Assembly: GCA_019694165.1 (NCBI GenBank)
Contig: JAIBCL010000022.1
Coordinates: 1-64,000 of the forward strand
Direction of reading: 5' to 3'
Origin: Verrucomicrobiaceae bacterium
GTDB lineage: Bacteria > Verrucomicrobiota > Verrucomicrobiia > Verrucomicrobiales > Verrucomicrobiaceae
DNA: 64,000 nucleotides
The position numbers and the translations under genes were made by a program. Positions 1-64,000 of this stretch are shown one piece after another (position 1 is the stretch's first letter; each line of letters starts with the position of its first letter). The notes under the pieces are model-generated. The model was not told the DNA's origin. It made no database searches and saw only the letters and a program-made list of their open reading frames with translations.

Positions 1-125
1 TAGCCTGGCGGATACTGCCCCGGCTGCGGCGCCTGCGCAGGCGCTGCTCCACCCTGCGCGGGCCCTACGGGCTTCGATGCGGAACTCGGTGGCGTCTGCG
101 GTGGCTGCGGCTGGTTCGTATCCAT
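1..125 (-). CDS. N-terminus of a Pro/Gln-rich protein (partial)
   Basis: An ATG at 125 opens a frame that runs leftwards off the window with no stop for 41 codons. The visible residues are almost all Pro, Gln, Ala and Gly (it begins MDTNQPQPPQTPP and reaches a QYPPG stretch). Such low-complexity leaders often precede membrane domains in this phylum, but no domain is visible, so no function is assigned. No convincing Shine-Dalgarno sequence precedes the ATG. The 131 bases to the next gene hold nothing recognisable. Confidence 0.5.
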   Translation of the reverse strand, partial: MDTNQPQPPQTPPSSASKPVGPAQGGAAPAQAPQPGQYPPG

Positions 126-256
126 GTGGAGAAAAGCGGAAATATTCGCCGCTGATTGTATCAACTCACACCTGCCGGACAAAGCCTTTATGCACCCGGG
201 CGCGTGAATAAGGGAGAACCCGTATCGGGGGCACTGCTCAGGATCGAAAGCCGTCG

Positions 257-1144
257 TCAGCGCCGGACACTCAACTCCCGATCCACCTGCCGCCGAAACC
301 CATGCAACCGCAGCGAGTGATCCGGCATCACGTCGAGCAACGTGTAGCCGCTGTTCTCTAGACCCGAGCCTTCCACCATCGCGACGAGCGTGCAGTAGTG
401 GATGCCGGTGATTTGCTGGTAGTCGTTCTTGTGCGAGTGGCCTTGGAAGACCGCGAGCACCTTGCCTGACTTCTCCAGCACGGCGCGCACCGCGCTCGCG
501 TTCTTCAGGTTGTGCGGCGCGCTTTCATCGATGCGCTGATGCGCGAAGATCACCACCGGCCCCTTCGCAGACGTGAGCTGCGCTTGCAGCCAGTCGAGTT
601 CCGACTGCGGGATCGCGCTGTCTTTCCAGTCGAAGTTCTCGCGCCCATACGCCACGCCGTCCTCGCGATAGCACGCATCGAGCACGATGAAGCGCACGCC
701 TGCTTCATCGAAGGCATAGTGCGGCGTCTTCGACATGCCCGTGTGCGCGGTGAATTCCTCCTTTGTCAGTGTCGTCACGCAGTGATTGCCCAGTACGTAA
801 TGGCGCGGCATCGAAAGACGGGCGTAGCGTTTCTCGATCGCGCCCAGCCACTCGATCTCCCGATCAACGGTCGTCGCCTTGTCGATCAGATCACCCAGCT
901 CGACCACAAACGCCGGCTTCTCCTGGTTAAAGTAGTCCACCGCTTCATCCAGCTTCCCCAGCGCCTCGCGGTAGAAGCGTGTCTTCGTCGGCTCCTTGTC
1001 CGCGTAATGCAGATCGGTCATCAAGCCGACACGCAGCAACGGCTTCGCGTCGGTGCCTGCGGCGGGCATGTGTGGCGCAGCCAGCCCGGCCAGGATGAGC
1101 GATCCCTGTTTCACAAAGGCACGGCGTCGAGCAGGATGATTCAT
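257..1144 (-). CDS. exported calcineurin-like metallophosphoesterase
   Basis: The 295-residue product has the metallophosphoesterase metal-site motifs in order: DLH at residues 44-46, GDLID, GNHC, a histidine in FAHQRID, and GHSH near the C-terminus. It probably hydrolyses a phosphoester outside the cytoplasm; the substrate cannot be told. The N-terminus carries RRRAFVK followed by a hydrophobic stretch, which resembles a twin-arginine signal. The start at 1144 is chosen because the signal begins there; an in-frame ATG at 1183 would overlap the upstream gene. It is the last gene of a three-gene operon with the unknown exported protein (13-base gap) and the sulfatase. Confidence 0.9.
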   Translation of the reverse strand: MNHPARRRAFVKQGSLILAGLAAPHMPAAGTDAKPLLRVGLMTDLHYADKEPTKTRFYREALGKLDEAVDYFNQEKPAFVVELGDLIDKATTVDREIEWLGAIEKRYARLSMPRHYVLGNHCVTTLTKEEFTAHTGMSKTPHYAFDEAGVRFIVLDACYREDGVAYGRENFDWKDSAIPQSELDWLQAQLTSAKGPVVIFAHQRIDESAPHNLKNASAVRAVLEKSGKVLAVFQGHSHKNDYQQITGIHYCTLVAMVEGSGLENSGYTLLDVMPDHSLRLHGFRRQVDRELSVRR

Positions 1145-1157
1145 GGCGGGACGGCGG

Positions 1158-2021
1158 TCAAAAGTGAAGGGACTTGTCGGCATGACGTGCCGCGGTTTCT
1201 GCGGCGAGCTTCCGTGCCGCCGACTTCCACGATGAAGCGTCCGCCGCTGCGCTGCGGACGACCATGACGGCCTCGAACTTCATCCCCTTCTTCACCTCCG
1301 AATGGGAATAGAGCTGCGTATATAGCTTGTGATACACCGTCTTGTCCCAATAGGCGGTCTTGATACCTTGTCCGGCCAGCGGCTCGGGAAACCATGCGAG
1401 CGCGATGCGTTTCGCCCCGGGATCGTAGAGGGCGGTCCATTTGGGATCGTCCTTCAATTTGAAATCTCCGCTGTTGTCGAACACGCCGTCCTTTATCGCG
1501 CCGTCGGGCATCTGCGCCATCCACTCGGCAGTCCGCGGCAGCCACGCGTGCATGAAGCCGTAAAGCGTGCCGATCTTCACATCGGCAGTGACTTCGTAGC
1601 GATGCCTCTCCAGAACCGCGTCGTCAGTCACGACATACGTCGCCTGCAGACGGAGCGGCCCTATGACGGAACGCTTTTCGATCACGGCCCGCGAGCCGGT
1701 GTACTGCACCTTGTCCACCAGTTCGCACACCCTGCCATCGACCGTGAGCGTCGTCTCGAGCACCTGCTCGATGCCGCCTTCGTTGTGGCCGGTGCCGATC
1801 CACTTGCCGCCTTCCTCGGCGAACACCGTCCCGTAGAATCCGTTCTTGTCGGCAATGAGTTCTCCGGCGTGAAGAATGCGATGGATGGTCCAGGCGCGAT
1901 CTCCGGCAAACTCGACCGTCAGGTCGCGCGTCTGGACGGTGACCAGCGACGGTGGTCCCGGCTTGAGCGCCTGAGCCGTGGCGAGAGAACAACCAGTGAG
2001 GAAAATCGCGATGCGCTTCAT
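1158..2021 (-). CDS. exported protein of unknown function in sulfatase operon
   Basis: The product is 287 residues with a Sec-type signal (MKRIAIFLTGCSLATAQA). The mature part is rich in beta-forming and aromatic residues and has no motif I recognise. The ATG at 2021 overlaps the sulfatase stop codon (ATGA), which implies translational coupling and fixes this start over the in-frame ATG at 2045. Lying between a sulfatase and a phosphoesterase, it may bind or process a carbohydrate or small ester, but that is inference from context only. Confidence 0.75.
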   Translation of the reverse strand: MKRIAIFLTGCSLATAQALKPGPPSLVTVQTRDLTVEFAGDRAWTIHRILHAGELIADKNGFYGTVFAEEGGKWIGTGHNEGGIEQVLETTLTVDGRVCELVDKVQYTGSRAVIEKRSVIGPLRLQATYVVTDDAVLERHRYEVTADVKIGTLYGFMHAWLPRTAEWMAQMPDGAIKDGVFDNSGDFKLKDDPKWTALYDPGAKRIALAWFPEPLAGQGIKTAYWDKTVYHKLYTQLYSHSEVKKGMKFEAVMVVRSAAADASSWKSAARKLAAETAARHADKSLHF

Positions 2022-3361
2022 GGTTTCATCGTCGGTTTCTGCCACGGCGCTTCGCCACCGCGCTGGCCTTGTTTCCGCAGCAATGCGCTGAGTTCGAGGA
2101 AGACCTTCTTGTTCTCCGCGGCGAGGTCCGTGGTTTCATACGGATCGTCCTTCAGGTTGTAGAGTTCCTGCGGGGCGAAGGGGCTGTCTTGCAGCAGCTT
2201 CCAGTCGCCGTGGATGATCGCGTCGATGGTCTTGCCTCCGTATTGCGGGCCGCCTTCGCGGCGGATGAAATAATGATCGCGTCCAGGCTCGGGCTGCGAT
2301 TGGCCGAGCAACGTCGGCAGGAAGGTGATGCCGTCGATGTTGCCCGGCACCGGCTGTCCCGCGACCTCGCAAGCGGTGGCGAAGATGTCCATGCTCATCG
2401 CCTGTCGTTCCGTGCTGCTGCCGGGTTTGATCTTCGCTGGCCAACGCGCCGCGCACGGCACGCGAAGCCCGCCTTCATACATGTGTGTCTTGCCGCTGCG
2501 CCACGGGCCGTTGTTCGCGCCGCTCGGCAGGAGGCCGCCGTTATCGCTGGTGAAGATGACGAGCGTGTTTTCTCTGAGCTTCAGTTCATCGAGCCGCGCG
2601 AGCACCTTGCCGATGCCGTCGTCGAGATGCTCGATGAGCGCGACGAGCTTCGCGCGCTTCTCATCGAGGGCGGGCTCGCGTGCCTTCACCTTCTCCAGCC
2701 ACGCAGGCGGTGGCTGCACCGGATCGTGCGGCGCGTTGTAGGCGAGATACAAGAAGAACGGCGACTTCGCTGCTGCGCGCTCGGTGAGGTAATCACATGC
2801 CCACTGCGTGAAGACATCCGTCGCGTGACCTTCCGGTTTCACCTCCTTCATGCCATCGCGCATGAAGTTCTGTCCGTGGCGCAGATGCGTCCAGTAGTCG
2901 TCCATCATGTCGCCGAGGAAGCCATGGAAATGATCGAAGCCGCGCTCAGCCGGTGTGTTCGGTGAGTTGATGCCGAGGTGCCACTTGCCCACGATCCCAC
3001 TGTGATAGCCCGCCTTCTTCAGCACCTGTGGCAGCAGCGTCGCCGACGCGGAGAGATAGCCCCAGTTGTTCTGCGGTTCCTCCTCACGAATCACACCCGG
3101 CACGCCGACACGATCGGGATGACAACCCGTGAGCAAGGCTGCGCGCGTCGGTGAACAGACACACGAGTTCGCGCGAAAGTTTTGAAACGTCATGCCCTGC
3201 GCGAAGAGCGAGTCGATGTGCGGCGTGCGAATGTCCTTCGTGCCGAAGGCCGAGTAATCCGCGCGTCCGAGATCATCGCAGAGGATGACGAGGACATTGG
3301 GTTTGTCCGCGGCACTGGCGAACGCGGCGGTGAAGATCAGGCTGAGAAGCGGGCGATGCAT
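2018..3361 (-). CDS. exported type I sulfatase (formylglycine-dependent)
   Basis: The 447-residue protein belongs to the alkaline phosphatase/sulfatase superfamily. After a signal peptide (cleavage near ASA-AD) come the metal-binding Asp pair in LCDDLG (residues 29-30), the C-x-P-x-R sulfatase signature at residues 69-73 (CSPTR, the Cys normally being matured to formylglycine), GKWHLG and FTSDNGG. It should remove sulfate from a glycan or other ester in the periplasm or outside. The frame extends upstream to 3616 but the signal peptide places the start at 3361. It heads the operon ahead of the unknown protein and the phosphoesterase. No formylglycine-generating or anSME gene is in this window. 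Confidence 0.95.
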   Translation of the reverse strand: MHRPLLSLIFTAAFASAADKPNVLVILCDDLGRADYSAFGTKDIRTPHIDSLFAQGMTFQNFRANSCVCSPTRAALLTGCHPDRVGVPGVIREEEPQNNWGYLSASATLLPQVLKKAGYHSGIVGKWHLGINSPNTPAERGFDHFHGFLGDMMDDYWTHLRHGQNFMRDGMKEVKPEGHATDVFTQWACDYLTERAAAKSPFFLYLAYNAPHDPVQPPPAWLEKVKAREPALDEKRAKLVALIEHLDDGIGKVLARLDELKLRENTLVIFTSDNGGLLPSGANNGPWRSGKTHMYEGGLRVPCAARWPAKIKPGSSTERQAMSMDIFATACEVAGQPVPGNIDGITFLPTLLGQSQPEPGRDHYFIRREGGPQYGGKTIDAIIHGDWKLLQDSPFAPQELYNLKDDPYETTDLAAENKKVFLELSALLRKQGQRGGEAPWQKPTMKP

Positions 3362-3429
3362 GAGATGGCCGACGATAATAACAGCCGGACTTGCGCGACA
3401 TTGCAGGCACTTGCATCGCGCCCGTCGAT

Positions 3430-3561
3430 TCAGCGCTCGATCTTGGCGGCATCCGGGCCGCCGTAATCGGCGGGAAGCGGAGCACCGGCCGGATTGTTGA
3501 GCATGTGCCTCCACAGAACACGATTGACGCCCTCCTTGGATTCTGCTGCGATGGCAAAACC
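3430..3561 (-). pseudogene. possible C-terminal relic of a lost gene
   Basis: Between the sulfatase and the DUF5009 gene, the minus strand reads about 40 codons with a protein-like ending (ESKEGVNRVLW, then PLPADYGGPDAAKIER and a TGA at 3430-3432). There is no start codon and the frame runs into the DUF5009 N-terminus, so it can only be a remnant. The NR(V/I)LW ending recalls the C-termini of YncE/alkaline-phosphatase type proteins, but this comparison is from memory. It may equally be chance coding-like sequence. Confidence 0.25.
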
Positions 3562-4761
3562 ATGAGCACCCAGAATACCACGCCGCCCGATGCCAAGCCG
3601 GAACGCCTCGTCTCACTCGATGCCTACCGCGGCTTTGTCATGTTCTTGATGGCGGCGGAGATGCTGCGGGTGCCGTCGGTGGCGGCTCACTTCAAGGACA
3701 GCGCGGTTTGGCAATGGCTGTCGTTTCACAGCGGGCATGTGGCGTGGACGGGATGCTCGCTGCATGATCTGATCCAGCCATCGTTCAGCTTCATGGTGGG
3801 CGCTGCGCTGCCGTTCTCCATCGCGAGCCGCGGCGCGCGAGGGCAGTCGAAAGCAATGATGTGGGGCCACGCGTTGTTCCGCTCGCTGCTGCTGATACTG
3901 CTCGGCGTGTTTTTGCGCTCGATCGGCAAACCTCAGACCTACTGGACCTTTGAGGACACGCTGTCGCAGATCGGTCTCGGCTATCCGTTTCTGTTTGCGC
4001 TCGGCTTTGCCAGCGCGCGCGCGCGAAGAAACACGCTCTGGACGATCGCCGTCGGCTACTGGTTGTTTTTCGCGCTTTACACACCCGCGCCGGATCACTC
4101 GCCGGCAATGGCAGGCGTGCCGGAAGGATGGACCCATGATTTCACGGGTTTCGCCGCGCACTGGAACATCAACAACAACCCCGCCTGGGCCTTTGACCGC
4201 TGGTTCCTGAATCTGCTTCCGCGCGCGAAGGAGTTCGCCGGCAGTCCGGGCGGGTATTCGACGCTGAGCTTCATTCCCACGCTCGGCACGATGTTGCTTG
4301 GCTTGATTGCAGGCCAGTGGCTGAAGGACAGGCAGGAGCCGTTGAAGGCGTTGAAGCGGCTGATCATGGCCGGCGCGGTTTTTCTCGGATTCGGCCTGCT
4401 GCTCGATGCCTCGGGCCTCTGTCCGTCCGTGAAGAAAATATGGACGCCGGCTTGGATTTTCGTCAGCGGCGGCTGGTGCTGCCTGCTGATGGCGGCGTTC
4501 TACGGCATCATCGACATCGCGCGACTTCAGCGCTGGGCTTTTCCGTTTGTGGTGATCGGCATGAACTCCATCGCGATGTATGTGATGGCCCACACGATGG
4601 ATGATTTCGTGGGCAAATCGTTGGACACGCACCTGGGCAGGAACTGGGCGCAGATCGCAGGTGATGTCTTTGCGCCCATGCTGCACGGGGCGGCGGTGCT
4701 CCTGATCCTGTGGCTGATCCTGCTGTGGATGTACCGGCGGCGCATCTTCCTGCGCATCTGA
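3562..4761 (+). CDS. DUF5009 / heparan-alpha-glucosaminide acetyltransferase-like membrane protein
   Basis: The 399-residue protein opens with a short polar leader and then RLVSLDAYRGFVMFLM, the typical first helix of the DUF5009/DUF1624 (NagX, COG4299) family, followed by roughly ten to eleven membrane helices. Family members are thought to move acyl groups onto sugars across the membrane. Conserved features visible are the D-x-Y/F-RG motif in helix 1 and a histidine in a SGHVAWTG stretch. The start at 3562 is chosen because the upstream extension in the same frame lacks hydrophobic or family features. It is transcribed divergently from the sulfatase operon, which suggests a shared glycan substrate. 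Confidence 0.85.
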   Translation: MSTQNTTPPDAKPERLVSLDAYRGFVMFLMAAEMLRVPSVAAHFKDSAVWQWLSFHSGHVAWTGCSLHDLIQPSFSFMVGAALPFSIASRGARGQSKAMMWGHALFRSLLLILLGVFLRSIGKPQTYWTFEDTLSQIGLGYPFLFALGFASARARRNTLWTIAVGYWLFFALYTPAPDHSPAMAGVPEGWTHDFTGFAAHWNINNNPAWAFDRWFLNLLPRAKEFAGSPGGYSTLSFIPTLGTMLLGLIAGQWLKDRQEPLKALKRLIMAGAVFLGFGLLLDASGLCPSVKKIWTPAWIFVSGGWCCLLMAAFYGIIDIARLQRWAFPFVVIGMNSIAMYVMAHTMDDFVGKSLDTHLGRNWAQIAGDVFAPMLHGAAVLLILWLILLWMYRRRIFLRI

Positions 4762-4876
4762 AAATTTTTTTCACCGCCTTGAATAGGTGTGGCGGGCCTC
4801 CGTCACAGGTGTTGTCGCCGGTCTCATCGAATCCGAAACGAGATCGAGGACGCAAAAACCAAACCACATTCCTGCC

Positions 4877-5242
4877 ATGAAAACATTCTCCCTAGCGGCC
4901 CTCACCGGTGCGCTCGTCTTCACCTCAAGCCTCGCCTTTGCGGGTCCGCGCTGCGCGCCCGACCCGTTCCCTGGGCGCGCGTTTGTCCGCGGTCACATCG
5001 GCCCCGTGGCCGTCGGCATCGTGCCTTCGCCGCTGTTGCGCTTCGCTCCGCGCGCATTCGTCCCCGCGCCGAGACCCGCCTATGTGCCGGGACCGCGTCG
5101 CGAGTTCGTCGTCGGTCACGTCGCGCCGCAGCCGCCGGTGGTGCGTGTCGATCCGACGCCCACGCCTGCCGGCCCGGGGTCAAACAAGCCGCCGAAGCCC
5201 CAGGGCAATGGCGGCAGCCGGCCACCAAGGCCCGCAAGCTGA
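4877..5242 (+). CDS. small exported proline-rich protein
   Basis: The 121-residue product has a clear Sec signal (MKTFSLAALTGALVFTSSLAFA) and a mature part dominated by Pro, Arg, Gly and Val, with repeated PAPRPAYVPGPRR-like runs and a low-complexity Pro/Gly tail. No family is recognised. The start at 4877 matches the signal peptide; the upstream in-frame ATG at 4787 would bury it. A 10-bp-stem hairpin follows about 40 bases after the stop, so it is probably a single-gene unit. Confidence 0.7.
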   Translation: MKTFSLAALTGALVFTSSLAFAGPRCAPDPFPGRAFVRGHIGPVAVGIVPSPLLRFAPRAFVPAPRPAYVPGPRREFVVGHVAPQPPVVRVDPTPTPAGPGSNKPPKPQGNGGSRPPRPAS

Positions 5243-5279
5243 GCCGCGAGCCGCCCACTTCCAGAACCTGACCGTTCGG

Positions 5280-5317
5280 GTCCCCGCCGTGATGACAACT
5301 GCTTGTCCGGCGGGGAC
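5280..5317 (+). terminator. probable terminator hairpin after the small exported protein
   Basis: A perfect 10-bp inverted repeat (GTCCCCGCCG and its complement) with an 18-base loop is followed by a short T-rich stretch (TTCTT). The loop is long and the T tract weak, so termination may be partial. Confidence 0.55.
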
Positions 5318-5445
5318 TTCTTATGAAGCGCCATGCGATCCGCGCGCGGCCGGACGCGAATACCGCCGCTGCCGTCGATGTTGCCACGACGAAAACGCAA
5401 CCATCCGGCCGCCGCAGCAAAACGTATCTCAGGCAAGACGCCGCC

Positions 5446-5748
5446 ATGCTCTCTCCCACACCGCTCAAACCCGAGGCCATCGCCGCCGCACTCACCACGC
5501 TGCCCGGCTGGGAACAGCACGGGACGGCCATCACGAAGAAGTGGAAGTTCAAGACTTACCTCGCCGGCATCGACTTCGTGACACAGGTGGCAAAGGCCTC
5601 CGAGGCACTGGATCACCATCCCGACCTGCGTGTCGGCTGGCGCAAAGTGGAGGCCACGCTCAGCACGCATGTGGCAAACGGACTCACGGAATATGACATC
5701 GAACTCGCACGGCAGATCGACAAGGTCTTCGAAGGCTTTGCGACGTGA
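5446..5748 (+). CDS. phhB: pterin-4a-carbinolamine dehydratase
   Basis: The 100-residue protein fits the PCD/DCoH family in length and motif. It contains ALDHHPDLRVGW followed by VEATLSTH and GLTEYDIELARQID, matching the family's EKxxHHPE...V...L.TH...GLT..D..LA signature; the paired histidines are the catalytic site that dehydrates 4a-hydroxytetrahydropterin. The frame extends upstream to 5323, but the family N-terminus begins at the ATG at 5446. No phenylalanine hydroxylase gene is adjacent, so its role here may be general pterin recycling or molybdopterin-related. Confidence 0.93.
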   Translation: MLSPTPLKPEAIAAALTTLPGWEQHGTAITKKWKFKTYLAGIDFVTQVAKASEALDHHPDLRVGWRKVEATLSTHVANGLTEYDIELARQIDKVFEGFAT

Positions 5749-5811
5749 CGGAGGGGGGGATGTTGCGAGGGATGGCCGATGGTCGCCGACCGTTGCACGC
5801 CCGCCGCCGGC

Positions 5812-6033
5812 TCAGCGCCGGGGCCACCAACCGTCGTAAAATATCTTCTGCTCGACGGGATCCCGGTGCTTTGGCTTGCGCTTTTTCTTTTTGCGATCGG
5901 GATCATGCGCGCAGCCTGACACAAGCCCGGCCACCACGCCAGCGAGCAGGAATCCCTTGAGCACGCGATGCCACCGGATGGCGCGTACGGCTGAGAAAAG
6001 AGGTCGTGCAATGCGTGCGGCGGATTCTGTCAT
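5812..6033 (-). CDS. small lipoprotein
   Basis: The 73-residue product has a hydrophobic segment ending in the lipobox LVSGC (mature Cys followed by AHDPD), then a very basic KKKKRKPKHRD stretch and an aromatic end (FYDGWWPRR). It should be lipidated and envelope-bound. The start at 6033 gives a normal-length signal; the ATG at 6072 is also in frame. No function can be assigned. It is last in a minus-strand run after the PIG-L deacetylase. Confidence 0.65.
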   Translation of the reverse strand: MTESAARIARPLFSAVRAIRWHRVLKGFLLAGVVAGLVSGCAHDPDRKKKKRKPKHRDPVEQKIFYDGWWPRR

Positions 6034-6137
6034 GGCGGGCGCATGTATCGGACACGCGTCCTGCATTGGCAACCTGCATCACGCCGCGCCGGAGCGCGCT
6101 TCCTGCTCATTCTCTGCCAGTCGCCCGGTCACTCCCC

Positions 6138-7052
6138 TTATGGAAAGAAGGGAAACAAAGCCTTGATCTCCTCCCTGGTCGGCTGGCGGCCGTACTCGCA
6201 GATCTCAAACGCCTCGGCAAACTTCACTGCCTTCCCCCGTTCCGGGCCGTACCACCTGATGAGGTCATCGCGAAAGCGGTCCGCCTCTCCGCCCTGGCGC
6301 TTCTCCCAGCGCTCGCGCAGCCACGCCTTCCGCCCGGCCACGTCTTCCGCCGGCGGCACCTTCGCCACGGATTCCGCGCTCCCGTCCGCGCCGCCCTCGT
6401 AATGTTGCGAGGCCATTTCGTGAATGGCATTCACCTTCTGATCGAACACATCGTCCACCGAGACGATGATGTCCGCCTTGAAGGGATAGGGCTTCTGAAA
6501 GCGGTCGCTCGAATACAGGAAGAGCGGGTTCTTCTTCAGCGGCGGCACGCTGGTGCAGACGAAGGGCACGGCCACCATGTAGGCGGCGTCCTGCACCAGC
6601 ACGCCGACGTAGCGATGGTCCGGATGGTAGTCCCACGGCCGGTGGGAGATGACGATGTCCGCCTTCCACTCGCGGATGAGCTTGATGATCTTCATGCGGT
6701 TCTCGAGCGAGGGCATCAGCTCGCCGTCGTGAATGTCGAGCACCTCGGTGGCCACGCCGAGCATGTCATCGGTCTTTGTGACCTCCGCCAGCCGGCGCTG
6801 CGCCAGCGGCGCGCCGGCGATCTGCCAGTGGCCGATGTCCCCATTGGTCACCGAGACGAGCTTCACATGATGGCCGAGCTTCGCCCATTTCGCACCCACG
6901 CCGCCGGCCTTGTACTGCGCATCGTCAGGATGCGCGCCGAAAACGATGATGCGCAGCCTGCCGTCATCCGCCTGCGCACGCAAGGCGCCGGCTCCGGTGA
7001 AAAATGCGAACGAGCAGATGGCCAGCGTGCCGAGGAGATGGTGCGGTTTCAT
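6138..7052 (-). CDS. exported PIG-L / LmbE-family deacetylase
   Basis: The 304-residue protein has a Sec signal ending near LRAQA, then the family's zinc motif AHPDD at residues 40-44 (metal ligands His and Asp, catalytic Asp) and the third ligand in YHPDHRYVG. Such enzymes N-deacetylate GlcNAc-type sugars or related amides. The C-terminal half, with a GGADGSAES insertion and a WYGPERG end, is typical of exported planctomycete and verrucomicrobial members. The start at 7052 is set by the signal peptide; the frame extends uselessly to 7208. Confidence 0.9.
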   Translation of the reverse strand: MKPHHLLGTLAICSFAFFTGAGALRAQADDGRLRIIVFGAHPDDAQYKAGGVGAKWAKLGHHVKLVSVTNGDIGHWQIAGAPLAQRRLAEVTKTDDMLGVATEVLDIHDGELMPSLENRMKIIKLIREWKADIVISHRPWDYHPDHRYVGVLVQDAAYMVAVPFVCTSVPPLKKNPLFLYSSDRFQKPYPFKADIIVSVDDVFDQKVNAIHEMASQHYEGGADGSAESVAKVPPAEDVAGRKAWLRERWEKRQGGEADRFRDDLIRWYGPERGKAVKFAEAFEICEYGRQPTREEIKALFPFFP

Positions 7053-7123
7053 GGTGAGGTGCGAATCATACGCGGCCCGGCGGACGGATTTGGTGGCAAA
7101 GCAGGAAAAGATCTCCCCGGCGG

Positions 7124-7843
7124 TCAGATGACTCGATCGGTGGCCGGCGGCCCGTCCATCGCCGCCCCGTCGCAGTCGATCCACTCTCCGCTGCGCCAGT
7201 CCAGCCATTGAAGGGCGCGGAAGCGCTTCTTGTAGTCATAGGCGCTGCTCTCGAGCGTCGCATAGCCTGGATAGTAATGCCGGAGGCCGAGCGCGCGGCA
7301 GTGCTCGATCTCCCGCAGCATCGTCAGTGTGCCGAGGCTGCGCCGGGAGTGGTCGAGATCGAAGACCCCGTAGATGCTGGAAGCCGCCGTCGCGCCGACG
7401 GCGAGGAAGCTGGCGGCCACGAGCCCGCCGCCGACGGATGCGCGAAGCTCGAGACACTCGCACGGCAGCGTGGCGGGGCTGCCCGCGTGAAGATAGTCGG
7501 AAAGGAACCCGGGCGGGTTTGCCTTGAAGCGCGTCTTGTGGCGCTGAAACATGGCCTGCACCTCGGCGTCGGCACGCGCGGGCACGATCTCCCAGTCCAC
7601 GTCCTCATTGCGCGCCAGCACCCGCTTCTGGCTGCGGGAAAAGAAATGGCGCGTGAGATCGATGCGCAGCGGGCGGATGTGCTGCAGCCCGGCCGTGATC
7701 TCGTCGAACTGCAGGCTGTACCGGAAAAAGTGGCAGCCAAAGTGCCTCCAGCCGGCGGCCCAGGCTGCATCCATCAATTCGGGCGGGACCGCGCCGGCGG
7801 TCTCGAAGCTTTCATTGATGAACAGGCTGTCTTCAAACGTCAT
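7124..7843 (-). CDS. arginyl/leucyl-tRNA-protein transferase-like protein (ATE/Bpt)
   Basis: The 239-residue protein matches the Bpt/ATE family in length and layout. The N-terminal half has GWRHFGCHFFR and later PLRIDL followed by SRSQKRVLARN, all typical ATE_N landmarks; the C-terminal half has the GNAT-like YYPGYA and YDYKKRFRALQ segments of ATE_C. The family transfers Arg or Leu from tRNA to protein N-termini for N-end-rule degradation. The N-terminal cysteines that normally sit around the CxxC of ATE_N are not visible here. Spacing of 61 and 71 bases to its neighbours suggests one transcript with the FHA and PIG-L genes. Confidence 0.8.
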   Translation of the reverse strand: MTFEDSLFINESFETAGAVPPELMDAAWAAGWRHFGCHFFRYSLQFDEITAGLQHIRPLRIDLTRHFFSRSQKRVLARNEDVDWEIVPARADAEVQAMFQRHKTRFKANPPGFLSDYLHAGSPATLPCECLELRASVGGGLVAASFLAVGATAASSIYGVFDLDHSRRSLGTLTMLREIEHCRALGLRHYYPGYATLESSAYDYKKRFRALQWLDWRSGEWIDCDGAAMDGPPATDRVI

Positions 7844-7904
7844 GACGCCCGTGTGCTTTGACGACGCCGGTCCGCCAGTCGTTGTCCCGCGGCGCGCTCG
7901 TCTC

Positions 7905-9062
7905 TCATCTGATTCCGGCGCGACGTATGCGCTCGCTCTTCATCAGCCGGCCTTCGCGGATGCCCACGCGGGAAACCTCGGCGGAGGAGGCACCCTCCGT
8001 CTCTAAGCCCGCGGACCCCAGCAGACCGTGAAGCGACGCGTGGGCCTCTTCGATCTCATGGCACAGCCGGCTCTCATCGGCGGAATCCTTCGCCACGGCG
8101 CCGAGCCGGGCCAGCCGCTCCTCCATCGCGTCCTTCCAATCGCGCAGCGGACCCAGGCGCGACTCCACGCCCGCCAGTTCACTGCGTGATGCGGCGAGCC
8201 GGGCTTGCAGCGCCTCCAGTTCCGCCCGCGTTTCCTTCTCGCGCGCCTCAAGTGCCGCGCTCCGCTCACGGGCCGCGGCTTCCGCAGCCTCTGCCTGCTC
8301 CCGCGCGGCATTCCGCGCCGCGAGAAGCTGCTCGTCCTGCAAAACGACAGCCTCGGCCCCCGCATGACGCCGCTCAAGCCCGGCGAGCTGCTCTTGCGCG
8401 GCAGCGAGCCGCTCTTCGACGGAGGCGAGCGTTTCGCACCGCGCCTCCAGCTCCGCGAGGCGCGCACGGGCTTCTTCGAGGCGAAGGGTCACCACGTTGA
8501 GTTCATCCGTTCTCGCACGCAGTTCGTCACGCGCCAGCAGCAGGGCTTCCTCCGCACCACGCTGTTCATGCGCAAGCATGTCGAACTTCTTTGCCGCCGC
8601 CTTTGCCTGCTCCTGCCGCGCGGCATCGAGCGAGGCGATGTCCCGCTGGATGGCCTCACGTTCGGCGGTCAGTTTTGCCACCGCTTCCTGCACCTCCGCG
8701 TGACGGCGCGCGAGCGCTTCATCGGCCGGCGGCTGCGGGCTTGCCACCGACCCCGCCCCTTCCCCCGCGGCCATGCTTTCAAGATCGACGACGCCGGTCA
8801 CTGGACCGAAGGCAAGCTTGTCACCCTGCCCGAGGATCAGGCTGCGCACGCGCCGGCCGTTGACGAAGGTGCCGGCCTTGGAGCCGAGATCGCGCACTTC
8901 CACCCGGCCGTCCGCGTGGCAGATGATCTCGGCGTGATGGCGGGAGACATGGTCATCGTCCAGCACCACGTCGTTGTCGTCGTCGCGGCCGAGCGTGATG
9001 CTCCCGATCAGCGGGACCTCCGCTTGTTCGCCTTCTGTGATGGAAAAAATCAGCCGTGCCAT
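7905..9062 (-). CDS. FHA-domain protein with long coiled coil
   Basis: Residues about 20-80 form a forkhead-associated domain: GRDDDNDVVL, VSRHHAEI and GSKAGTFVNG are the Arg, Ser/His and Asn motifs that read phosphothreonine. Residues about 120-340 are an almost unbroken Ala/Glu/Leu/Arg heptad pattern, predicted as a long coiled coil, ending in a short basic tail. There is no signal peptide or membrane segment, so it is cytoplasmic. The architecture suggests a phospho-dependent scaffold. It is first in the minus-strand run leading into the ATE-like gene and is divergent from surE. Confidence 0.9.
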   Translation of the reverse strand: MARLIFSITEGEQAEVPLIGSITLGRDDDNDVVLDDDHVSRHHAEIICHADGRVEVRDLGSKAGTFVNGRRVRSLILGQGDKLAFGPVTGVVDLESMAAGEGAGSVASPQPPADEALARRHAEVQEAVAKLTAEREAIQRDIASLDAARQEQAKAAAKKFDMLAHEQRGAEEALLLARDELRARTDELNVVTLRLEEARARLAELEARCETLASVEERLAAAQEQLAGLERRHAGAEAVVLQDEQLLAARNAAREQAEAAEAAARERSAALEAREKETRAELEALQARLAASRSELAGVESRLGPLRDWKDAMEERLARLGAVAKDSADESRLCHEIEEAHASLHGLLGSAGLETEGASSAEVSRVGIREGRLMKSERIRRAGIR

Positions 9063-9193
9063 GAACCTGCGCCGTACTGGAACGATGCCTGCAACATGGA
9101 TGATACGATCCGCATCAAGGCTCCGGTCGGCTCATTCTCATCGGTGTTGCCACACGCGCTACGAGACCGAAGATGGAGGCTATTTTTCCTCAC

Positions 9194-9919
9194 ATGCATT
9201 TTCTCCTCACCAATGATGACGGGATCGACGCCGAGGGCCTCGGGGCGCTGGCGGATGCCATCTCGTCGCTGCCGCACGCGCGGCTGTCGGTCGTAGCGCC
9301 GGCGCACGAGCAATCCCAGTGCGGTCACCGCGTCACCACTCACCAGCCCATCAGGGTGGAGGAGCACGGCGAACGCCGCCACGCCGTGCACGGCACGCCT
9401 GCGGACTGCGTGCGCGTGGCGCTCTTCGGGCTGGGGATCCGCCCCGACTTCATCGTCTCCGGCGTCAATCACGGCGGCAACATGGGCCAGGACCTCGTCA
9501 TTTCCGGCACCGTGGCGGCGGTGCGGGAGGCGGCTTATCACGGCGTGGGCGCGGCAGCCTTTTCCCACTATTTGATCAAAGGCATCGCACTCGACTGGCG
9601 GCGCGTCTCAGCCTGGACTGGAGAGATCCTGCGCGCGCTGCTTGCGAGGCCGCTGAGCGCGGGAGAGTTCTGGAACGTGAATTTCCCCCACCTCGAGCCG
9701 GGGCCCGCAGCGCTGCCGGAAGTGGCGCACTGCGTGCCGGCACGCTCCCCGCTGCGTGTCGAATTCGCCGCCGGCCCCGTGCCCGGCGAGTTCCGCTACG
9801 CCGGAGCCTATGCGGCGAGGCCGCAGGACGCGGGCTCCGACGTCGAGGCATGCTTCGGCGGAAAAGTGGCCGTGTCGCGTTTGAGCATTGATCACGGCGG
9901 AGCTTCGGCCATGCAATAA
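9194..9919 (+). CDS. surE: 5'/3'-nucleotidase SurE
   Basis: The 241-residue product begins MHFLLTNDDGIDAEGL, the SurE metal site (Asp 8 and 9), and has the second signature SGVNHGGNMGQDLVISGTV with the catalytic Asn and Ser/Thr residues. SurE removes phosphate from nucleoside monophosphates and some polyphosphates in the cytoplasm. The length is normal for the family. The ATG at 9194 is preferred to the one at 9173 because family members start at this point. Confidence 0.95.
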   Translation: MHFLLTNDDGIDAEGLGALADAISSLPHARLSVVAPAHEQSQCGHRVTTHQPIRVEEHGERRHAVHGTPADCVRVALFGLGIRPDFIVSGVNHGGNMGQDLVISGTVAAVREAAYHGVGAAAFSHYLIKGIALDWRRVSAWTGEILRALLARPLSAGEFWNVNFPHLEPGPAALPEVAHCVPARSPLRVEFAAGPVPGEFRYAGAYAARPQDAGSDVEACFGGKVAVSRLSIDHGGASAMQ

Positions 9920-9960
9920 GTGCCTCGGCGGTGCTGTTACGTTGCTTCAGTTCCACCCGC

Positions 9961-10893
9961 ATGAAACCCGCCTCATCGTTCTTCCGCCTTGCCTTCTTCG
10001 CCGCCCTTTCCATCACCCGGGCGGCGGAGCCGCTCACCTTGCAGCTCTGGCCGGAAGGCGCGCCAGGACGGATGGCACCGCAATCGGAAGCGACGAAAAA
10101 ACTCATCGCCTCCTATGGTGGAGTGACGGCCACGCGCATCAGCGACGTGACGGATCCCACCATCACCATCCAGCGGCCCGCGCAGCCCAACGGCACTTCC
10201 GTCGTGGTGGCCCCCGGCGGCGGCTTCATGTTTCTCTCCTATGCGCACGAAGGCACCCAGGTGTGCGAGTGGCTGAACACGCTGGGCGTCACCGCCGTGC
10301 TGCTGAAATACCGCACACCGACCCGCGACGAAAAGGAGATGTTCACCATGCCCGTTCAGGATGCGCAGCGCGCGATGGGGATCGTGCGCCATCATGCCGC
10401 CGAGTGGGGACTCGACCCGGGGCGCGTCGGGATCCTCGGCTTCTCCGCCGGAGGCAACCTCGCCGGCCACGCCGCGTGGGATCGCGTCCCGCGCGACTGG
10501 CCGCAGAAGCCCGGCTTCGATGATCCGCGCGGACCCGACTTCGTCGTCTTCATCTATGGCGGCGGCTTTCTCGATGCAACGGACAAGAGCCGGTTCCGGG
10601 CCGGGTTCAGCGTGCCGGCCGACGCACCTCCCGCCTTCTTCGTCGTCGCGCACGATGACAAGACCAATCCCGTCGAGGCCACGATGCTCTGGCTCGAATA
10701 CAAGAGACTCGGCATTCCCGCGGAGCTGCACATTTGCGCCAAAGGCGGCCACGGCTTCGGAATGCGACGCGACAACAATCCCGTCAATGACTGGCCCCAA
10801 AGGTGCGGCGAGTGGATGCGCACGTCGGGCTTCCTGAGCGCTGGAAAGGGCGATTCGCACGGCGAGCAGCCGTCCGGTCGGAACACCCGCTGA
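9961..10893 (+). CDS. exported alpha/beta hydrolase (acetylxylan/BD-FAE-like esterase)
   Basis: The 310-residue protein has a signal peptide (cleaved near TRAAE), the oxyanion motif PGGGF, the nucleophile elbow GFSAGG, and later acidic (HDDKTN) and histidine (KGGHGFGM) segments that complete the triad. This layout is typical of exported acyl-sugar esterases of planctomycetes and Verrucomicrobia. It follows surE by 41 bases and could be cotranscribed. A second, more distant esterase lies at 11099-12115 on the other strand. Confidence 0.88.
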   Translation: MKPASSFFRLAFFAALSITRAAEPLTLQLWPEGAPGRMAPQSEATKKLIASYGGVTATRISDVTDPTITIQRPAQPNGTSVVVAPGGGFMFLSYAHEGTQVCEWLNTLGVTAVLLKYRTPTRDEKEMFTMPVQDAQRAMGIVRHHAAEWGLDPGRVGILGFSAGGNLAGHAAWDRVPRDWPQKPGFDDPRGPDFVVFIYGGGFLDATDKSRFRAGFSVPADAPPAFFVVAHDDKTNPVEATMLWLEYKRLGIPAELHICAKGGHGFGMRRDNNPVNDWPQRCGEWMRTSGFLSAGKGDSHGEQPSGRNTR

Positions 10894-10910
10894 TGGCTGG
10901 CCGCGCGCAT

Positions 10911-11098
10911 TCACCTCATGGGTGGAGCCGCAATTTGCCTCGTGAGCGGGGCATCAGCCATTGCTAGCGGGTCATTCCAGCACGGTTGATGAGCATTGGG
11001 AACCGGCGTCCCGCCTGTTCGCGCAGCCGAGACGACCGCGCCCCATGCTTGCGGCCCATCAACCTTGCTGCCACGCACCACCAGCCGCCGTTTGGGGA
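10911..11098. repeat. intergenic segment, possible dispersed repeat
   Basis: This 200-base spacer between two convergent esterase genes includes a near-palindrome (GGGAACCGGCGTCCC at about 10998-11012) whose reverse reading gives a TGGTPVP-type peptide. I recall such peptides as spurious translations of dispersed verrucomicrobial intergenic repeats. No second copy was found here, so the call is weak. No terminator is clear. Confidence 0.25.
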
Positions 11099-12115
11099 TC
11101 AAGGCTTCTTCACCTCGGGCAGCGCGGTGATCGGTGTCACGTCGATCTCGCCGGCGACACCGCGAAGGTGCCGATCGAAGAAAACCTTCGCGCGCTTCAT
11201 GACGTCGGGATGATTCACCGAACCGTGTCCGCCGCCGGTGATCGGCACCAGCAGCGAGCGCACGCCCGCCTTTTGCAGCGCGGCATGGATGGCACCGGCG
11301 TTCGCATAGGCAACGCGTTTGTCGGCATCTCCGTGGAAGGTGATGAATGGCGGATCGTCCTTGCTCACATAGGTCAGAGGCGATGCCGCCACGGCCTCCG
11401 CGTGTCTTTCCTCATAGGTGCCGCCGAGCAGGCCCATGACCGCGTCGTCCTTGACGATGGGCTGGCCGTCCTTGTCGAACATCAGCGCCTTGGTGAAGTC
11501 CTCCGGGCCGCAAAGATTCGCCACGCACTGCACCCGGCTGCTGTTTGTGGTGAAGGATCCCAGCGTGCCTTCCAGCTCCTTCACGTCACCGCTGGTGCCC
11601 ACGAGTGACGACAGGTGCCCGCCCGCCGAGCTGCCGGTGGCCCCGATCCGGTCGGGATCGAGATTGAGTTCCCTGGCGTGTCCACGAATCCAGCGGATGG
11701 CGGCCTTGCAGTCGTAGATCTGCTCGGGCCAGTGCGCCTCGTCGGTCAACCGGTAGCCCACCGCCACCGCCGCGTAATCACCGGTGCGCGCGAGCTGGAT
11801 GGCGGCTGATGCGTAGCCGATGCGGTCGCCGTGAATCCATCCGCCGCCATGAATGAAGGCCACCACGGGCAGCGGCTTGTCCGTGTTCCGCTTCTCCGGC
11901 AGATACACGTCCACCATTTGCTTCGGGTTTGTGCTGGCCGCATACGGCTGGTCGAGCCGCACCACGACGCCGTTCTTTTCCGCCAGCTTCAATACCGTCT
12001 CCTTCTTCTGCGCCAGCTCCGCGGCGGCCTTTTTCTTCTGTTCGGCAGCATCCTGTCCGGAGGCGTGCATCGTGGCGGTGATGAGCAGGAAGGAAATGAA
12101 GAGCGTGTTTCTCAT
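11099..12115 (-). CDS. exported alpha/beta hydrolase (carboxylesterase/lipase type)
   Basis: The 338-residue product has a signal peptide (to about SGQ), a charged Lys/Ala/Glu linker, then the HGGGW oxyanion motif, GSSAGGH nucleophile elbow, FHGDAD acidic residue and GGGHGS histidine of the hormone-sensitive-lipase/BD-FAE group. It should hydrolyse short acyl esters outside the cytoplasm. The frame runs on to 13171 but the signal peptide sets the start at 12115. It is divergent from the glycerate kinase gene. Confidence 0.9.
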   Translation of the reverse strand: MRNTLFISFLLITATMHASGQDAAEQKKKAAAELAQKKETVLKLAEKNGVVVRLDQPYAASTNPKQMVDVYLPEKRNTDKPLPVVAFIHGGGWIHGDRIGYASAAIQLARTGDYAAVAVGYRLTDEAHWPEQIYDCKAAIRWIRGHARELNLDPDRIGATGSSAGGHLSSLVGTSGDVKELEGTLGSFTTNSSRVQCVANLCGPEDFTKALMFDKDGQPIVKDDAVMGLLGGTYEERHAEAVAASPLTYVSKDDPPFITFHGDADKRVAYANAGAIHAALQKAGVRSLLVPITGGGHGSVNHPDVMKRAKVFFDRHLRGVAGEIDVTPITALPEVKKP

Positions 12116-12274
12116 GGCCCTGTCAACGCTGTCCGGCCGCAAAACCATTCTGCCAATCAGCACGCGGATGCGCAGGGGACACCGGGCGCTGGACACCGCA
12201 CTCCGCGCGCCGGCAACCTGCCATCGCCCGCGTTCCGCAGTTGGCACGCGCCGATTCCCGCCCACCATCTGCTC

Positions 12275-13399
12275 ATGCGCATTCTGGTGGCGATGGACAA
12301 GTTCAAAGGATCCCTCACGGCGGCACAGGCCGGTGAGGCGGTGCGGCGCGGACTTCTGCGTGTGTTTGAGAACGAACAAGCCGCCATCGATTTGTGCCCC
12401 GTAGCCGACGGAGGCGAGGGAACGACTGATGCCGTGGTCAGCGCGCTCGGTGGAGAGCAGGTCAGCCTCGCCGCGCATGACGCGCAGTGGCGGCCGATCA
12501 CCGCGCATTACGGCATCGTCCAGCACCAAGGTGGCGCGGAAGCCGTGATGGAGATGAGCGCCACCGCCGGCCTCGCGCAGGTGAGCGATCTGCCGCTCGA
12601 TCCCGCCGCTGCCACCACGCATGGCACGGGCGTGATGATGCGCGATGCGCTGGCCCGCGGGGTGAAGCGCATCGTGATCGGGATCGGTGGCAGCGCCACG
12701 AACGACGGCGGCATCGGCATGGCACAGGCTCTTGGATTCGTTTTTCGCGATGCGCAAGGCCGCGAGGTGGAGGCGCTGCCGGCTGAATTCGAGAGCGTGG
12801 AGCGCATCGAGCGGGCGCCTCCCGTGAAGTGCGAGATTCTCGTGGCCTGCGACGTGCGCAATCCCCTGCTCGGCGCCGAAGGTGCGACGCGCGTGTACGG
12901 CCCGCAGAAGGGCGTGCGCGACATCGATTTCTTCGAAGCACGCCTGACGAAGCTGGCGGACCTTGTCGCACGCGATCTCGGCACGGACTTTCGTGATGAA
13001 CCCGGAGCGGGTGCGGCTGGCGGTCTGGGCTTCGGGCTGATGAGTTTCTGCGGCGCGCGGCTCGTTCCGGGCTTTGATCTCGTGGCCTCCATCACCGGAC
13101 TCGAAGCGCGCCTCGCGGCCGCCGATCTGATCATCACAGGCGAGGGCCGGCTCGACGGCCAGACGCTCCACGGCAAAGGCCCGGCAGGGGTGGCGGCACT
13201 GGCACGCAGCGCCGGAAAAAAATGCATCGCCCTGGCCGGAGTGATCGAGCCGGGGGCGGAACTCTCGCGCATCTTCGATCTGCTCCTGCAGACGAAGCCC
13301 GCCGCCATGGAGGTGAGCGAGGCCATGCGCGCCGGGGCGCGGTTGCTGGAGGAAAAGGTTGTGGAGAACGCCGGCCTGATTAGAGAACTCGTCCTATGA
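12275..13399 (+). CDS. glycerate kinase (GlxK/GarK family)
   Basis: The 374-residue protein starts MRILVAMDKFKGSLTA and has ADGGEGT, the GIGGSATNDGG loop and the AADLIITGEGRLDGQT segment, all diagnostic of bacterial glycerate kinase I. It phosphorylates D-glycerate, giving 2-phosphoglycerate, at the end of glyoxylate or sugar-acid catabolism. Length is normal. Its stop codon overlaps the fabD start (ATGA), so the two are translated from one message, an unusual pairing. The start is set by the family N-terminus; the frame extends upstream to 11831. Confidence 0.94.
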   Translation: MRILVAMDKFKGSLTAAQAGEAVRRGLLRVFENEQAAIDLCPVADGGEGTTDAVVSALGGEQVSLAAHDAQWRPITAHYGIVQHQGGAEAVMEMSATAGLAQVSDLPLDPAAATTHGTGVMMRDALARGVKRIVIGIGGSATNDGGIGMAQALGFVFRDAQGREVEALPAEFESVERIERAPPVKCEILVACDVRNPLLGAEGATRVYGPQKGVRDIDFFEARLTKLADLVARDLGTDFRDEPGAGAAGGLGFGLMSFCGARLVPGFDLVASITGLEARLAAADLIITGEGRLDGQTLHGKGPAGVAALARSAGKKCIALAGVIEPGAELSRIFDLLLQTKPAAMEVSEAMRAGARLLEEKVVENAGLIRELVL

Positions 13400-14328
13400 G
13401 CAAGCAAGCAGTGGTGTTGTTTTCGGGCCAGGGCGCACAAAAAGTGGGCATGGGAAAGGACCTCGCGGAGGCATTTCCGTCGGCGAAGGAATTGACCGCA
13501 CGCGCGGACAGCGCGCTGGGCTTCCCGTTGAGCGCCACGATGTTCGAGGGGCCGATCGAGGATCTGACAAAAACCTCGCGCTGCCAGCCCGCCCTCTTTG
13601 TGCATGGACTGGCCGTGCTCGGCGTGCTCAAGGAAAGAGTGCCGGCGCTCGAGATCACCGCGTGCGCGGGCCTGTCGCTCGGTGAATTCACCGCGCACGC
13701 CGCGGCAGGCACGTTTGATTTTGAGACGGGCCTGCGCCTGGTGCACCAGCGCGGCACCTTCATGGAAGAAGCCTGCGAGCAGACGCGCGGCGCCATGGCC
13801 GCGATGATCGGCGGCGAGGAAAGCGCAGTGCGCGAGCTCGCGGCGCAATGCGATGTGGATGTGGCAAACCTGAACGCTCCCGGCCAGATCGTGCTCTCCG
13901 GCTCCGTCGCCGGCATCGAAGCCGCCGTCGCGGGAGCGAAGGCAAAAGGCATCGTCAAAGCCATCCCGCTCACCGTCGCCGGTGCGTATCACTCACGGCT
14001 GATGAAATCCGCGCAGGAGAAGCTCGCCACGGTGCTGCAGAATACGGAAATGCGTGCGCCTGCGGTTCCCGTGATCTGCAACTTCGAAGCGCGTGCCGTG
14101 AGGGACGCTGCCGACATCCGCCGCACGCTCGCCTCGCAGGTCACCGGCAGCGTGCGCTGGGCGGAGTCCCTGGCATCGCTCGTGGCGCAGGGCGGGAGCC
14201 TGTTTCTCGAACTCGGCCCCGACACCGCCATCGCCGGCATGATGAAGCGCATCGACAAATCGGCGCGTGTCATCAGCATCGCCGACGTGGCAGGGCTGGA
14301 GAAGGCAGCGGCGGAATTGAGCGCGTAG
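13396..14328 (+). CDS. fabD: malonyl-CoA:ACP transacylase FabD
   Basis: The 310-residue product carries GQGAQ near the N-terminus, the nucleophile motif GLSLGE (Ser 94) and the catalytic histidine in GAYHSRLM (His 199), with the usual length. FabD loads malonyl groups onto acyl carrier protein for fatty-acid synthesis. Its start overlaps the glycerate kinase stop by four bases. No other fab genes are nearby, so it is separated from the usual fatty-acid cluster. Confidence 0.95.
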   Translation: MSKQAVVLFSGQGAQKVGMGKDLAEAFPSAKELTARADSALGFPLSATMFEGPIEDLTKTSRCQPALFVHGLAVLGVLKERVPALEITACAGLSLGEFTAHAAAGTFDFETGLRLVHQRGTFMEEACEQTRGAMAAMIGGEESAVRELAAQCDVDVANLNAPGQIVLSGSVAGIEAAVAGAKAKGIVKAIPLTVAGAYHSRLMKSAQEKLATVLQNTEMRAPAVPVICNFEARAVRDAADIRRTLASQVTGSVRWAESLASLVAQGGSLFLELGPDTAIAGMMKRIDKSARVISIADVAGLEKAAAELSA

Positions 14329-14421
14329 CAGGATCATCGCATTGCTTGAGGCATCTTGGGCAAATTTCCGAGCTTTTGAATTGCCAGACCACCGTGCGTT
14401 CTGTAAAACGCCTGCACGGTC

Positions 14422-17400
14422 ATGAAAAGGCATTCAAATTCAGCCACGGCAGCACTCGGTGTCGCACTCCTCGCGGCAGTGCTCGTCGTCCTCCTCTGCC
14501 TGCTGGTATTCCGATCCCGGCGGAGCGGCCCTCAGTCCTCGCCGGACATCGCCACCGCCACGAGTCCGGCTCCGGTGGATTCACCAGGGAAGAGGCAGGA
14601 GGAGCCGCGAGCCGGCGCGCCGAGGGAAAATCCCGCGCGCGACATCATGAGCCGGCTCAAACCGAAAGCGCTGCCGGACATCGATGCGCGCAAGGCCGCT
14701 CCGGCACCCCCGCCTTCGCGCCAGGCCGCTGCACTGGCGCTGCGCAAGAATGTACCCGGGGTGAAGATCGATTTCGATGCGCACACCGGCACGCCGGCGA
14801 ACGTCACGGCCCCCGGCCGCTTTCTCAGCCGGCCGCGCGACGCGGCAGCCGCAAACGATCCGCATGGCGAGGTGCGCCGCTTCCTGGACGAGAACGCCGC
14901 GCTCTTCGGCCATGACGCCGCGCTGCTGGACGCGGCGCATGCGCGGGTGTCTATGGATGACGTGACGGCCCACAGCGGATTGAAGACCATGGTGTGGGCG
15001 CAGCAGCTCGACGGCATCCCGCTCTTCAAGACCATCCTCAAGGCCAATCTCAGCGCAAAGAATGAGCTGGTCGCCATCGGCAGTCATTTCCTCGCCGACC
15101 CCGCCGGCGCATCAGGCAAAACCGCGGCGGAGCGTGCCGCGCTCATCTCACAACCGCCGGTGGACGCGCGGCGGGCCGTGTCACTGGCCGCAGCGTCGGT
15201 GAACGACCTGGTGCCGCCCGGCCAGGTGACCGCGCAGGGAGCGGCTTCCGGGGCGGAGCAAAAACAACACTTCGCCGCGCCGGGCATCAGCGACACCTAC
15301 GCGCTGCTCACCTGGATGCCGGTGAGCGACTCCAAGGTGACGCTCGCCTGGGACGTGACGAGCTTCAGCCTCGCGAGAAACGAAATGTTCCGCACCGTGG
15401 TGGATGCTGAGAGCGGCGAGATATTGAATCGCACCAGCCTGACCAATGACGCGACGGATGCGAGCTTCCGGGTATGGGCCGATGCAACGACGAAAAAGCC
15501 CTTCGACAGCCCCAACCCGATGCTGCCCGGTACGCCGACACCGAGCGGTGTGCAGGGCGTGGAGGTGCCGCGGCAGCTCGTGACGCTGCAGTCGGCGGAT
15601 GCGACCGCCTCGCCGAACGGCTGGATCAACGACGGCGGCCAGGAGACGCTGGGCAACAATGTGGACGCACACACCGACACGAACGCGGACAACCAGCCCG
15701 ACCTGCCGCGTCCGAATGGCGGCGCCTCGCGGGTGTTTGACTTCCCGATCGATCTGACGGCGCAGGCGCCCGGCCAGTACAAGGACGCCTCGGTGACGCA
15801 GTTGTTTTACATCAACAACTGGATGCACGACCAGCTCTACGGCCTGGGCTTCACCGAGACCTCGCGCAATTTCCAGACAAACAACTTCGGCCGCGGCGGC
15901 CTGGGCAATGACGCGGTGCTGGCCGATGCGCAGGACGGCAGCGGCACGAACAACGCGAACATGAGCACGCCGGGCGACGGCAGCCCGCCGCGCATGCAGA
16001 TGTACATCTTCCCAAGTCCCAACCCGGATCGCGACGGCGACTTCGACGACATCATCGTGCTGCACGAATACACCCACGGCTTGAGCAACCGCCTCGTCGG
16101 CGGCGGCGTGGGCATCAGCGCGACTGCCACGGGCGGCATGGGCGAGGGCTGGTCGGACTTCTACGGCCTGGCGCTGCTGGCCGACCCGAACTCGGACCCG
16201 AACGCGGTCTATCCCGGCGGCTCGTACGCCACGCTGCAGTTCGTCAGCGGCATGATGAGCAACTACTACTACGGCATCCGCCGCTACCCGTACTGCACGG
16301 ACATGTCGAAGAACCCGCTGACCTTCCGCGACATCGACCCCACGCAGGCGAGTCCGCACACGGGCATCCCGCTGAGTCCGCTGTTTGGCTCGTCAAACAG
16401 CAATCCGGGCGAGGTGCACAACGTCGGCGAGGTGTGGTGCATGGCGCTCTGGGAGTGCCGCGCGAATCTCATCACCAAGTACGGCGCGGCGGGCAATCAG
16501 AAGGTCCTGCAACTCGTCACGGATGCGATGAAGCTCTGCCCGGTGAATCCGAATCTGCTGCAATCGCGTGACGCGATCATCCAGGCGGACCTCGTGGCCT
16601 TCGGCGGTGCGAATCGCAACGAACTTTGGGCCGCGTTTGCCAAGCGTGGGATGGGCGCGAGCGCTACGGCTCCTGCCAGCTCGACGACGACCGGAGTGGT
16701 GGAGGCTTTCGACATGCCGGACGATCTGAGCGTGAGTCCCTTGAGCACCTTCGCGGCCGCGGGACCGGTGGGCGGACCCTTCAATCCCGCCGTGCAGACT
16801 TACACGCTCACCAACAACGGCACGAGCGCGCTGACGTGGACGGCGGGCGGCACGCAGTCGTGGATCACGGCCTCGCCCGCCGGTGGAACGCTGGCGTCCG
16901 GCGCATCGACAACGGTGACAGTGACCTTCAATACGGCGGCGAATGCCCTCACGGCGGCGGCTTACAGCGGCGCGGTGCGGTTCACGAACAACACCTCGGG
17001 CATCACCGTCTCGGCACCGGTGACGCTCAGTGTGGGCGCGGTGGATTACTTCACGGAACTGTTCACGTCCGGCAATGACACGGACAATCAAAGCTGGCTG
17101 TTTACGCCGAATGGCTCGCCGAGTTTTTATTCGGTCGCGCGCACGGCCTCGGTGTCATCATTCTCCACGGATCCGACGGGTGGCACTAATTTGTCGTTGG
17201 GTGATGACAGCTACTCCACGATCACGCTCTCCGGCGGCTCGACGGTGAAACTCTACGGGACGAGCTACTCGACGTTTTATGTGGGCAGCAATGGTTACGT
17301 AACGTTTGGTTCCTCCGACTCGACTCTCGCGGAATCGCTTGTCAATCACTTCGCTTACAAGCGCGTGGCGGCGCTCTTTGATGACTTGAATCCCTCTGCG

Positions 17401-20400
17401 GGCGGAACGGTGTCGTGGCGTCAACTGGCCGACCGCGTGGCGGTAACGTTCCAAGGTGTGCCAGAATACAACACGACGAACTCGAACGACTTCCAGATCG
17501 AGCTGTTTTTCGATGGCCGCATCCGCATTAGCTGTCTGGCCATTTCCGCAGTGGATGGCTTGATCGGTTTGTCGCAAGGCACCGGCACGCCGGCGAACTT
17601 CGTGATGAGCAACTTCAACACGTATCCCACGTCTGGCGGTGGCGGCGCGGCGACGTTGGCGCTCTCCGCTCCGGCCACCTCCACCGAAGGCGCGGGCGTG
17701 CTCACGGGGCAAGGCTCGGTGACCTTGTCCGCCTCACAGGCGTCCGATGTGGTGGTCACGCTGGCTTCGACGAATACGAACGAAATCACCGTGCCCACCA
17801 GCGTCACGGTTCTCGCCGGCCAGACGAGCGCGACGTTTGACATCACGGTCATTGATGACGCGCTGCTCGATGGCACGCAGAGCGTGATCCTCACGGCGGG
17901 CGCATCGGGCTTTGCCACGGTGTCGCGCGTGATGGCGGTCAACGACAATGACGGAACCGGCGTGTTGACGATCTCCGCGCCGGCTTCGACGACCGAGGGC
18001 GCGGGCAGCATCAATGCCACGCTTACGCTCAGCGCGGCACCTGCGGGGCCGCTGCCCGTGACGATGTCATCGAGCGACGCCACGGCCATCGCCGCGCCAG
18101 CGACGGTCGTGGTGCCGGCCGGGCAGACGACGCTGAGCTTTCCGCTGACGGTGGTGGATGACAACAAGATTGACGGCCCGCAGACCGCGACGGTGACGGC
18201 GCATGTGAACGGCTGGACCGACGGCGCGACAGGCACGATCACAGTCGCGGACAATGAGAATACCAACCTCGCCATCACGCTGCCCACCAGCGTGACGGAA
18301 GGCGGCACGGGCACGGGCACCGTGGTCATCTCGGGCACGCTGCCATCGGCGCTCGTGGTTGCGCTTTCATCGGACACGACCTCGCGCCTGACCGTGCCGG
18401 CCACGGCCACCATCGCGGCGGGCGCGACATCGGCGTCCTTCACCCTTGCCGCGCCGAACAACACGCTCACCGACGGCAGCGCGACCGTGGCCGTGAGCGC
18501 GAGCGCATCCGGCTTCACCGGCGCGAGCTTCAACACCACGGTGCTGGACAATGACGTGCACCATTACTCGTTCGGCACCATCGCCTCGCCGCAGACACGG
18601 GGCGTGCCCTTCAGCGTGACGATCAATGCGCTCGATGTGAACGGCGTGACCATCGCCAGCTACACCGGCACGCCGTCGCTCACCGGCGCGGGCACTGGCG
18701 GCGCGGTCACCGTCACGCCCACGACGACGACCGCCTTCGTCGCAGGCGTGTGGACGGGGAATGTGACGGTTGGGACGTTTGACTCCAACGTGGTGCTCAC
18801 CGCGAGCGATGGCTCAGGCCACACCGGCGCGAGCAATGCGTTCAATGTCACCACCGGCGCGCTGCATCACTTCGCCTGGAACACGCAGGCGGCGCGCGCG
18901 GTGAACGCACCCGTGAGCGCCACGATCACGGCGCAGGACGCGGGGAACAACACGCTGACCGGATTCACCGGCACGACGGCATTGAGCGGCTACGTGCTGA
19001 TACCGCAGACCTCGGGCATTGTGATCAGCGAGGTGAATCCGAACACGCCGGACGAAGTGGAGTTCAAGAACATCGGGACAGGCAGCGTCGATATCTCCGG
19101 CTGGCAAATATACCTCTATGACAATGTGTCGTGGCCGGCGCCCATGTCGGTGTTCACAATTCCATCGGGCACCATCTGTGCGTCTGGCGAAATATTCAGG
19201 CTTCAGGAAAACGGCACCTCGCCGGGCGCCTACCCGTTGTTCTACAAAGGCGCCAATGTTGACTGGACCTCGGCCGCCGGATCACAGTGCGCCGTGTTGT
19301 TGCGCAATGCGGCGGGGACGCCGGTGGATTTTGTCGCCGCCGCCGCATCGACGCCAGCAAGCATAACGTCGCCGCAGGCAATTCCATCGGCCCAATGGAC
19401 CGGGGCGCAGGTCGCCGGGCCGACGAACACAGCCTACGATTACCAGCGCATCGGCAGCACCGACGGCAACACGGCTGGCGACTGGACGACGGCCACACCC
19501 GGCATCGGCACCACGAACACCGGGCAGACATTTCCATTTTCCGCGCCGGCTGCCGTGTTCATCACGCCCACGATCAGCGGAGCGTTCACCAGCGGAGTCT
19601 GGACGGGCAACGTTGCGGTGCTCCAGCCTGCGCAGCAGATGAGGCTGCGCGCTGATGACGGCTCGGCGCACGTCGGCGACAGCAATGCCTTCGACGTCTT
19701 CGGCACGCTCTCGCTCTCGGTGCCGGCGAGCGCGCCGGAGGGTTCCGCGCCTGTCACGGGCACCGTGTCGGTTTCCTCCGCACCGGCGGGCGATCTCACC
19801 GTGACGCTCACGAGCAGTGACATCACGGCGGCGACGGTGCCGGCGACGGTGACCATCCTCTCCGGGCAGACGAGCGCGACCTTCCCGATCACCATCATCG
19901 ACGACGCCGCCATCGACGGCACGCAGGTGGCCGCGATCACCGCGCACATCACGAGCTGGGCGGATGCCACGGCAAACATCAGCGTGCTCGACAACGAGAC
20001 GCTCTCGCTGGCGGTTTTCGTGCCCGGGACGATCGCCGAAGGCACCACGGCCACCGGCACGGTGTCCGCTTCGGGTACGGTGGCCGCCGCGCTGACGGTG
20101 AACCTCGCCTCGGACAACACCCCGCGCCTCACGGTGCCGGCGACGGTCACCATCGCGTCCGGCACGGCCTCCACCACATTCACCGCCACGGCGGTGGACA
20201 ATGCGCTGACCGACGGCTCCGCTCCTGCGACTGTCACGGCTGCGGCGTCAGGCTACACCAGCGGCAGCAGCACGACCACCGTGCTGGACAACGACGTGCA
20301 TCACTTCGGCATCTCGGCCATCGCCGCGCCGCAGACCAAGGGCGTGCCCTTCGCCGTGACGATCACGGCATATGACTCGGCGAACAACGTCCTCACCGGC

Positions 20401-23400
20401 TACAACGGCGCGCCGGCGCTCTCGGCCGCGGGCACGGCCGGCTCAGTCGTCATCTCACCTACGAATGCCAGCGGATTCATCAGCGGCGTGTGGGCCGGCC
20501 AGGTCACGGCATACGGGACGGACACGAATGTCGTCGTGACCGTGAACGACGGCGCGGGCCACACGGGAGCGAGCAACACCTTCAACATCATCAACCCGAC
20601 GAGCGTGCTCACCGTGGTGGAACCAGTCACGCCGCTCTCGATTTATCCGGGGCAGAACCCGCGCGCGCCGCTCGTCGTGGGCGCGGACGGCAGCCTCTAC
20701 GGCACCACGCAGACCGGCGGCGGCAGCAATCAGGGAACCGTCTTCAAGATCACGACCGCCGGCGTGATGACCACGCTGGTGAACTTCTACGGCGCGAACG
20801 GCATGCAGCCTTATGCGGGGCTGGTGCTTGCCAGCGACGGCAATTTCTACGGCACGACGAGCGCGGGCGGGGCGAACAACCTTGGCACCATCTTCAAGAT
20901 GACGCCCTCCGGCGTGCTCACCACGCTGGTGCATCTGAGCACATCCACAGGCACCGCGCCGCGCGCGCCGCTCGTGCAGCACACAGATGGCAACTTCTAC
21001 GGCACGACGAGCGCGGGCGGCAGCAGCAGCTCGGGCACCATTTTCAAGATGACTTCCGCAGGCGTGCTCACGGTGCTGGTGAATTTCACCGGCACAGGAA
21101 GCACGGCCTATGGCTCTTCATGCCAGGCAGGACTGATCAAGGGCACGGATAACAACCTCTACGGCGTCACCTCGGCCGGCGGGAGCGGCGGCGGATTCGG
21201 AACGGTGTTCAAGGTCACCACGGGCGGCACATTCACGTCGCTGGCTTCGTTCACCGGCACCACGGGCGCCGCCCTTGGCTCCGCGCCTCTGGCCGCGCTG
21301 CTGCAGGCGGCCGACGGTAATCTCTACGGCACCACGAGCGCGGGTGGCACGGGCGGCTTCGGCACCGTGTTCAAGATCACCACTGCGGGCGTGTTCACAA
21401 ATCTGCTGAGCTTCACGAACACCACGGGATCGTTCCTCGGCAACAACCCGCAGAGCGCGCTGATCCAGTGGAGCGATGGCAATCTCTACGGCATGACGAA
21501 CACCGGCGGTGCCAACAGCATCGGCACCATTTTCCGCGTGACCACGGCCGGCGTCCTCACCACGCTGCGCAGCCTCGTCTCCAGCACCGACGGCGCGAAT
21601 CCGTATGGCGCGCTCGTGCTGCACAGCGACGGAAATTTCTACGGCACCGCGAACGCAGGCAGCACGCAGGCGCGCGGAACCGTCTTCCGCTTCGCGCCGG
21701 GCACGAGCACCTTCACACGCATCCTGAGCTTCACCATCAGCCCGCCCTACATGAAGAACATGATCCTCGCCTCGGACGGGAACTTCTACGGCGGCGCGGC
21801 CAACGGCAACGCCGGTCTCGGCAGTGTCTTCAAGCAGACGCCGGCCGGCGTCTTCAGCACGCCGGTGAACTTCATCAGTAACAACTTCGGCGCGCCGTAT
21901 CTGCTGGAGGGCACGGATGGCAACCTCTACGGCACGCAGCCGACGGAAAGCTCGAACGGCGAGGTCTTCCGGTTGAGCTTCGCGGGCGGCAAGACGACGC
22001 TGGCCACCTTGACCGGCACGAGCGCGCCCTCGCCGGGCACCACCATCATCGCGGGCATGATCGAGGCGACTGACGGTTACCTTTACGGCGTGACATCAGG
22101 CGGCGGCACCGGCGGCGGATTCGGCACGGTGTTCAAGGTTTCCCCGGGCGACGGCACTTTCACCTCGCTCACATCCTTCACAGGCACATCCGGCATCGCT
22201 CCGGGCTCCACACCGCAGACAAAGCTCGTCGAAGGTGCGGACGGCGCGCTCTACGGCACCACGCAGAGCGGGGGAGCGGGGAATTTCGGGACGGTGTTCA
22301 AGGTCAGCACCGGCGGAGTGATGGAAAACATCGTGCAGTTCACTGGCACGACGGGAGGGTACCTTGGCACGTCGCCAAACTCAAACCTGCTGCTGGCGGG
22401 CGACGGCAATTTCTACGGCACCACCTCGACGGGCGGCACCGGAAACTTTGGCTCGATCTACCGGATCGCCCCTGACGGCACCTTCACCTCGCTGGTCAGC
22501 TTCACCAGCACCAGCGGCTCGTATCTTGGCTCCACGCCGACGACGAATCTCGTGCAGGGCAGCGATGGAAACCTCTACGGCACGACGACGGGCGGCGGCA
22601 GTGGTGGCGGCAACGGCACCGTCTTCAAGCTCGCCCTGCCATCGGGCACGTTCACCTCGCTCGTGAGCTTCACGGGCACGAGCGGTGCCGCGCCGGGTGC
22701 CACGCCGCACGCAACGCTGAGGCAGGGAGCTGACGGCTATTTCTACGGCACTACATCAGGCGGCGGCTTCTTCGGCCTCGGCACGGTCTTCCGCGTGAAT
22801 GCGGCGGGCATCTTCCAGAGCTTGTACCAGTTCGGCACGAACAACGACGGCGGCTCGCCAAACCTCAACGGTTCCAGTTCGTTCCCGGAAGCGTACCGGC
22901 TCGTCGCGGGCGGCGACGGCTATCTTTATGGCACGAATGGCTCGACCGTCTTCCGCGTGCATCAGCAGCCGGCGATCCAGAGCGTGGCGGCATCCGGCGT
23001 CACCACCACGGGTGCCACGCTCAATGGCAGCGTGACACCGAATCAGGACGGCGCGACGGCCTACTACCAATACGGCGTGAACACGAACTACGGATCGCAG
23101 ACCGCGCCGCAGACACTCGCGGCCGGCACGGCCGCCGTGCCGGTAAATGCATCGCTCGCAGGGCTGCTGCCCGGCACGGTGTATCACTACCGCCTGGTCA
23201 CCGTCACCTCGCAGGGCACGTTCTACACGGCGGATCAGACCTTCGCCACGGCAGGAGCGCCGCTGGTGATCACAGGATCGCTCGTCGTTGCGGCGCAGAC
23301 AGGATTCTCGCTCGATGGCGTCGTGAATCCGCTCGGCAGCGCCACGAGCTATTATTTTGAATACGGTGCCGACACCTCGTACGGCGCCTCGACGACCACG

Positions 23401-26400
23401 CAGAGCGCCGGCAGCGGAGTGAACGGCGTGCCGGTGAGCACCACGGTGAACGGCCTCGTCGCAGGCACGACGTACCACGTCCGCCTCGTGGCGACGAACA
23501 GCGTGGGCACGACCAATGGCGATGACCAGACGATCACCACCTTCGCCGCCAGCAGCGCCACGGTGCAGCCGATGGCGCAGCATTTGAACACGGGCACCTC
23601 TCCGCTCGCATCTCTTTTCAAAGGCGCGGACGGCGCGTTCTATGGCACCACGTCCACGGGCGGCACGTTCGGATCGGGAACGGTGTTCCGCATGTCCCAG
23701 GGCGGCACGCTTGCCACGCTCGCCAACTTCTACAACAACACCAACGGCGCGCTCAGCGGCTCGAGTCCGCAGGCCGCTCCGGTGCAGGGCGCGGACGGAA
23801 ACTTCTACGGCACGACGAACAGCGGCGGCGCATTCGGCAGTGGCTGCATCTACAAGATGACGCCGGCCGGCCAGGTGACGGTGCTGGTGAGTTTCCGCAG
23901 TACGAGCGTGCCGCTCGGGTCGAATCCAGCCGCCATGCTCGCCCTCGGTGCCGACGGCAATTTCTACGGCACCACGCAGAATGGCGGCAGTTCATCCTTG
24001 GGCACCATCTTCAAGGTCACGCCGGCGGGCGTGCTCACCACGCTGGTAAGCTTCACTGGCACGACGGGCGCAAACCTGGGTTCCAGTCCGCGCGCCGGCC
24101 TCACTCTGGGTGCGGATGGAAACTTCTACGGCACCACCGCCACGGGTGGTGCGGGCGGGTTCGGCACCATCTTCAAGGTCACACCCGCGGGCGTGTTCAC
24201 CACGCTCGTGCAGTTCACGGGCACGGCGGGATCGTATCCCGGTTCCACGCCTCTTGGCGCGCTGGTGCTCGGCGCGGACGGAAACTTCTACGGCACCACG
24301 AGCCTCGGCGGCGCGAGCAACCTCGGCACCGTCTTCAAGCTCACTCCGGGCGCCACCTTCACCCAGCTCGCCACCTTCACCGGCACCACCGGCGCGGTGC
24401 CCGGCGCGACGCCGAAGGGCGCGCTCATCCAGATGGCGGACGGCAATTTCTACGGCACCACGCAGACCGGCGGCACGGGCAATTTCGGCACCGTCTTCCA
24501 GATCACGCCCGCCGGCGTGCTCACCCCCCTGGTGCATCTCACCGGCACCACCGGCGCGGCGTTGGGCACCACGCCGCAGGGTGCGCTCGTGGCGGGTTCT
24601 GATGGAGCGCTGTATGGCACCACAAACGCGGGCGGCCTCTACAATTTGGGCAGCGTCTTCCGCGTCACGACCTCCGGCTTGTTCAGCACGCTGGTGAACT
24701 TCACCGGCTCGCCGTCGTTCGGCCGCTTGATCCAAGGCGGCAACGGCGCGCTGTATGGTGCCACGCTCTCCACCGGTGGTGCCAGCGGCTACGGCACGCT
24801 TTTCTCCGCGCCTATCTCCGGCGCGCCGCTCGCGCGTACCACGCTCGCTCCGGTGTCCGGCACCACGGCGCTCAACGCACGCGCGGGCCTGCTCCTCGGA
24901 GCGGATGGCAATTACTACGGCACCACGGTGGCTGGCGGGGCGATCAACAGCGGCTCCGTCTTCTCACTCACGCCAGCCGGGGTTTACACCACTCTCCTGA
25001 GTTTCACTGGCACGAGCGGTGCCAATCCCGGATCGAGTCCGCAGGCGGCCCTCATCCTCGGCGCGGACGGCAATTTCTACGGCACTGCTTCGGGCGGCGG
25101 CAGCAGTTCATCGGGCATCGTGTTCAAAATGACGCCGGCGGGCGCGCAGACCACGCTGGTAAACTTCACCGGCACCGGCGGCGCGGCCCTCGGCTCCAGT
25201 CCGCAGGGACCGCTTACGCTCGGCAGCGACGGCAATTACTACGGCACCACGACCACCGGCGGCACGGGCGGCAGTTTCGGCACCGTCTTCAAAATGACTC
25301 CCGGCGGCGCGCTCACCACACTGGTGAATTTCACCGGTGTGACAGGTGCGGCCCTCGGCTCCTCGCCGCTCGGCGTGCTGGCACAAGGCGCGGATGGAAA
25401 CTTCTACGGCGTCACTTCGTCCGGCGGCCTGAATTCTCTCGGCTCGGTCTTCAGGGTCACGCCCGCGGGCGTGTTCACCAGTCTTGCCAGCTTCACCGGC
25501 AACACCGGTGCTCTGCCGGGATCGACACCGACCGGCGGCCTCTTCCCCGGTGCGGATGGCTGCCTCTACGGCGTCACTTCCTCGGGTGGCGCATACGGAA
25601 CCGGCGTGCTCTTCCGCCTCTCCCCGGACGCTGCCGTCACCACGCTCTGGTCCTTCAGCGGACGCACGGACGGCATCACGCCGAACAATGGACTCGCCTT
25701 CGCAAGCGACGGAAAGTTCTACGGCGGCAATGCCTCGGAAATCTATCGCTTCACGCCACCGCCGGTGGTGCTGACCGGGGCCGCGACAAACGTCCAGGCA
25801 AACAGCGCCACGCTCAACGGCTCGATCACCGGTGAGGGCTACGACGGCACGCTGCACTTCGAGTACGGCCCCACCACCAGCTACGGCAGCAATACGGACG
25901 AGCAGGACTTCGCGCACGGAGTCGCGCCGCAGTCCGTGAGCGCCGCGGTCACGGACTTGCAGCCCTTCCTCACGTACCACTGCCGCCTCGTGGCCTTCAC
26001 TTCGCTCGGCGCCACCTACGGCCAGGATCAAACGTTCACCACGCCCAGCACCGTCAACTTCAACGACAGCACCGACGTGCCGCTGGTGAACGATGGATTC
26101 AATCCCGCAGGCCAGACGCTCGGCATCTCCCTCGGCTTCGCGCCCGCGCCGGGCACGATCTTGAGGCTCGTGAGCAACACCGGCTTCACACCCGTGGCCG
26201 GCACCTTCAACAACCTGCCGGACGGCGGCACCATCACCGCCACCTTCGGCGCGCAGACCTATCTCTTCGTCATCAATTACAACGGCGGCGATGGCAATGA
26301 CGTCACCCTGACGCTCGTCACGCAGGCCATCAACTTCCCGGCGATCCCGAACAAGCTCACGACCGACGCACCGTTCACCCTCGGCGCCACTGCCACCAGC

Positions 26401-29400
26401 GGCCTGCCCGTGACTTATGCCGTCACGTCGGGAGCCGCGTCTGCGAGTGTATCCGGAGGCACCGTCACCCTCACCGGCACCGCCGGCATCGTCTCGATCA
26501 CCGCCACGCAGGCCGGCGATGGCGGAGCCTTCGGGCCCGCGCCGCAGGTGACGCGGACGTTTGCCGTCGTCGCCGGCTCCCAGTTCATCAAGCTTTCGAG
26601 CAGCAAGTACTTCTACCAAGTGACTGCCGGCATCAAGGCCGATGGCACTCTTTGGTCCTGGGGCTACGGCATCTACGGCCAGTTGGGCAACGGCAGCACC
26701 GCAACCACCTACACACCCACGCAAGTGGGAACCGCGACGAACTGGTCGTCAGTCAGCGTCGGCGGCCAGCATGTCCTCGCCACCAAATCCGACGGCACGC
26801 TCTGGGCATGGGGTTACAACGGCTACGGCCAGCTCGGAGACGGTACGAACACGCAGCGTAACAGCCCGGTGCAGATCGGTACGCTGACCACCTGGTCTGC
26901 CGTAGCAGCCGGCTACTCGCACTCGCTGGCCCTCAAGACCGACGGCACACTTTGGGCGTGCGGCTACAATACCGACGGGCAGCTCGGCCAGGGCACGTCG
27001 GACTCATTGACCACGCACACCGCCCTCGTGCAGGTGGGCACTGCCACAAACTGGTCTGGCATCGCTTCGGGCAATTACCACCTGCTCGCCACGCGCACCG
27101 ACGGCACGCTCTGGGCCTGGGGCTACAATGCATTCGGACAGATCGGCAACGCATCGACCACCTCCGCCACGTCGCCGGTGCAGATCACCTCCGCCACGAA
27201 CTGGAGCAGCATCTCCGGCGGCTACTATCACAGCCTCGCCACGCGCGCGGATGGTACGCTCTGGGCCTGGGGCCGCAATACCGAAGGCCAGATCGGCGAT
27301 GGCACCACCACGCAGCGCACCAGCCCGCTGCAAATCGGCGCCGCGACGAACTGGCAGAAGGTGATGGCCGGCGGCTTCGACAGCATGGCGTTGAAGACCA
27401 ACGGCACCTTGTGGAGCTGGGGATCGAACTTCTACGGCCAGCTCGGCCAGGGCGTCAGCGACGCCACTGTGCATGGCACCACGCCCACGCAAGTCGGCAC
27501 GGCCACGAACTGGTCGCTGGTCGCACCCGGCTACTACCACACCGTTGCAACGCGCAGCGATGGCACCACTTGGTCGTGGGGCAACAATACGAGTGGTGAA
27601 CTCGGCTACGCCACCGCCAACAAGCTGCTGCAACCGGTTGCCGCCCAGTTTGGCGCTGTCGCATCAGCGTCCGGTGGAAGCGGACACACCGTCATCCTCA
27701 AGCCCGATGGTACCCTTTGGCTTGCGGGCTACAACAGCGACGGCCAGCTGGGCATTGGCAGCACCGACTCTGGCGAGCATCCAGTGCTCGTTCAGCCGCT
27801 GCCGGGCACCCGCTGGATCAGTGCCTCGGCCGGAGGTAATCACACGGCTGCCGTCCGCAATGACGGCACCCTTTGGACATGGGGATACAATAACTACGGT
27901 CAACTTGGCGACGGCACCACGGTATCACGCAGCACCGCCGGACAAGTCGGCACGGATGCCAACTGGGTCAGTGTCGCCTGCGGCTTCTATTTTACCATCG
28001 GGCTGCGCGCGGACGGCACGCTTTGGGCCTGGGGATACAACAGCGACGGGCAGATGGGCAACGGCACCACAAACACCACAGGCCAGTTCGCTCCCGTCCA
28101 GGTCGGGACCGCCACGAATTGGGCCTCCGTCACCTGCGGCGGGTATCATGTGTTGGCGACGAAGCAGGACGGCAGCCTGTGGGGCTGGGGACGTAACATC
28201 GACGGACAACTCGGCGATGGCACCACCACCAGCCGTAGCAGCCCGGTGCAAGTGGGCAGCGCCACGACTTGGCGAGCCATTTCCGCCGGCCAGTATCACA
28301 CCATCGCCACACGCACCGACGGCACGCTCTGGGCCTGGGGATACAATGGATTCGGCCAGATCGGCGACGGCACCAACACCAGCCGCAGCAGTCCGGTGCA
28401 GATCGGCACCGGCACGACATGGAAGAGCGTCGGCGCGGGATTCTACCACAGCGTGGCAACCAAGACCGACGGCTCGCTTTGGACCTGGGGCTACAACTTC
28501 TACAACCAGCTCGGCGATGCCGGCACCACCAACCGCAACAGCCCCACGCGCGTGGGCACCGGCAGCGGCTGGAGCAATGCCTTCCGGACGTTCAACCACT
28601 TCACCCTCGTCACCAGCGGTGATGAGAGCCTGTGGGGCTGCGGTTACACGCCCTACGGGCAGACCGGCTACGCCTGGCGCAATCAGCTCGTGCCCGACAC
28701 CGTGATCCCCGGCCTCAGTGCTCCGCAGACGGTGGCATTCCCCGCCGTGCCGCGCACGCCGGTCGGCAGCACCGTCACGCTCGCCGCCACGAGCAGCAGC
28801 GGGCTGCCGGTACGCTACATCATCAGCGGCCCCGGCGTGCTCACCGACGCCCGCGTCACCGTCACCGGTCCCGGCATGATCTCCGTCTTCGCCTGGCAGC
28901 CGGGCGACAATTTCTTCCAGTCCTCCGACATGGCCGTGCAGTACATCAATCCCCCCGCGCCCGACATCGCCATCGAGCAGCCGGAGGGTGCCGGTCTCAC
29001 AGACGGCGTCTCGACCGTTGATTTCGGCGCGCCGCTGCCCACGCAAAACACCACGCGCACCTTCACCATCCGCAACACGGGCGATGCCACGCTCACCATC
29101 ACCACCGCGACGATCGACGGCGCAAACTCCGGCGACTTCGCCGTCGGCACCCTGCCCTCCACGCTCGCGCCCGCAGCCAGCGCGACATTCACCGTGACCT
29201 TCACGCCTCCCGCGCTCGGCACCCGCACGGCGGTGCTGCACATCGCCTCCAACGATACCCACGAAACCCCCTTCGACATCGCGCTCGCCGGCGTCGGCGC
29301 CACCGAAATCGAATCGTGGCGGCAGCAACATTTTGGCAGCGCCGCCAACAGCGGCAGCGCCGCCGACAACGCCGACCCCGACGGCGACGGCATCAAGAAC

Positions 29401-29727
29401 CTCATGGAATTCGCGCTCGGCACCAGTCCGACCACCAACTCCACCGACCTGCTGCCCATTGTGTCCGACGCGATCAAACCCGGCGACGGCAAGCACTACC
29501 CCACCATCAGCTACCGCCGCCGCATCACGCCCGGCACGCTCAATTACGCGTTGCAAAGCTCGCCCGATCTCACCACATGGACCACGATCCCAGGCGTGAA
29601 TCTCGAGCAGGTCGGAGCACCAGTCGCGACCGGCGATGGCATCACCGAAGTCGTCACCTTCCGTGTGCTCCCGGCCATCGACGATTCCCCTGCCCCGCGC
29701 TTCGTAAGACTGAGCGTGACGAACTGA
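14422..29727 (+). CDS. giant 5101-residue M36-type metallopeptidase with repeat modules
   Basis: One uninterrupted frame. Residues 10-30 are a hydrophobic anchor or signal; 110-230 resemble a fungalysin/thermolysin propeptide; about 370-770 are a fungalysin (M36) domain with HEYTH at 548-552 and the third zinc-ligand region GEGWSD from 574. Then, in order: a BACON-like domain (770-873), a beta-rich domain (874-1071), Calx-beta-like and invasin-like modules with a lamin-tail domain inserted (1072-2060), 15 TIGR03803 repeats (2062-2851), two fibronectin-like domains, 14 more TIGR03803 repeats (3045-3781), a third fibronectin-like domain, an autotransporter-associated-type module, an Ig-like domain, 14 RCC1 repeats (4053-4760), an ASPM/SPD-2/Hydin-like domain (about 4850-4960) and a C-terminal DPDGDG tail. 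It is probably an exported adhesive or degradative surface protein. No sorting signal beyond the tail is recognised. Confidence 0.93.
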   Translation: MKRHSNSATAALGVALLAAVLVVLLCLLVFRSRRSGPQSSPDIATATSPAPVDSPGKRQEEPRAGAPRENPARDIMSRLKPKALPDIDARKAAPAPPPSRQAAALALRKNVPGVKIDFDAHTGTPANVTAPGRFLSRPRDAAAANDPHGEVRRFLDENAALFGHDAALLDAAHARVSMDDVTAHSGLKTMVWAQQLDGIPLFKTILKANLSAKNELVAIGSHFLADPAGASGKTAAERAALISQPPVDARRAVSLAAASVNDLVPPGQVTAQGAASGAEQKQHFAAPGISDTYALLTWMPVSDSKVTLAWDVTSFSLARNEMFRTVVDAESGEILNRTSLTNDATDASFRVWADATTKKPFDSPNPMLPGTPTPSGVQGVEVPRQLVTLQSADATASPNGWINDGGQETLGNNVDAHTDTNADNQPDLPRPNGGASRVFDFPIDLTAQAPGQYKDASVTQLFYINNWMHDQLYGLGFTETSRNFQTNNFGRGGLGNDAVLADAQDGSGTNNANMSTPGDGSPPRMQMYIFPSPNPDRDGDFDDIIVLHEYTHGLSNRLVGGGVGISATATGGMGEGWSDFYGLALLADPNSDPNAVYPGGSYATLQFVSGMMSNYYYGIRRYPYCTDMSKNPLTFRDIDPTQASPHTGIPLSPLFGSSNSNPGEVHNVGEVWCMALWECRANLITKYGAAGNQKVLQLVTDAMKLCPVNPNLLQSRDAIIQADLVAFGGANRNELWAAFAKRGMGASATAPASSTTTGVVEAFDMPDDLSVSPLSTFAAAGPVGGPFNPAVQTYTLTNNGTSALTWTAGGTQSWITASPAGGTLASGASTTVTVTFNTAANALTAAAYSGAVRFTNNTSGITVSAPVTLSVGAVDYFTELFTSGNDTDNQSWLFTPNGSPSFYSVARTASVSSFSTDPTGGTNLSLGDDSYSTITLSGGSTVKLYGTSYSTFYVGSNGYVTFGSSDSTLAESLVNHFAYKRVAALFDDLNPSAGGTVSWRQLADRVAVTFQGVPEYNTTNSNDFQIELFFDGRIRISCLAISAVDGLIGLSQGTGTPANFVMSNFNTYPTSGGGGAATLALSAPATSTEGAGVLTGQGSVTLSASQASDVVVTLASTNTNEITVPTSVTVLAGQTSATFDITVIDDALLDGTQSVILTAGASGFATVSRVMAVNDNDGTGVLTISAPASTTEGAGSINATLTLSAAPAGPLPVTMSSSDATAIAAPATVVVPAGQTTLSFPLTVVDDNKIDGPQTATVTAHVNGWTDGATGTITVADNENTNLAITLPTSVTEGGTGTGTVVISGTLPSALVVALSSDTTSRLTVPATATIAAGATSASFTLAAPNNTLTDGSATVAVSASASGFTGASFNTTVLDNDVHHYSFGTIASPQTRGVPFSVTINALDVNGVTIASYTGTPSLTGAGTGGAVTVTPTTTTAFVAGVWTGNVTVGTFDSNVVLTASDGSGHTGASNAFNVTTGALHHFAWNTQAARAVNAPVSATITAQDAGNNTLTGFTGTTALSGYVLIPQTSGIVISEVNPNTPDEVEFKNIGTGSVDISGWQIYLYDNVSWPAPMSVFTIPSGTICASGEIFRLQENGTSPGAYPLFYKGANVDWTSAAGSQCAVLLRNAAGTPVDFVAAAASTPASITSPQAIPSAQWTGAQVAGPTNTAYDYQRIGSTDGNTAGDWTTATPGIGTTNTGQTFPFSAPAAVFITPTISGAFTSGVWTGNVAVLQPAQQMRLRADDGSAHVGDSNAFDVFGTLSLSVPASAPEGSAPVTGTVSVSSAPAGDLTVTLTSSDITAATVPATVTILSGQTSATFPITIIDDAAIDGTQVAAITAHITSWADATANISVLDNETLSLAVFVPGTIAEGTTATGTVSASGTVAAALTVNLASDNTPRLTVPATVTIASGTASTTFTATAVDNALTDGSAPATVTAAASGYTSGSSTTTVLDNDVHHFGISAIAAPQTKGVPFAVTITAYDSANNVLTGYNGAPALSAAGTAGSVVISPTNASGFISGVWAGQVTAYGTDTNVVVTVNDGAGHTGASNTFNIINPTSVLTVVEPVTPLSIYPGQNPRAPLVVGADGSLYGTTQTGGGSNQGTVFKITTAGVMTTLVNFYGANGMQPYAGLVLASDGNFYGTTSAGGANNLGTIFKMTPSGVLTTLVHLSTSTGTAPRAPLVQHTDGNFYGTTSAGGSSSSGTIFKMTSAGVLTVLVNFTGTGSTAYGSSCQAGLIKGTDNNLYGVTSAGGSGGGFGTVFKVTTGGTFTSLASFTGTTGAALGSAPLAALLQAADGNLYGTTSAGGTGGFGTVFKITTAGVFTNLLSFTNTTGSFLGNNPQSALIQWSDGNLYGMTNTGGANSIGTIFRVTTAGVLTTLRSLVSSTDGANPYGALVLHSDGNFYGTANAGSTQARGTVFRFAPGTSTFTRILSFTISPPYMKNMILASDGNFYGGAANGNAGLGSVFKQTPAGVFSTPVNFISNNFGAPYLLEGTDGNLYGTQPTESSNGEVFRLSFAGGKTTLATLTGTSAPSPGTTIIAGMIEATDGYLYGVTSGGGTGGGFGTVFKVSPGDGTFTSLTSFTGTSGIAPGSTPQTKLVEGADGALYGTTQSGGAGNFGTVFKVSTGGVMENIVQFTGTTGGYLGTSPNSNLLLAGDGNFYGTTSTGGTGNFGSIYRIAPDGTFTSLVSFTSTSGSYLGSTPTTNLVQGSDGNLYGTTTGGGSGGGNGTVFKLALPSGTFTSLVSFTGTSGAAPGATPHATLRQGADGYFYGTTSGGGFFGLGTVFRVNAAGIFQSLYQFGTNNDGGSPNLNGSSSFPEAYRLVAGGDGYLYGTNGSTVFRVHQQPAIQSVAASGVTTTGATLNGSVTPNQDGATAYYQYGVNTNYGSQTAPQTLAAGTAAVPVNASLAGLLPGTVYHYRLVTVTSQGTFYTADQTFATAGAPLVITGSLVVAAQTGFSLDGVVNPLGSATSYYFEYGADTSYGASTTTQSAGSGVNGVPVSTTVNGLVAGTTYHVRLVATNSVGTTNGDDQTITTFAASSATVQPMAQHLNTGTSPLASLFKGADGAFYGTTSTGGTFGSGTVFRMSQGGTLATLANFYNNTNGALSGSSPQAAPVQGADGNFYGTTNSGGAFGSGCIYKMTPAGQVTVLVSFRSTSVPLGSNPAAMLALGADGNFYGTTQNGGSSSLGTIFKVTPAGVLTTLVSFTGTTGANLGSSPRAGLTLGADGNFYGTTATGGAGGFGTIFKVTPAGVFTTLVQFTGTAGSYPGSTPLGALVLGADGNFYGTTSLGGASNLGTVFKLTPGATFTQLATFTGTTGAVPGATPKGALIQMADGNFYGTTQTGGTGNFGTVFQITPAGVLTPLVHLTGTTGAALGTTPQGALVAGSDGALYGTTNAGGLYNLGSVFRVTTSGLFSTLVNFTGSPSFGRLIQGGNGALYGATLSTGGASGYGTLFSAPISGAPLARTTLAPVSGTTALNARAGLLLGADGNYYGTTVAGGAINSGSVFSLTPAGVYTTLLSFTGTSGANPGSSPQAALILGADGNFYGTASGGGSSSSGIVFKMTPAGAQTTLVNFTGTGGAALGSSPQGPLTLGSDGNYYGTTTTGGTGGSFGTVFKMTPGGALTTLVNFTGVTGAALGSSPLGVLAQGADGNFYGVTSSGGLNSLGSVFRVTPAGVFTSLASFTGNTGALPGSTPTGGLFPGADGCLYGVTSSGGAYGTGVLFRLSPDAAVTTLWSFSGRTDGITPNNGLAFASDGKFYGGNASEIYRFTPPPVVLTGAATNVQANSATLNGSITGEGYDGTLHFEYGPTTSYGSNTDEQDFAHGVAPQSVSAAVTDLQPFLTYHCRLVAFTSLGATYGQDQTFTTPSTVNFNDSTDVPLVNDGFNPAGQTLGISLGFAPAPGTILRLVSNTGFTPVAGTFNNLPDGGTITATFGAQTYLFVINYNGGDGNDVTLTLVTQAINFPAIPNKLTTDAPFTLGATATSGLPVTYAVTSGAASASVSGGTVTLTGTAGIVSITATQAGDGGAFGPAPQVTRTFAVVAGSQFIKLSSSKYFYQVTAGIKADGTLWSWGYGIYGQLGNGSTATTYTPTQVGTATNWSSVSVGGQHVLATKSDGTLWAWGYNGYGQLGDGTNTQRNSPVQIGTLTTWSAVAAGYSHSLALKTDGTLWACGYNTDGQLGQGTSDSLTTHTALVQVGTATNWSGIASGNYHLLATRTDGTLWAWGYNAFGQIGNASTTSATSPVQITSATNWSSISGGYYHSLATRADGTLWAWGRNTEGQIGDGTTTQRTSPLQIGAATNWQKVMAGGFDSMALKTNGTLWSWGSNFYGQLGQGVSDATVHGTTPTQVGTATNWSLVAPGYYHTVATRSDGTTWSWGNNTSGELGYATANKLLQPVAAQFGAVASASGGSGHTVILKPDGTLWLAGYNSDGQLGIGSTDSGEHPVLVQPLPGTRWISASAGGNHTAAVRNDGTLWTWGYNNYGQLGDGTTVSRSTAGQVGTDANWVSVACGFYFTIGLRADGTLWAWGYNSDGQMGNGTTNTTGQFAPVQVGTATNWASVTCGGYHVLATKQDGSLWGWGRNIDGQLGDGTTTSRSSPVQVGSATTWRAISAGQYHTIATRTDGTLWAWGYNGFGQIGDGTNTSRSSPVQIGTGTTWKSVGAGFYHSVATKTDGSLWTWGYNFYNQLGDAGTTNRNSPTRVGTGSGWSNAFRTFNHFTLVTSGDESLWGCGYTPYGQTGYAWRNQLVPDTVIPGLSAPQTVAFPAVPRTPVGSTVTLAATSSSGLPVRYIISGPGVLTDARVTVTGPGMISVFAWQPGDNFFQSSDMAVQYINPPAPDIAIEQPEGAGLTDGVSTVDFGAPLPTQNTTRTFTIRNTGDATLTITTATIDGANSGDFAVGTLPSTLAPAASATFTVTFTPPALGTRTAVLHIASNDTHETPFDIALAGVGATEIESWRQQHFGSAANSGSAADNADPDGDGIKNLMEFALGTSPTTNSTDLLPIVSDAIKPGDGKHYPTISYRRRITPGTLNYALQSSPDLTTWTTIPGVNLEQVGAPVATGDGITEVVTFRVLPAIDDSPAPRFVRLSVTN
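15530..16730 (+). other. M36 fungalysin-type peptidase domain within the giant protein
   Basis: HEYTHGLSNR (residues 548-557) holds the two zinc histidines and the catalytic glutamate; GEGWSDFYG about 20 residues later provides the third ligand glutamate, the spacing expected for M36. Upstream N-terminal sequence fits an FTP-type inhibitory propeptide, so the enzyme is probably made as a zymogen. No active-site residue appears to be missing. Confidence 0.88.
17640..20600 (+). repeat. Calx-beta-like and invasin-like modules with inserted lamin-tail domain
   Basis: Several modules of about 100 residues share TEG/EG near the start, SxxPAxVxxxAGxTSxxF, VxDNxxxDG and an LDNDV-type end, resembling Calx-beta folds. 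Modules at 18550-18870, 19545-19700 and 20300-20600 share GVWTGNV or GVWAGQV followed by DGxGHTGxSNxF. Between 19015 and 19545 one copy is interrupted by a lamin-tail-like domain (ISEVNPNTPDEVEFKN start). The blocks 18250-18850 and 19990-20600 are clearly duplicated, both holding LDNDVHH. Confidence 0.7.
20605..22975 (+). repeat. TIGR03803 (Gloeo/Verruco) repeat block A, 15 copies
   Basis: About 15 copies of a unit of roughly 50-55 residues built around DGNFYGTT, GG and GTVFK(I/V)T, with a linker such as LVNFTGTTG. Copies 8 and 9 are the most diverged, and the last (DGYLYGTNG) is shortened. The block is followed by two fibronectin-like domains. At DNA level this is a tandem array with about 150-165-base units and considerable divergence. 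Confidence 0.9.
23556..25765 (+). repeat. TIGR03803 (Gloeo/Verruco) repeat block B, 14 copies
   Basis: Fourteen copies of the same unit as block A, more uniform (ADGNFYGTT in most). Copy 8 (GNGALYGAT) is irregular and followed by a non-standard linker, dividing the block into two halves of about seven. It is followed by another fibronectin-like domain, so the order repeat block then fibronectin-like cap occurs twice. Confidence 0.88.
26578..28700 (+). repeat. RCC1-like repeats, 14 copies (two times seven)
   Basis: Fourteen units of about 50 residues contain DGTLWAWGYNxxGQLGDGT followed by SPVQ(I/V)G and a GxYHSLAT segment. Copies 7 and 14 share an unusual end (LGYATANKLL and TGYAWRNQLV), marking two sets of seven, the number of blades in one RCC1 propeller. 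The array is flanked by Ig-like domains. Confidence 0.9.
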
Positions 29728-29893
29728 TCCCCGGGCACACCACGCTGTCGATTGGTTCCGCGAATTCGATGCCACAACCCGTCTGGCAGCGGACGGTCAA
29801 GACCGTACCCGTCAGTCCCGGCACCACAGAACGCACGAATCATTCATCGGAACCAACCCTCCTGGACAAACTCCGTCAAACAACGGACTGCCG

Positions 29894-29919
29894 GCCCGCT
29901 CAAGGCGCCTTGGCCGGGC
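29894..29919. terminator. possible bidirectional terminator hairpin
   Basis: A 26-base near-perfect palindrome (core CAAGGCGCCTTG, outer arms GCCCG and CGGGC, one mismatch) sits one base beyond the stop of the minus-strand dehydrogenase and between two convergent genes. There is no clear T tract on either strand, so it may only slow polymerase or protect the 3' ends. Confidence 0.4.
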
Positions 29920-29920
29920 T

Positions 29921-31939
29921 TCATTCGCTCGCCAGCGGACCGATCCGCTTCGTCCCGACGACCATCTCGTCGATCCACAGCTTCTGCGCATGAGGCAGCA
30001 GGCCGGGGCCGAAGCAGGGGGCCATGAGGAACTGGTTGAACTTCATGTTCGGAAAGTCGGTGGAGCGCAGGATCACGTCCGTGCGGTCGATGACCAGTTT
30101 GCCGTCGAACCAGCCGCGCACGATGCCGTCGGCATTGGGCTTCTCGTTTTTGAGGTCGAGCGTGTTGAGCTTGAACTGCGCCTCGATGCAGTGCCAGGCG
30201 TCGTCGGTGAAGAGTTCGTCCGCGCTGTCGAACAACTGGCCATTGTAGCCGCCTTTGAGCGGTCCCTGCGTCAATCCGTGCGGGGCGTCCTTGTTCTCAA
30301 TGTCCTGCGCGGCGAGGCGCAGCTTGCCGTTCACCGGCTCGATGTAGAGCGTGAGATGGCTCGCCGCGGGTCCATGCCACTTGGCGTTCTCCGTCGTCAT
30401 GAAGTGCGTGAGATGCGGATGATAGCTTCTGCCGCTCCAGCCCCAGCCTTTCGAGAGTTTGAGGTAGTAGCGGATGAAAACCTCGTCCGCAGCCTCGAAC
30501 AGGTGCCGTTTTGCGGACGAACCCGTCACGCTTTCGCTGCCGTCGATCCATTCATACTCGATGCATTGGCCGCGCATGCCTCCCGGCACAATGCGGACCT
30601 CCTTGCCGTCATACCAGCCGCGTGAACCGGCCGCAGCGTCATCGAAACTTTCGCTGAAAAGTGCGCCCTCGAGTTTCGGCGTCATTCTCACGAGCCGCAT
30701 GATCCTGCCCTTGGCCATGTTGCAAAACAGCAGTTCGCCATCGCGTGGATCGACACCCATGCCGGTGATGGACGGTTCAAAGGCGATGATTTCGTCCTTC
30801 CATCGGCCCTCCTTCTCGCGTAGCGCGATCACGCGGCCAAAGGCGTAGTCTGCGCAGATGTAGGCATCTTTGAATTCGGAGAATCCCGTGCCGCGATACA
30901 CACAACCGCCAGTGATGCTGATGCCCGTGGAACGTGAGTATTCGAATATCGGATCGATGGAATGAAAATCTCGCGGCACCGCTTCCTTGCCGGGACCGAG
31001 ATCGAATGCATGCAGCCCTTCGCGATGACTCCAGCCGTAGTCGCCGCCTCGTCGAATCAAGTTTACTTCTTCAAACAGACTCTGGCCCACATCCGCGGCA
31101 AACAAGCGGCCGGTGGGCGGATCAAAGCTGAAACGCCACACATTGCGCAGCCCTGTGGCCCAGATTTCTGATCGCACCTTTGTGGGATCGAGCGCGCGTC
31201 CATGGTGAGTCTTCGAGCCGACAAACGGATTGTCTGCAGGCACCGCGTAAAACGCCGCGCCGTTCGCATCGAGCGCGATGGCCGGATGCGCGTTCGGCGG
31301 CAGGCTGCCGGGCCGTTTGTCCACGTCGATGCGGAGGATCGCGGCATGGAAGTCCTTGTCGATGAAGCGCGCGTTGTCGAAGGCGTCCATCTGGCCGCCG
31401 CCATCGCCGACGCTGACGTAGAGAAAACCGTCCGGACCGAAGTGCAGGTCTCCGCCGTTGTGATTGCCCGCCGGATCGAGCTGCGTGATGAGCGGCTGCT
31501 CTTTGTCCCCGTCGAATCGCGACACACGCTGATAGAGCCGGCCATCGATACGCAGGCTGTAGCAGACGAAGAAGCGGACGTTGCGCACGAAGTCCGGATG
31601 CAACGCCAGGCCCAGCAACCCGCATTCGCCTCTGTCATCGAGCTTGCCGTCAGGTCGGGTCGTGAGATCGGCAAAAAGCTGCTTATGAGGCGCCGGCTGA
31701 TCGAGTTTCGTCACCTCCTGGATGCAGCCGGTCTTCTCGACGACGAACAAGCGGTCCTTCTCGCCGGGCGGACTCACCACCGCCACCGGCATCGAAAACG
31801 ACAGACCTCCGAGCGCGTCCTCCAGCGCATAAGCCAGCGGCGGCAGCGGCGAGGGAGCAGGCGGGGGCTTCTTAACCTTCGGCGTCTGCGCGACGGCCAT
31901 TCCAGTCAGGGCAATGACGAGGTGAAGGCAGATTCTCAT
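29921..31939 (-). CDS. exported PQQ-type sugar (sorbosone/glucose) dehydrogenase-like protein with C-terminal beta-sandwich
   Basis: The 672-residue product has a signal peptide (MRICLHLVIALTGMAVA) and a GSDH-like beta-propeller in the first two thirds: GLLGLALHPDF, AGNHNGGDLHFGPDGFLYVSVGDGG, GLRNVWRFSFD and a GGDYGW segment are family landmarks. The last about 220 residues lack propeller motifs and look like an extracellular beta-sandwich or lamin-G-like module (GWYDGKEV onwards). It probably oxidises a sugar or acts as a sugar-binding propeller. Whether it binds PQQ cannot be told. The start is set by the signal peptide, not the upstream in-frame ATG at 32026. Confidence 0.85.
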   Translation of the reverse strand: MRICLHLVIALTGMAVAQTPKVKKPPPAPSPLPPLAYALEDALGGLSFSMPVAVVSPPGEKDRLFVVEKTGCIQEVTKLDQPAPHKQLFADLTTRPDGKLDDRGECGLLGLALHPDFVRNVRFFVCYSLRIDGRLYQRVSRFDGDKEQPLITQLDPAGNHNGGDLHFGPDGFLYVSVGDGGGQMDAFDNARFIDKDFHAAILRIDVDKRPGSLPPNAHPAIALDANGAAFYAVPADNPFVGSKTHHGRALDPTKVRSEIWATGLRNVWRFSFDPPTGRLFAADVGQSLFEEVNLIRRGGDYGWSHREGLHAFDLGPGKEAVPRDFHSIDPIFEYSRSTGISITGGCVYRGTGFSEFKDAYICADYAFGRVIALREKEGRWKDEIIAFEPSITGMGVDPRDGELLFCNMAKGRIMRLVRMTPKLEGALFSESFDDAAAGSRGWYDGKEVRIVPGGMRGQCIEYEWIDGSESVTGSSAKRHLFEAADEVFIRYYLKLSKGWGWSGRSYHPHLTHFMTTENAKWHGPAASHLTLYIEPVNGKLRLAAQDIENKDAPHGLTQGPLKGGYNGQLFDSADELFTDDAWHCIEAQFKLNTLDLKNEKPNADGIVRGWFDGKLVIDRTDVILRSTDFPNMKFNQFLMAPCFGPGLLPHAQKLWIDEMVVGTKRIGPLASE

Positions 31940-32093
31940 GGCGGCAACACATTCGAATACGCCGACCAGAGTCACATTTGCACCTTCGCGGGACGTTCCG
32001 CTCCCGCTGTCGCAATCGGAAAACATTTCCTGTGAAACACGCGATTTTTGTTAATCGTGGAGGCTCTTCACCGTTTTCAACCGCCTCACTCGC

Positions 32094-33008
32094 ATGAACA
32101 CCCGCCGTCAATTCCTCACCACCAGCCTCGGCGCGCTCGGCGCGTCTTCTCTCTCCGCCATCGAGCCGATCAAGCGCAGCGGCCCGGGCAAAATGGAACT
32201 CGGCGTGGCCGCCTACGGCTTCCGCGAATATTTCGAGTGGAGCCGTGACAAGAAGAACAAGCCGAAGGACGGCCACGCGCAGATCACCATCCTCGACTTC
32301 GTGAACTGGTGCGCGGACAACGGCGTGCCCGGCGCGGAACTCACCAGCTACTTCTTCCCGCCGGACTGCGATGCGGCCTACTGCGAGAAAGTCCGCGCCC
32401 TCGCCGACAAGCGCGGCGTGCGCATCACAGGTTCCGCCATCGGAAACACATACACCAATCCACCGGGCGAGAAGCGCGACGCGGAGCTGGCCTACACGAA
32501 GAAGTGGGTGGACTTCTGCGCCATCATGGGCGCGCCGCACATCCGCGTCTTCGCCGGTGCCGCGCCGAAAGGCATGTCGCTCGAAGACGGCGTGAAGAAT
32601 TGCATCGAGACCTACCAGATGGCGCTCGATTACGCGGCCACGAAGAAGATCTACCTCGGGATCGAGAACCACGGCGGCATCGTGGCCGAGCCCGAGCAGC
32701 TCATCGCCATCATCAAGGCCGCGAAGAGCGAGTACGCCGGCATCAATTTCGACTCCGGCAACTTCCACACCGAAGATCCGTATGCCGACCTCGCGAAGAT
32801 CGCGCCCTACACGGTGAACGTGCAGCTCAAGGTGGACATCAAGCGCAAAGGCGCCGCCAAGGAAGAGCCGAGCGACATTCCCCGCGTGATCAAGATCCTC
32901 CGCGATGTGAACTACTCCGGCTGGTTCACGCTCGAGTACGAGCGCAGCGATGATCCGTTTGTGAGCATCCCGGAGGTTGTAAAGACGCTGAAGCCGTTGC
33001 TCGCTTGA
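32094..33008 (+). CDS. Tat-exported sugar phosphate isomerase/epimerase-like TIM barrel
   Basis: The 304-residue product begins MNTRRQFLTTSLGALGASSL, a twin-arginine signal typical of verrucomicrobial and planctomycete xylose-isomerase-like barrels. The body has the family's metal-ligand positions in GIENHGG, NFDSGNF and a C-terminal TLEYE segment. Members isomerise or epimerise keto-sugars; the exact substrate is unknown. It lies between a sugar dehydrogenase and an MFS carrier, and its stop is immediately followed by the first of two 10-bp repeat arrays. Confidence 0.9.
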   Translation: MNTRRQFLTTSLGALGASSLSAIEPIKRSGPGKMELGVAAYGFREYFEWSRDKKNKPKDGHAQITILDFVNWCADNGVPGAELTSYFFPPDCDAAYCEKVRALADKRGVRITGSAIGNTYTNPPGEKRDAELAYTKKWVDFCAIMGAPHIRVFAGAAPKGMSLEDGVKNCIETYQMALDYAATKKIYLGIENHGGIVAEPEQLIAIIKAAKSEYAGINFDSGNFHTEDPYADLAKIAPYTVNVQLKVDIKRKGAAKEEPSDIPRVIKILRDVNYSGWFTLEYERSDDPFVSIPEVVKTLKPLLA

Positions 33009-33009
33009 G

Positions 33010-33049
33010 TGAGGCTTGCAATGGTTGGCGGTTGTTGGCTGTGGTTTGC
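33010..33049 (-). repeat. left array, four 10-bp units
   Basis: Four adjacent 10-bp units reading outward on the minus strand: 33040-33049, 33030-33039, 33020-33029 and 33010-33019, all fitting GCMAACMAYY loosely (the last is GCAAGCCTCA). Confidence 0.8.
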
Positions 33050-33138
33050 AGTTGTTGAAAGGCAAACCATGGCCGAAGCGACAGAGGCGTCTGACAATTG
33101 CAAACATCGCCGCCGTCTGCACACAACCGCCAACCCGC

Positions 33139-33516
33139 ATGAGAAAGCAATTTCCCTTTGAGAAACCCGAAGTCTGGCAAGACGGACGAAAGCCGGTGGT
33201 CGGTGTTTGTTCATGCTCGCGAGGATTTCCAAAAGACGAGCGGTTCGGTCTGACCAGCCAGCTCACCGGTGCGGCGGTATCCGTTGCCGATAACCTTGCT
33301 GAAGGAACCGGCCGCTCCAGCCTCAAAGTTCAGGCGCGTTTCTCCAGCCAGGCATGCGGGTCATCAATGGAAACCGCATCGGATCTCATCACTGCGACTG
33401 ATCTTCAGTTCGCACCCCGGCCGGCAACTGATCCACTCCTCGATCAAGCCTACGACCTCAGAGTCCGCATCCACAACCTTCGTGAATCGCGGCTCCGACG
33501 AGCGCAAGAATCCTAA
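33139..33516 (+). CDS. four-helix-bundle protein (23S rRNA intervening-sequence protein family), diverged
   Basis: The 125-residue product follows the TIGR02436 pattern: FEKPEVWQ, FPKDERFGLTSQL, AAVSVADNLAEGTGR, then the METASDLITATDL segment and a C-terminal helix. The family is found in rRNA intervening sequences and as free-standing genes, with the bAvd accessory protein of diversity-generating retroelements as a distant relative; its function as a free gene is unknown. Several positions look damaged (KPVVG in helix 1, GSSMET where a GSL-ET pattern is usual), yet the frame is open. It could be a slowly decaying copy. No reverse transcriptase is nearby. Confidence 0.7.
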   Translation: MRKQFPFEKPEVWQDGRKPVVGVCSCSRGFPKDERFGLTSQLTGAAVSVADNLAEGTGRSSLKVQARFSSQACGSSMETASDLITATDLQFAPRPATDPLLDQAYDLRVRIHNLRESRLRRAQES

Positions 33517-33523
33517 AGTCACC

Positions 33524-33563
33524 GCAAACCATCGCCAACAATCGCAAACCACTGCAAGCCATG
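33524..33563 (+). repeat. right array, four 10-bp units
   Basis: Four adjacent 10-bp units at 33524-33533, 33534-33543, 33544-33553 and 33554-33563, beginning GCAAACCATC. The last unit ends in the ATG used as the MFS start codon. Confidence 0.8.
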
Positions 33564-35051
33564 CCTTCACCCAAACTCACCACCACCCAATGGCTCATCA
33601 TCATCATCGCGAGCATTGGATTCCTCTTCGACACCTATGAGCTGCTGATGACGCCGCTGGTGGCTGCACCGGCCATCGCCGAACTGCTGAAGCTGCCGCC
33701 GAGCAATCCGATCGTCACCAGCTGGGTGGGCAATTTGCTCACCATTGCGGCGGTATGCGGCGGCGTCTTCGGCCTGCTGGGCGGCTGGCTGATCGACAAG
33801 TTCGGCCGCAAGACCATCATGGCGGCCAGCATTTTCGTGTACTCGGCAGCGCCGTTCTGCGCCGCCTATGCCACCTCGCTCACCACGTTTATCATCTTCC
33901 GCAGCGCCACGTTTATCGGCGTGTGCGTCGAGTTTGTGGCTGCAGTCACTTGGCTGGCGGAAGTGTTTCAGGACAAGAAGCAGAAGGAGAAATGGCTCGG
34001 CATCACTCAAGCCTTTGCCTCCATCGGCGGTGTCTGCGTGACGCTGATGAGCATCTGGATCAACAACAAGCTCAAGGCCGGCGGACTGCCAGCCTTCTCT
34101 CTGCCCGCTGGCATCGATGGCGCGGTCGGCTCCTGGCGCTATCTGCTCATGACAGGCATTCTGCCTGCGATTCCGATTGTCCTGCTGCTGCCGTTCGTGC
34201 CGGAATCACAAGTCTGGCGCGAGAAGAAGGCGTCCGGCGCGCTCAAGCGTCCGAGTTTTGGCGGCTTGTTCTCGCCGGAGCTGCGCAAGGTGACTCTCGT
34301 CACCACCATCCTCTCCGCCTGCGCCTACGGCATCGCATTCGGCGCCCTGCAGGTCACCGTCGCCCGCGTGACACCCGGCCTTCCGGAACTTGCCCCGCAG
34401 GCAAAGACCATGGCCCCCATGATAGCCGAAGCAAAACAGCTCAACACCCAGCTCAATGCATTGCCTCCAGCCGATCCGGCCCGCAAGGACCTCGTGGCGA
34501 AGATCAAGGCGAACGCCTTGCAGCAGGCACCTCACAAAAAGATCGTCGATGAAATGAGCAGCAAGGTGCAGTTCCGCCAGGAGATGGGCGGCCTCGTCGG
34601 CCGCATTGTACTGGCGCTGCTGCTCATCATCGGCATGAGCCGCGTGGCGATGCTGAAGGTCTTCCAGATTCCCGCGCTCTTCATCCTGCCGGTCACCTAC
34701 TTCACGCTCTTCGCAAAAGGCGGCGAGACTTTCCTCTGGGGCTACTTCTTGTGCGGCCTCGTCACCGTTGCGCAGTTCAGTTACTTCGGAGAATACCTGC
34801 CGAAGATTTTCCCGCTGCACCTTCGTGGCACGGGCGGCAGCTTCGCCACCAATGTCGGCGGCCGCATGATCGGCACCTGCATGGCCACGCTGAACACGAG
34901 CTGGCTCGCCCCGATGCTCGCGGGCGGGATCCAGAATGTAAAGCCGATGCACGTTGCCCAGGCGGCCGGGATCATTGCGACAGCGATGGCCGTGATCGCC
35001 TTCGTCGCCGGGTTTCTGCTTCCCGAGCCGAAGGATCAGGCGGGCGAGTAG
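33561..35051 (+). CDS. MFS transporter with periplasmic insertion
   Basis: The 496-residue protein has 12 predicted membrane helices and the MFS loop 2-3 motif GGWLIDKFGRK. It begins MPSPKLTTTQW right at the end of a repeat array. Residues about 268-342, between helices 7 and 8, form a hydrophilic Lys/Ala/Gln-rich stretch far longer than the usual short loop, predicted periplasmic. The context of KDG kinase, 6-phosphogluconate dehydrogenase and a sugar isomerase suggests a sugar or sugar-acid substrate. It converges with the KDG kinase gene with 19 bases between stops. Confidence 0.92.
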   Translation: MPSPKLTTTQWLIIIIASIGFLFDTYELLMTPLVAAPAIAELLKLPPSNPIVTSWVGNLLTIAAVCGGVFGLLGGWLIDKFGRKTIMAASIFVYSAAPFCAAYATSLTTFIIFRSATFIGVCVEFVAAVTWLAEVFQDKKQKEKWLGITQAFASIGGVCVTLMSIWINNKLKAGGLPAFSLPAGIDGAVGSWRYLLMTGILPAIPIVLLLPFVPESQVWREKKASGALKRPSFGGLFSPELRKVTLVTTILSACAYGIAFGALQVTVARVTPGLPELAPQAKTMAPMIAEAKQLNTQLNALPPADPARKDLVAKIKANALQQAPHKKIVDEMSSKVQFRQEMGGLVGRIVLALLLIIGMSRVAMLKVFQIPALFILPVTYFTLFAKGGETFLWGYFLCGLVTVAQFSYFGEYLPKIFPLHLRGTGGSFATNVGGRMIGTCMATLNTSWLAPMLAGGIQNVKPMHVAQAAGIIATAMAVIAFVAGFLLPEPKDQAGE

Positions 35052-35070
35052 CCGCACCTCGTCGCACGCC

Positions 35071-36168
35071 TCACCGCACCACGCGCGCGCCGCCGCCTTT
35101 GATCTGCTTCTCGACTTCCTTGCGGGTGGCCATCGACGTGTCGCCGGGCGTGGTGGAAGCGAGCGCGCCGTGGGCTGCGCCGTATTCGACGGCCTTCTGC
35201 GCGTCGTTGAACTCCATGAAGCCGAATTGTACGCCGGATGCGAATGAGTCGCCGCCGCCGACGCGGTCGAGGATCTCGAGGTCGGGATATTTGCGGCTCT
35301 CGTGGAATTTGCCGTCGTGCCAGAGGATGGCTGACCAGTCGTTGACCGTGGCGCTCTTCACGACGCGCAGGGTCGTGGCGGCGACTTTGAAGTTCTTGAA
35401 CTCCTTCACGGCGGTTTCAATCATCGCCTTGAACGCATCGATCTCGATGGCGCTGATGTTGTGATCCACGCCTTTCACTTCGAAGCCGAGCGATGCGGTG
35501 AAGTCCTCCTCATTGCCGATCATGACATCGACATACTTCGCGATCTCGCGATTGACCTCCTGCGCCTTCTGCAGGCCGCCGATCGTCTTCCAGAGCGACG
35601 GGCGGTAATTCAAATCGTAGCTGACGATGGTGCCGTGCTTGTTCGCTGCCTTCACGGCCTCGATCGTGAGCGCAGCGGTCGTCTCGGACAGCGCGGCGAA
35701 AATGCCGCCGGTGTGAAACCAGCGTGCGCCGAGTTTGCCAAAGATGTGATCCCAATCGATGTCGCCTGGCTTGAGCTGCGAAGCGGCGGTGTTGCCACGG
35801 TCAGGATTGCCGACCGCGCCACGGATGCCGAAGCCTCGCTCGGTGAAGTTCAGGCCGTTGCGCACGGTGCGACCGATGCCGTCGTCCTCGCGCCACTTGA
35901 TGAAGTCAGTGGCGACGCCACCCTGCATGATGAAGTCCTCGATCAGATGGCCCACTTCATTGTCCACGAACGCCGTCACCACCGCCGTCTTGTAGCCGAA
36001 GCACTTCCTCAAACCACGCGAGGTGTTGTATTCGCCGCCGCCTTCCCACGCCTTGAATTCGCGGGCGGTGCGGATGCGGCCTTCGCCTGGATCGAGGCGG
36101 AGCATGACTTCGCCGAGCGAGATTTGATCGAAGGCGCAGGATTCGCGGGGTTTGATGGTGAGGCTCAT
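35071..36168 (-). CDS. kdgK: PfkB-family kinase, probable 2-dehydro-3-deoxygluconokinase
   Basis: The 365-residue product has an N-terminal GEVMLRLDPGEGRI stretch as in KdgK, GGGEYNTSRGL, YDLNYRPSLW, and the C-terminal PfkB signature GGGDSFASG with the catalytic Asp. KdgK makes KDPG from 2-keto-3-deoxygluconate, feeding the Entner-Doudoroff pathway. The next genes on this strand encode sugar-acid dehydrogenases, consistent with this role. It is separated by about 66 bases from gnd upstream. A ribokinase-like activity on another keto-sugar cannot be excluded. Confidence 0.85.
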   Translation of the reverse strand: MSLTIKPRESCAFDQISLGEVMLRLDPGEGRIRTAREFKAWEGGGEYNTSRGLRKCFGYKTAVVTAFVDNEVGHLIEDFIMQGGVATDFIKWREDDGIGRTVRNGLNFTERGFGIRGAVGNPDRGNTAASQLKPGDIDWDHIFGKLGARWFHTGGIFAALSETTAALTIEAVKAANKHGTIVSYDLNYRPSLWKTIGGLQKAQEVNREIAKYVDVMIGNEEDFTASLGFEVKGVDHNISAIEIDAFKAMIETAVKEFKNFKVAATTLRVVKSATVNDWSAILWHDGKFHESRKYPDLEILDRVGGGDSFASGVQFGFMEFNDAQKAVEYGAAHGALASTTPGDTSMATRKEVEKQIKGGGARVVR

Positions 36169-36234
36169 GACTGGGAAGAAGTGAGTGGGTGAGTTGGTTT
36201 TGAAAAACGTGAACGACGGATCAGCGTGGCAGCA

Positions 36235-37692
36235 TCAGACCGTGTAGGTCTGCGACGTGGTGGAGCCGCCGCGGCCGGTCCAGTTGGTGTGGAAGAACTC
36301 GCCGCGCGGTTTGTCGATGCGCTCGTAGGTGTGGGCGCCGAAGTAGTCGCGCTGGGCTTGGAGCACGTTGGCGGGGAGGCGCTCGGTGCGGTAGCCGTCG
36401 AAGTAGGCGAGCGCGGCGCTGAGGCAGGGCACGGGGATGCCGAGCTGGACGGCCTGCACGACGGCGCGCCGCCACGCGGCCTGACGGGTCTCGACCGCCT
36501 CGCGGAAGAACGGATCGAGGAGCAGGTTCACGAGGTTCGCATCGCGATCGAAGGCCTTCTTGATGTCGCCGAGGAAAGCGGAGCGAATGATGCAACCACC
36601 GCGCCACACGAGGGCGATGCCGCCATTGTTCAGGTTCCAATTGTTCGTCTTCGCCGCGGCGCGCATCAACTGATAGCCCTGCGCGTAGCTGACGAGCTTC
36701 GAGGCGTAGAGCGCCTGACGGAGATCGTCGATGAAGGCCTTGCGGTCGCCCTTGAAGGTTTCGACCACGGGCTTGATCTGCTTCGAGGCCTCGACGCGCT
36801 CCGACTTCATGGCGGAGAGACAGCGCGCGAACACGGACTCACCGATCAGCGTGAGCGGCATGCCGTCGTCGAGCGCGGAGATGACCGTCCACTTGCCCGT
36901 GCCTTTCTGGCCGGCGGCATCGAGAATGAGGTCGATGACTTCGCCACCGCCTTCGTCCTTCACGGCGAGGATGTCGCGCGTGATCTCGATCAGGTAGGAG
37001 TCGAGTTCGCCCTTGTTCCACTCGGTGAAGACGTCGTGCATCTCGCTGTTCGAGAGACCGGCTCCGCGCTTCAGCAAATCATAGACTTCGCAGATGAGTT
37101 GCATGTCGCCGTACTCGATGCCGTTGTGCACCATCTTCACGAAGTGACCGGCACCATCCGAGCCGATCCATTCGCAGCACGGCTCGCCGGCGGGCGTGCG
37201 GGCGCAGATGGCTTGGAAGATGGGCTTGATGTGCGGCCAGGCGGCCTCGCTGCCACCGGGCATCATCGACGGGCCTTTCAGCGCGCCTTCCTCGCCACCG
37301 GACACGCCGGAGCCGACGAAGAGCAAGCCTTTGCTCTCGACGTATTTCGTGCGCCGGATGGTGTCCGGGTAGTGGCTGTTGCCGCCGTCGATCAAGATGT
37401 CGCCCGGCTCGAGCAGCGGGATCAATTGCTCGATGAGTTCATCGACCGCGCTGCCCGCCTTCACGAGCATGATGATTTTCCGCGGACGCTTCAGCGAGGC
37501 GACGAATTCCTTCAGATCGGTCGCGCCGACAAACTTTTTCCCCTTGGCGCGGCCGTTGATGAAGGCATCCACCTTCGCGGCGGTGCGGTTATAGACGGAA
37601 ATTGGAAAGCCTTTGCTTTCGATGTTGAGGGCGAGGTTCTCGCCCATGACGGCGAGGCCGATGAGGCCGATGTCGGATACGGGGGTGCTCAT
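36235..37692 (-). CDS. gnd: 6-phosphogluconate dehydrogenase (decarboxylating)
   Basis: The 485-residue protein has the N-terminal NAD(P) motif [14 protein letters not shown], the [11 protein letters not shown] substrate segment, the catalytic [15 protein letters not shown] (Lys and Asn) and the C-terminal end TNWTGRGG. Length is normal for the homodimeric long form. It converts 6-phosphogluconate to ribulose 5-phosphate and CO2. The frame extends to 38133, but the family N-terminus starts at 37692. Its leader contains five 8-bp tandem repeats. Confidence 0.96.
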
Positions 37693-37707
37693 GAGGTGGG
37701 GGAAAGG

Positions 37708-37747
37708 GGAATGGTGGAGTGATGGAATGGTGGAATGGTGGAATGAT
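37708..37747. repeat. five 8-bp tandem repeats in the gnd leader
   Basis: Five consecutive 8-base units (37708-37715, 37716-37723, 37724-37731, 37732-37739 and 37740-37747) follow GGARTGRT; three are identical (GGAATGGT). They lie 16-55 bases upstream of the gnd ATG, between gnd and the 2-hydroxyacid dehydrogenase gene. Confidence 0.85.
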
Positions 37748-37763
37748 GATTCCGGGGCGCGGA

Positions 37764-38729
37764 TCAGAACGTGTTCGCCTGCGCGTGCGGCTTCTGACCG
37801 GAGAGGAAGAGCGTGAGATTCTCGACGGCGCAGGATGCCTGGCGCTGCACGCTCTCGTGGGTGCGTGAGCCGATGTGCGGCGTGACGATACAGTTCGGCA
37901 GCTTGAGCAGCGGATGATCCGCGGGCGGCGGCTCCACCTCCAGCACGTCGGTGCCGTAGCCGGCCACCTGCCCGGACTGCAACGCGGCGACCATGTCGGA
38001 GGTGTGAACGATTTCGCCCCGCGCGCAGTTCAGGATGATCACGCCCTGCTTCATCTTCGCGATGGAGGCCGCGCAGATCATGTCGCGCGTCTCCGGCGTA
38101 AGGTTCGTGTGGAGCGAGATGTAGTCCGAACACGCGAAAATCTCATCGAGCGATGCAGCCCGCTTCACGCCGTGCTCGGCGGCAAACTTGTCGTCCCAGT
38201 AGAGATCGTAGCCGACCGGCTCCATGCCGAAGGCACGCGCGCGAATCGCCACCTCCTTGCCGATGCGACCCACGCCCACGATGCCGATGGTCTTGCCCAT
38301 CACTTCGTGGCCCGTCTTGCGCTTCCAGCCGCCGGAGCGGGTCGAGTCCGTGTGGAAGAGGAAGTTTTTCTCCAGTGCGAGGAGGAGCAGGAAGGTGTGC
38401 TCGGCCACCGTCGTGTGATTCACGCCGGGAGTGAAAAGCACGGGTATCTTGAACTCGGTGGCGCTCTTCACGTCGATCTTGTCCAGTCCGATGCCGTACT
38501 TGCTGATGACCTTGAGCCGCGGAAGGGACTTCTCGATCACCGCGCGCGTGATGCCGTCGTCGCCGCAGAGAAACGCGTCGAACTCGCCCGCCAGCTCAAG
38601 CATCCGCGACTCCGGCAGCGGACCGCGCTCACGCACGACCTCATAACCACCGGCGGCAAGCAGATCGTGATGACGGCCGGGCGTGTCTTGGAATGACGTG
38701 GTGGTGAGGAGGATGCGGGTGGGGTTCAT
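37764..38729 (-). CDS. D-isomer 2-hydroxyacid dehydrogenase (phosphoglycerate dehydrogenase-like)
   Basis: The 321-residue product has the Rossmann motif [13 protein letters not shown] and the family catalytic residues: Arg in NCARGEI, Glu in DVLEVEPP, and His in [11 protein letters not shown]. It should reduce a 2-keto acid, or oxidise the 2-hydroxy acid, with NAD(P). Sequence alone does not separate glyoxylate/hydroxypyruvate reductase from phosphoglycerate dehydrogenase; no ACT domain is present. Hydroxypyruvate or 2-keto-sugar reduction would fit the neighbouring genes. The start at 38729 matches the family N-terminus. Confidence 0.9.
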
Positions 38730-38963
38730 AGTGATGGAGCAAGGTCGATTCAGGTCTGTGTCCCCGCCGCATTTCGGGTGGCGGACGGGCCGGGGCGCAC
38801 ACGATAACAAGAAATCGAGTTTTACAACCCGTCAGTCATCCCGCCAGGCCGCTCGATTGCACCCTGGTGATTGGGCCATCGAAACCACGTCCCTGCCATG
38901 CCGACTTCCGCCGAGTGAGAGGGGATCGCAGACCACTGGAGATTGCGGAATCTGCCAGTCGAT

Positions 38964-39440
38964 TCAGACTTGGGCGGGAAACCCAGGAAACAATTTCGAC
39001 TGCGGAACTTCTGCCGTGGGAGTGATGAAAAAAGCCATCGCCCCAAGCATGTCACAAATCCAAACTTCAGACGCGCCGTGAGCAAAGTACAAAAACTTTT
39101 TCTCATCCACTTCAATACCGGAGTTCGATTCGGACAGAACCTCGATGCAAATGTCAGGTGCCGCGGTCAGGGCGTATTCATCGCCAACATGTGCGGCCGC
39201 AAATTCGTCGGAGCACCACGAGACATCGGGGACCTTCACGCCCTTGCCGGTTTCAATGCCGACCTCGGTGATGATCTCGCCGGCCCTAGAAATTCGGTCC
39301 AGGTGCCTCACGATTCTGCCCTGCCTCTTTCCATGCCAGTGCTTCGCCGGACTCATGATGATGGAGCCATGTTCATTGGTTTCGATCTTGTATGGCAGAT
39401 CGGCCAGCGATTTGTCTTCGCAGATTTCAGCCCAGGTCAT
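38964..39440 (-). CDS. Uma2-family (DUF820) restriction-endonuclease-like protein
   Basis: The 158-residue protein matches Uma2 in length and motifs: VPDVSW, ICIEVLSESN with the conserved Glu, the DEKKFLYF segment with the Lys, VWICD, and a final LFPGF. The fold is PD-(D/E)xK-like, but no substrate is known and a role in DNA cleavage is unproven. It starts 15 bases downstream of the Ldh-family gene stop and is probably cotranscribed. The 230-base spacer towards gnd's neighbour holds nothing recognisable. Confidence 0.85.
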   Translation of the reverse strand: MTWAEICEDKSLADLPYKIETNEHGSIIMSPAKHWHGKRQGRIVRHLDRISRAGEIITEVGIETGKGVKVPDVSWCSDEFAAAHVGDEYALTAAPDICIEVLSESNSGIEVDEKKFLYFAHGASEVWICDMLGAMAFFITPTAEVPQSKLFPGFPAQV

Positions 39441-39454
39441 GCGCGCATCCTATC

Positions 39455-40576
39455 TCACACGTCATACGTCCGCAACCCCGCCGCCTCGAAGCGCGCCGCG
39501 CCGCACTCGTCGGCGATCTCATTGAGCGCCTCGACCTCGGCGGTGCTGAAAAGCAGGCCGCCCGCCTTCGCGGTGTGCGCGGCGTTTTGTGCTTCGGGCT
39601 GGCCGGGGAGCATGCAGCCTTCGTTGCCGTGGCCGAGGATGTCGCCGATCACTGCCTTTACGTTTTGCGCAAAGTTGCGACCGGCGGCGAAGAGGCCCGT
39701 GCTGATGGCATCGGGGTGGATGACTTGGAAGTAGAAGGACGAGGTGCGCTTCTCGTTCGCGGGGAACGGCTTCGATTTGATGTCGGGATGCGCGCCGCCG
39801 CCGCGCAATGTGGGCAGCGAGCCGCCGATCATCGCGCCCATCACTTCGATGAGCAGCGAGAGACCGTAGCCCTTGTGCGCGCCGAAGGGGAGCAACCACG
39901 CGGCCTCATTGGCGTCGGTGGTGGGTCTGCCGTCTTTGTCGACCGCGGCACCGGGCGGCAGCGGTTTGCCTTCGCGCTTGAGCTGCTGCACGCGGCCCAT
40001 GGCGACGGTCGAGGTGGCCCAGTCGATCACGATGGGAAAGCCGCACGCATCCTGCGTCGGCAGCCCCCACGAGTGCGGATTCGTGCCGAGCACGGGAAAC
40101 TTGCCACCGAAGGGCACGACCTCGCCGAGCGTGGAGGTGCAGTTTGTGTACGCGACATAGCCCTTCTTCGCAGCGTCCATCACGTAGCCGCCGCCCCAGA
40201 GATAGTGGAACGCATTGTCCACGCTCACCTGGCCGATGCCGTACTTGTCCGCCAGCTCCATGCAGCGCTCCATCGCGCGAAACGCGACGCTTTGACCGAG
40301 CTTCAAGTTTCCGTCCCAGGCCTCGCTCGCGGCGAACTTCTTCTCGATCACCTTGATCTCCGCGCCCGGCTTGCAGCCGCCGGTCGCGCTGCCGAAGAGG
40401 TGATCGAGATGCAGCGCCTTGATCGCATTGTGCGTGCGGATCCCGTGCGCGGAAGCCAGCTCGCAAAAACGCGCCGCGTCGCCTGCTTCGTCGGCGGTAT
40501 AGCCGCGGTGGCGGTAGGCTTTGCGGACGAGTTCGTTGTGGGCGGCAGTCGGGACGATGTGATAGGTGGTGGACAT
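39455..40576 (-). CDS. malate/L-lactate dehydrogenase (Ldh2) family oxidoreductase
   Basis: The 373-residue protein fits the Ldh2/YlbC/DpkA family. Landmarks are AHGIRTHNAI near the N-terminus (the conserved catalytic His), HYLWGGGYVM, GTNPHSWGLP, PIVIDWATSTVA and the FGAHKGYGLSLLIEVM segment. Members reduce 2-keto acids or cyclic imines with NAD(P)H, including ureidoglycolate, 2,3-diketogulonate and piperideine-2-carboxylate. The sugar-acid context favours a keto-sugar acid, but this is inference. It is divergent from the MHS transporter gene. Confidence 0.88.
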   Translation of the reverse strand: MSTTYHIVPTAAHNELVRKAYRHRGYTADEAGDAARFCELASAHGIRTHNAIKALHLDHLFGSATGGCKPGAEIKVIEKKFAASEAWDGNLKLGQSVAFRAMERCMELADKYGIGQVSVDNAFHYLWGGGYVMDAAKKGYVAYTNCTSTLGEVVPFGGKFPVLGTNPHSWGLPTQDACGFPIVIDWATSTVAMGRVQQLKREGKPLPPGAAVDKDGRPTTDANEAAWLLPFGAHKGYGLSLLIEVMGAMIGGSLPTLRGGGAHPDIKSKPFPANEKRTSSFYFQVIHPDAISTGLFAAGRNFAQNVKAVIGDILGHGNEGCMLPGQPEAQNAAHTAKAGGLLFSTAEVEALNEIADECGAARFEAAGLRTYDV

Positions 40577-40724
40577 GTGATGAGTCGGTGAGGCTGTGAA
40601 TCGGAGGGACAGTAGGACAGTGCGTCACGGCGTCGGCAACTGAAAACCTGCATGCCGGCGTCCTCACCGGACGAGGTGTCGCCGAGTTGAATGATTCGCA
40701 CCACGAGCACGGTTTGAACTGTCC

Positions 40725-42011
40725 ATGCCAGCCGCCCCCGCTCCTCCGCCGAACACCATCCGCCGCGTCGTCATCGCCAGCTTCATCGGCACGACCATCG
40801 AGTGGTATGACTTCTTCCTGTACGGCACGGCGGCGGCGCTGGTCTTCAACCGGCTCTTCTTCCCGAACTTCGATTCGCTCGCGGGCACGATGGCTTCGTT
40901 CGCGACGTATGCGGTCGGCTTCTTCGCGCGCCCGCTCGGCGGCATCGTCTTCGGCCATTTCGGCGACAAGATCGGCCGCAAGTCGATGCTGGTGACGACG
41001 CTCATGCTGATGGGCGTGGCGACGGTGCTCATCGGTCTGCTGCCCACTTATGAAACAGCCGGTGTCCTCGCTCCCGTGCTGCTCGTGATGCTGCGTTTCA
41101 TCCAGGGCTTCGGCGTCGGCGGCGAGTGGGGCGGCGCGGTGCTGATGGCCGTGGAGCACGGCGGCGAAGGCAGGCGCGGCTGGTACGCGAGCTGGGTGCA
41201 GGCAGGAGTGCCGGTGGGGCTGCTGCTGGCGAATCTGGTCTTCCGCACCTTCTCCTCGATGCCGGAGGAGCAATTCCTCGCCTGGGGCTGGCGCGTGCCG
41301 TTTCTGCTGGGCGTGCTGCTGCTGTTCGTCGGCATGTTCATACGGCTCAAGATCATGGAGAGCCCGGTCTTCGAGCAGGCAAAAACCGGCGGGCCTGACG
41401 CGAGCGTGCCGATCATCGACGTGATGAAGCGGCATCCCCGCAACGTCGTGCTCGCGATGGGCGCGCGCTTCGCGGAGAACGCATTCTTCTACATTTTCAC
41501 CGTCCTTGTGCTCAGCTATGGCACACAGCAGATCGGCCTCGACAAAGGCGCGCTGCTCGATGGCGTGCTGCTTGGTTCGGCGGTGCAATTGATCGCGATC
41601 CCCCTCTTCGGCGCGCTGTCCGACCGCATCGGACGGCGGCCCGTGTATCTCGGCGGCGCGTCGTTTTTGCTGATCTTCGCATTCCCGTTCTTCTGGCTCG
41701 TGGGATTGAAAAGTACGCCGATGGTCTGGCTGGCCGTCGTCATCGGTCTCGCCGGCCACGCCGCGATGTATGGGCCGCAGGCCGCCTTCTTCTCCGAACT
41801 GTTTGGCACCAAGGTTCGCTACAGCGGCGCGTCGCTCGGCTACCAGCTCGCCTCACCTCTCGCCGGCGGCCTCGCGCCGATCATCGCCACCTGGCTGCTC
41901 GGCAGGAGCGGAGGTGCTCCGTGGCCCGTTGCCGTTTACCTGATCGTCATGGCCGTGATCACGATCGTATGCGTGTGGCTGGCGGAAGAGACGCATCGGA
42001 AGGAATTGTAG
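40725..42011 (+). CDS. MHS-family MFS transporter
   Basis: The 428-residue product has 12 predicted membrane helices and the metabolite:H+ symporter hallmarks: IEWYDFFLYGTAAAL in helix 1, GHFGDKIGRKSML in loop 2-3, RFIQGFGVGGEWGG, and ESPVF after helix 6. MHS carriers take up organic acids, betaines or shikimate. Given the adjacent Ldh2-family dehydrogenase, an organic or sugar acid is likely. The start follows the family N-terminus. Confidence 0.93.
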   Translation: MPAAPAPPPNTIRRVVIASFIGTTIEWYDFFLYGTAAALVFNRLFFPNFDSLAGTMASFATYAVGFFARPLGGIVFGHFGDKIGRKSMLVTTLMLMGVATVLIGLLPTYETAGVLAPVLLVMLRFIQGFGVGGEWGGAVLMAVEHGGEGRRGWYASWVQAGVPVGLLLANLVFRTFSSMPEEQFLAWGWRVPFLLGVLLLFVGMFIRLKIMESPVFEQAKTGGPDASVPIIDVMKRHPRNVVLAMGARFAENAFFYIFTVLVLSYGTQQIGLDKGALLDGVLLGSAVQLIAIPLFGALSDRIGRRPVYLGGASFLLIFAFPFFWLVGLKSTPMVWLAVVIGLAGHAAMYGPQAAFFSELFGTKVRYSGASLGYQLASPLAGGLAPIIATWLLGRSGGAPWPVAVYLIVMAVITIVCVWLAEETHRKEL

Positions 42012-42016
42012 ATTTT

Positions 42017-42154
42017 GGAGTGCGGCGGCGCAGCACCGAAGGGGCGGAGACGCCGCTTTGATTTTTCGGAGTTCGCGGATGCGAATCAAACACCAGGAAA
42101 TGCGGAGGCTGCGCTCGCGACGAGTCAAAGCGGTGTCTTCGCCACCGCGCTCCA
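42017..42154. repeat. imperfect inverted repeat, about 138 bases
   Basis: The left arm (42017-42062) and right arm (42125-42154) are complementary: both read TGGAGYGCGGYGGCG and later AGACRCCGCTTTGA, with a 15-base insertion in the left arm. The middle is unrelated. This resembles a dispersed intergenic palindromic element. It fills the convergent gap between the MHS transporter and thiolase genes. Confidence 0.7.
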
Positions 42155-42166
42155 CAGCCGCAGCGC

Positions 42167-43327
42167 TTACCTTTCCACTGCCATCGCAATCCCCATCCCG
42201 CCGCCGATGCAGAGGCTGGCGATGCCGCGCTGGAGATTGCTGTCTTCAAGAATGTGCAGCAGCGTGACGAGCACGCGCGCGCCGCTGGCCCCGATGGGGT
42301 GACCGAGCGCGATGGCGCCGCCGCGCTGGTTGAGCTTCGCGAGGTCGATGCCCAGTTCCCGTGCGCAGGCGAGCGTCTGCACGGCGAAGGCTTCGTTGAT
42401 CTCGATGGCATCGACGTCCTCAAGCTTCCAGCCGGTGAGCGTGCAGACTTTGCGGACCGCACCAATCGGCCCGAGGCCCATCAGCCCGGGATCACAGCCG
42501 ACGGCGGCGCTTGCCACGACGCGGGCGCGCGAGACGAGTCCGTGCTTCGCGCGCGCGTTTTCGCCGGCCAGCAGCACCATCGCAGCGCCATCGTTGATGC
42601 CGGAGGCATTGCCGGCGGTGACGGCGCCGGTTTTGCGGAAGGCGGGCTTGAGCGTGGCGAGCTTTGCAGCGGTCGTGTCGGCACGCGGATGTTCATCGTT
42701 CGTGATGGTGCCATCGGCACCAGTGACGGCGACGATTTCGCGCGCAAAAGCATCGCGACTCGCCGCGACGCGCGCCTGGCTGCTCGCGGCGAAGGCGTCT
42801 TGTTCCTCCCGGGTGATGCCGAATTTGTCCGCGATGCGCTCGGCGGTCTCGCCCATGCCGATCTGCAGCATCGCATCGCTCAGGCCATCGACGAACATCG
42901 AGTCCACGAGCGCGGAGTCGCCCAGCTTTTTCCCCCAGCGCAGGTCCATCGCGTAATGGGGCGCACGGCTCATGCTCTCGACGCCCCCGGCAAGCAGGAT
43001 GTCGCTCTCCCCTGACTCGATGGCTTCCGCACCGAGTGCAACGGCCTTGAGCGACGAACCGCAGGCCATGTTCACGGTGTAAGCGGGTGTTTCCTGTGGC
43101 AGGCCGAGTTTCCAGCCGGTTTGTCGCGCCACATTCATGCCGCAGCCCGCCTGCAGCACCTGGCCGAGGATGACTTGATCGACATGCGCTCGCAATTCCT
43201 TCGGCAGGATGGCGTCCGCGACGGCAACGGCGAGATCAGCCGCGCTCACGGATTTCAATCCGCCGCCGAAGCGGCCGATGGGCGAACGTCTGGCGTCGAT
43301 GATGTGGACAGGTTTTTTGCAAAGCAT
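42167..43327 (-). CDS. acetyl-CoA acetyltransferase (thiolase)
   Basis: The 386-residue protein has the nucleophilic cysteine in [10 protein letters not shown], the [10 protein letters not shown] loop, [19 protein letters not shown] and the C-terminal cysteine in [10 protein letters not shown], all diagnostic of biosynthetic (type II) thiolase. It condenses acetyl-CoA to acetoacetyl-CoA or the reverse. The start at 43327 matches the family N-terminus; the frame extends uselessly to 43453. It is divergent from the membrane protein gene. Confidence 0.95.
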
Positions 43328-43489
43328 GGGAAAGACGGTGAGGGTGAGGATGTTCGTTGGGCGACGCGCCCGCTCAACGGGCTGGCGAGCGAACGGACCT
43401 TCGACCCGGAAGCTTGCGCGCGCGAAAGCGCCGGAAACCGGCGTTCGATCCACTTCACGCCGACTTTTCGTTTGCCGCCCACCGCGCGC

Positions 43490-45331
43490 ATGACAGTTTC
43501 ATCCGTGCGAAATTTTGTCTCCCGTCTCATATGTTTTCTGGTGCCCTGCCTGCCGGCGGCGGCCACAGCGTGGCTGACGGCGCGGCTCGCGCGCGGTTCA
43601 CCCACGGGGGACGACTGGTTTGCGGTCACCACGCTTCACCGCGCGCTGGAGGGCATCAATGTGTGGCCGGATTTTTTCCAGCAGCGCACGCTGCACATCG
43701 TCCCGGTGGAGGCCATCGCCACGCACCTCGTTTATCTCCGTCTTGGCGGAGACATGCGCTGGCTGAGCGCGCTGGGACTGGTGATCGTGGCGCTCACCGC
43801 GTGGATGCTCTGCCGCATGGCAGCCGAGCTGCTGCCAGACTCCACGGCGGGCCAAAGGATGCTGGCCGGCACATGGATCACGCTCTGCCTGTTTTCGCCG
43901 CTGCAATCCGAGACGTGGCTCTGGGGTTTGTGCTGGACGCTGCCCGTGCCGCTGGCGGCGTTTTGCACCGGATGGTTTCTCGCCCAGACGCACACTGCGG
44001 TGTGGCTGCGTGTGACTGGCATGGCGTTCCTCACGGCGACCGCCTTTCTCACGCACTCCGGCGCGCTCGCGGTGGGACCATGCCTCGTGCTGGCGCTGCT
44101 GCTGGCTTCTGATGAGATGATCCCGGCGAGGCGCCGCTTGCTCACAGCATGGGTGGTGACGCTGATCTCCCTCGGGGTCGTGCTGGCGCTGCGTTTCAAT
44201 TTCCACCGGGTGCGCGCGGCGGCGGGCGAGTCAGCGGACCGCGCGCCGAGCGTCGGGAGAATGATCGAGGGTTTCTTCGCGCTCATCGGGCATCCCGTGG
44301 CGCTCGGCACGGGATGGCAATGCACCGCCCTGTCTCTCATCACGGGCGGCGTGATCACGGCGTTCATCGGCCTGCTCACGCTGCGCGTGGTGCTGGTCCT
44401 TCGGCGGGAACCACGCGCCTACGCCGCCGCGCCGTGGCTGGCGGTGGGTGCGTTCGGCTTCATGAACGCCGGCATGCTGGCCGTCACGCGCGCGGCGCGC
44501 AGCGAGTGGCCGACTTACACGCCGCGCTACATCACGCTGGTGACACCGGCAGTGCTGGCGCTGGTGGTGCTGCTGGCGTGGGCCTCGCGCACCGGACTGC
44601 TGCCGGGGTCTGAGCACCGGCGCAAGCAAGCGCTCGTGGCGGCGGGAGCGCTGGCGTTTGCAGGGATTCTGGCCGCGTGGTCGGAGGGCGTGACCTGGAT
44701 GAAGCTGTGGCGCACACACCGGCTGCAGAGCGAGGCGCTCGTCGCCTTCACCGGGACGCTGCCGATGACGAAGCTCCAGTCGGTCATCCACAACTACCAC
44801 GCGAACTCGATCATCCCGCCGGAAGCGAAGTTCCTCCAGGAAAACCACGCTCTGTCCGGTACTCCCGTCTTCCCGGATGCGAAGCTCTCGAACCTGCGCA
44901 TCGCCAAGAGCGCTTTGCCCGCCTCATTGGCCGGCTGCACCCGCACGACACGCTGCGCGGACGGCTCCCTCCTGCTCGATGGCTACGCAGACTTCAAGAG
45001 CAAGGGCCGGCCCGCCGATCTCGTGGTGCTGACGAAAAGGAGCTCGCAAGGTGGCGAAGGCCAGGTGGTCATCGCCGGCGTCGTGCCGCCGTGCAGGCTC
45101 GACTACTATCGTTTTGATCCCGCGCACCTTCACTCCTCCGCCACCGCGGCCGCGTGGACGCTCCGTGTGCAGGCGGCCGACCTGCCTGCGGACGATTCGG
45201 CGCTCGAACTCTGGGCGATCGACATCCTCCAGCGTGAAGCACGCGCCATCACGCCCTCCGTCGATCTTCTCACAGGTGCGCCAAAGAAACCACAAGCCGA
45301 AGCGGCTTCGCTGCGACAAGCCAGCCAGTGA
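43490..45331 (+). CDS. large polytopic membrane protein, possible glycan-related enzyme
   Basis: The 613-residue product has about ten membrane helices in the first 400 residues and a soluble, probably external C-terminal domain of about 200 residues. A GDDWFAVTTLHRALEG stretch after helix 1 and a PRYITLVTP segment between late helices recall polyprenyl-dependent (GT-C-type) transferases, but no diagnostic motif is complete, so I only suggest it. It precedes a methyltransferase, a polyprenyl-type GT2 and an FdtA-like gene. The start was chosen at the ATG before the first helix; the frame runs back to 43121. Confidence 0.75.
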   Translation: MTVSSVRNFVSRLICFLVPCLPAAATAWLTARLARGSPTGDDWFAVTTLHRALEGINVWPDFFQQRTLHIVPVEAIATHLVYLRLGGDMRWLSALGLVIVALTAWMLCRMAAELLPDSTAGQRMLAGTWITLCLFSPLQSETWLWGLCWTLPVPLAAFCTGWFLAQTHTAVWLRVTGMAFLTATAFLTHSGALAVGPCLVLALLLASDEMIPARRRLLTAWVVTLISLGVVLALRFNFHRVRAAAGESADRAPSVGRMIEGFFALIGHPVALGTGWQCTALSLITGGVITAFIGLLTLRVVLVLRREPRAYAAAPWLAVGAFGFMNAGMLAVTRAARSEWPTYTPRYITLVTPAVLALVVLLAWASRTGLLPGSEHRRKQALVAAGALAFAGILAAWSEGVTWMKLWRTHRLQSEALVAFTGTLPMTKLQSVIHNYHANSIIPPEAKFLQENHALSGTPVFPDAKLSNLRIAKSALPASLAGCTRTTRCADGSLLLDGYADFKSKGRPADLVVLTKRSSQGGEGQVVIAGVVPPCRLDYYRFDPAHLHSSATAAAWTLRVQAADLPADDSALELWAIDILQREARAITPSVDLLTGAPKKPQAEAASLRQASQ

Positions 45332-45477
45332 AGAAGAAACCCCGCCGAGCGACGGACAGGTCCACTCGTCGGATTCTTGCCATGGGCCGGCAGGCAAATT
45401 GATCCGGTCTTCCGGTGTGATCGCCGAGAAATAATGATCGCGTCGGGATGCATCCGCGCCATTGGTCGGGGGGGGCG

Positions 45478-46236
45478 ATGCAGGCAGGCGAATACCAGAC
45501 GATGCGGAACGTGGAGGGGACCCACTGGTGGTACCGGACTCTGCGCGCCATGGTGCTGCGTGAGACGACGGCCCGCGTGCCGGAGGATGCCGTGGTGCTC
45601 GATGCAGGTTGCGGCACAGGAGGCATGATGCAGGTGATGCGCGAGGCACGACCGAGGTGGCAGGTGCAGGGCATCGACTTTTCCCCCCACGCCATCGAGC
45701 ACACGCAGGCGCGCGGCTTCAAGAGCGCGCGCATTGCCCGCGTGGACGACATGCCGCTGGTGGCTTCGGGGACGTTTGACGGCGTCGTCAGCCTGGATGT
45801 GCTCTATTTTCGCGGCGTGGACCGGGAGCGGGCGGTGGCGGAGTTTCACCGCGTGCTGAGACCGGGCGGCGTGCTCGTGATGAATCTCCCGGCATTCGAG
45901 TGCCTTCGCGGCAGCCACGATGTGGCGGTGGCGACGGAGAAGCGCTTCACGCGCGCGGAGGTCGCGGCGTTGCTGCGGACGGCGGGCTTTGAAATCGAAT
46001 CGGTGCGGTTCTGGAACGCGTGGCTGTTCCTGCCGGTGCTGTTCTGGCGTCGGGCCAGCCGTTTTGCCGTGCGGGCAAAACCTGAGGAAACGGCCTCGGA
46101 TTTGACGATGCCGCCACGGGTGGTGAACGAACTGCTGGCGGCCTGCGCCTGTCTCGACGCGCGGGTCTGCAAGCTTCTGCGCGTGCCCTTTGGCACGTCC
46201 GTCTTTTCCGTGGCGAGGAAGAAGAAAGCGGGCTAA
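45478..46236 (+). CDS. class I SAM-dependent methyltransferase
   Basis: The 252-residue protein has the SAM-binding motif VLDAGCGTGGMM, an acidic residue in GIDFSPHAI, and LRPGGVLVMNLP, as in Ubie/Methyltransf_11 enzymes. The MRNVEGTHWWY start is typical of methyltransferases in glycan clusters. A run of eight G at 45468-45475 a few bases upstream serves as a ribosome binding site and supports the ATG at 45478 over the one at 45448. It lies 12 bases ahead of the GT2 gene and is probably cotranscribed. Confidence 0.88.
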   Translation: MQAGEYQTMRNVEGTHWWYRTLRAMVLRETTARVPEDAVVLDAGCGTGGMMQVMREARPRWQVQGIDFSPHAIEHTQARGFKSARIARVDDMPLVASGTFDGVVSLDVLYFRGVDRERAVAEFHRVLRPGGVLVMNLPAFECLRGSHDVAVATEKRFTRAEVAALLRTAGFEIESVRFWNAWLFLPVLFWRRASRFAVRAKPEETASDLTMPPRVVNELLAACACLDARVCKLLRVPFGTSVFSVARKKKAG

Positions 46237-46248
46237 AACGGGGCGCTC

Positions 46249-47211
46249 ATGCCGTCTTCCGCCGAGAACTCTCCTCCGCTGGTCAGCTTCGTGGTGCCGC
46301 TCTACAACACGGGTGCGGCGCTCGAGCGTCTGCTGGATGCCTTCCGCTCGCTGCCGGTGGAGGGCGGATGGGAGCTGGTGCTGGTGAATGACGCGAGCCC
46401 GGACGACACCGGGGCGCGCCTCGGCCAGTTGCTGCCCTCGCTGCCGTATCCGGTGGTCTTCGTCGACATGGCGCGGAACTTCGGCGAGCACGCGGCGGTG
46501 CTGGAGGGCTTCCGCCACACACGCGGGAGGTTTGTGATCAATCTCGACGACGACCTGCAGAATCCCGTGTCGGAGGCGCTGCGCCTGCTGGATCACATTC
46601 AGCGCACGGGAGCCGACGTGGTGTACGCTTACTACGACGAGAAGAAGCACCACTGGATGCGCAACATCGGCAGCCGGCTCACTAGCCTGGTGGCGACGTG
46701 GCTGCTGGACAAGCCGCGCGATCTTTACCTGTGCAGCTTCCGCGCACACAGCCGAGCGCTCATCGAGCGGATCACGCGCTACACGGGACCGTATCCGTAC
46801 ATCGACGGATTGATCCTCGGCGCCACCGGCCGCATCGAGCGCCTGCTCGTCGCGCACGAGGCGCGGGCTGACGGGGCCAGCGGCTACACGCTGCGCAAGC
46901 TGGTGCGGCTGTGGATGAACATGTTCTTCAATTTCAGCATCATGCCGCTGCGCATCGCCAGCCTGATCGGCGGCCTGCTTTGCTGCTTCGGCCTGCTGAT
47001 GCTCGTGGAGGTGCTGGCCGAGCATGTCTTGGTCGGCGTGCGCGCCTCGGGGTGGGCCTCGCTCATGGGTGCCATCGCCATTTTCTCGGGCGCGCAGCTC
47101 CTCATCCTCGGCCTCATCGGCGAGTACGTCGGTCGCGCCTACATGACAGTGTCAGGCAAGCCGCAGTCGCTCGTCCGCGCCGTCACAATTCACCAACCCG
47201 AGCAGCCGTGA
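46249..47211 (+). CDS. GT2 polyprenyl-phosphate-sugar type glycosyltransferase
   Basis: The 320-residue product has the GT-A fold start SFVVPLYNTG, ELVLVNDASPDDT (nucleotide-binding Asp) and the DDDLQNP acceptor segment, then two C-terminal hydrophobic helices. This is the DPM1/ArnC/GtrB layout, in which a sugar is moved onto a polyprenyl phosphate at the inner face of the membrane. It overlaps the following FdtA-like gene (GTGA). Confidence 0.92.
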   Translation: MPSSAENSPPLVSFVVPLYNTGAALERLLDAFRSLPVEGGWELVLVNDASPDDTGARLGQLLPSLPYPVVFVDMARNFGEHAAVLEGFRHTRGRFVINLDDDLQNPVSEALRLLDHIQRTGADVVYAYYDEKKHHWMRNIGSRLTSLVATWLLDKPRDLYLCSFRAHSRALIERITRYTGPYPYIDGLILGATGRIERLLVAHEARADGASGYTLRKLVRLWMNMFFNFSIMPLRIASLIGGLLCCFGLLMLVEVLAEHVLVGVRASGWASLMGAIAIFSGAQLLILGLIGEYVGRAYMTVSGKPQSLVRAVTIHQPEQP

Positions 47212-47678
47212 ACGCCGCCCGCACCGAGACCACCTTCAGCGACTCCGCCGTGAAAGGCGTGCGCCTCTACCAGATGCGCACCATCATCGACAGCACGCGC
47301 GGGAACCTGACGGTGGGCGAATTTGGCGGCGAGCTGCCGTTCGTGCCGCGACGCTTCTTTCTCACCTATCAGATTCCGGAACGGACCACGCGCGGCGAGC
47401 ACGCACATCTGAAGTGCGAGCAATTCCTCGTCTGCGTGCGCGGCTCGTGCGCAGTGAGCGTGGACGACGGGCTGCACCGGGACGAATTCATTCTCGACCG
47501 CCCGATGGTGGGCGTGTATGTGCCGCCGATGGTCTGGGCCGCCGAGCACCAGCACTCGTGGGACTCCACGCTCATGGTCTTCGCTTCCGATCCGTACGAT
47601 CCGGCTGACTACATTTCGGACTACGCGGAGTTCACCCGGCTGGTGAGGCGCGCGGATGCGCCTACGACGCCGGCCTGA
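47208..47678 (+). CDS. WxcM-like/FdtA sugar 3,4-ketoisomerase-like protein
   Basis: The 156-residue protein is a cupin of the FdtA/QdtA/WxcM type: RGEHAHLKCEQFLVCVRGSC contains the conserved HAH motif and later residues include PPMVWAAEHQHS. FdtA-type enzymes isomerise dTDP-4-keto-6-deoxyglucose to the 3-keto form for dTDP-amino-sugar synthesis. No partner aminotransferase or other dTDP-sugar gene is here. The start is a GTG at 47208 overlapping the GT2 stop codon. Its end overlaps the scpA 3' end by 17 bases, in convergent orientation. Confidence 0.85.
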   Translation: MNAARTETTFSDSAVKGVRLYQMRTIIDSTRGNLTVGEFGGELPFVPRRFFLTYQIPERTTRGEHAHLKCEQFLVCVRGSCAVSVDDGLHRDEFILDRPMVGVYVPPMVWAAEHQHSWDSTLMVFASDPYDPADYISDYAEFTRLVRRADAPTTPA

Positions 47679-48390
47679 CGACGATGATCTGCCCGAGCAG
47701 TCGCTCCTGCTCGATCTCGAGGTGGTTGAGCTTGATGAGTTCCAGCACGGCCAGGAAGGTCACGATCACCTCGCTGCGGCTGGCGGCTGAGGAGAAAAGC
47801 GTGTCAAACACCACCCGGCCGCCGGAAGGCACGGTCTCCAGCAGGTACTCGATCTTGTCGCTTACCGTCCATTTGTCCGCGACGATTTCACGCAGTTCAT
47901 TCGCTCCCTCGAAGCGCTTCAACACCCGCTGGAAAGCGCGGATGAGGTCGAAGATGCCGGCCTTTGGAACGGAGGCGGCCACAGCACTGAGGTCCGGCGT
48001 CTCGGGCGTGGTGGCGAAGAAGTCCTGCGTCTTCACCTCCTGCGTGCCGAGGAACTGCGCGGCGTCCTTGAATTTCTTGTATTCGACGAGCTGGCGGATC
48101 AGCTCCCAGCGCGGATCATCCTCCTCGGCCTCGTCGTCCGGCGGCTGCTGGCTCTTGGGCAGCAGTTCGCGGCTCTTGATGTACATCAGGTTCGCCGCCA
48201 TGACGATGAACTCGCTGGCCAGCTCGATGTTGAGCATCTTGAAGGTCTCCAAGTAGTCGAGGTACTGGCGCGTAATGCGCTCGATGGACACGTCGTAAAT
48301 GCCGATCTCGTCCTTCTTGATCAAGTACAGCAGCAGGTCCAGCGGCCCCTCGAAAATCTCCAGTTTGACCTTGTAGTCGTCGTCTTGCAC
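47662..48390 (-). CDS. scpA: segregation and condensation protein A
   Basis: The 242-residue product starts with YKVKLEIFEGPLDLLLYLIKKDEI, shared by ScpA proteins, followed by the ITRQYLDYLE and MAANLMYIKSRELLP segments and an acidic linker. ScpA is the kleisin that bridges SMC heads in chromosome organisation. The start codon is a GTG at 48390. ScpB, often adjacent, is not in this window. It overlaps the FdtA-like gene 3' end by 17 bases. Confidence 0.95.
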   Translation of the reverse strand: MQDDDYKVKLEIFEGPLDLLLYLIKKDEIGIYDVSIERITRQYLDYLETFKMLNIELASEFIVMAANLMYIKSRELLPKSQQPPDDEAEEDDPRWELIRQLVEYKKFKDAAQFLGTQEVKTQDFFATTPETPDLSAVAASVPKAGIFDLIRAFQRVLKRFEGANELREIVADKWTVSDKIEYLLETVPSGGRVVFDTLFSSAASRSEVIVTFLAVLELIKLNHLEIEQERLLGQIIVVRPAS

Positions 48391-48432
48391 CGGCGCAGAT
48401 AATCGAAGCCCGCGCGGGATGCGAGGGGAAAA

Positions 48433-49227
48433 TCAGACGCTGGCGTCTGCGTCACCAGTCACGATTTCACCAAGCGCGCTCTGGAGCAAACGCGTGAGAT
48501 CCCCGATCACCGCACGACCGGTGTCCACCACTTCGGCGTGACTGAGCGCGTGCGTCTGAATCCCGGCGGCCCAATTGGTGAGGATGGACAGACCCGCCAC
48601 TTCCATCCCGAGCGCGCGCGCCTCGATGGCCTCCGGCACCGTGGACATGCCCACCGCGTCCGCCCCCAGCGTGCGCAGCATGCGAATCTCCGCCGGCGTC
48701 TCGTACTGCGGACCCAGCATCGCGGCATACACGCCCTCGTGCATTGTGATGCCGAGCCTGACCGCCGCCGCATGGAAAACCCCGCGCAGCCGCGCCGAGT
48801 ACACCTCGCTCATGTCGTGAAAGTGCGGCCCGCCAAGCAGCGGAGTGGCACCGGTGAGATTGATGTGATCCGACAGCAGCATGAACCCGCCGGGTGCGGC
48901 CCCTGCGTTCAAAGTCCCGGCGGCATTGGTGAGCACGAGCCGTTTCACACCCGTCTCCGCCAGGAAGCGGATGCCCGCCGTGACCTCGCGTGCCGGCAAT
49001 CCCTCATAGAGGTGGCTCCTCCCCTGCGCTATGAGCACGGGCCTGCCGCCCACCCGCACGAGCACGAATTTGCCGGCGTGACCCGGGACCCGTGACACTG
49101 GAAGCCCGGGCACCTCCCCGTAGCCAACCTGTGCCTCGATCCCCAATGCCTCTGCCACTGCTCCCAGGCCAGAACCGAGGACCACGGCAGCGGCGGGCTT
49201 TGCTTTGCGAATGGCAGCCAGACTCAT
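48433..49227 (-). CDS. purine nucleoside phosphorylase
   Basis: The 264-residue protein has VVLGSGLG, the phosphate-loop SHLYEG segment, NAAGTLNAG and GPQYETPAEIRMLRTLGADAVGMS, typical of trimeric PNP (PunA/DeoD-2 type). It cleaves purine nucleosides with phosphate. The start at 49227 matches the family N-terminus; the upstream in-frame ATG at 49293 adds unrelated residues. It lies about 43 bases upstream of scpA on the same strand. Confidence 0.93.
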   Translation of the reverse strand: MSLAAIRKAKPAAAVVLGSGLGAVAEALGIEAQVGYGEVPGLPVSRVPGHAGKFVLVRVGGRPVLIAQGRSHLYEGLPAREVTAGIRFLAETGVKRLVLTNAAGTLNAGAAPGGFMLLSDHINLTGATPLLGGPHFHDMSEVYSARLRGVFHAAAVRLGITMHEGVYAAMLGPQYETPAEIRMLRTLGADAVGMSTVPEAIEARALGMEVAGLSILTNWAAGIQTHALSHAEVVDTGRAVIGDLTRLLQSALGEIVTGDADASV

Positions 49228-49284
49228 GATGACCGGCGACCTGTGCCCCCACGGGCGGACTTTTGCAAAAAAAGAAAAAAATTC

Positions 49285-49314
49285 TTGCCTCACAAACAGC
49301 CGGTGCGCTACTCT
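49285..49314 (+). promoter_or_regulatory. possible sigma70 promoter before the 332-residue exported protein
   Basis: TTGCCT at 49285-49290 and TACTCT at 49309-49314 with 18 bases between, following an A-rich tract at 49268-49281. It would begin transcription close to the ATG at 49323, so the 5' leader would be very short. Weak evidence. Confidence 0.3.
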
Positions 49315-49322
49315 CGCCGCCG

Positions 49323-50321
49323 ATGAAAAAGATTTTCCTGCTCATTCAACTCGCTGCTCTGACCTCGGCCATGCCGGCCTTCGCCCTCGTCGGCGGCCCC
49401 TTCGACAACGGGACATTCAGCGTGCTCGACGAACGCACCGGCTACTACGAGTCGGCATACAGCTTCTCGAACGGAAGCGGCTACTCGGTGTGGACGGCGG
49501 ACAACATCCAGGGGGCGCTGCTAAGCGCTGGTGGCGGTGCGTCGCAGAATCTCAGCCAGGGTTCGCTGCTCACTTCTTCGGGCAACACTACGCACTCGGC
49601 CAATCGGACGGTTCTCTACTACAAAGGGGTCACCTACTTTGGGGCTGCGTTCGGTCAGGTCGACATGGAGAGCCGCACCATTCAGGGGTTTGGCAACGCG
49701 ACGTCGGACTATTCAACGGCTCAGACTACGCAGACTCAGAATGCGACGTTCTTCCAGGCGACCAGTTCGTCGGCATTCTCCACAAACACGGTGGTTTCCA
49801 GTGGGCGCGGTTACACCGCGAACATCAACTGGACTGGCAAGGTCACTTCTACCTCCCCCCAGCTTCGCTTCACGGGCAGTGGTGAGATCGCCATCATTTC
49901 TCCGAATGGCAACGAAGCCATCGCATCGCTGGCCTACACAGGTTATCAAGGTTTGATTACTGCGATCAACGCCTCGGTGAGTCGCTCCGGAGGTCAGATC
50001 TTTTTTGACCCCACGACGTACACCCAAGGCGCGAGTGCTGTTGCCCAGATTTTGAATGGAACATTAGGGACGCCTGCGTCCTCCACGGTCACTCCCACCT
50101 ATGCGCAGGCTGTAAATGCAGCGGGTGTGCCGGTTGATGTGAACGGCAATGGGATCTTCAACGATGATTTGATCGTGAGCGGCCAGACCGTGGTTAATGT
50201 GGCGGAGATTCCGGGTACACCGAGCCTCTCCAGCTACCTGCAGGGCACAGGCCCGGACAGCAGCTATACCGGTTCGGTCGTCGAGAAAATCGAAGTCAGC
50301 GGATACCGTCGCTACTATTGA
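49323..50321 (+). CDS. exported protein of unknown function
   Basis: The 332-residue product has a signal peptide (cleaved near AFA-LV) and a mature part rich in Ser, Thr, Asn, Gly and Tyr with few charges, typical of extracellular or surface proteins. A Thr/Gln-rich stretch (SDYSTAQTTQTQNATF) and a NGNGIFNDDL segment are visible, but no family is recognised. It ends in a strong terminator that directly precedes the pseudopilin start. The AT-rich upstream region differs from its neighbours. Confidence 0.75.
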   Translation: MKKIFLLIQLAALTSAMPAFALVGGPFDNGTFSVLDERTGYYESAYSFSNGSGYSVWTADNIQGALLSAGGGASQNLSQGSLLTSSGNTTHSANRTVLYYKGVTYFGAAFGQVDMESRTIQGFGNATSDYSTAQTTQTQNATFFQATSSSAFSTNTVVSSGRGYTANINWTGKVTSTSPQLRFTGSGEIAIISPNGNEAIASLAYTGYQGLITAINASVSRSGGQIFFDPTTYTQGASAVAQILNGTLGTPASSTVTPTYAQAVNAAGVPVDVNGNGIFNDDLIVSGQTVVNVAEIPGTPSLSSYLQGTGPDSSYTGSVVEKIEVSGYRRYY

Positions 50322-50351
50322 TTCCGTGTCCTTCAATTCGTGACTCTTCCG

Positions 50352-50383
50352 GAGAGCACCTTGGTTCAGGGTGCTCTCTTTTT
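50352..50383 (+). terminator. strong rho-independent terminator just before the pseudopilin start
   Basis: A perfect 9-bp stem (GAGAGCACC at 50352-50360 and its complement at 50370-50378) with a 9-base loop is followed by five T. The next start codon is at 50387, three bases after the T run, so the pseudopilin is made only on read-through or from a promoter within this region. Confidence 0.85.
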
Positions 50384-50386
50384 ATC

Positions 50387-50923
50387 ATGTCGAATCCCCC
50401 GCTGAAACCTGCCGGCAAGAGCATTCTGGAGTTGTTGATCGTCCTGGTGATCATCGCCCTGCTCGCCGCGTTGTTGTTTCCTCTTTACGGCTACTTCAAG
50501 GCGAAGGCCTCCTATGCCGGGTGTGTGAGCAGCCTCAAATCCCTGCACGGCGGATTTGCCTCCTACCTCGGGGATCACCAGAACATCTGGCCGCAGGTGC
50601 CCCAGGGTCTCGAACGGGAGGGTGCGCAGGGGGACATGCTGGCGAAATTCTGGTACGATGCGCTCAAAGAATACGGCATCACCAAGAAGACCTGGATATG
50701 CCCCTCCGACGACCGCATCAAGGACGTGCTGGAGAGCGATGAACAGTACGAGTCCACGTACACCGTCACCAAGTTCGACGAGCAGCCAAATCGAGCCTAT
50801 CAGTGGATCAGCCAGCCGTGGGTGATCGAGAGCGGCGAGTTCCACGGGAAAGGTTCCGGACCCAACGTGCTCTTTCCGGACGGACGCATTGAGCGGGGAA
50901 TTCCGCTGGGCATCGCGCCGTGA
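50387..50923 (+). CDS. type II secretion/pilin-like pseudopilin
   Basis: The 178-residue protein opens with a short polar leader, GK-SILELLIVLVIIALLAALL, the prepilin pattern with Glu at position 5 after the cleavage Gly, then a helical spine (YGYFKAKASYAG) and a globular C-terminus. It resembles verrucomicrobial DUF1559-type pseudopilins. The ATG at 50387 fits the leader; no ribosome binding site is visible because the bases before it belong to the terminator T tract. Its function in secretion or adhesion is inferred. Confidence 0.85.
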   Translation: MSNPPLKPAGKSILELLIVLVIIALLAALLFPLYGYFKAKASYAGCVSSLKSLHGGFASYLGDHQNIWPQVPQGLEREGAQGDMLAKFWYDALKEYGITKKTWICPSDDRIKDVLESDEQYESTYTVTKFDEQPNRAYQWISQPWVIESGEFHGKGSGPNVLFPDGRIERGIPLGIAP

Positions 50924-50944
50924 TGCGCCGGCGGCAGACTCCGC

Positions 50945-52366
50945 TCAGTAGCCGAGCCGGCCCAAAATGTTCCGGGTGATCCGTTCCACCGCCGGGTCCT
51001 TTCCTTTCAGCCCGTGGGACCAGTCCGTCGATCCCGTGGTGAAAACCGTGCCTCCGCCCGGCTTCGTGTAGGTTCCGAGCACGGACTGGCCCACGCGGCC
51101 CTTGTCCCACTTCTCGTACCACTCGCAGTCGTCCGGGTGCCACTTCGCCGGGCACATGCAGAGAATGGTGAATCCATCCGGCGTCCCGTCACGATGTGTC
51201 GGCACCGGCAGGCCGTCCTTCATCTCGATCTCGCAGCCGTCGCATTCGTAGCCCACGATGGTGTCCTTCCCGCCGAACATGTCGCCCTTCTTCAGGCCGG
51301 TGCCTTCGAGAATCCAGTGATCCGGCCGGTACACGGTGTAGGCCCCCGGACCATCCATGAATTGACCGTGGCTGATCTGATAACCGCCCCAGAGAAAACC
51401 GACGCCAGTCAACTCGTTCTCCGGCCGCTTCAGCAGGTAGTGGCTCCACGCCGTGCTCAACGTCTTGAAGTCCCGCGTCTGATACACCGGGTCGCTGTGG
51501 AAGTTCTGTTTCCAGCAGGTGAATGAGCGCCCGCCATCCTCGCCGCGCACCTGCCAGCAGCAGGTGTTGCCGCTGAAGAAGGCCGCGTTGCCGCCTTTTG
51601 CGATGAAGGCTTCCAGATTGTCCCGCATCGGCCCCGACCAGTATTCGTCGTGGCCCACGCTGAGCACGAGCTTGTAGTTCGCGAGCATCTCAGGGTGAGA
51701 TTCGAGGTCGTTGTTCGCGGCAAAGTCCAGCGCCTGACCGTTGCGCTCCGCCCACTCGACAAACGGCAGTTCCCAGCGCGCGTACTGCGACGGCCCCGGG
51801 CGGTCGAAGGAAACCTTGTGCCCCTGATTGTTCGACAGGCTGTTGTACGCATACACACTGAACCCTCCCCAGTTGTTGTACGCGTTGTAGGTGTTTGTGC
51901 AGAGTTGCAGCAGAATCTTTGACTTCGCCCCAGGATCCGCAGGCCGCACGATGAACCACACCGCGCTCTGAGCCGTCCGCCCGCCGCGATGCGTCCACTT
52001 GCCGCCGTTGTCCGCGCACTTGAGCGTGGCCTCATAGTAGCCGCTCTGCCATTGCTTCGAAGTCGGCACCCGCACGCTCTCCGGCCACCGGCATCCATTC
52101 GCGGAGGCGTCCTCCGGCACCGGGCTTTCCTTCCCCGGCAGCCCGTCCTTTGTCCACACCACCTTCCGCTCCGCACCGATGCGCACAATCTCCACCCCGT
52201 ACTTCGCCGCCGTCGTCGAAATGTGCAGATCGACATCCTCTCCTTGCGCATAGCTCACCTGCCCCGCGTAGCCTTCGATGAAGAGCGATGACGGCACGTC
52301 CGTGTGCGCTGACAAACAAGCGGCGGACAATACAAAGGCGGCGAGAGTCGTGATCGGAGCTTTCAT
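50945..52366 (-). CDS. exported DUF6605 / N,N-dimethylformamidase-beta-like protein
   Basis: The 473-residue protein has a signal peptide (cleaved near SAH) and a body with the DUF6605 landmarks FIEGYAGQVSYAQGE, NTYNAYNNWGG, the GHDEYWSGPMRDNLEAF segment and later GNAAFFSGN. It resembles the large subunit of dimethylformamidase, but the activity here is unknown. The start is set by the signal peptide; the frame continues upstream to 52966 over an unrelated gene on the other strand. Confidence 0.85.
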   Translation of the reverse strand: MKAPITTLAAFVLSAACLSAHTDVPSSLFIEGYAGQVSYAQGEDVDLHISTTAAKYGVEIVRIGAERKVVWTKDGLPGKESPVPEDASANGCRWPESVRVPTSKQWQSGYYEATLKCADNGGKWTHRGGRTAQSAVWFIVRPADPGAKSKILLQLCTNTYNAYNNWGGFSVYAYNSLSNNQGHKVSFDRPGPSQYARWELPFVEWAERNGQALDFAANNDLESHPEMLANYKLVLSVGHDEYWSGPMRDNLEAFIAKGGNAAFFSGNTCCWQVRGEDGGRSFTCWKQNFHSDPVYQTRDFKTLSTAWSHYLLKRPENELTGVGFLWGGYQISHGQFMDGPGAYTVYRPDHWILEGTGLKKGDMFGGKDTIVGYECDGCEIEMKDGLPVPTHRDGTPDGFTILCMCPAKWHPDDCEWYEKWDKGRVGQSVLGTYTKPGGGTVFTTGSTDWSHGLKGKDPAVERITRNILGRLGY

Positions 52367-52531
52367 GCACTCCGAAACGGCCATGCGCCCCGGATTCGTG
52401 CAAATGCGCCGCGCCTTGGTGCGTGGCGAGAATTCTCTGACAGGATGGCGCAGACGGTTTTTGCGCTTGCAAGCGGATGCACCCGGCGGGATTTCTTGCA
52501 CTCCGAAACCAAACAGACACACACAACCACC

Positions 52532-52978
52532 ATGACCTACCAGATCGTTCCTCTCATCAGTTCCGGCACCGCCGGTCCCCTTGGTGTCCTCCACCTGCCG
52601 CGCCTGTGGCTGAAGGCATCGCTCGAAGCACGCGGCATGTTGCATCCGGACTATCCGGGCTGTGGCAAGGGCTACGACCAGATGACACTCGACGCGCTCG
52701 GCATCAAGACCGAGGACTTCCTCGCCTTCATCAAGGACAAGCGCCCCAGCTACACTCAGCTCGAGGCTTGGGTAAAGGCATATCCCGGCGTGAAGCTGAC
52801 GAAGGCCGACATCTACAAGCACAACCAGTCCATCACCGGCTACATCCACGGTGACGACGTGCGCAAGGGCATCCTCTCCGCCGCCGGCCTGCCCGACGAC
52901 GGCTCCGTGAATCCCGGCGCGGTCGATCTCAACAACATCGACGACTGGACGACCTACTGGAACCACAAGCTCAAATAG
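52532..52978 (+). CDS. DUF5069 domain protein
   Basis: The 148-residue cytoplasmic protein shows LPRLWLKASLEA, GKGYDQMTLDALGI and VNPGAVDLNNIDDW, resembling DUF5069 proteins, whose function is unknown. The start at 52532 fits the family; the frame runs back to 52445. It is monocistronic, ended by a strong terminator, and divergent from the DUF6605 gene. Confidence 0.8.
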   Translation: MTYQIVPLISSGTAGPLGVLHLPRLWLKASLEARGMLHPDYPGCGKGYDQMTLDALGIKTEDFLAFIKDKRPSYTQLEAWVKAYPGVKLTKADIYKHNQSITGYIHGDDVRKGILSAAGLPDDGSVNPGAVDLNNIDDWTTYWNHKLK

Positions 52979-53020
52979 GCGCGCGCGGCATCACCGTCGC
53001 ATCACCACACATCACCACGG

Positions 53021-53051
53021 GAGGCGGCAGCGATGCCGCCTCTTCTTTTTT
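53021..53051 (+). terminator. strong rho-independent terminator after DUF5069
   Basis: A 9-bp perfect stem (GAGGCGGCA at 53021-53029, complement at 53034-53042) with the four-base loop GCGA is followed by TTCTTTTTT. This is one of the clearest terminators in the window. Confidence 0.9.
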
Positions 53052-53158
53052 GCCCATGGCGGCGACTTCCGCAGCCCGAAACCTTGCCGGAGCCACTCGC
53101 ACTTGAAGACAAGTCCATTGCGTCCTAGAGATCGCCGCACCCGAAACGTCGCCGCCCG

Positions 53159-53932
53159 ATGCCCTTCCCGCTCTCCATCGCCATCACCGCGCTCAACGAG
53201 GAGGCAAACCTCGCCCGTTGCCTGAAGAGCGCGGCAGGCCTCGCCGCGGAAATCGTCGTGGTGGATTCGGGATCGACCGACCGCACGCTGGACATCGCGC
53301 GCGAGTTCGGGGCACGCGCGGTGCATCAGGACTGGCTCGGCCACAGCCGGCAGAAGCAGGTGGCGCTGGATCATTGCACACAGGAATGGGTGCTCGTTCT
53401 CGATTGCGACGAGGAGCTTTCCCCGCAGTTGCGTGCGTCAGTCACGGCGTTCCTCGAAGGCTCCCTGGCGAAAGAACACGACGGCGCGTGGTGCAGCCGG
53501 AAGGTGTGGTTCCTCGGGCGCTGGATCACGCACGGCGACTGGTATCCCGACCGGAAGCTCCGCCTCGTGCGCCGCGCCAAGGCGCGCATGAGCGGCGATG
53601 ATGCACACGATGCAGTCGAGGTGAGCGGTGCGACAACGCTGCTCGCGGGAGACCTGCATCACTACTCCTTCCCCTCGATCAACCGCTACATCGAGAAGAT
53701 CAACGGCTTCGCCGACCTGTTCCTGCAGAAGCAGAAGGCCGCCGGCGTGCGGTGGTCTCTCACCGCGAATGTGGCGCGTCCCGCGTGGCGCTTCTTCCGC
53801 GCCTATGTGCTGCGACGCGGATTCCTCGACGGCTTTCCCGGTTTGTGGATTGCCGTGGCCACGGCGTTCTTTGCGTTCGTGCGATACAGCCGGAAATACG
53901 AAGACGAGGCGGAGGTGAGCACTCGTCCATGA
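53159..53932 (+). CDS. GT2 glycosyltransferase (LPS core, WaaE/KdtX-like)
   Basis: The 257-residue product has ITALNEEANLARCL, EIVVVDSGSTDRT, the GHSRQKQVALD segment and a LVLDCDEEL acidic motif, matching the WaaE/KdtX beta-glucosyltransferases that add a glucose to the LPS inner core. A C-terminal hydrophobic and basic stretch probably binds the membrane. It overlaps the next gene by four bases (ATGA), so the two act together. Confidence 0.88.
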   Translation: MPFPLSIAITALNEEANLARCLKSAAGLAAEIVVVDSGSTDRTLDIAREFGARAVHQDWLGHSRQKQVALDHCTQEWVLVLDCDEELSPQLRASVTAFLEGSLAKEHDGAWCSRKVWFLGRWITHGDWYPDRKLRLVRRAKARMSGDDAHDAVEVSGATTLLAGDLHHYSFPSINRYIEKINGFADLFLQKQKAAGVRWSLTANVARPAWRFFRAYVLRRGFLDGFPGLWIAVATAFFAFVRYSRKYEDEAEVSTRP

Positions 53933-55038
53933 AGCTGGCGCTCATTTATCACCAGTTCATCCGCAGCGGCGGGCTGGAGAACTATCTCATCGAGTTCGCC
54001 ACACGGATGGCGGATGCGGGACATCAACTGGAACTGGTGACGGCGCAGATCGCGCCCGAGGTACAGGCGAAGCTCAACGCACCCGTACACCGCGTGCCGC
54101 AGGTGAGCGGATCGAAGACGCTGGCCATGTGGCAGTTCGCCCGCGGCGCGGCGCGGCTGGCGCACACCCTGCCGGTGGATGTCACCATCGGCTTTGGCCG
54201 CACCTACGCCCATCATCTGCACCGCGCCGGCGGCGGCTGTCACGCCATCTACTCGAGGCTGCTGCCGCCGTGGAAGCGCTTCGCCCTGAAAAATTTGCTC
54301 GAACTCCGGCTTGAAAAGCGGCTCTACACCTCGGGCGAGACGCGGCGCTACATCACGAACTCCGCACGCGTGGCCGCCCAACTGCAGGGCATGTACAAGA
54401 CGCCCGCAGAGCGCTTCACCACCATCCACACCGCGGTGGACACGGACGTCTTCCGTCCTGCGCCGGACCGCGCGGCACATCGTGAGCTGGCGTGCCGGAA
54501 GATGCAGACGGATCCGGCAAAGCCCGTGCTGCTCTTTGTCTCGCTCGGCCACCGTCGGAAGGGTCTCGACGCCCTCCTGGCGGCGATGCGCGAAGTGGAT
54601 GCCACGCTATGGATCGCAGGCCGCAAGCTCGGCCGTTGGTACGAGGCCATGATCCAAAGCCTCGGCATCGCGGCGAAGATCAGGGCCATCCCGGTCACCA
54701 ACAGTCTCATCGACCTCTACCAGGCCGCCGACTGGTTCGTGCACCCCACGCTCTACGACGCGTGCGCAAACACCGTGCTCCAATCCATGGCCTGCGGCCT
54801 GCCTGGCATCATCTCCGTCCAGGACGGCGCCGTGGATCATGTGTGTGACGGCATGAACGGCCTCATGCTTTTTCATCCGCAGGATGTCGCGGAACTGACC
54901 AGCCGGATCCATCACGCGCTGAGCCTGCCGGCGGACGAACGCACGACCATGAGCAACGCCGCACAGGAAACCATGCAGGCCCTCACCTGGGAGCGGCACC
55001 TCTCGGAGTGGGAGGAGGCACTGGCCGCGGTGAAGTGA
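53929..55038 (+). CDS. GT4 glycosyltransferase (LPS core, WaaG-like)
   Basis: The 369-residue protein has the GT-B fold: N-terminal GGLENYLIEFATRM, the LLFVSLGHRRKGLDALL nucleotide-sugar segment and the C-terminal acceptor motif HPTLYDACANTVLQSMACGLPGI with a catalytic-type EX7E variant. It resembles WaaG-type glycosyltransferases of LPS core synthesis. The start overlaps the preceding GT2 stop (ATGA), implying coupled translation. Confidence 0.88.
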   Translation: MKLALIYHQFIRSGGLENYLIEFATRMADAGHQLELVTAQIAPEVQAKLNAPVHRVPQVSGSKTLAMWQFARGAARLAHTLPVDVTIGFGRTYAHHLHRAGGGCHAIYSRLLPPWKRFALKNLLELRLEKRLYTSGETRRYITNSARVAAQLQGMYKTPAERFTTIHTAVDTDVFRPAPDRAAHRELACRKMQTDPAKPVLLFVSLGHRRKGLDALLAAMREVDATLWIAGRKLGRWYEAMIQSLGIAAKIRAIPVTNSLIDLYQAADWFVHPTLYDACANTVLQSMACGLPGIISVQDGAVDHVCDGMNGLMLFHPQDVAELTSRIHHALSLPADERTTMSNAAQETMQALTWERHLSEWEEALAAVK

Positions 55039-55040
55039 AC

Positions 55041-55097
55041 GAGCGCGGCGGGACGAGCGGTGGGCGTCCTGGTCCCCGCTCCCTGGCGCGCTCTTTT
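55041..55097 (+). terminator. possible terminator between convergent GT4 and pdxA
   Basis: GAGCGCG at 55041-55047 pairs with CGCGCTC at 55087-55093 followed by TTTT, with an inner AGCGG/CCGCT pair making a branched stem. It overlaps the start of the pdxA 3' region only beyond 55102. Moderate evidence. Confidence 0.4.
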
Positions 55098-55101
55098 CCC
55101 A

Positions 55102-56100
55102 TCAGATCGCGCACATCCTCGCGGCCAGCTTGACTGCTTCAAAGAGGCTGCGCCCGTTTGCCTTGCCCTGCCAGGCGATGTCACACGCCGTGCCATGATC
55201 CACGCTCGTGCGCGGGACAGGCAGGCCGAGAGTAGTGTTCACCGCCGTGTCAAAGGCCAGCGCCTTGAGCGGGATGAGGCCCTGATCGTGATACATGCAC
55301 ACGTAGGCGTCGATGACGCGGCGCTTTGCCGCGATGAAGGCCGTGTCCGGAGGCAGCGGCCCCTCGACGGTGATGCTCTTCGCACGCGCGGCCTCGATGG
55401 CGGGAAGGATGACCCTCTCCTCCTCGCCTTCGCCGAACAGGCCATGCTCTCCCGCATGCGGATTGAGACCGAGCACGGCCAGCCGCGGCTTCCGTCCGCG
55501 CACACGCCGGGCGGCGTCGGCGGTGAGTTCGATCACATCGAGGATCCGCTCCTTCGTCAGTGCGGGCACCACGTCCTGATAACCGATGTGCACGGTGACG
55601 AGGCTCACGATCATGTCCTCCGTGAAAAACGTCATGCACGAGCGCTCCGCGGCCATCTTCGAGGCGAACATTTCAGTATGCCCCGGATACGTGATGCCGG
55701 CGGCGTGCAGCGCCTCCTTGTTCAACGGCGCGGTGGCCACCGCCGCCACCTTCCGCGCGAGTGCGGCCTCGATGGTCTTCTCGACGTAGCGATAACCGGC
55801 CGCACCCGTCCTGGCGCTCACAATGCCAGGGACGAAACCCTCCGCGTCAAAACCGAACACATCGAGCACCGCCGGCTCGTCGATGCCGGCGCACTTCTCC
55901 TCCCATTCGATCTCACCGAGAATGCGCTTTGGCGGAGGCAGCCCTGTCTGGCGGGCACACCGGGCCAGCAGCCGCGCATCACCGAAGACGACGGGCGTGG
56001 CGAAGTCACGCACAGTCTCATCCGCCAGCAGGCGGAGACAAATTTCAGGGCCGACCCCGGCGGGGTCGCCCATGGTGACGGCGATGAGTGGCTTCGGCAT
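55102..56100 (-). CDS. pdxA: 4-hydroxythreonine-4-phosphate dehydrogenase
   Basis: The 332-residue product begins PKPLIAVTMGDPAGVGPEI, the PdxA N-terminus, has PLNKEAL and the CMYHDQGLIPLKAL segment with metal-ligand histidine, and ends in the usual GTACDIAWQGKA region. PdxA oxidises 4-phosphohydroxy-L-threonine in pyridoxal phosphate synthesis. The start at 56100 follows the family; an alternative ATG lies at 56115. It is 24 bases downstream of the DUF1028 gene on the same strand. Confidence 0.93.
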   Translation of the reverse strand: MPKPLIAVTMGDPAGVGPEICLRLLADETVRDFATPVVFGDARLLARCARQTGLPPPKRILGEIEWEEKCAGIDEPAVLDVFGFDAEGFVPGIVSARTGAAGYRYVEKTIEAALARKVAAVATAPLNKEALHAAGITYPGHTEMFASKMAAERSCMTFFTEDMIVSLVTVHIGYQDVVPALTKERILDVIELTADAARRVRGRKPRLAVLGLNPHAGEHGLFGEGEEERVILPAIEAARAKSITVEGPLPPDTAFIAAKRRVIDAYVCMYHDQGLIPLKALAFDTAVNTTLGLPVPRTSVDHGTACDIAWQGKANGRSLFEAVKLAARMCAI

Positions 56101-56124
56101 GTGAGTGCCGGTCATGCTGACAGG

Positions 56125-56901
56125 TCATCGGCGTTTTTCCAGCCGTGACTGCTTCTGCGCGGGACGATTCCGATGCGCATCGGCGTAGAACGATTTGTGA
56201 ATCCCCAGCAGGCGCGCCAGTTCGTGCGTGGGGTCGGGATGATCCTCGACGCGCAGGTCGATGTAGCGATCACTCGCGCCGCCGTATCCGGCGCCGTCAC
56301 GCGCCACGAGCAACGCCGCCGACTGCCGGCCGCGCCGGTCGCCGCCGGCGTCTTCGCCCGCCTGCAATGCGGCCACCAGCCAGTCTGCCAGCTCGCCGCC
56401 TTCAAGCTTTTGCGCGGATTCAAAAGCCACCGCCATCGCATCGAGCACCTCTTTTCCGGCGAGAATGTTGCCCTGCACCGAGAAGTTCCGTCCGGTTCGG
56501 TGTCCGGCGAAGGCCAGACACTCGTCACCGGTGCGTGCTGCCGGGCGCCCCTTCGCATCGATCACGCCAAACTGCCGGTAGTCACGCCGCTCATCATCCG
56601 CCGGCAGCTCCTGCACGATCTCCTCCGGGCTTTTGCCTTCCTCCAGCAGCCTCAGCGCGCGCGGGCCGTACGTGACATTCGCCGAGGCCTGCGTCGCGAC
56701 CGCTCCGACGTTCGCCTTCGCGAACGGCACCACGCTCCCAACGCCGAAAAACTTGCTCTGCACCGCCACGCCGAGATCCCCCGTGGCCGGATCGAAGGCG
56801 ACAATCGAGTAGGTCGCCACGATGTTTGACGGCTCCCGCGGCGAGGCGCAGCCCGCGATGACAAACGATGCGGTGACGAGGAAGTGGCGGACGGTTCTCA
56901 T
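56125..56901 (-). CDS. DUF1028 Ntn-hydrolase-like lipoprotein
   Basis: The 258-residue protein has a lipoprotein signal (VIAGC) followed by a DUF1028 domain: TYSIVAFDPATGDLGVAVQSKFFGVG and the QASANVTYGPRAL segment with the conserved Asn/Tyr. These proteins are thought to be Ntn-hydrolase relatives that act on peptide or amide bonds; the reaction is unknown. The lipid anchor would place it in the envelope. It precedes pdxA on the same strand. Confidence 0.85.
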   Translation of the reverse strand: MRTVRHFLVTASFVIAGCASPREPSNIVATYSIVAFDPATGDLGVAVQSKFFGVGSVVPFAKANVGAVATQASANVTYGPRALRLLEEGKSPEEIVQELPADDERRDYRQFGVIDAKGRPAARTGDECLAFAGHRTGRNFSVQGNILAGKEVLDAMAVAFESAQKLEGGELADWLVAALQAGEDAGGDRRGRQSAALLVARDGAGYGGASDRYIDLRVEDHPDPTHELARLLGIHKSFYADAHRNRPAQKQSRLEKRR

Positions 56902-56984
56902 GATTCAGGAAAGTCTGGTGGAAACGAGGGCAGCACCACTTTCTCCGCTTGTTTTTCCCCTGGTGGCGGGTTTCATGCACGACC

Positions 56985-57605
56985 ATGAACCGCGAAGACT
57001 CTTCCCGCCCGTTTTCTTCCTCGATCTGGCTGCCCGTGCTGCTGCTGGGCGCCGGCCTCGCCTTTCGCGCCGTGAAGCTGCGAATGGGCGCGGGTGATCC
57101 GCTCGGAAATTTCGCACCGTGGATGGCGCTCGCCTTCACCGGTGCCGTCGTCTTTCCCCGCGCGCTGGCGTGGTGGGTGTGGCCGCTGGCTTTGCTGGCG
57201 GTGGATGTCGCCGTGCAGGGATCGGAGACCCTCGCTCATCTGAAGGACACCTGGCTCGTGTACGCTTGCTTCGCGGCCGCTGCGGCGTGGGGCACATCGC
57301 TTCGTCAGCGCATCGGCCTGGCAGGCACGCTGGCGCGTGTGATCGGCTGCTCGCTGGCTTTTTATCTCATCACAAACACCCAGGCATGGCTCGCGATCCC
57401 GGCGTACGAAAAGACCATCGCCGGCTGGCTGCAGGCGCTGACCACGGGCGTGCCGGGCTTTCCGCCGACGCTGCTTTTCCTGCGCAACTCGCTCGTGAGC
57501 GACCTCGGTTTCAGTCTCGCGCTGCTCCTGGCCTACAACACCGAGGCGTTGATCCGGCGCTTTGAGACCATTCCGCTCGTTCGTCGCGCCGCACTGGCGG
57601 CATGA
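56985..57605 (+). CDS. DUF6580-like membrane protein
   Basis: The 206-residue product has five or six membrane helices and conserved-looking segments such as FAPWMALAFTGAVVFP and PGFPPTLLFLRNSLVSDLGFS. It resembles the DUF6580 family, proposed to be related to S-components of energy-coupling transporters. No substrate can be read from the sequence. The start at 56985 is chosen from the short polar leader. Confidence 0.75.
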   Translation: MNREDSSRPFSSSIWLPVLLLGAGLAFRAVKLRMGAGDPLGNFAPWMALAFTGAVVFPRALAWWVWPLALLAVDVAVQGSETLAHLKDTWLVYACFAAAAAWGTSLRQRIGLAGTLARVIGCSLAFYLITNTQAWLAIPAYEKTIAGWLQALTTGVPGFPPTLLFLRNSLVSDLGFSLALLLAYNTEALIRRFETIPLVRRAALAA

Positions 57606-57660
57606 AGCGTCGGAACCGGCCGGCGCGTGCACGCAGCAGGCGGAGTTTTGGCGACTGCCG

Positions 57661-58422
57661 CTACGCCCCGCGAACTTCGACGGCCCACTCGCGGACAGCG
57701 CGCAAGGTCTCGCCCGCCACATCCGCTCGCGCCTTGGCGAAAGGCGGGCGAAACCAAGGGAAGCTGCCCAGCAAATCGGGCGTGACGAGCACCTGCCCGT
57801 CACACCGCGAACCAGCACCGATGCCGATGGTGGACATGCTCACCTCCGCCGTGATGCGCGCTGCGACATCGGGCACGATGCTCTCCAGCACCACGGCGCA
57901 CGCGCCGGCCTCGTCGAGCGCGCGAGCGTCGTCGAGCAAAACGGCCGCGCCCTCCTCGGTGCGGCCCTTCTTTTTGTAGCCGCCTTCTTCACGGACACTC
58001 TGTGGCAGCATGCCGATGTGGCCGACAAAAGGGATGCCGGCGGCAATGATGGCGCGCACCTGCCCGATCTTTGAACGTCCGCCTTCGAGCTTCACCGCGT
58101 CCGCGCCTGCCTCGACGAGAAGCCGCGAATTCTTCACGGCTTCCTCCGGCGTGTCGTAGCTGTGAAACGGCAGGTCGGCGATGACCGGCGCGCGCTTCAC
58201 ACCACGGCGCACGGCGCGCGTGTGGTGCAGCATGTCGGCCATCGTCACGCCCGTCGTGTCCGGCAATCCGAGCACCACCATGCCGAGGGAATCGCCCACA
58301 AGGATGAGATCGACGCCGGCTTCGTCGAGCAGTCGCGCCGTCGGATAATCGTAAGCCGTGAGCACGGCCAGTTTCCGGCCGCTTTGTTTTCGCTGCGCGA
58401 GTTCCGAGAGCGATGTCACCAT
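57661..58422 (-). CDS. panB: ketopantoate hydroxymethyltransferase
   Basis: The 253-residue protein has the PanB motifs LTAYDYPTARLLDEAGVD, LVGDSLGMV (metal and ketoacid site), DLPFHSYD, VKLEGG and the GHIGMLPQ segment. It makes ketopantoate for coenzyme A. The stop of folK lies inside its start region (seven-base overlap), so dapB, folK and panB are translated from one message. The start at 58422 fits the family N-terminus better than 58446. Confidence 0.95.
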   Translation of the reverse strand: MVTSLSELAQRKQSGRKLAVLTAYDYPTARLLDEAGVDLILVGDSLGMVVLGLPDTTGVTMADMLHHTRAVRRGVKRAPVIADLPFHSYDTPEEAVKNSRLLVEAGADAVKLEGGRSKIGQVRAIIAAGIPFVGHIGMLPQSVREEGGYKKKGRTEEGAAVLLDDARALDEAGACAVVLESIVPDVAARITAEVSMSTIGIGAGSRCDGQVLVTPDLLGSFPWFRPPFAKARADVAGETLRAVREWAVEVRGA

Positions 58423-58925
58423 GATGCGGCGACACGTTTCACGCACGATGGATCGTCCTGCAAGGCCGCGAGATGCTCCGCTATCGTGCGCGTGTGCCCC
58501 GGCAGCCTCAGGTCAGGCCGGATGTCGGCGAGCGGTTGCAAGACGAAGCGGCGCAGATTCAGCCGCGGGTGCGGGATGATCAGCGCCGGATCATCGCTGA
58601 CGAAGTCGCCGGCATACAGCAGATCGAGATCGAGCGTGCGCGGCGCATTCTTCTCGCGCTGTGCCGGGCGACCAAGCTCTTGTTCAACCGCCGCGAGGTG
58701 CGCGTGCAACTCTTGCGGCGTGCAGCCCGCCTCGATCTCGATCACCGAATTCAAGAATGACTGCGTGACCGGCGCACAATCGACGGGTTCCGTCTCGTAA
58801 ATGCCGCCGCCGGCAACGACACGACATCCAGGCACTCGCTGCGTGAGCAATCGGACACCCCGCCTCAGATTTGCCGCACGGTCTCCGACATTCGAGCCGA
58901 GGGCGATGCCGAATGTTGCACTCAC
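58416..58925 (-). CDS. folK: 2-amino-4-hydroxy-6-hydroxymethyldihydropteridine pyrophosphokinase
   Basis: The 169-residue product starts VSATFGIALGSNVGDR and has the ATP-binding RTLDLDLLYAGD and PHPRLNLRRFVLQPL segments of FolK. It transfers pyrophosphate from ATP to the pterin in folate synthesis. The start is a GTG at 58925 that overlaps the dapB stop codon (GTGA); no ATG is available in the correct region. It overlaps panB by seven bases. Confidence 0.93.
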   Translation of the reverse strand: MSATFGIALGSNVGDRAANLRRGVRLLTQRVPGCRVVAGGGIYETEPVDCAPVTQSFLNSVIEIEAGCTPQELHAHLAAVEQELGRPAQREKNAPRTLDLDLLYAGDFVSDDPALIIPHPRLNLRRFVLQPLADIRPDLRLPGHTRTIAEHLAALQDDPSCVKRVAASW

Positions 58926-59662
58926 TTCAGTCCCAGCACGTCCTGCATGTCGTAAAGGCCCGGCGCTTTGCCCGCGAGCCACGTCGCGGCGCGGACGGCT
59001 CCGCCGGCGAACGTGTCGCGGCTGCTGGCCTTGTGGGTGAGTTCCACGCGCTCGCCGACATTGGCGAAGACGACGGTGTGATCACCCACGACATCCCCGC
59101 CGCGCAGGGCGTGGACGCCGATCTCCTTCGGCGTGCGCGCGCCGACATCGCCGAAGCGGCCGTGGCGGCAGTCCGTGTCGTATTCGAGGCCGCGCACGTC
59201 GGCGAGGATCTCCACCAGCGTGCGTGCAGTGCCGCTGGGCGCGTCCTTTTTCATCCGGTGATGCATTTCCACGACTTCGAGATCGAAGGCCGGGCCGAGC
59301 AGCTCGCACGCCTTGCGCGTGAGCCAGAAGAGCGTGTTCACGCCGACGCTGAAATTCGAGGCGAAGACGACGGGCAGCTTCGTGGCCGCATCGCGGATGA
59401 GCTTCAATTCCTCCGCCGTGTGGCCCGTGGTGCCGATGACCATGCCTTTCTTTTGCTTCAGGCACTCGGCAATGAGTTCGGCGGTGAAAAGATGCGACGT
59501 GAAGTCGATCACGACGTCGCACTTTGCCAGCGCAGCGGGCAGCGGGTCCCCGATGTCGATGGCGGCGCCGAGTTCGGTGCCTTCAGCGGCGTTCGTGGCG
59601 GCGATGACGGCCAGCCCCATGCGGCCCTTGCAGCCAGTGACGAGAATCTTGATCTTGCTCAT
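58922..59662 (-). CDS. dapB: 4-hydroxy-tetrahydrodipicolinate reductase
   Basis: The 246-residue protein has the N-terminal NAD(P) motif VTGCKGRMG, VIDFTSH, VIGTTGH, ASNFSVGVN and the catalytic HHRMKKDAPSGTA stretch of DapB. It makes tetrahydrodipicolinate for lysine and diaminopimelate. The start at 59662 follows the family; the frame extends to 59812. Its stop overlaps the folK GTG, joining three unrelated biosynthetic enzymes into one operon. Confidence 0.96.
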   Translation of the reverse strand: MSKIKILVTGCKGRMGLAVIAATNAAEGTELGAAIDIGDPLPAALAKCDVVIDFTSHLFTAELIAECLKQKKGMVIGTTGHTAEELKLIRDAATKLPVVFASNFSVGVNTLFWLTRKACELLGPAFDLEVVEMHHRMKKDAPSGTARTLVEILADVRGLEYDTDCRHGRFGDVGARTPKEIGVHALRGGDVVGDHTVVFANVGERVELTHKASSRDTFAGGAVRAATWLAGKAPGLYDMQDVLGLK

Positions 59663-59841
59663 AAACGGACGGGACGTAGCCGGGCAGGCCGGGGATTCAA
59701 GGCGCAAGATGCGGCCCCGGGGACTTGCCGTGACGGATGGGAGGGTTGTCTCCTCCATGAGAGGCGTCCTTCTTCGCACCGCGCAAGGCAAAACCTGTTC
59801 CCAACCACGCATTTCGCGCGTAGCATCGCGACCCGTTTCTC

Positions 59842-60621
59842 ATGTCGCTACTCGTTTCGCTGGAACAAAAATTCGGCCGCTTCGCCATCCCGAACCTCGT
59901 GCGCGTGCTCACGCTCTTCCATGTGCTGAACTGGTTCCTCATCCGGTGGTCGCCGGGGTTTCCCGAGAAGCTGATGTTCGTACCCGCGCTGATCCGGCAG
60001 GGCGAGTGGTGGCGGCTGGTGAGTTACCTGGCCCTGCCGGGCGGCAGCAGCATCCTCTGGCTCCTGCTCGGCGTGCCGTTTCTCTGGATGATCAACGACG
60101 GCCTCGAGCAGGCCTGGGGCAGCTTCCGGCTGAATCTTTTCATCCTCGGCGGCGTGGTGTGCACCGCCCTCGGCGGGCTGGTCTCGCCCGAACCCAGCAC
60201 CGGCTGGGCATTGTGGGCCGGGCTGCTGATGGCCTTCGCCGTTTACTTTCCGGACCAGGAGATCCTGCTGTTCCTGATCCTGCCGGTGAGGATCAAATGG
60301 CTGGCCATGCTCACGGCCGCCGGCATCGGTTTCCAATTTCTGGGCGGCACCGGCGCCTTGCGCTGGCACATCCTGTTTTCCTTGCTGCCGTTCCTCGTCA
60401 CCTTCGGTCCTGGATTCGCCAGGCTGATGAAACACCGCGGCGAAGTGAAGGAACGCCGCCAGCGCTTCGAAGCCGCAAGCCGCCGGGAAGAAGCTTGGTT
60501 TCACAAATGCACCATCTGCGGCAAGACCGAGATCGATGACCCTGCGCTGGACTTTCGGACGACGGCCGAAGGTGATGAAGCATGCGACAAGTGCCGCGCG
60601 AAGAAGAAGGATGCGCCGTAG
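59842..60621 (+). CDS. rhomboid-like membrane protein lacking the catalytic serine, with C-terminal zinc ribbon
   Basis: The 259-residue product has about six membrane helices in a rhomboid-like order, with GEWWRLVSYLALPG after helix 1 and FVPALIRQG as a typical leader. The position of the GxSGA serine motif reads GWALWAGL, so the nucleophile is absent; a histidine in GALRWHIL may survive. A soluble tail contains two CxxC pairs (CTICGK, then CDKCRAK), consistent with a zinc ribbon. It is thus a probable pseudoprotease. The start at 59842 precedes the first helix. Confidence 0.7.
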   Translation: MSLLVSLEQKFGRFAIPNLVRVLTLFHVLNWFLIRWSPGFPEKLMFVPALIRQGEWWRLVSYLALPGGSSILWLLLGVPFLWMINDGLEQAWGSFRLNLFILGGVVCTALGGLVSPEPSTGWALWAGLLMAFAVYFPDQEILLFLILPVRIKWLAMLTAAGIGFQFLGGTGALRWHILFSLLPFLVTFGPGFARLMKHRGEVKERRQRFEAASRREEAWFHKCTICGKTEIDDPALDFRTTAEGDEACDKCRAKKKDAP

Positions 60622-60750
60622 GGCGCTTGTGCAAAACGCCGGCAATCTCAAATCCGGCTCCGCACGCACTGACGGGGTGCCCGCGAGTCTGCCGGCAGTG
60701 ACGTGGACGATCTCCGCCACGCCACTGCCGCTCCCGTGCGTCGATGCCGG

Positions 60751-61332
60751 TTATTTTGCCGGCGGCAGCAGCACGGCATCGATCACATGCACGATGCCGT
60801 TCGAAGCCGGCACGGTCGCAATGATGGTGGCACTGTCGTTAAGTTTGATCTTGCCGTCTTTGACGCTGACTTTCACGTTGCCGCTGTTCGCCATGTTCAG
60901 CGTCATGCCGTCACGCAGCATCTCGGGTTTGAAGGTGCTCACGGCCACATGGTATTCGAGGATGTCACGCAGCTTCTCCTTGTTCTCGGGCTTTACGAGC
61001 GTCTCGACCGTCCCTGGCGGCAGCTTGCCAAAAGCGTCGTTGGTAGGTGCGAAGACTGTGAAGGGGCCGGCGTTCGACACCACGTCAAGATACTCGGCCG
61101 CCTTCAGCGCCGCGACGAGGGTGGTGTGGTCCTTGCTGCCGACAGCGATCTTCGGGATGTCGGGCTTCGAATCCTTGTCCACGACGGCGGACTGACCGGC
61201 GGCCGGCGCGGATCCCGCGGATGACGTGGAGGAGGCGGCGGAAGCGGTGGGCTTCGATTGATCGCCGCATTGCGTGCCCAACACGGTGAGCGCGACGGCG
61301 AAGAGGGTGCGGGTGACGGTGGATGGCTTCAT
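60751..61332 (-). CDS. fasciclin-domain lipoprotein
   Basis: The 193-residue protein has a lipobox (LGTQC) and a single FAS1 domain: GPFTVFAPTNDAFGKLP and EYHVAVSTFKPEML, ending in GIVHVIDAVLLPP. FAS1 domains mediate adhesion or interaction with redox partners. It sits 37 bases downstream of nosD on the same strand and is probably part of the nos transcript. Confidence 0.9.
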   Translation of the reverse strand: MKPSTVTRTLFAVALTVLGTQCGDQSKPTASAASSTSSAGSAPAAGQSAVVDKDSKPDIPKIAVGSKDHTTLVAALKAAEYLDVVSNAGPFTVFAPTNDAFGKLPPGTVETLVKPENKEKLRDILEYHVAVSTFKPEMLRDGMTLNMANSGNVKVSVKDGKIKLNDSATIIATVPASNGIVHVIDAVLLPPAK

Positions 61333-61369
61333 GGTTGTCGTATGGTTGAGGTTGAGGACAAGAAACAAT

Positions 61370-62605
61370 TCAAAGCTGATGCGGCTTCATGGCGGGAGAG
61401 GAATCAAGCACGCTCTCCGGCGTGATGGAGGGAAAGGCCTTCTCCGCGCGGTCCAGCAACTGGACCATGAAACTGTGCAACAGGAACAGGGATGCCGGCA
61501 CACGCTCGGTTACCATGGAGTAGAGACTGACCGGGCGGAACGGTACGTCGCCCCCGCCGTCGCGCTTGAGGTCGTAGCCCTCGTAGCGGTCCCAATAGTT
61601 GCCCTTGAAGACATGATTCACGAGCTGGCCGTTGGTGCCCACGTCGAAGGAGTTCCCCGAGAAGTTGTTGCCGCTGAAGGTGTTGTCCTCGCCGCTGGCG
61701 AGGATGCGCAGCGCCCAGCCGTTCTCGCGCAAGTCGTTGCGCTCAAACACGGTGCGCGTGGCACCCTGGCAATAGACGGCGGTGGAGTTGTGATGGAAAT
61801 GATTGCCGCTGACCGAGCTGTCGGTCAGGTCCTTGATGAGCAGGCCGTAAGCGGAGCTGCCCCAACTGAACTCGAAGACGTTGTCCGTCATTTCGACATG
61901 CCTGGAGAACATCACCGCCACGCCCGCGCCGTTGCGGCTGAACTGGTTCTTCCGGTAGCGGCTGTTGTGCGTGCTCATGAAGTGGAGGCCGTAGCGCATG
62001 TTTCCCTCCACCAAATTCTCCTCGACCGCCGACTCCGAGGCGAACTCAAGGTAGATGCCGTCGCGATGACCGGCGATGTGATTCCCCGCGATGTGAATGC
62101 CCTCACAACTCCACAGATGGATGCCGTTGCCGCTGTTCAATTCCTGACCGGGCCTGCCTTCAATCGTATTGCGCAGCACTTCACAGCGGGCCGCCTTTGC
62201 CAGATAGATTCCGTAGTCGCAGTTCGCCAGATTGTTGTCAGCGAGTGTGACACGCGCCGCGGACTCAACGCGTATGCCGGCAAACTCCTTCGTGCTGGAG
62301 CGTCCGCCGTCCCGCAGCGTGAAGCCGCGGACCGTGACATCGGATGCGCTGACGAGGATGATCTCATTCCTCGACTTGCCATCGAGCACCGCGCCTTCGA
62401 GGCCGGCAAGCGTGAGCGGCTTGGTGATGCGCAGCGTGTCTTCTGCGTAGATTCCGCCATGAACGGTGATCGTGTCACCCGCGGCAGCGGCGGCGAGGGC
62501 GGAGGTGATGGTGGGATGGGCCTGGCCGGCGCCGACGTGCACCTCAGCGCCCGTGGCCCCGAGAGTCACGAGGCTGCAACAAGTGATGAACGCCGGGATA
62601 CGCAT
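61370..62605 (-). CDS. nosD: NosD-like copper-processing protein
   Basis: The 411-residue product has a signal peptide and then a right-handed beta-helix (CASH) of many NN/GN-containing rungs (GNGIHLWSCEGIHIAGN, NNFSGNSF and others), typical of periplasmic NosD, which works with an ABC transporter to mature the copper site of nitrous oxide reductase. It follows the NosL fusion by 13 bases. Genes for its usual partners NosF and NosY are not downstream. The start was chosen from the signal peptide, not the upstream in-frame ATG at 62665. Confidence 0.9.
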   Translation of the reverse strand: MRIPAFITCCSLVTLGATGAEVHVGAGQAHPTITSALAAAAAGDTITVHGGIYAEDTLRITKPLTLAGLEGAVLDGKSRNEIILVSASDVTVRGFTLRDGGRSSTKEFAGIRVESAARVTLADNNLANCDYGIYLAKAARCEVLRNTIEGRPGQELNSGNGIHLWSCEGIHIAGNHIAGHRDGIYLEFASESAVEENLVEGNMRYGLHFMSTHNSRYRKNQFSRNGAGVAVMFSRHVEMTDNVFEFSWGSSAYGLLIKDLTDSSVSGNHFHHNSTAVYCQGATRTVFERNDLRENGWALRILASGEDNTFSGNNFSGNSFDVGTNGQLVNHVFKGNYWDRYEGYDLKRDGGGDVPFRPVSLYSMVTERVPASLFLLHSFMVQLLDRAEKAFPSITPESVLDSSPAMKPHQL

Positions 62606-62618
62606 AGGGAGTGTTGTC

Positions 62619-63665
62619 TCATGGCGTGCAGACGACCGCAGGCCATTTTTCCTCCTTGCCGGCACCTAGCCGGGCTTTGACGGCTTCGAGTTCGGCCTGC
62701 GTGGCGAAAGCAGCGCTGTCGCTCCGCATGGGGCTCTTCAAATCGTCGTTCTTCAGAAAGAGCGCCTTCTCGACCGGGATGAAAACGTTCGGACGGTTGA
62801 AATCACAGACCACGCTCTCTTTGATTTCACCGGGCGCGATGCCGCCGTTCTTCACAAAGTCATTCATGCAGCCGATGTCGTCGAACTTCAGCACCCGGCC
62901 TTTGATCGTGACGATCTCCGCGCCGAAGCGCTGGTCGGAGACGATCATCTTGCAGCCGGCGCATTCGTCCTTGCCGTAACGCATGGGCTCGGGGCCGCGG
63001 CTGCAACTGCCAAGGCTGCAAACAACCAGCACCAACGCCGCAGCAGCGATGGTGTTCTTCGCCACGGCTGGCACCGTCTTCCTGGGGGCTCCGCCTTTGC
63101 GCAGGAAAAGCTCCCACGCGAGCAGGAGGCCGCAGATGCCGCCGGAGACGATCATCACCCAGCCGCCGATGTCGGGGCCGGAGAAAGCGGTGAAATTCAG
63201 CAGGTTCTTGTAGCCGATGAGCGGCGGCTGATACGACATGCCGGGCACCTGGATGGCGGCATTCGGATTCAGATTGTGACCGTATTGATAACCCCAGCGG
63301 TAGAAATCCACGAGGCCTGCGAGACCGCCGAGGGCGAGCACGATCACGTACACCCAGAGCCAGGTGCGGGTGCCTCTGAGGGCGGCGAAGAGTCCCAGCG
63401 CAATGAGCGCACCGAGGAGATAGGTCATGTAACCGAATTCAGGGAACATCTCGACCTTGATCATGGCCATGCCGATGTAGTGGTTCAGGCCGTTGATGAT
63501 GTCGAACGCGCCGCTCAAGGTGTTGATCCAGATCTTCATGTTCAGGCCCTCGGGGTACTGCGGCGCCCAGAGCTGTATCTGCCAGAGCGGAGTGAAGTAG
63601 CCGGCGATCAAGGCGAGCACGGCGACGGCGAGGACGAGACGGGTGACTGGATGGAGGCGGTTCAT
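62619..63665 (-). CDS. nosL: fusion of a five-helix membrane domain and a NosL copper chaperone
   Basis: Residues 1-190 form about five membrane helices with YFTPLWQIQLWAPQYPEGL and NHYIGM segments; residues about 203-225 are a hydrophobic stretch ending LVVCSLGSC, which looks like a lipoprotein signal retained inside the protein; residues 226-348 are NosL-like (YGKDECAGCKMIVSDQRFG, with CxxC at 235-238, and DDIGCMNDF). NosL delivers Cu(I) to nitrous oxide reductase. I recall the membrane part as a separate gene in some Bacteroidetes nos clusters, so this may be a natural fusion. The gene lies between nosZ and nosD. Confidence 0.88.
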   Translation of the reverse strand: MNRLHPVTRLVLAVAVLALIAGYFTPLWQIQLWAPQYPEGLNMKIWINTLSGAFDIINGLNHYIGMAMIKVEMFPEFGYMTYLLGALIALGLFAALRGTRTWLWVYVIVLALGGLAGLVDFYRWGYQYGHNLNPNAAIQVPGMSYQPPLIGYKNLLNFTAFSGPDIGGWVMIVSGGICGLLLAWELFLRKGGAPRKTVPAVAKNTIAAAALVLVVCSLGSCSRGPEPMRYGKDECAGCKMIVSDQRFGAEIVTIKGRVLKFDDIGCMNDFVKNGGIAPGEIKESVVCDFNRPNVFIPVEKALFLKNDDLKSPMRSDSAAFATQAELEAVKARLGAGKEEKWPAVVCTP

Positions 63666-63688
63666 GAGATGCGGGCGTTTTTCGGGTT

Positions 63689-63718
63689 CCGCCTCCCTCG
63701 CGAGCGCGAGGGAGGCGG
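63689..63718. promoter_or_regulatory. strong hairpin between nosZ and the nosL fusion
   Basis: A perfect 14-bp inverted repeat (CCGCCTCCCTCGCG and its complement) with a two-base spacer lies 23 bases upstream of the NosL start. No T tract follows in the direction of transcription, so it more likely stabilises or processes the nosZ message than terminates it. Confidence 0.5.
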
Positions 63719-63751
63719 TTGGTTTTGGGGGGCAAACTGGCAGGAGGCGGT

Positions 63752-64000
63752 CTAGTGGGCCGCGCCGGTGTCACCGACGCTGAACTTCACCGGCGTGGTG
63801 GAGCCTTGCGGTGAGACACGCATGTAACCCTGCATCTCCTGGTGGAGCGCCGAGCAGAAGTCCGTGCAGTAGAAAGGCACCACGCCCACGCGATCAGCCG
63901 TCCACTTCAGCGTTTGTGTTTCGCCGGGCATGATGAGCAGTTCTGCCGCTTTCGAGCCTTTGATCACAAAGCCGTGCGGCACATCCCAGTCCTGCTCAAG
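63752..64000 (-). CDS. nosZ: nitrous oxide reductase, C-terminal CuA domain (partial)
   Basis: The last 82 residues of a longer protein enter from the right edge. They hold a cupredoxin CuA site: CTDFCSALHQEM gives the two Cys, His and Met ligands, preceded by VPHGF with a further His. This matches NosZ, which reduces N2O to N2. The N-terminus, including the CuZ domain, is outside the window. It is the upstream gene of the nosL fusion and nosD. Confidence 0.92.
   Translation of the reverse strand, partial: LEQDWDVPHGFVIKGSKAAELLIMPGETQTLKWTADRVGVVPFYCTDFCSALHQEMQGYMRVSPQGSTTPVKFSVGDTGAAH

Follow-up and report, generated by a model that had tools for sequence, protein, structure and literature searches.

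The 64,000-nt stretch of DNA analysed here (the window) contains, between two protein genes, a compact element made of one small gene framed by two arrays of short repeats (Table 1). The arms detected by repeat search are mutually inverted, 40 nt long and 85% complementary, and the left array continues beyond its arm. When one mismatch was allowed, the motif GTTKRCNNTKGTTKRC matched eight times in the 64-kb window, always within the element, against an expectation of 0.31, and none of 100 shuffles reached eight. The outer ends of both arrays read GGCTTGC/GCAAGCC. A sequence-only reading of this DNA had described 10-bp arrays with a common terminal GCAAGCC unit around a four-helix-bundle gene, all of which proved to be real. 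It had also described both edges as flush. This holds for the right array, which runs up to the ATG at 33561; the left array starts 4 nt, not one, after the upstream stop codon (TGA, 33006-33008). An extra inverted copy of the array, which could pair with the left arm and so replace the right arm, precedes the start codon of the enclosed gene, and the same arrangement occurs in four close relatives (L078, L085, L086 and L097).

Table 1. Features at the element and its borders in the window
Feature	Positions	Strand	Basis
Upstream gene, sugar-isomerase-like TIM barrel; host gene outside the element	32094..33008	+	PF01261, E 1.3e-32
Left array of 10-bp units GTTKGC-NNTK (arm 33013-33052), coding strand rich in G	33013 to about 33057	+	Repeat search
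Extra inverted array copy between left arm and IVP start codon	about 33094..33136	+	Inverted matches I4, I11, I24
IVP gene, four-helix-bundle protein of 125 aa (23S rRNA intervening-sequence protein family)	33139..33516	+	TIGR02436, PF05635
Right array (arm), coding strand rich in C; forms an inverted repeat with the left arm and ends at the next start codon	33521..33560	+	Repeat search
Downstream gene, MFS transporter; host gene	33561..35051	+	PF07690, E 2.7e-16

The upstream sugar-isomerase-like gene has orthologs in 65 of the 68 genomes of the bacterial family. Rfam gave no match in positions 31500-38500 of the window, and the element lies outside any 23S rRNA gene; there were likewise no Rfam matches at 20 Planctomycetota IVP loci. 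Elsewhere in the window, five 8-bp units (GGAATGRT) form a solo array at positions 37701-37748, which has neither a gene nor an inverted partner and fills the gap directly upstream of the start codon of a minus-strand gene that resembles 6-phosphogluconate dehydrogenase. A single ORF of 5101 codons spans positions 14422-29727 and contains internal repeats about 162 bp long.

The gene enclosed by the arms matched only intervening-sequence protein (IVP) families in NCBIfam and Pfam (TIGR02436, 71.6 bits; PF05635, 78.5 bits with a cut-off of 33.8), and no transposase. Its predicted structure consists of four helices arranged in a bundle (pLDDT 97.3), for which the best PDB match was 2gsc, followed by 2rld. 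Avd (4dwl, 8ube) ranked behind these two, with TM-scores of 0.61-0.77 but Foldseek E-values of 0.35-0.75, and the PDB search returned no sequence match between Avd and the window protein. The gene is under strong purifying selection at this site (dN/dS about 0.07, with dS saturated), and the window protein deviates from one nearly invariant arginine, at position 44. At least one IVP family match was present per genome in 66 of the 68 genomes of the bacterial family. In family and fold the window protein is the same as the free-standing 'four helix bundle protein' genes (TIGR02436; 2gsc, 2rld). Such free-standing TIGR02436 genes are regarded as lone genes of unknown function, and to our knowledge no role is known for genes annotated as 'four helix bundle protein'.

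We surveyed 100 IVP loci, most of them from the same bacterial family and four from other phyla. The left flank of each was locally aligned with the reverse-complemented right flank, and arms were called at a score of 30 or more. Arms were found at 85 of the 100 loci. The corresponding rate was 1.0% for neighbouring positions (n = 193) and 1.7% for flanks cross-paired between unrelated loci, a control that leaves out related proteins because orthologous loci otherwise inflated the scores. Counted per independent site, 37 of 42 had arms, and arrays were visible by eye in several of the other five. The four genomes from other phyla (Planctomycetota, Acidobacteriota, Gemmatimonadota and Saganbacteria) had arms at 17 of 22 IVP loci. 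The survey thus bears out the suggestion of the sequence-only reading that a precise element with periodic arrays is associated with free-standing four-helix-bundle genes in general. Its emphasis on ten bases as one helical turn is not supported: periods were mostly 7, 8 and 10 bp, with 7 and 8 commoner than 10, and each arm held about four to five units irrespective of the period.

Unit sequence and period vary among lineages of the element, and agree between both arms of one element. The order of units agrees as well (0.875, compared with 0.769 after unit permutation), and on the coding strand G outnumbered C within the left arm in 62 of 71 cases (p 7e-11). The window genome itself (G000) has five good IVP copies, four of which displayed clear inverted arms (score of at least 30); their repeats differ, with 10-bp units in the window element and 7- or 8-bp units in the others. 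The fifth copy (L005, 1451-1963) has visible 7-bp arrays and a weak arm score, and sits between stretches resembling parts of an hsdM methylase gene. Array length can also differ strongly within a genome, as in L056, whose left array has about 17 units of 8 bp versus three in its near copy L037. Two Planctomycetota genomes (G072 and G084) contained the most multi-copy IVP-like genes that we found, without arms, and these seem to be another subfamily. Their loci (L212, L214, L225, L226 and L242-L269) represent more than 20 copies of distant IVP-like genes per genome, and some of the copies in G072 share about 80-92% DNA identity across roughly 500-780 bp, which makes them another repeated family.

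Arms and gene travel together. Between unrelated sites, which have no flank homology, array similarity climbed with protein identity from 0.18 to 0.60, and none of 500 permutations reached as high. When the elements L061 and L083, located at different sites, were compared, homology was confined to the stretch from arm to arm. Our results establish that the arms and the IVP gene form one inherited, exchangeable cassette with precise ends.

The sites occupied by these cassettes are alike in layout. After neighbouring genes had been assigned by codon-based gene choice at 38 independent sites, both neighbours lay on the IVP strand at 30 sites and on the opposite strand at five, two sites were convergent, none was divergent, and one was left unassigned. 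Flanking genes were therefore co-directional at 35 of 37 sites, with IVP in sense at 30 and in antisense at five (p 2e-5, for a null that applies to the sense bias only). The median distance from an arm was 2 bp to the facing stop codon and 6.5 bp to the facing start codon. The functions of the flanking genes are unrelated from site to site.

Empty and filled alleles with precise ends, as expected of a mobile cassette, were observed. At the site of L104 (genome G022), the element is absent in about 13 related species; the flanks abut in G052 and are mostly about 4-19 bp apart elsewhere. Several of these empty sequences apparently have an upstream stop that overlaps the next start codon. No target-site duplication was visible at this site, where the empty sequences reach only 80-89% identity, with differences of a few bp. 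At the window site, five element-free relatives had the same two neighbours, with an isomerase-transporter gap of 30-76 bp. The sampled loci yielded no instance of a recent move to a new site, the best pair from different sites being 83% identical in protein. The L104 junction looks like an insertion hot spot. Three genomes carry other inserts there, of 429, 431 and 569 bp (L166 in G033, L167 in G055 and L172 in G020), which had no clear match to the element, while G032 and G048 have arrays of other units at this junction.

Same-site comparisons revealed replacement. In the close genomes G064, G065 and G067, the elements at several shared sites diverge far more than their surroundings. In the pair L090/L102, flanks are about 94-95% identical, the IVP proteins are 56-66% identical, and pS is 0.79 in the IVP gene versus 0.17-0.21 in the adjoining genes. 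The same pattern was found in L016/L019, L054/L057, L065/L071, L088/L092 and L064/L096; over all such pairs, flanks are about 85-97% identical and pS is 0.68-0.97 for IVP versus 0.12-0.44 for flanking genes. Flank identity in most pairs stays high until about 20 bp from the arms and is then abruptly lost, the upstream boundary being less clean in L064/L096. Other same-site pairs are vertical, such as L090/L091 (IVP pS 0.19) and L065/L067 (pS 0.31). Such close flanks around divergent elements indicate that one whole element took the place of another at the same spot, the ends lying at or close to the outer arm edges. Homologous recombination between populations carrying old alleles could be an alternative source of these swaps.

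Gene-less copies complete the picture. Among 50 relatives, the window site carries an IVP gene in about 20 and only array remnants in about eight to ten, and the rest have neither. The sequence-only reading had named two observations as evidence against its proposal. One, a lack of periodic arrays around other copies, is contradicted by the survey; the other, arrays without the gene at orthologous loci, does occur. Most of these gene-less copies, however, retain the last bases (3′ end) of the IVP gene, and are thus deletion derivatives. Their left and right arms are of different unit subtypes, and arm matching had a median score of 23 in copies without IVP (n = 8) compared with 50.5 in copies with an intact gene (n = 22). 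One or two deletions probably gave rise to the derivatives, and the eight gene-less copies are therefore not eight independent tests of arm upkeep. Among the intact copies, a change of unit subtype from GTTKGC to GTTKAC has affected nearly every unit in the two arms and happened a single time on the tree. Gene-less hairpins and arrays elsewhere share the unit type of a resident element (for instance L033, 205-281), and a further gene-less array of 10-bp units lies at G000:C31:95075-95175.

Folding predictions gave a mean arm-arm pairing of 0.81 in the transcripts, and the window transcript had a z of -3.1, its predicted stem being closed from the upstream stop codon to the downstream start codon. 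This pairing is possible in either strand, as follows from the arms being inverted repeats. Mismatches between the arms included 59 G-U pairs in sense and 86 in antisense in raw counts; the compositions of the arms differ, and after correction the values were 1.10 and 1.24, so these counts revealed no excess of sense over antisense G-U pairs.

Collectively, we consider it probable on balance that these loci are compact, mobile, intervening-sequence-like elements in which pairing of the arms loops out the IVP gene. The components of this reading differ in strength. That it is a mobile cassette with boundaries defined by the arms is highly probable; whether IVP binds the units of its own arrays is evenly poised; and that the arms exist for the sake of RNA loop-out is a more tentative proposal. 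In the sampled loci the element sits between the stop and start codons of co-directional neighbours, with IVP mostly in sense. The arms would pair in the polycistronic RNA so that the IVP gene loops out and the upstream stop comes to lie beside the downstream start, and the insert would thereby be tolerated within the operon. Most likely, an oligomer of IVP would bind its own array units and would be required either to move the element or to keep its two arms matched, as we infer from the upkeep of the arms only where the gene is intact. The sequence-only reading had proposed outward protein-binding combs. Binding of protein to the units is indeed possible, but that description understated the arms, which are register-specific mutual inverted repeats.

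Combs would be central if the element were instead a domesticated regulatory module, retained and hardly moving, in which IVP binds the arrays and controls the operon as well as its own translation. We regard this as unlikely. It would fit the purifying selection on IVP, its retention at the window site in many relatives, the arrays that sit flush before the IVP ATG and the downstream ATG alike, the concerted change of unit subtype in one clade, and the fold that IVP has in common with Avd. The purifying selection could also, more generally, be taken as a sign of host function and count against a mobile element. A resident regulator is nevertheless difficult to reconcile with the many relatives that have no element or only remnants at the window site, with the swapping of elements for distant relatives with different unit sequences, and with neighbours of unrelated function among sites.

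The closest known element is the intervening sequence (IVS) of the Coxiella burnetii 23S rRNA, which, in the accessible part of its description, is 428-444 nt long, has a 28-bp stem with an IVP/S23 ORF in its loop, and is excised by RNase III (PMC4990558). Both elements have an IVP/S23 ORF between stem-forming terminal inverted repeats within a transcribed operon, and IVP cassettes are of similar length (423-675 bp). The window element thus resembles an IVS in encoding a PF05635 protein and in carrying terminal inverted repeats that could form an ORF-enclosing stem, but not in location, since an IVS lies in rRNA and IVP cassettes lie between protein genes. Furthermore, cassette arms consist of tandem units, of which the accessible text makes no mention for the 28-bp stem, and the Coxiella protein is, according to the same text, seemingly not made, whereas IVP here is under purifying selection.

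That selection weighs against the cassettes being equally passive intervening sequences, in which the arms are a mere RNase III stem, IVP contributes nothing, and spread depends on occasional recombination. The protein family and the ORF-in-stem plan shared with the Coxiella element, which RNase III excises, would agree with such passivity, as would the sense bias within operons and the predicted stem. Arms, however, match weakly where IVP has been lost, and they are tandem arrays specific to protein lineages, which would be superfluous for an RNase III stem. We therefore hold this explanation to be distinctly unlikely.

IVP and Avd, the accessory protein of diversity-generating retroelement (DGR) reverse transcriptases, have a common four-helix-bundle fold, with the weak E-values given above. 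The two direct neighbours of the window element are a TIM barrel and an MFS transporter, and neither a reverse transcriptase nor template/variable repeats were identified beside it. In-place hypermutation, for example by DGR-like error-prone copying, could in principle have produced the same-site divergence, which is very large in some pairs. Pairs with equally close flanks (L090/L091 and L065/L067) nevertheless display no acceleration, and the divergent pairs combine near-saturated synonymous change with a moderate pN/pS (0.19-0.40), a pattern to be expected if the lineages separated long ago. Hypermutation rather than exchange is therefore very improbable. Ordinary short-repeat slippage in intergenic spacers, with the IVP gene as a bystander, would account for varying unit numbers (L056 versus L037) and for the few solo arrays elsewhere, including the one in the window, but is scarcely credible given that IVP genes are flanked by arms about 80 times more often than neighbouring positions are, and given the mirror orientation of the arms, their matching unit order and their units that track the protein lineage.

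The reading of a mobile cassette also has to be set against known mobile elements. Insertion sequences and other transposons with terminal inverted repeats differ in that the IVP cassette encodes no transposase and its terminal repeats are not conserved, unit sequence and period varying by lineage. Foldback/Galileo elements likewise have long terminal inverted repeats carrying internal repeats, but in the accessible text they are described as eukaryotic DNA transposons with a P-type transposase (PMC3573991), which the window element does not have. REPIN/RAYT systems, like IVP cassettes, are small, lie between genes in bacteria, and have inverted arms as well as gene-less derivatives (REPINs: PMC3116915, as far as its text is accessible); IVP cassettes, however, have no tyrosine transposase, and their arm sequence is not conserved among elements. 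Arrays of TAACTGA upstream of start codons in Beggiatoaceae (PMC4679880) may merit comparison. The sequence-only reading knew of no described system of this form, and we likewise found no description of arms, cassette boundaries or exchange for IVP genes in open-access papers.

It can be speculated, though we deem it improbable, that IVP elements are widespread minimal mobile elements that home to mRNA stop/start junctions via an RNA step. An Avd-like IVP oligomer would bind its own units and pass the looped-out RNA to a reverse transcriptase, either cellular or resident. In the course of this process one arm would also be copied onto its partner, and every lineage would thereby evolve matching arms of its own.

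The half-kilobase IVP cassette found in many bacteria looks like a widespread mobile element. If IVP genes do belong to a mobile element with defined ends, this would provide one explanation for both a large class of unexplained genes and the odd short-repeat arrays between operon genes. How an element devoid of transposase finds stop/start junctions and keeps its arms matched would then become a testable question.
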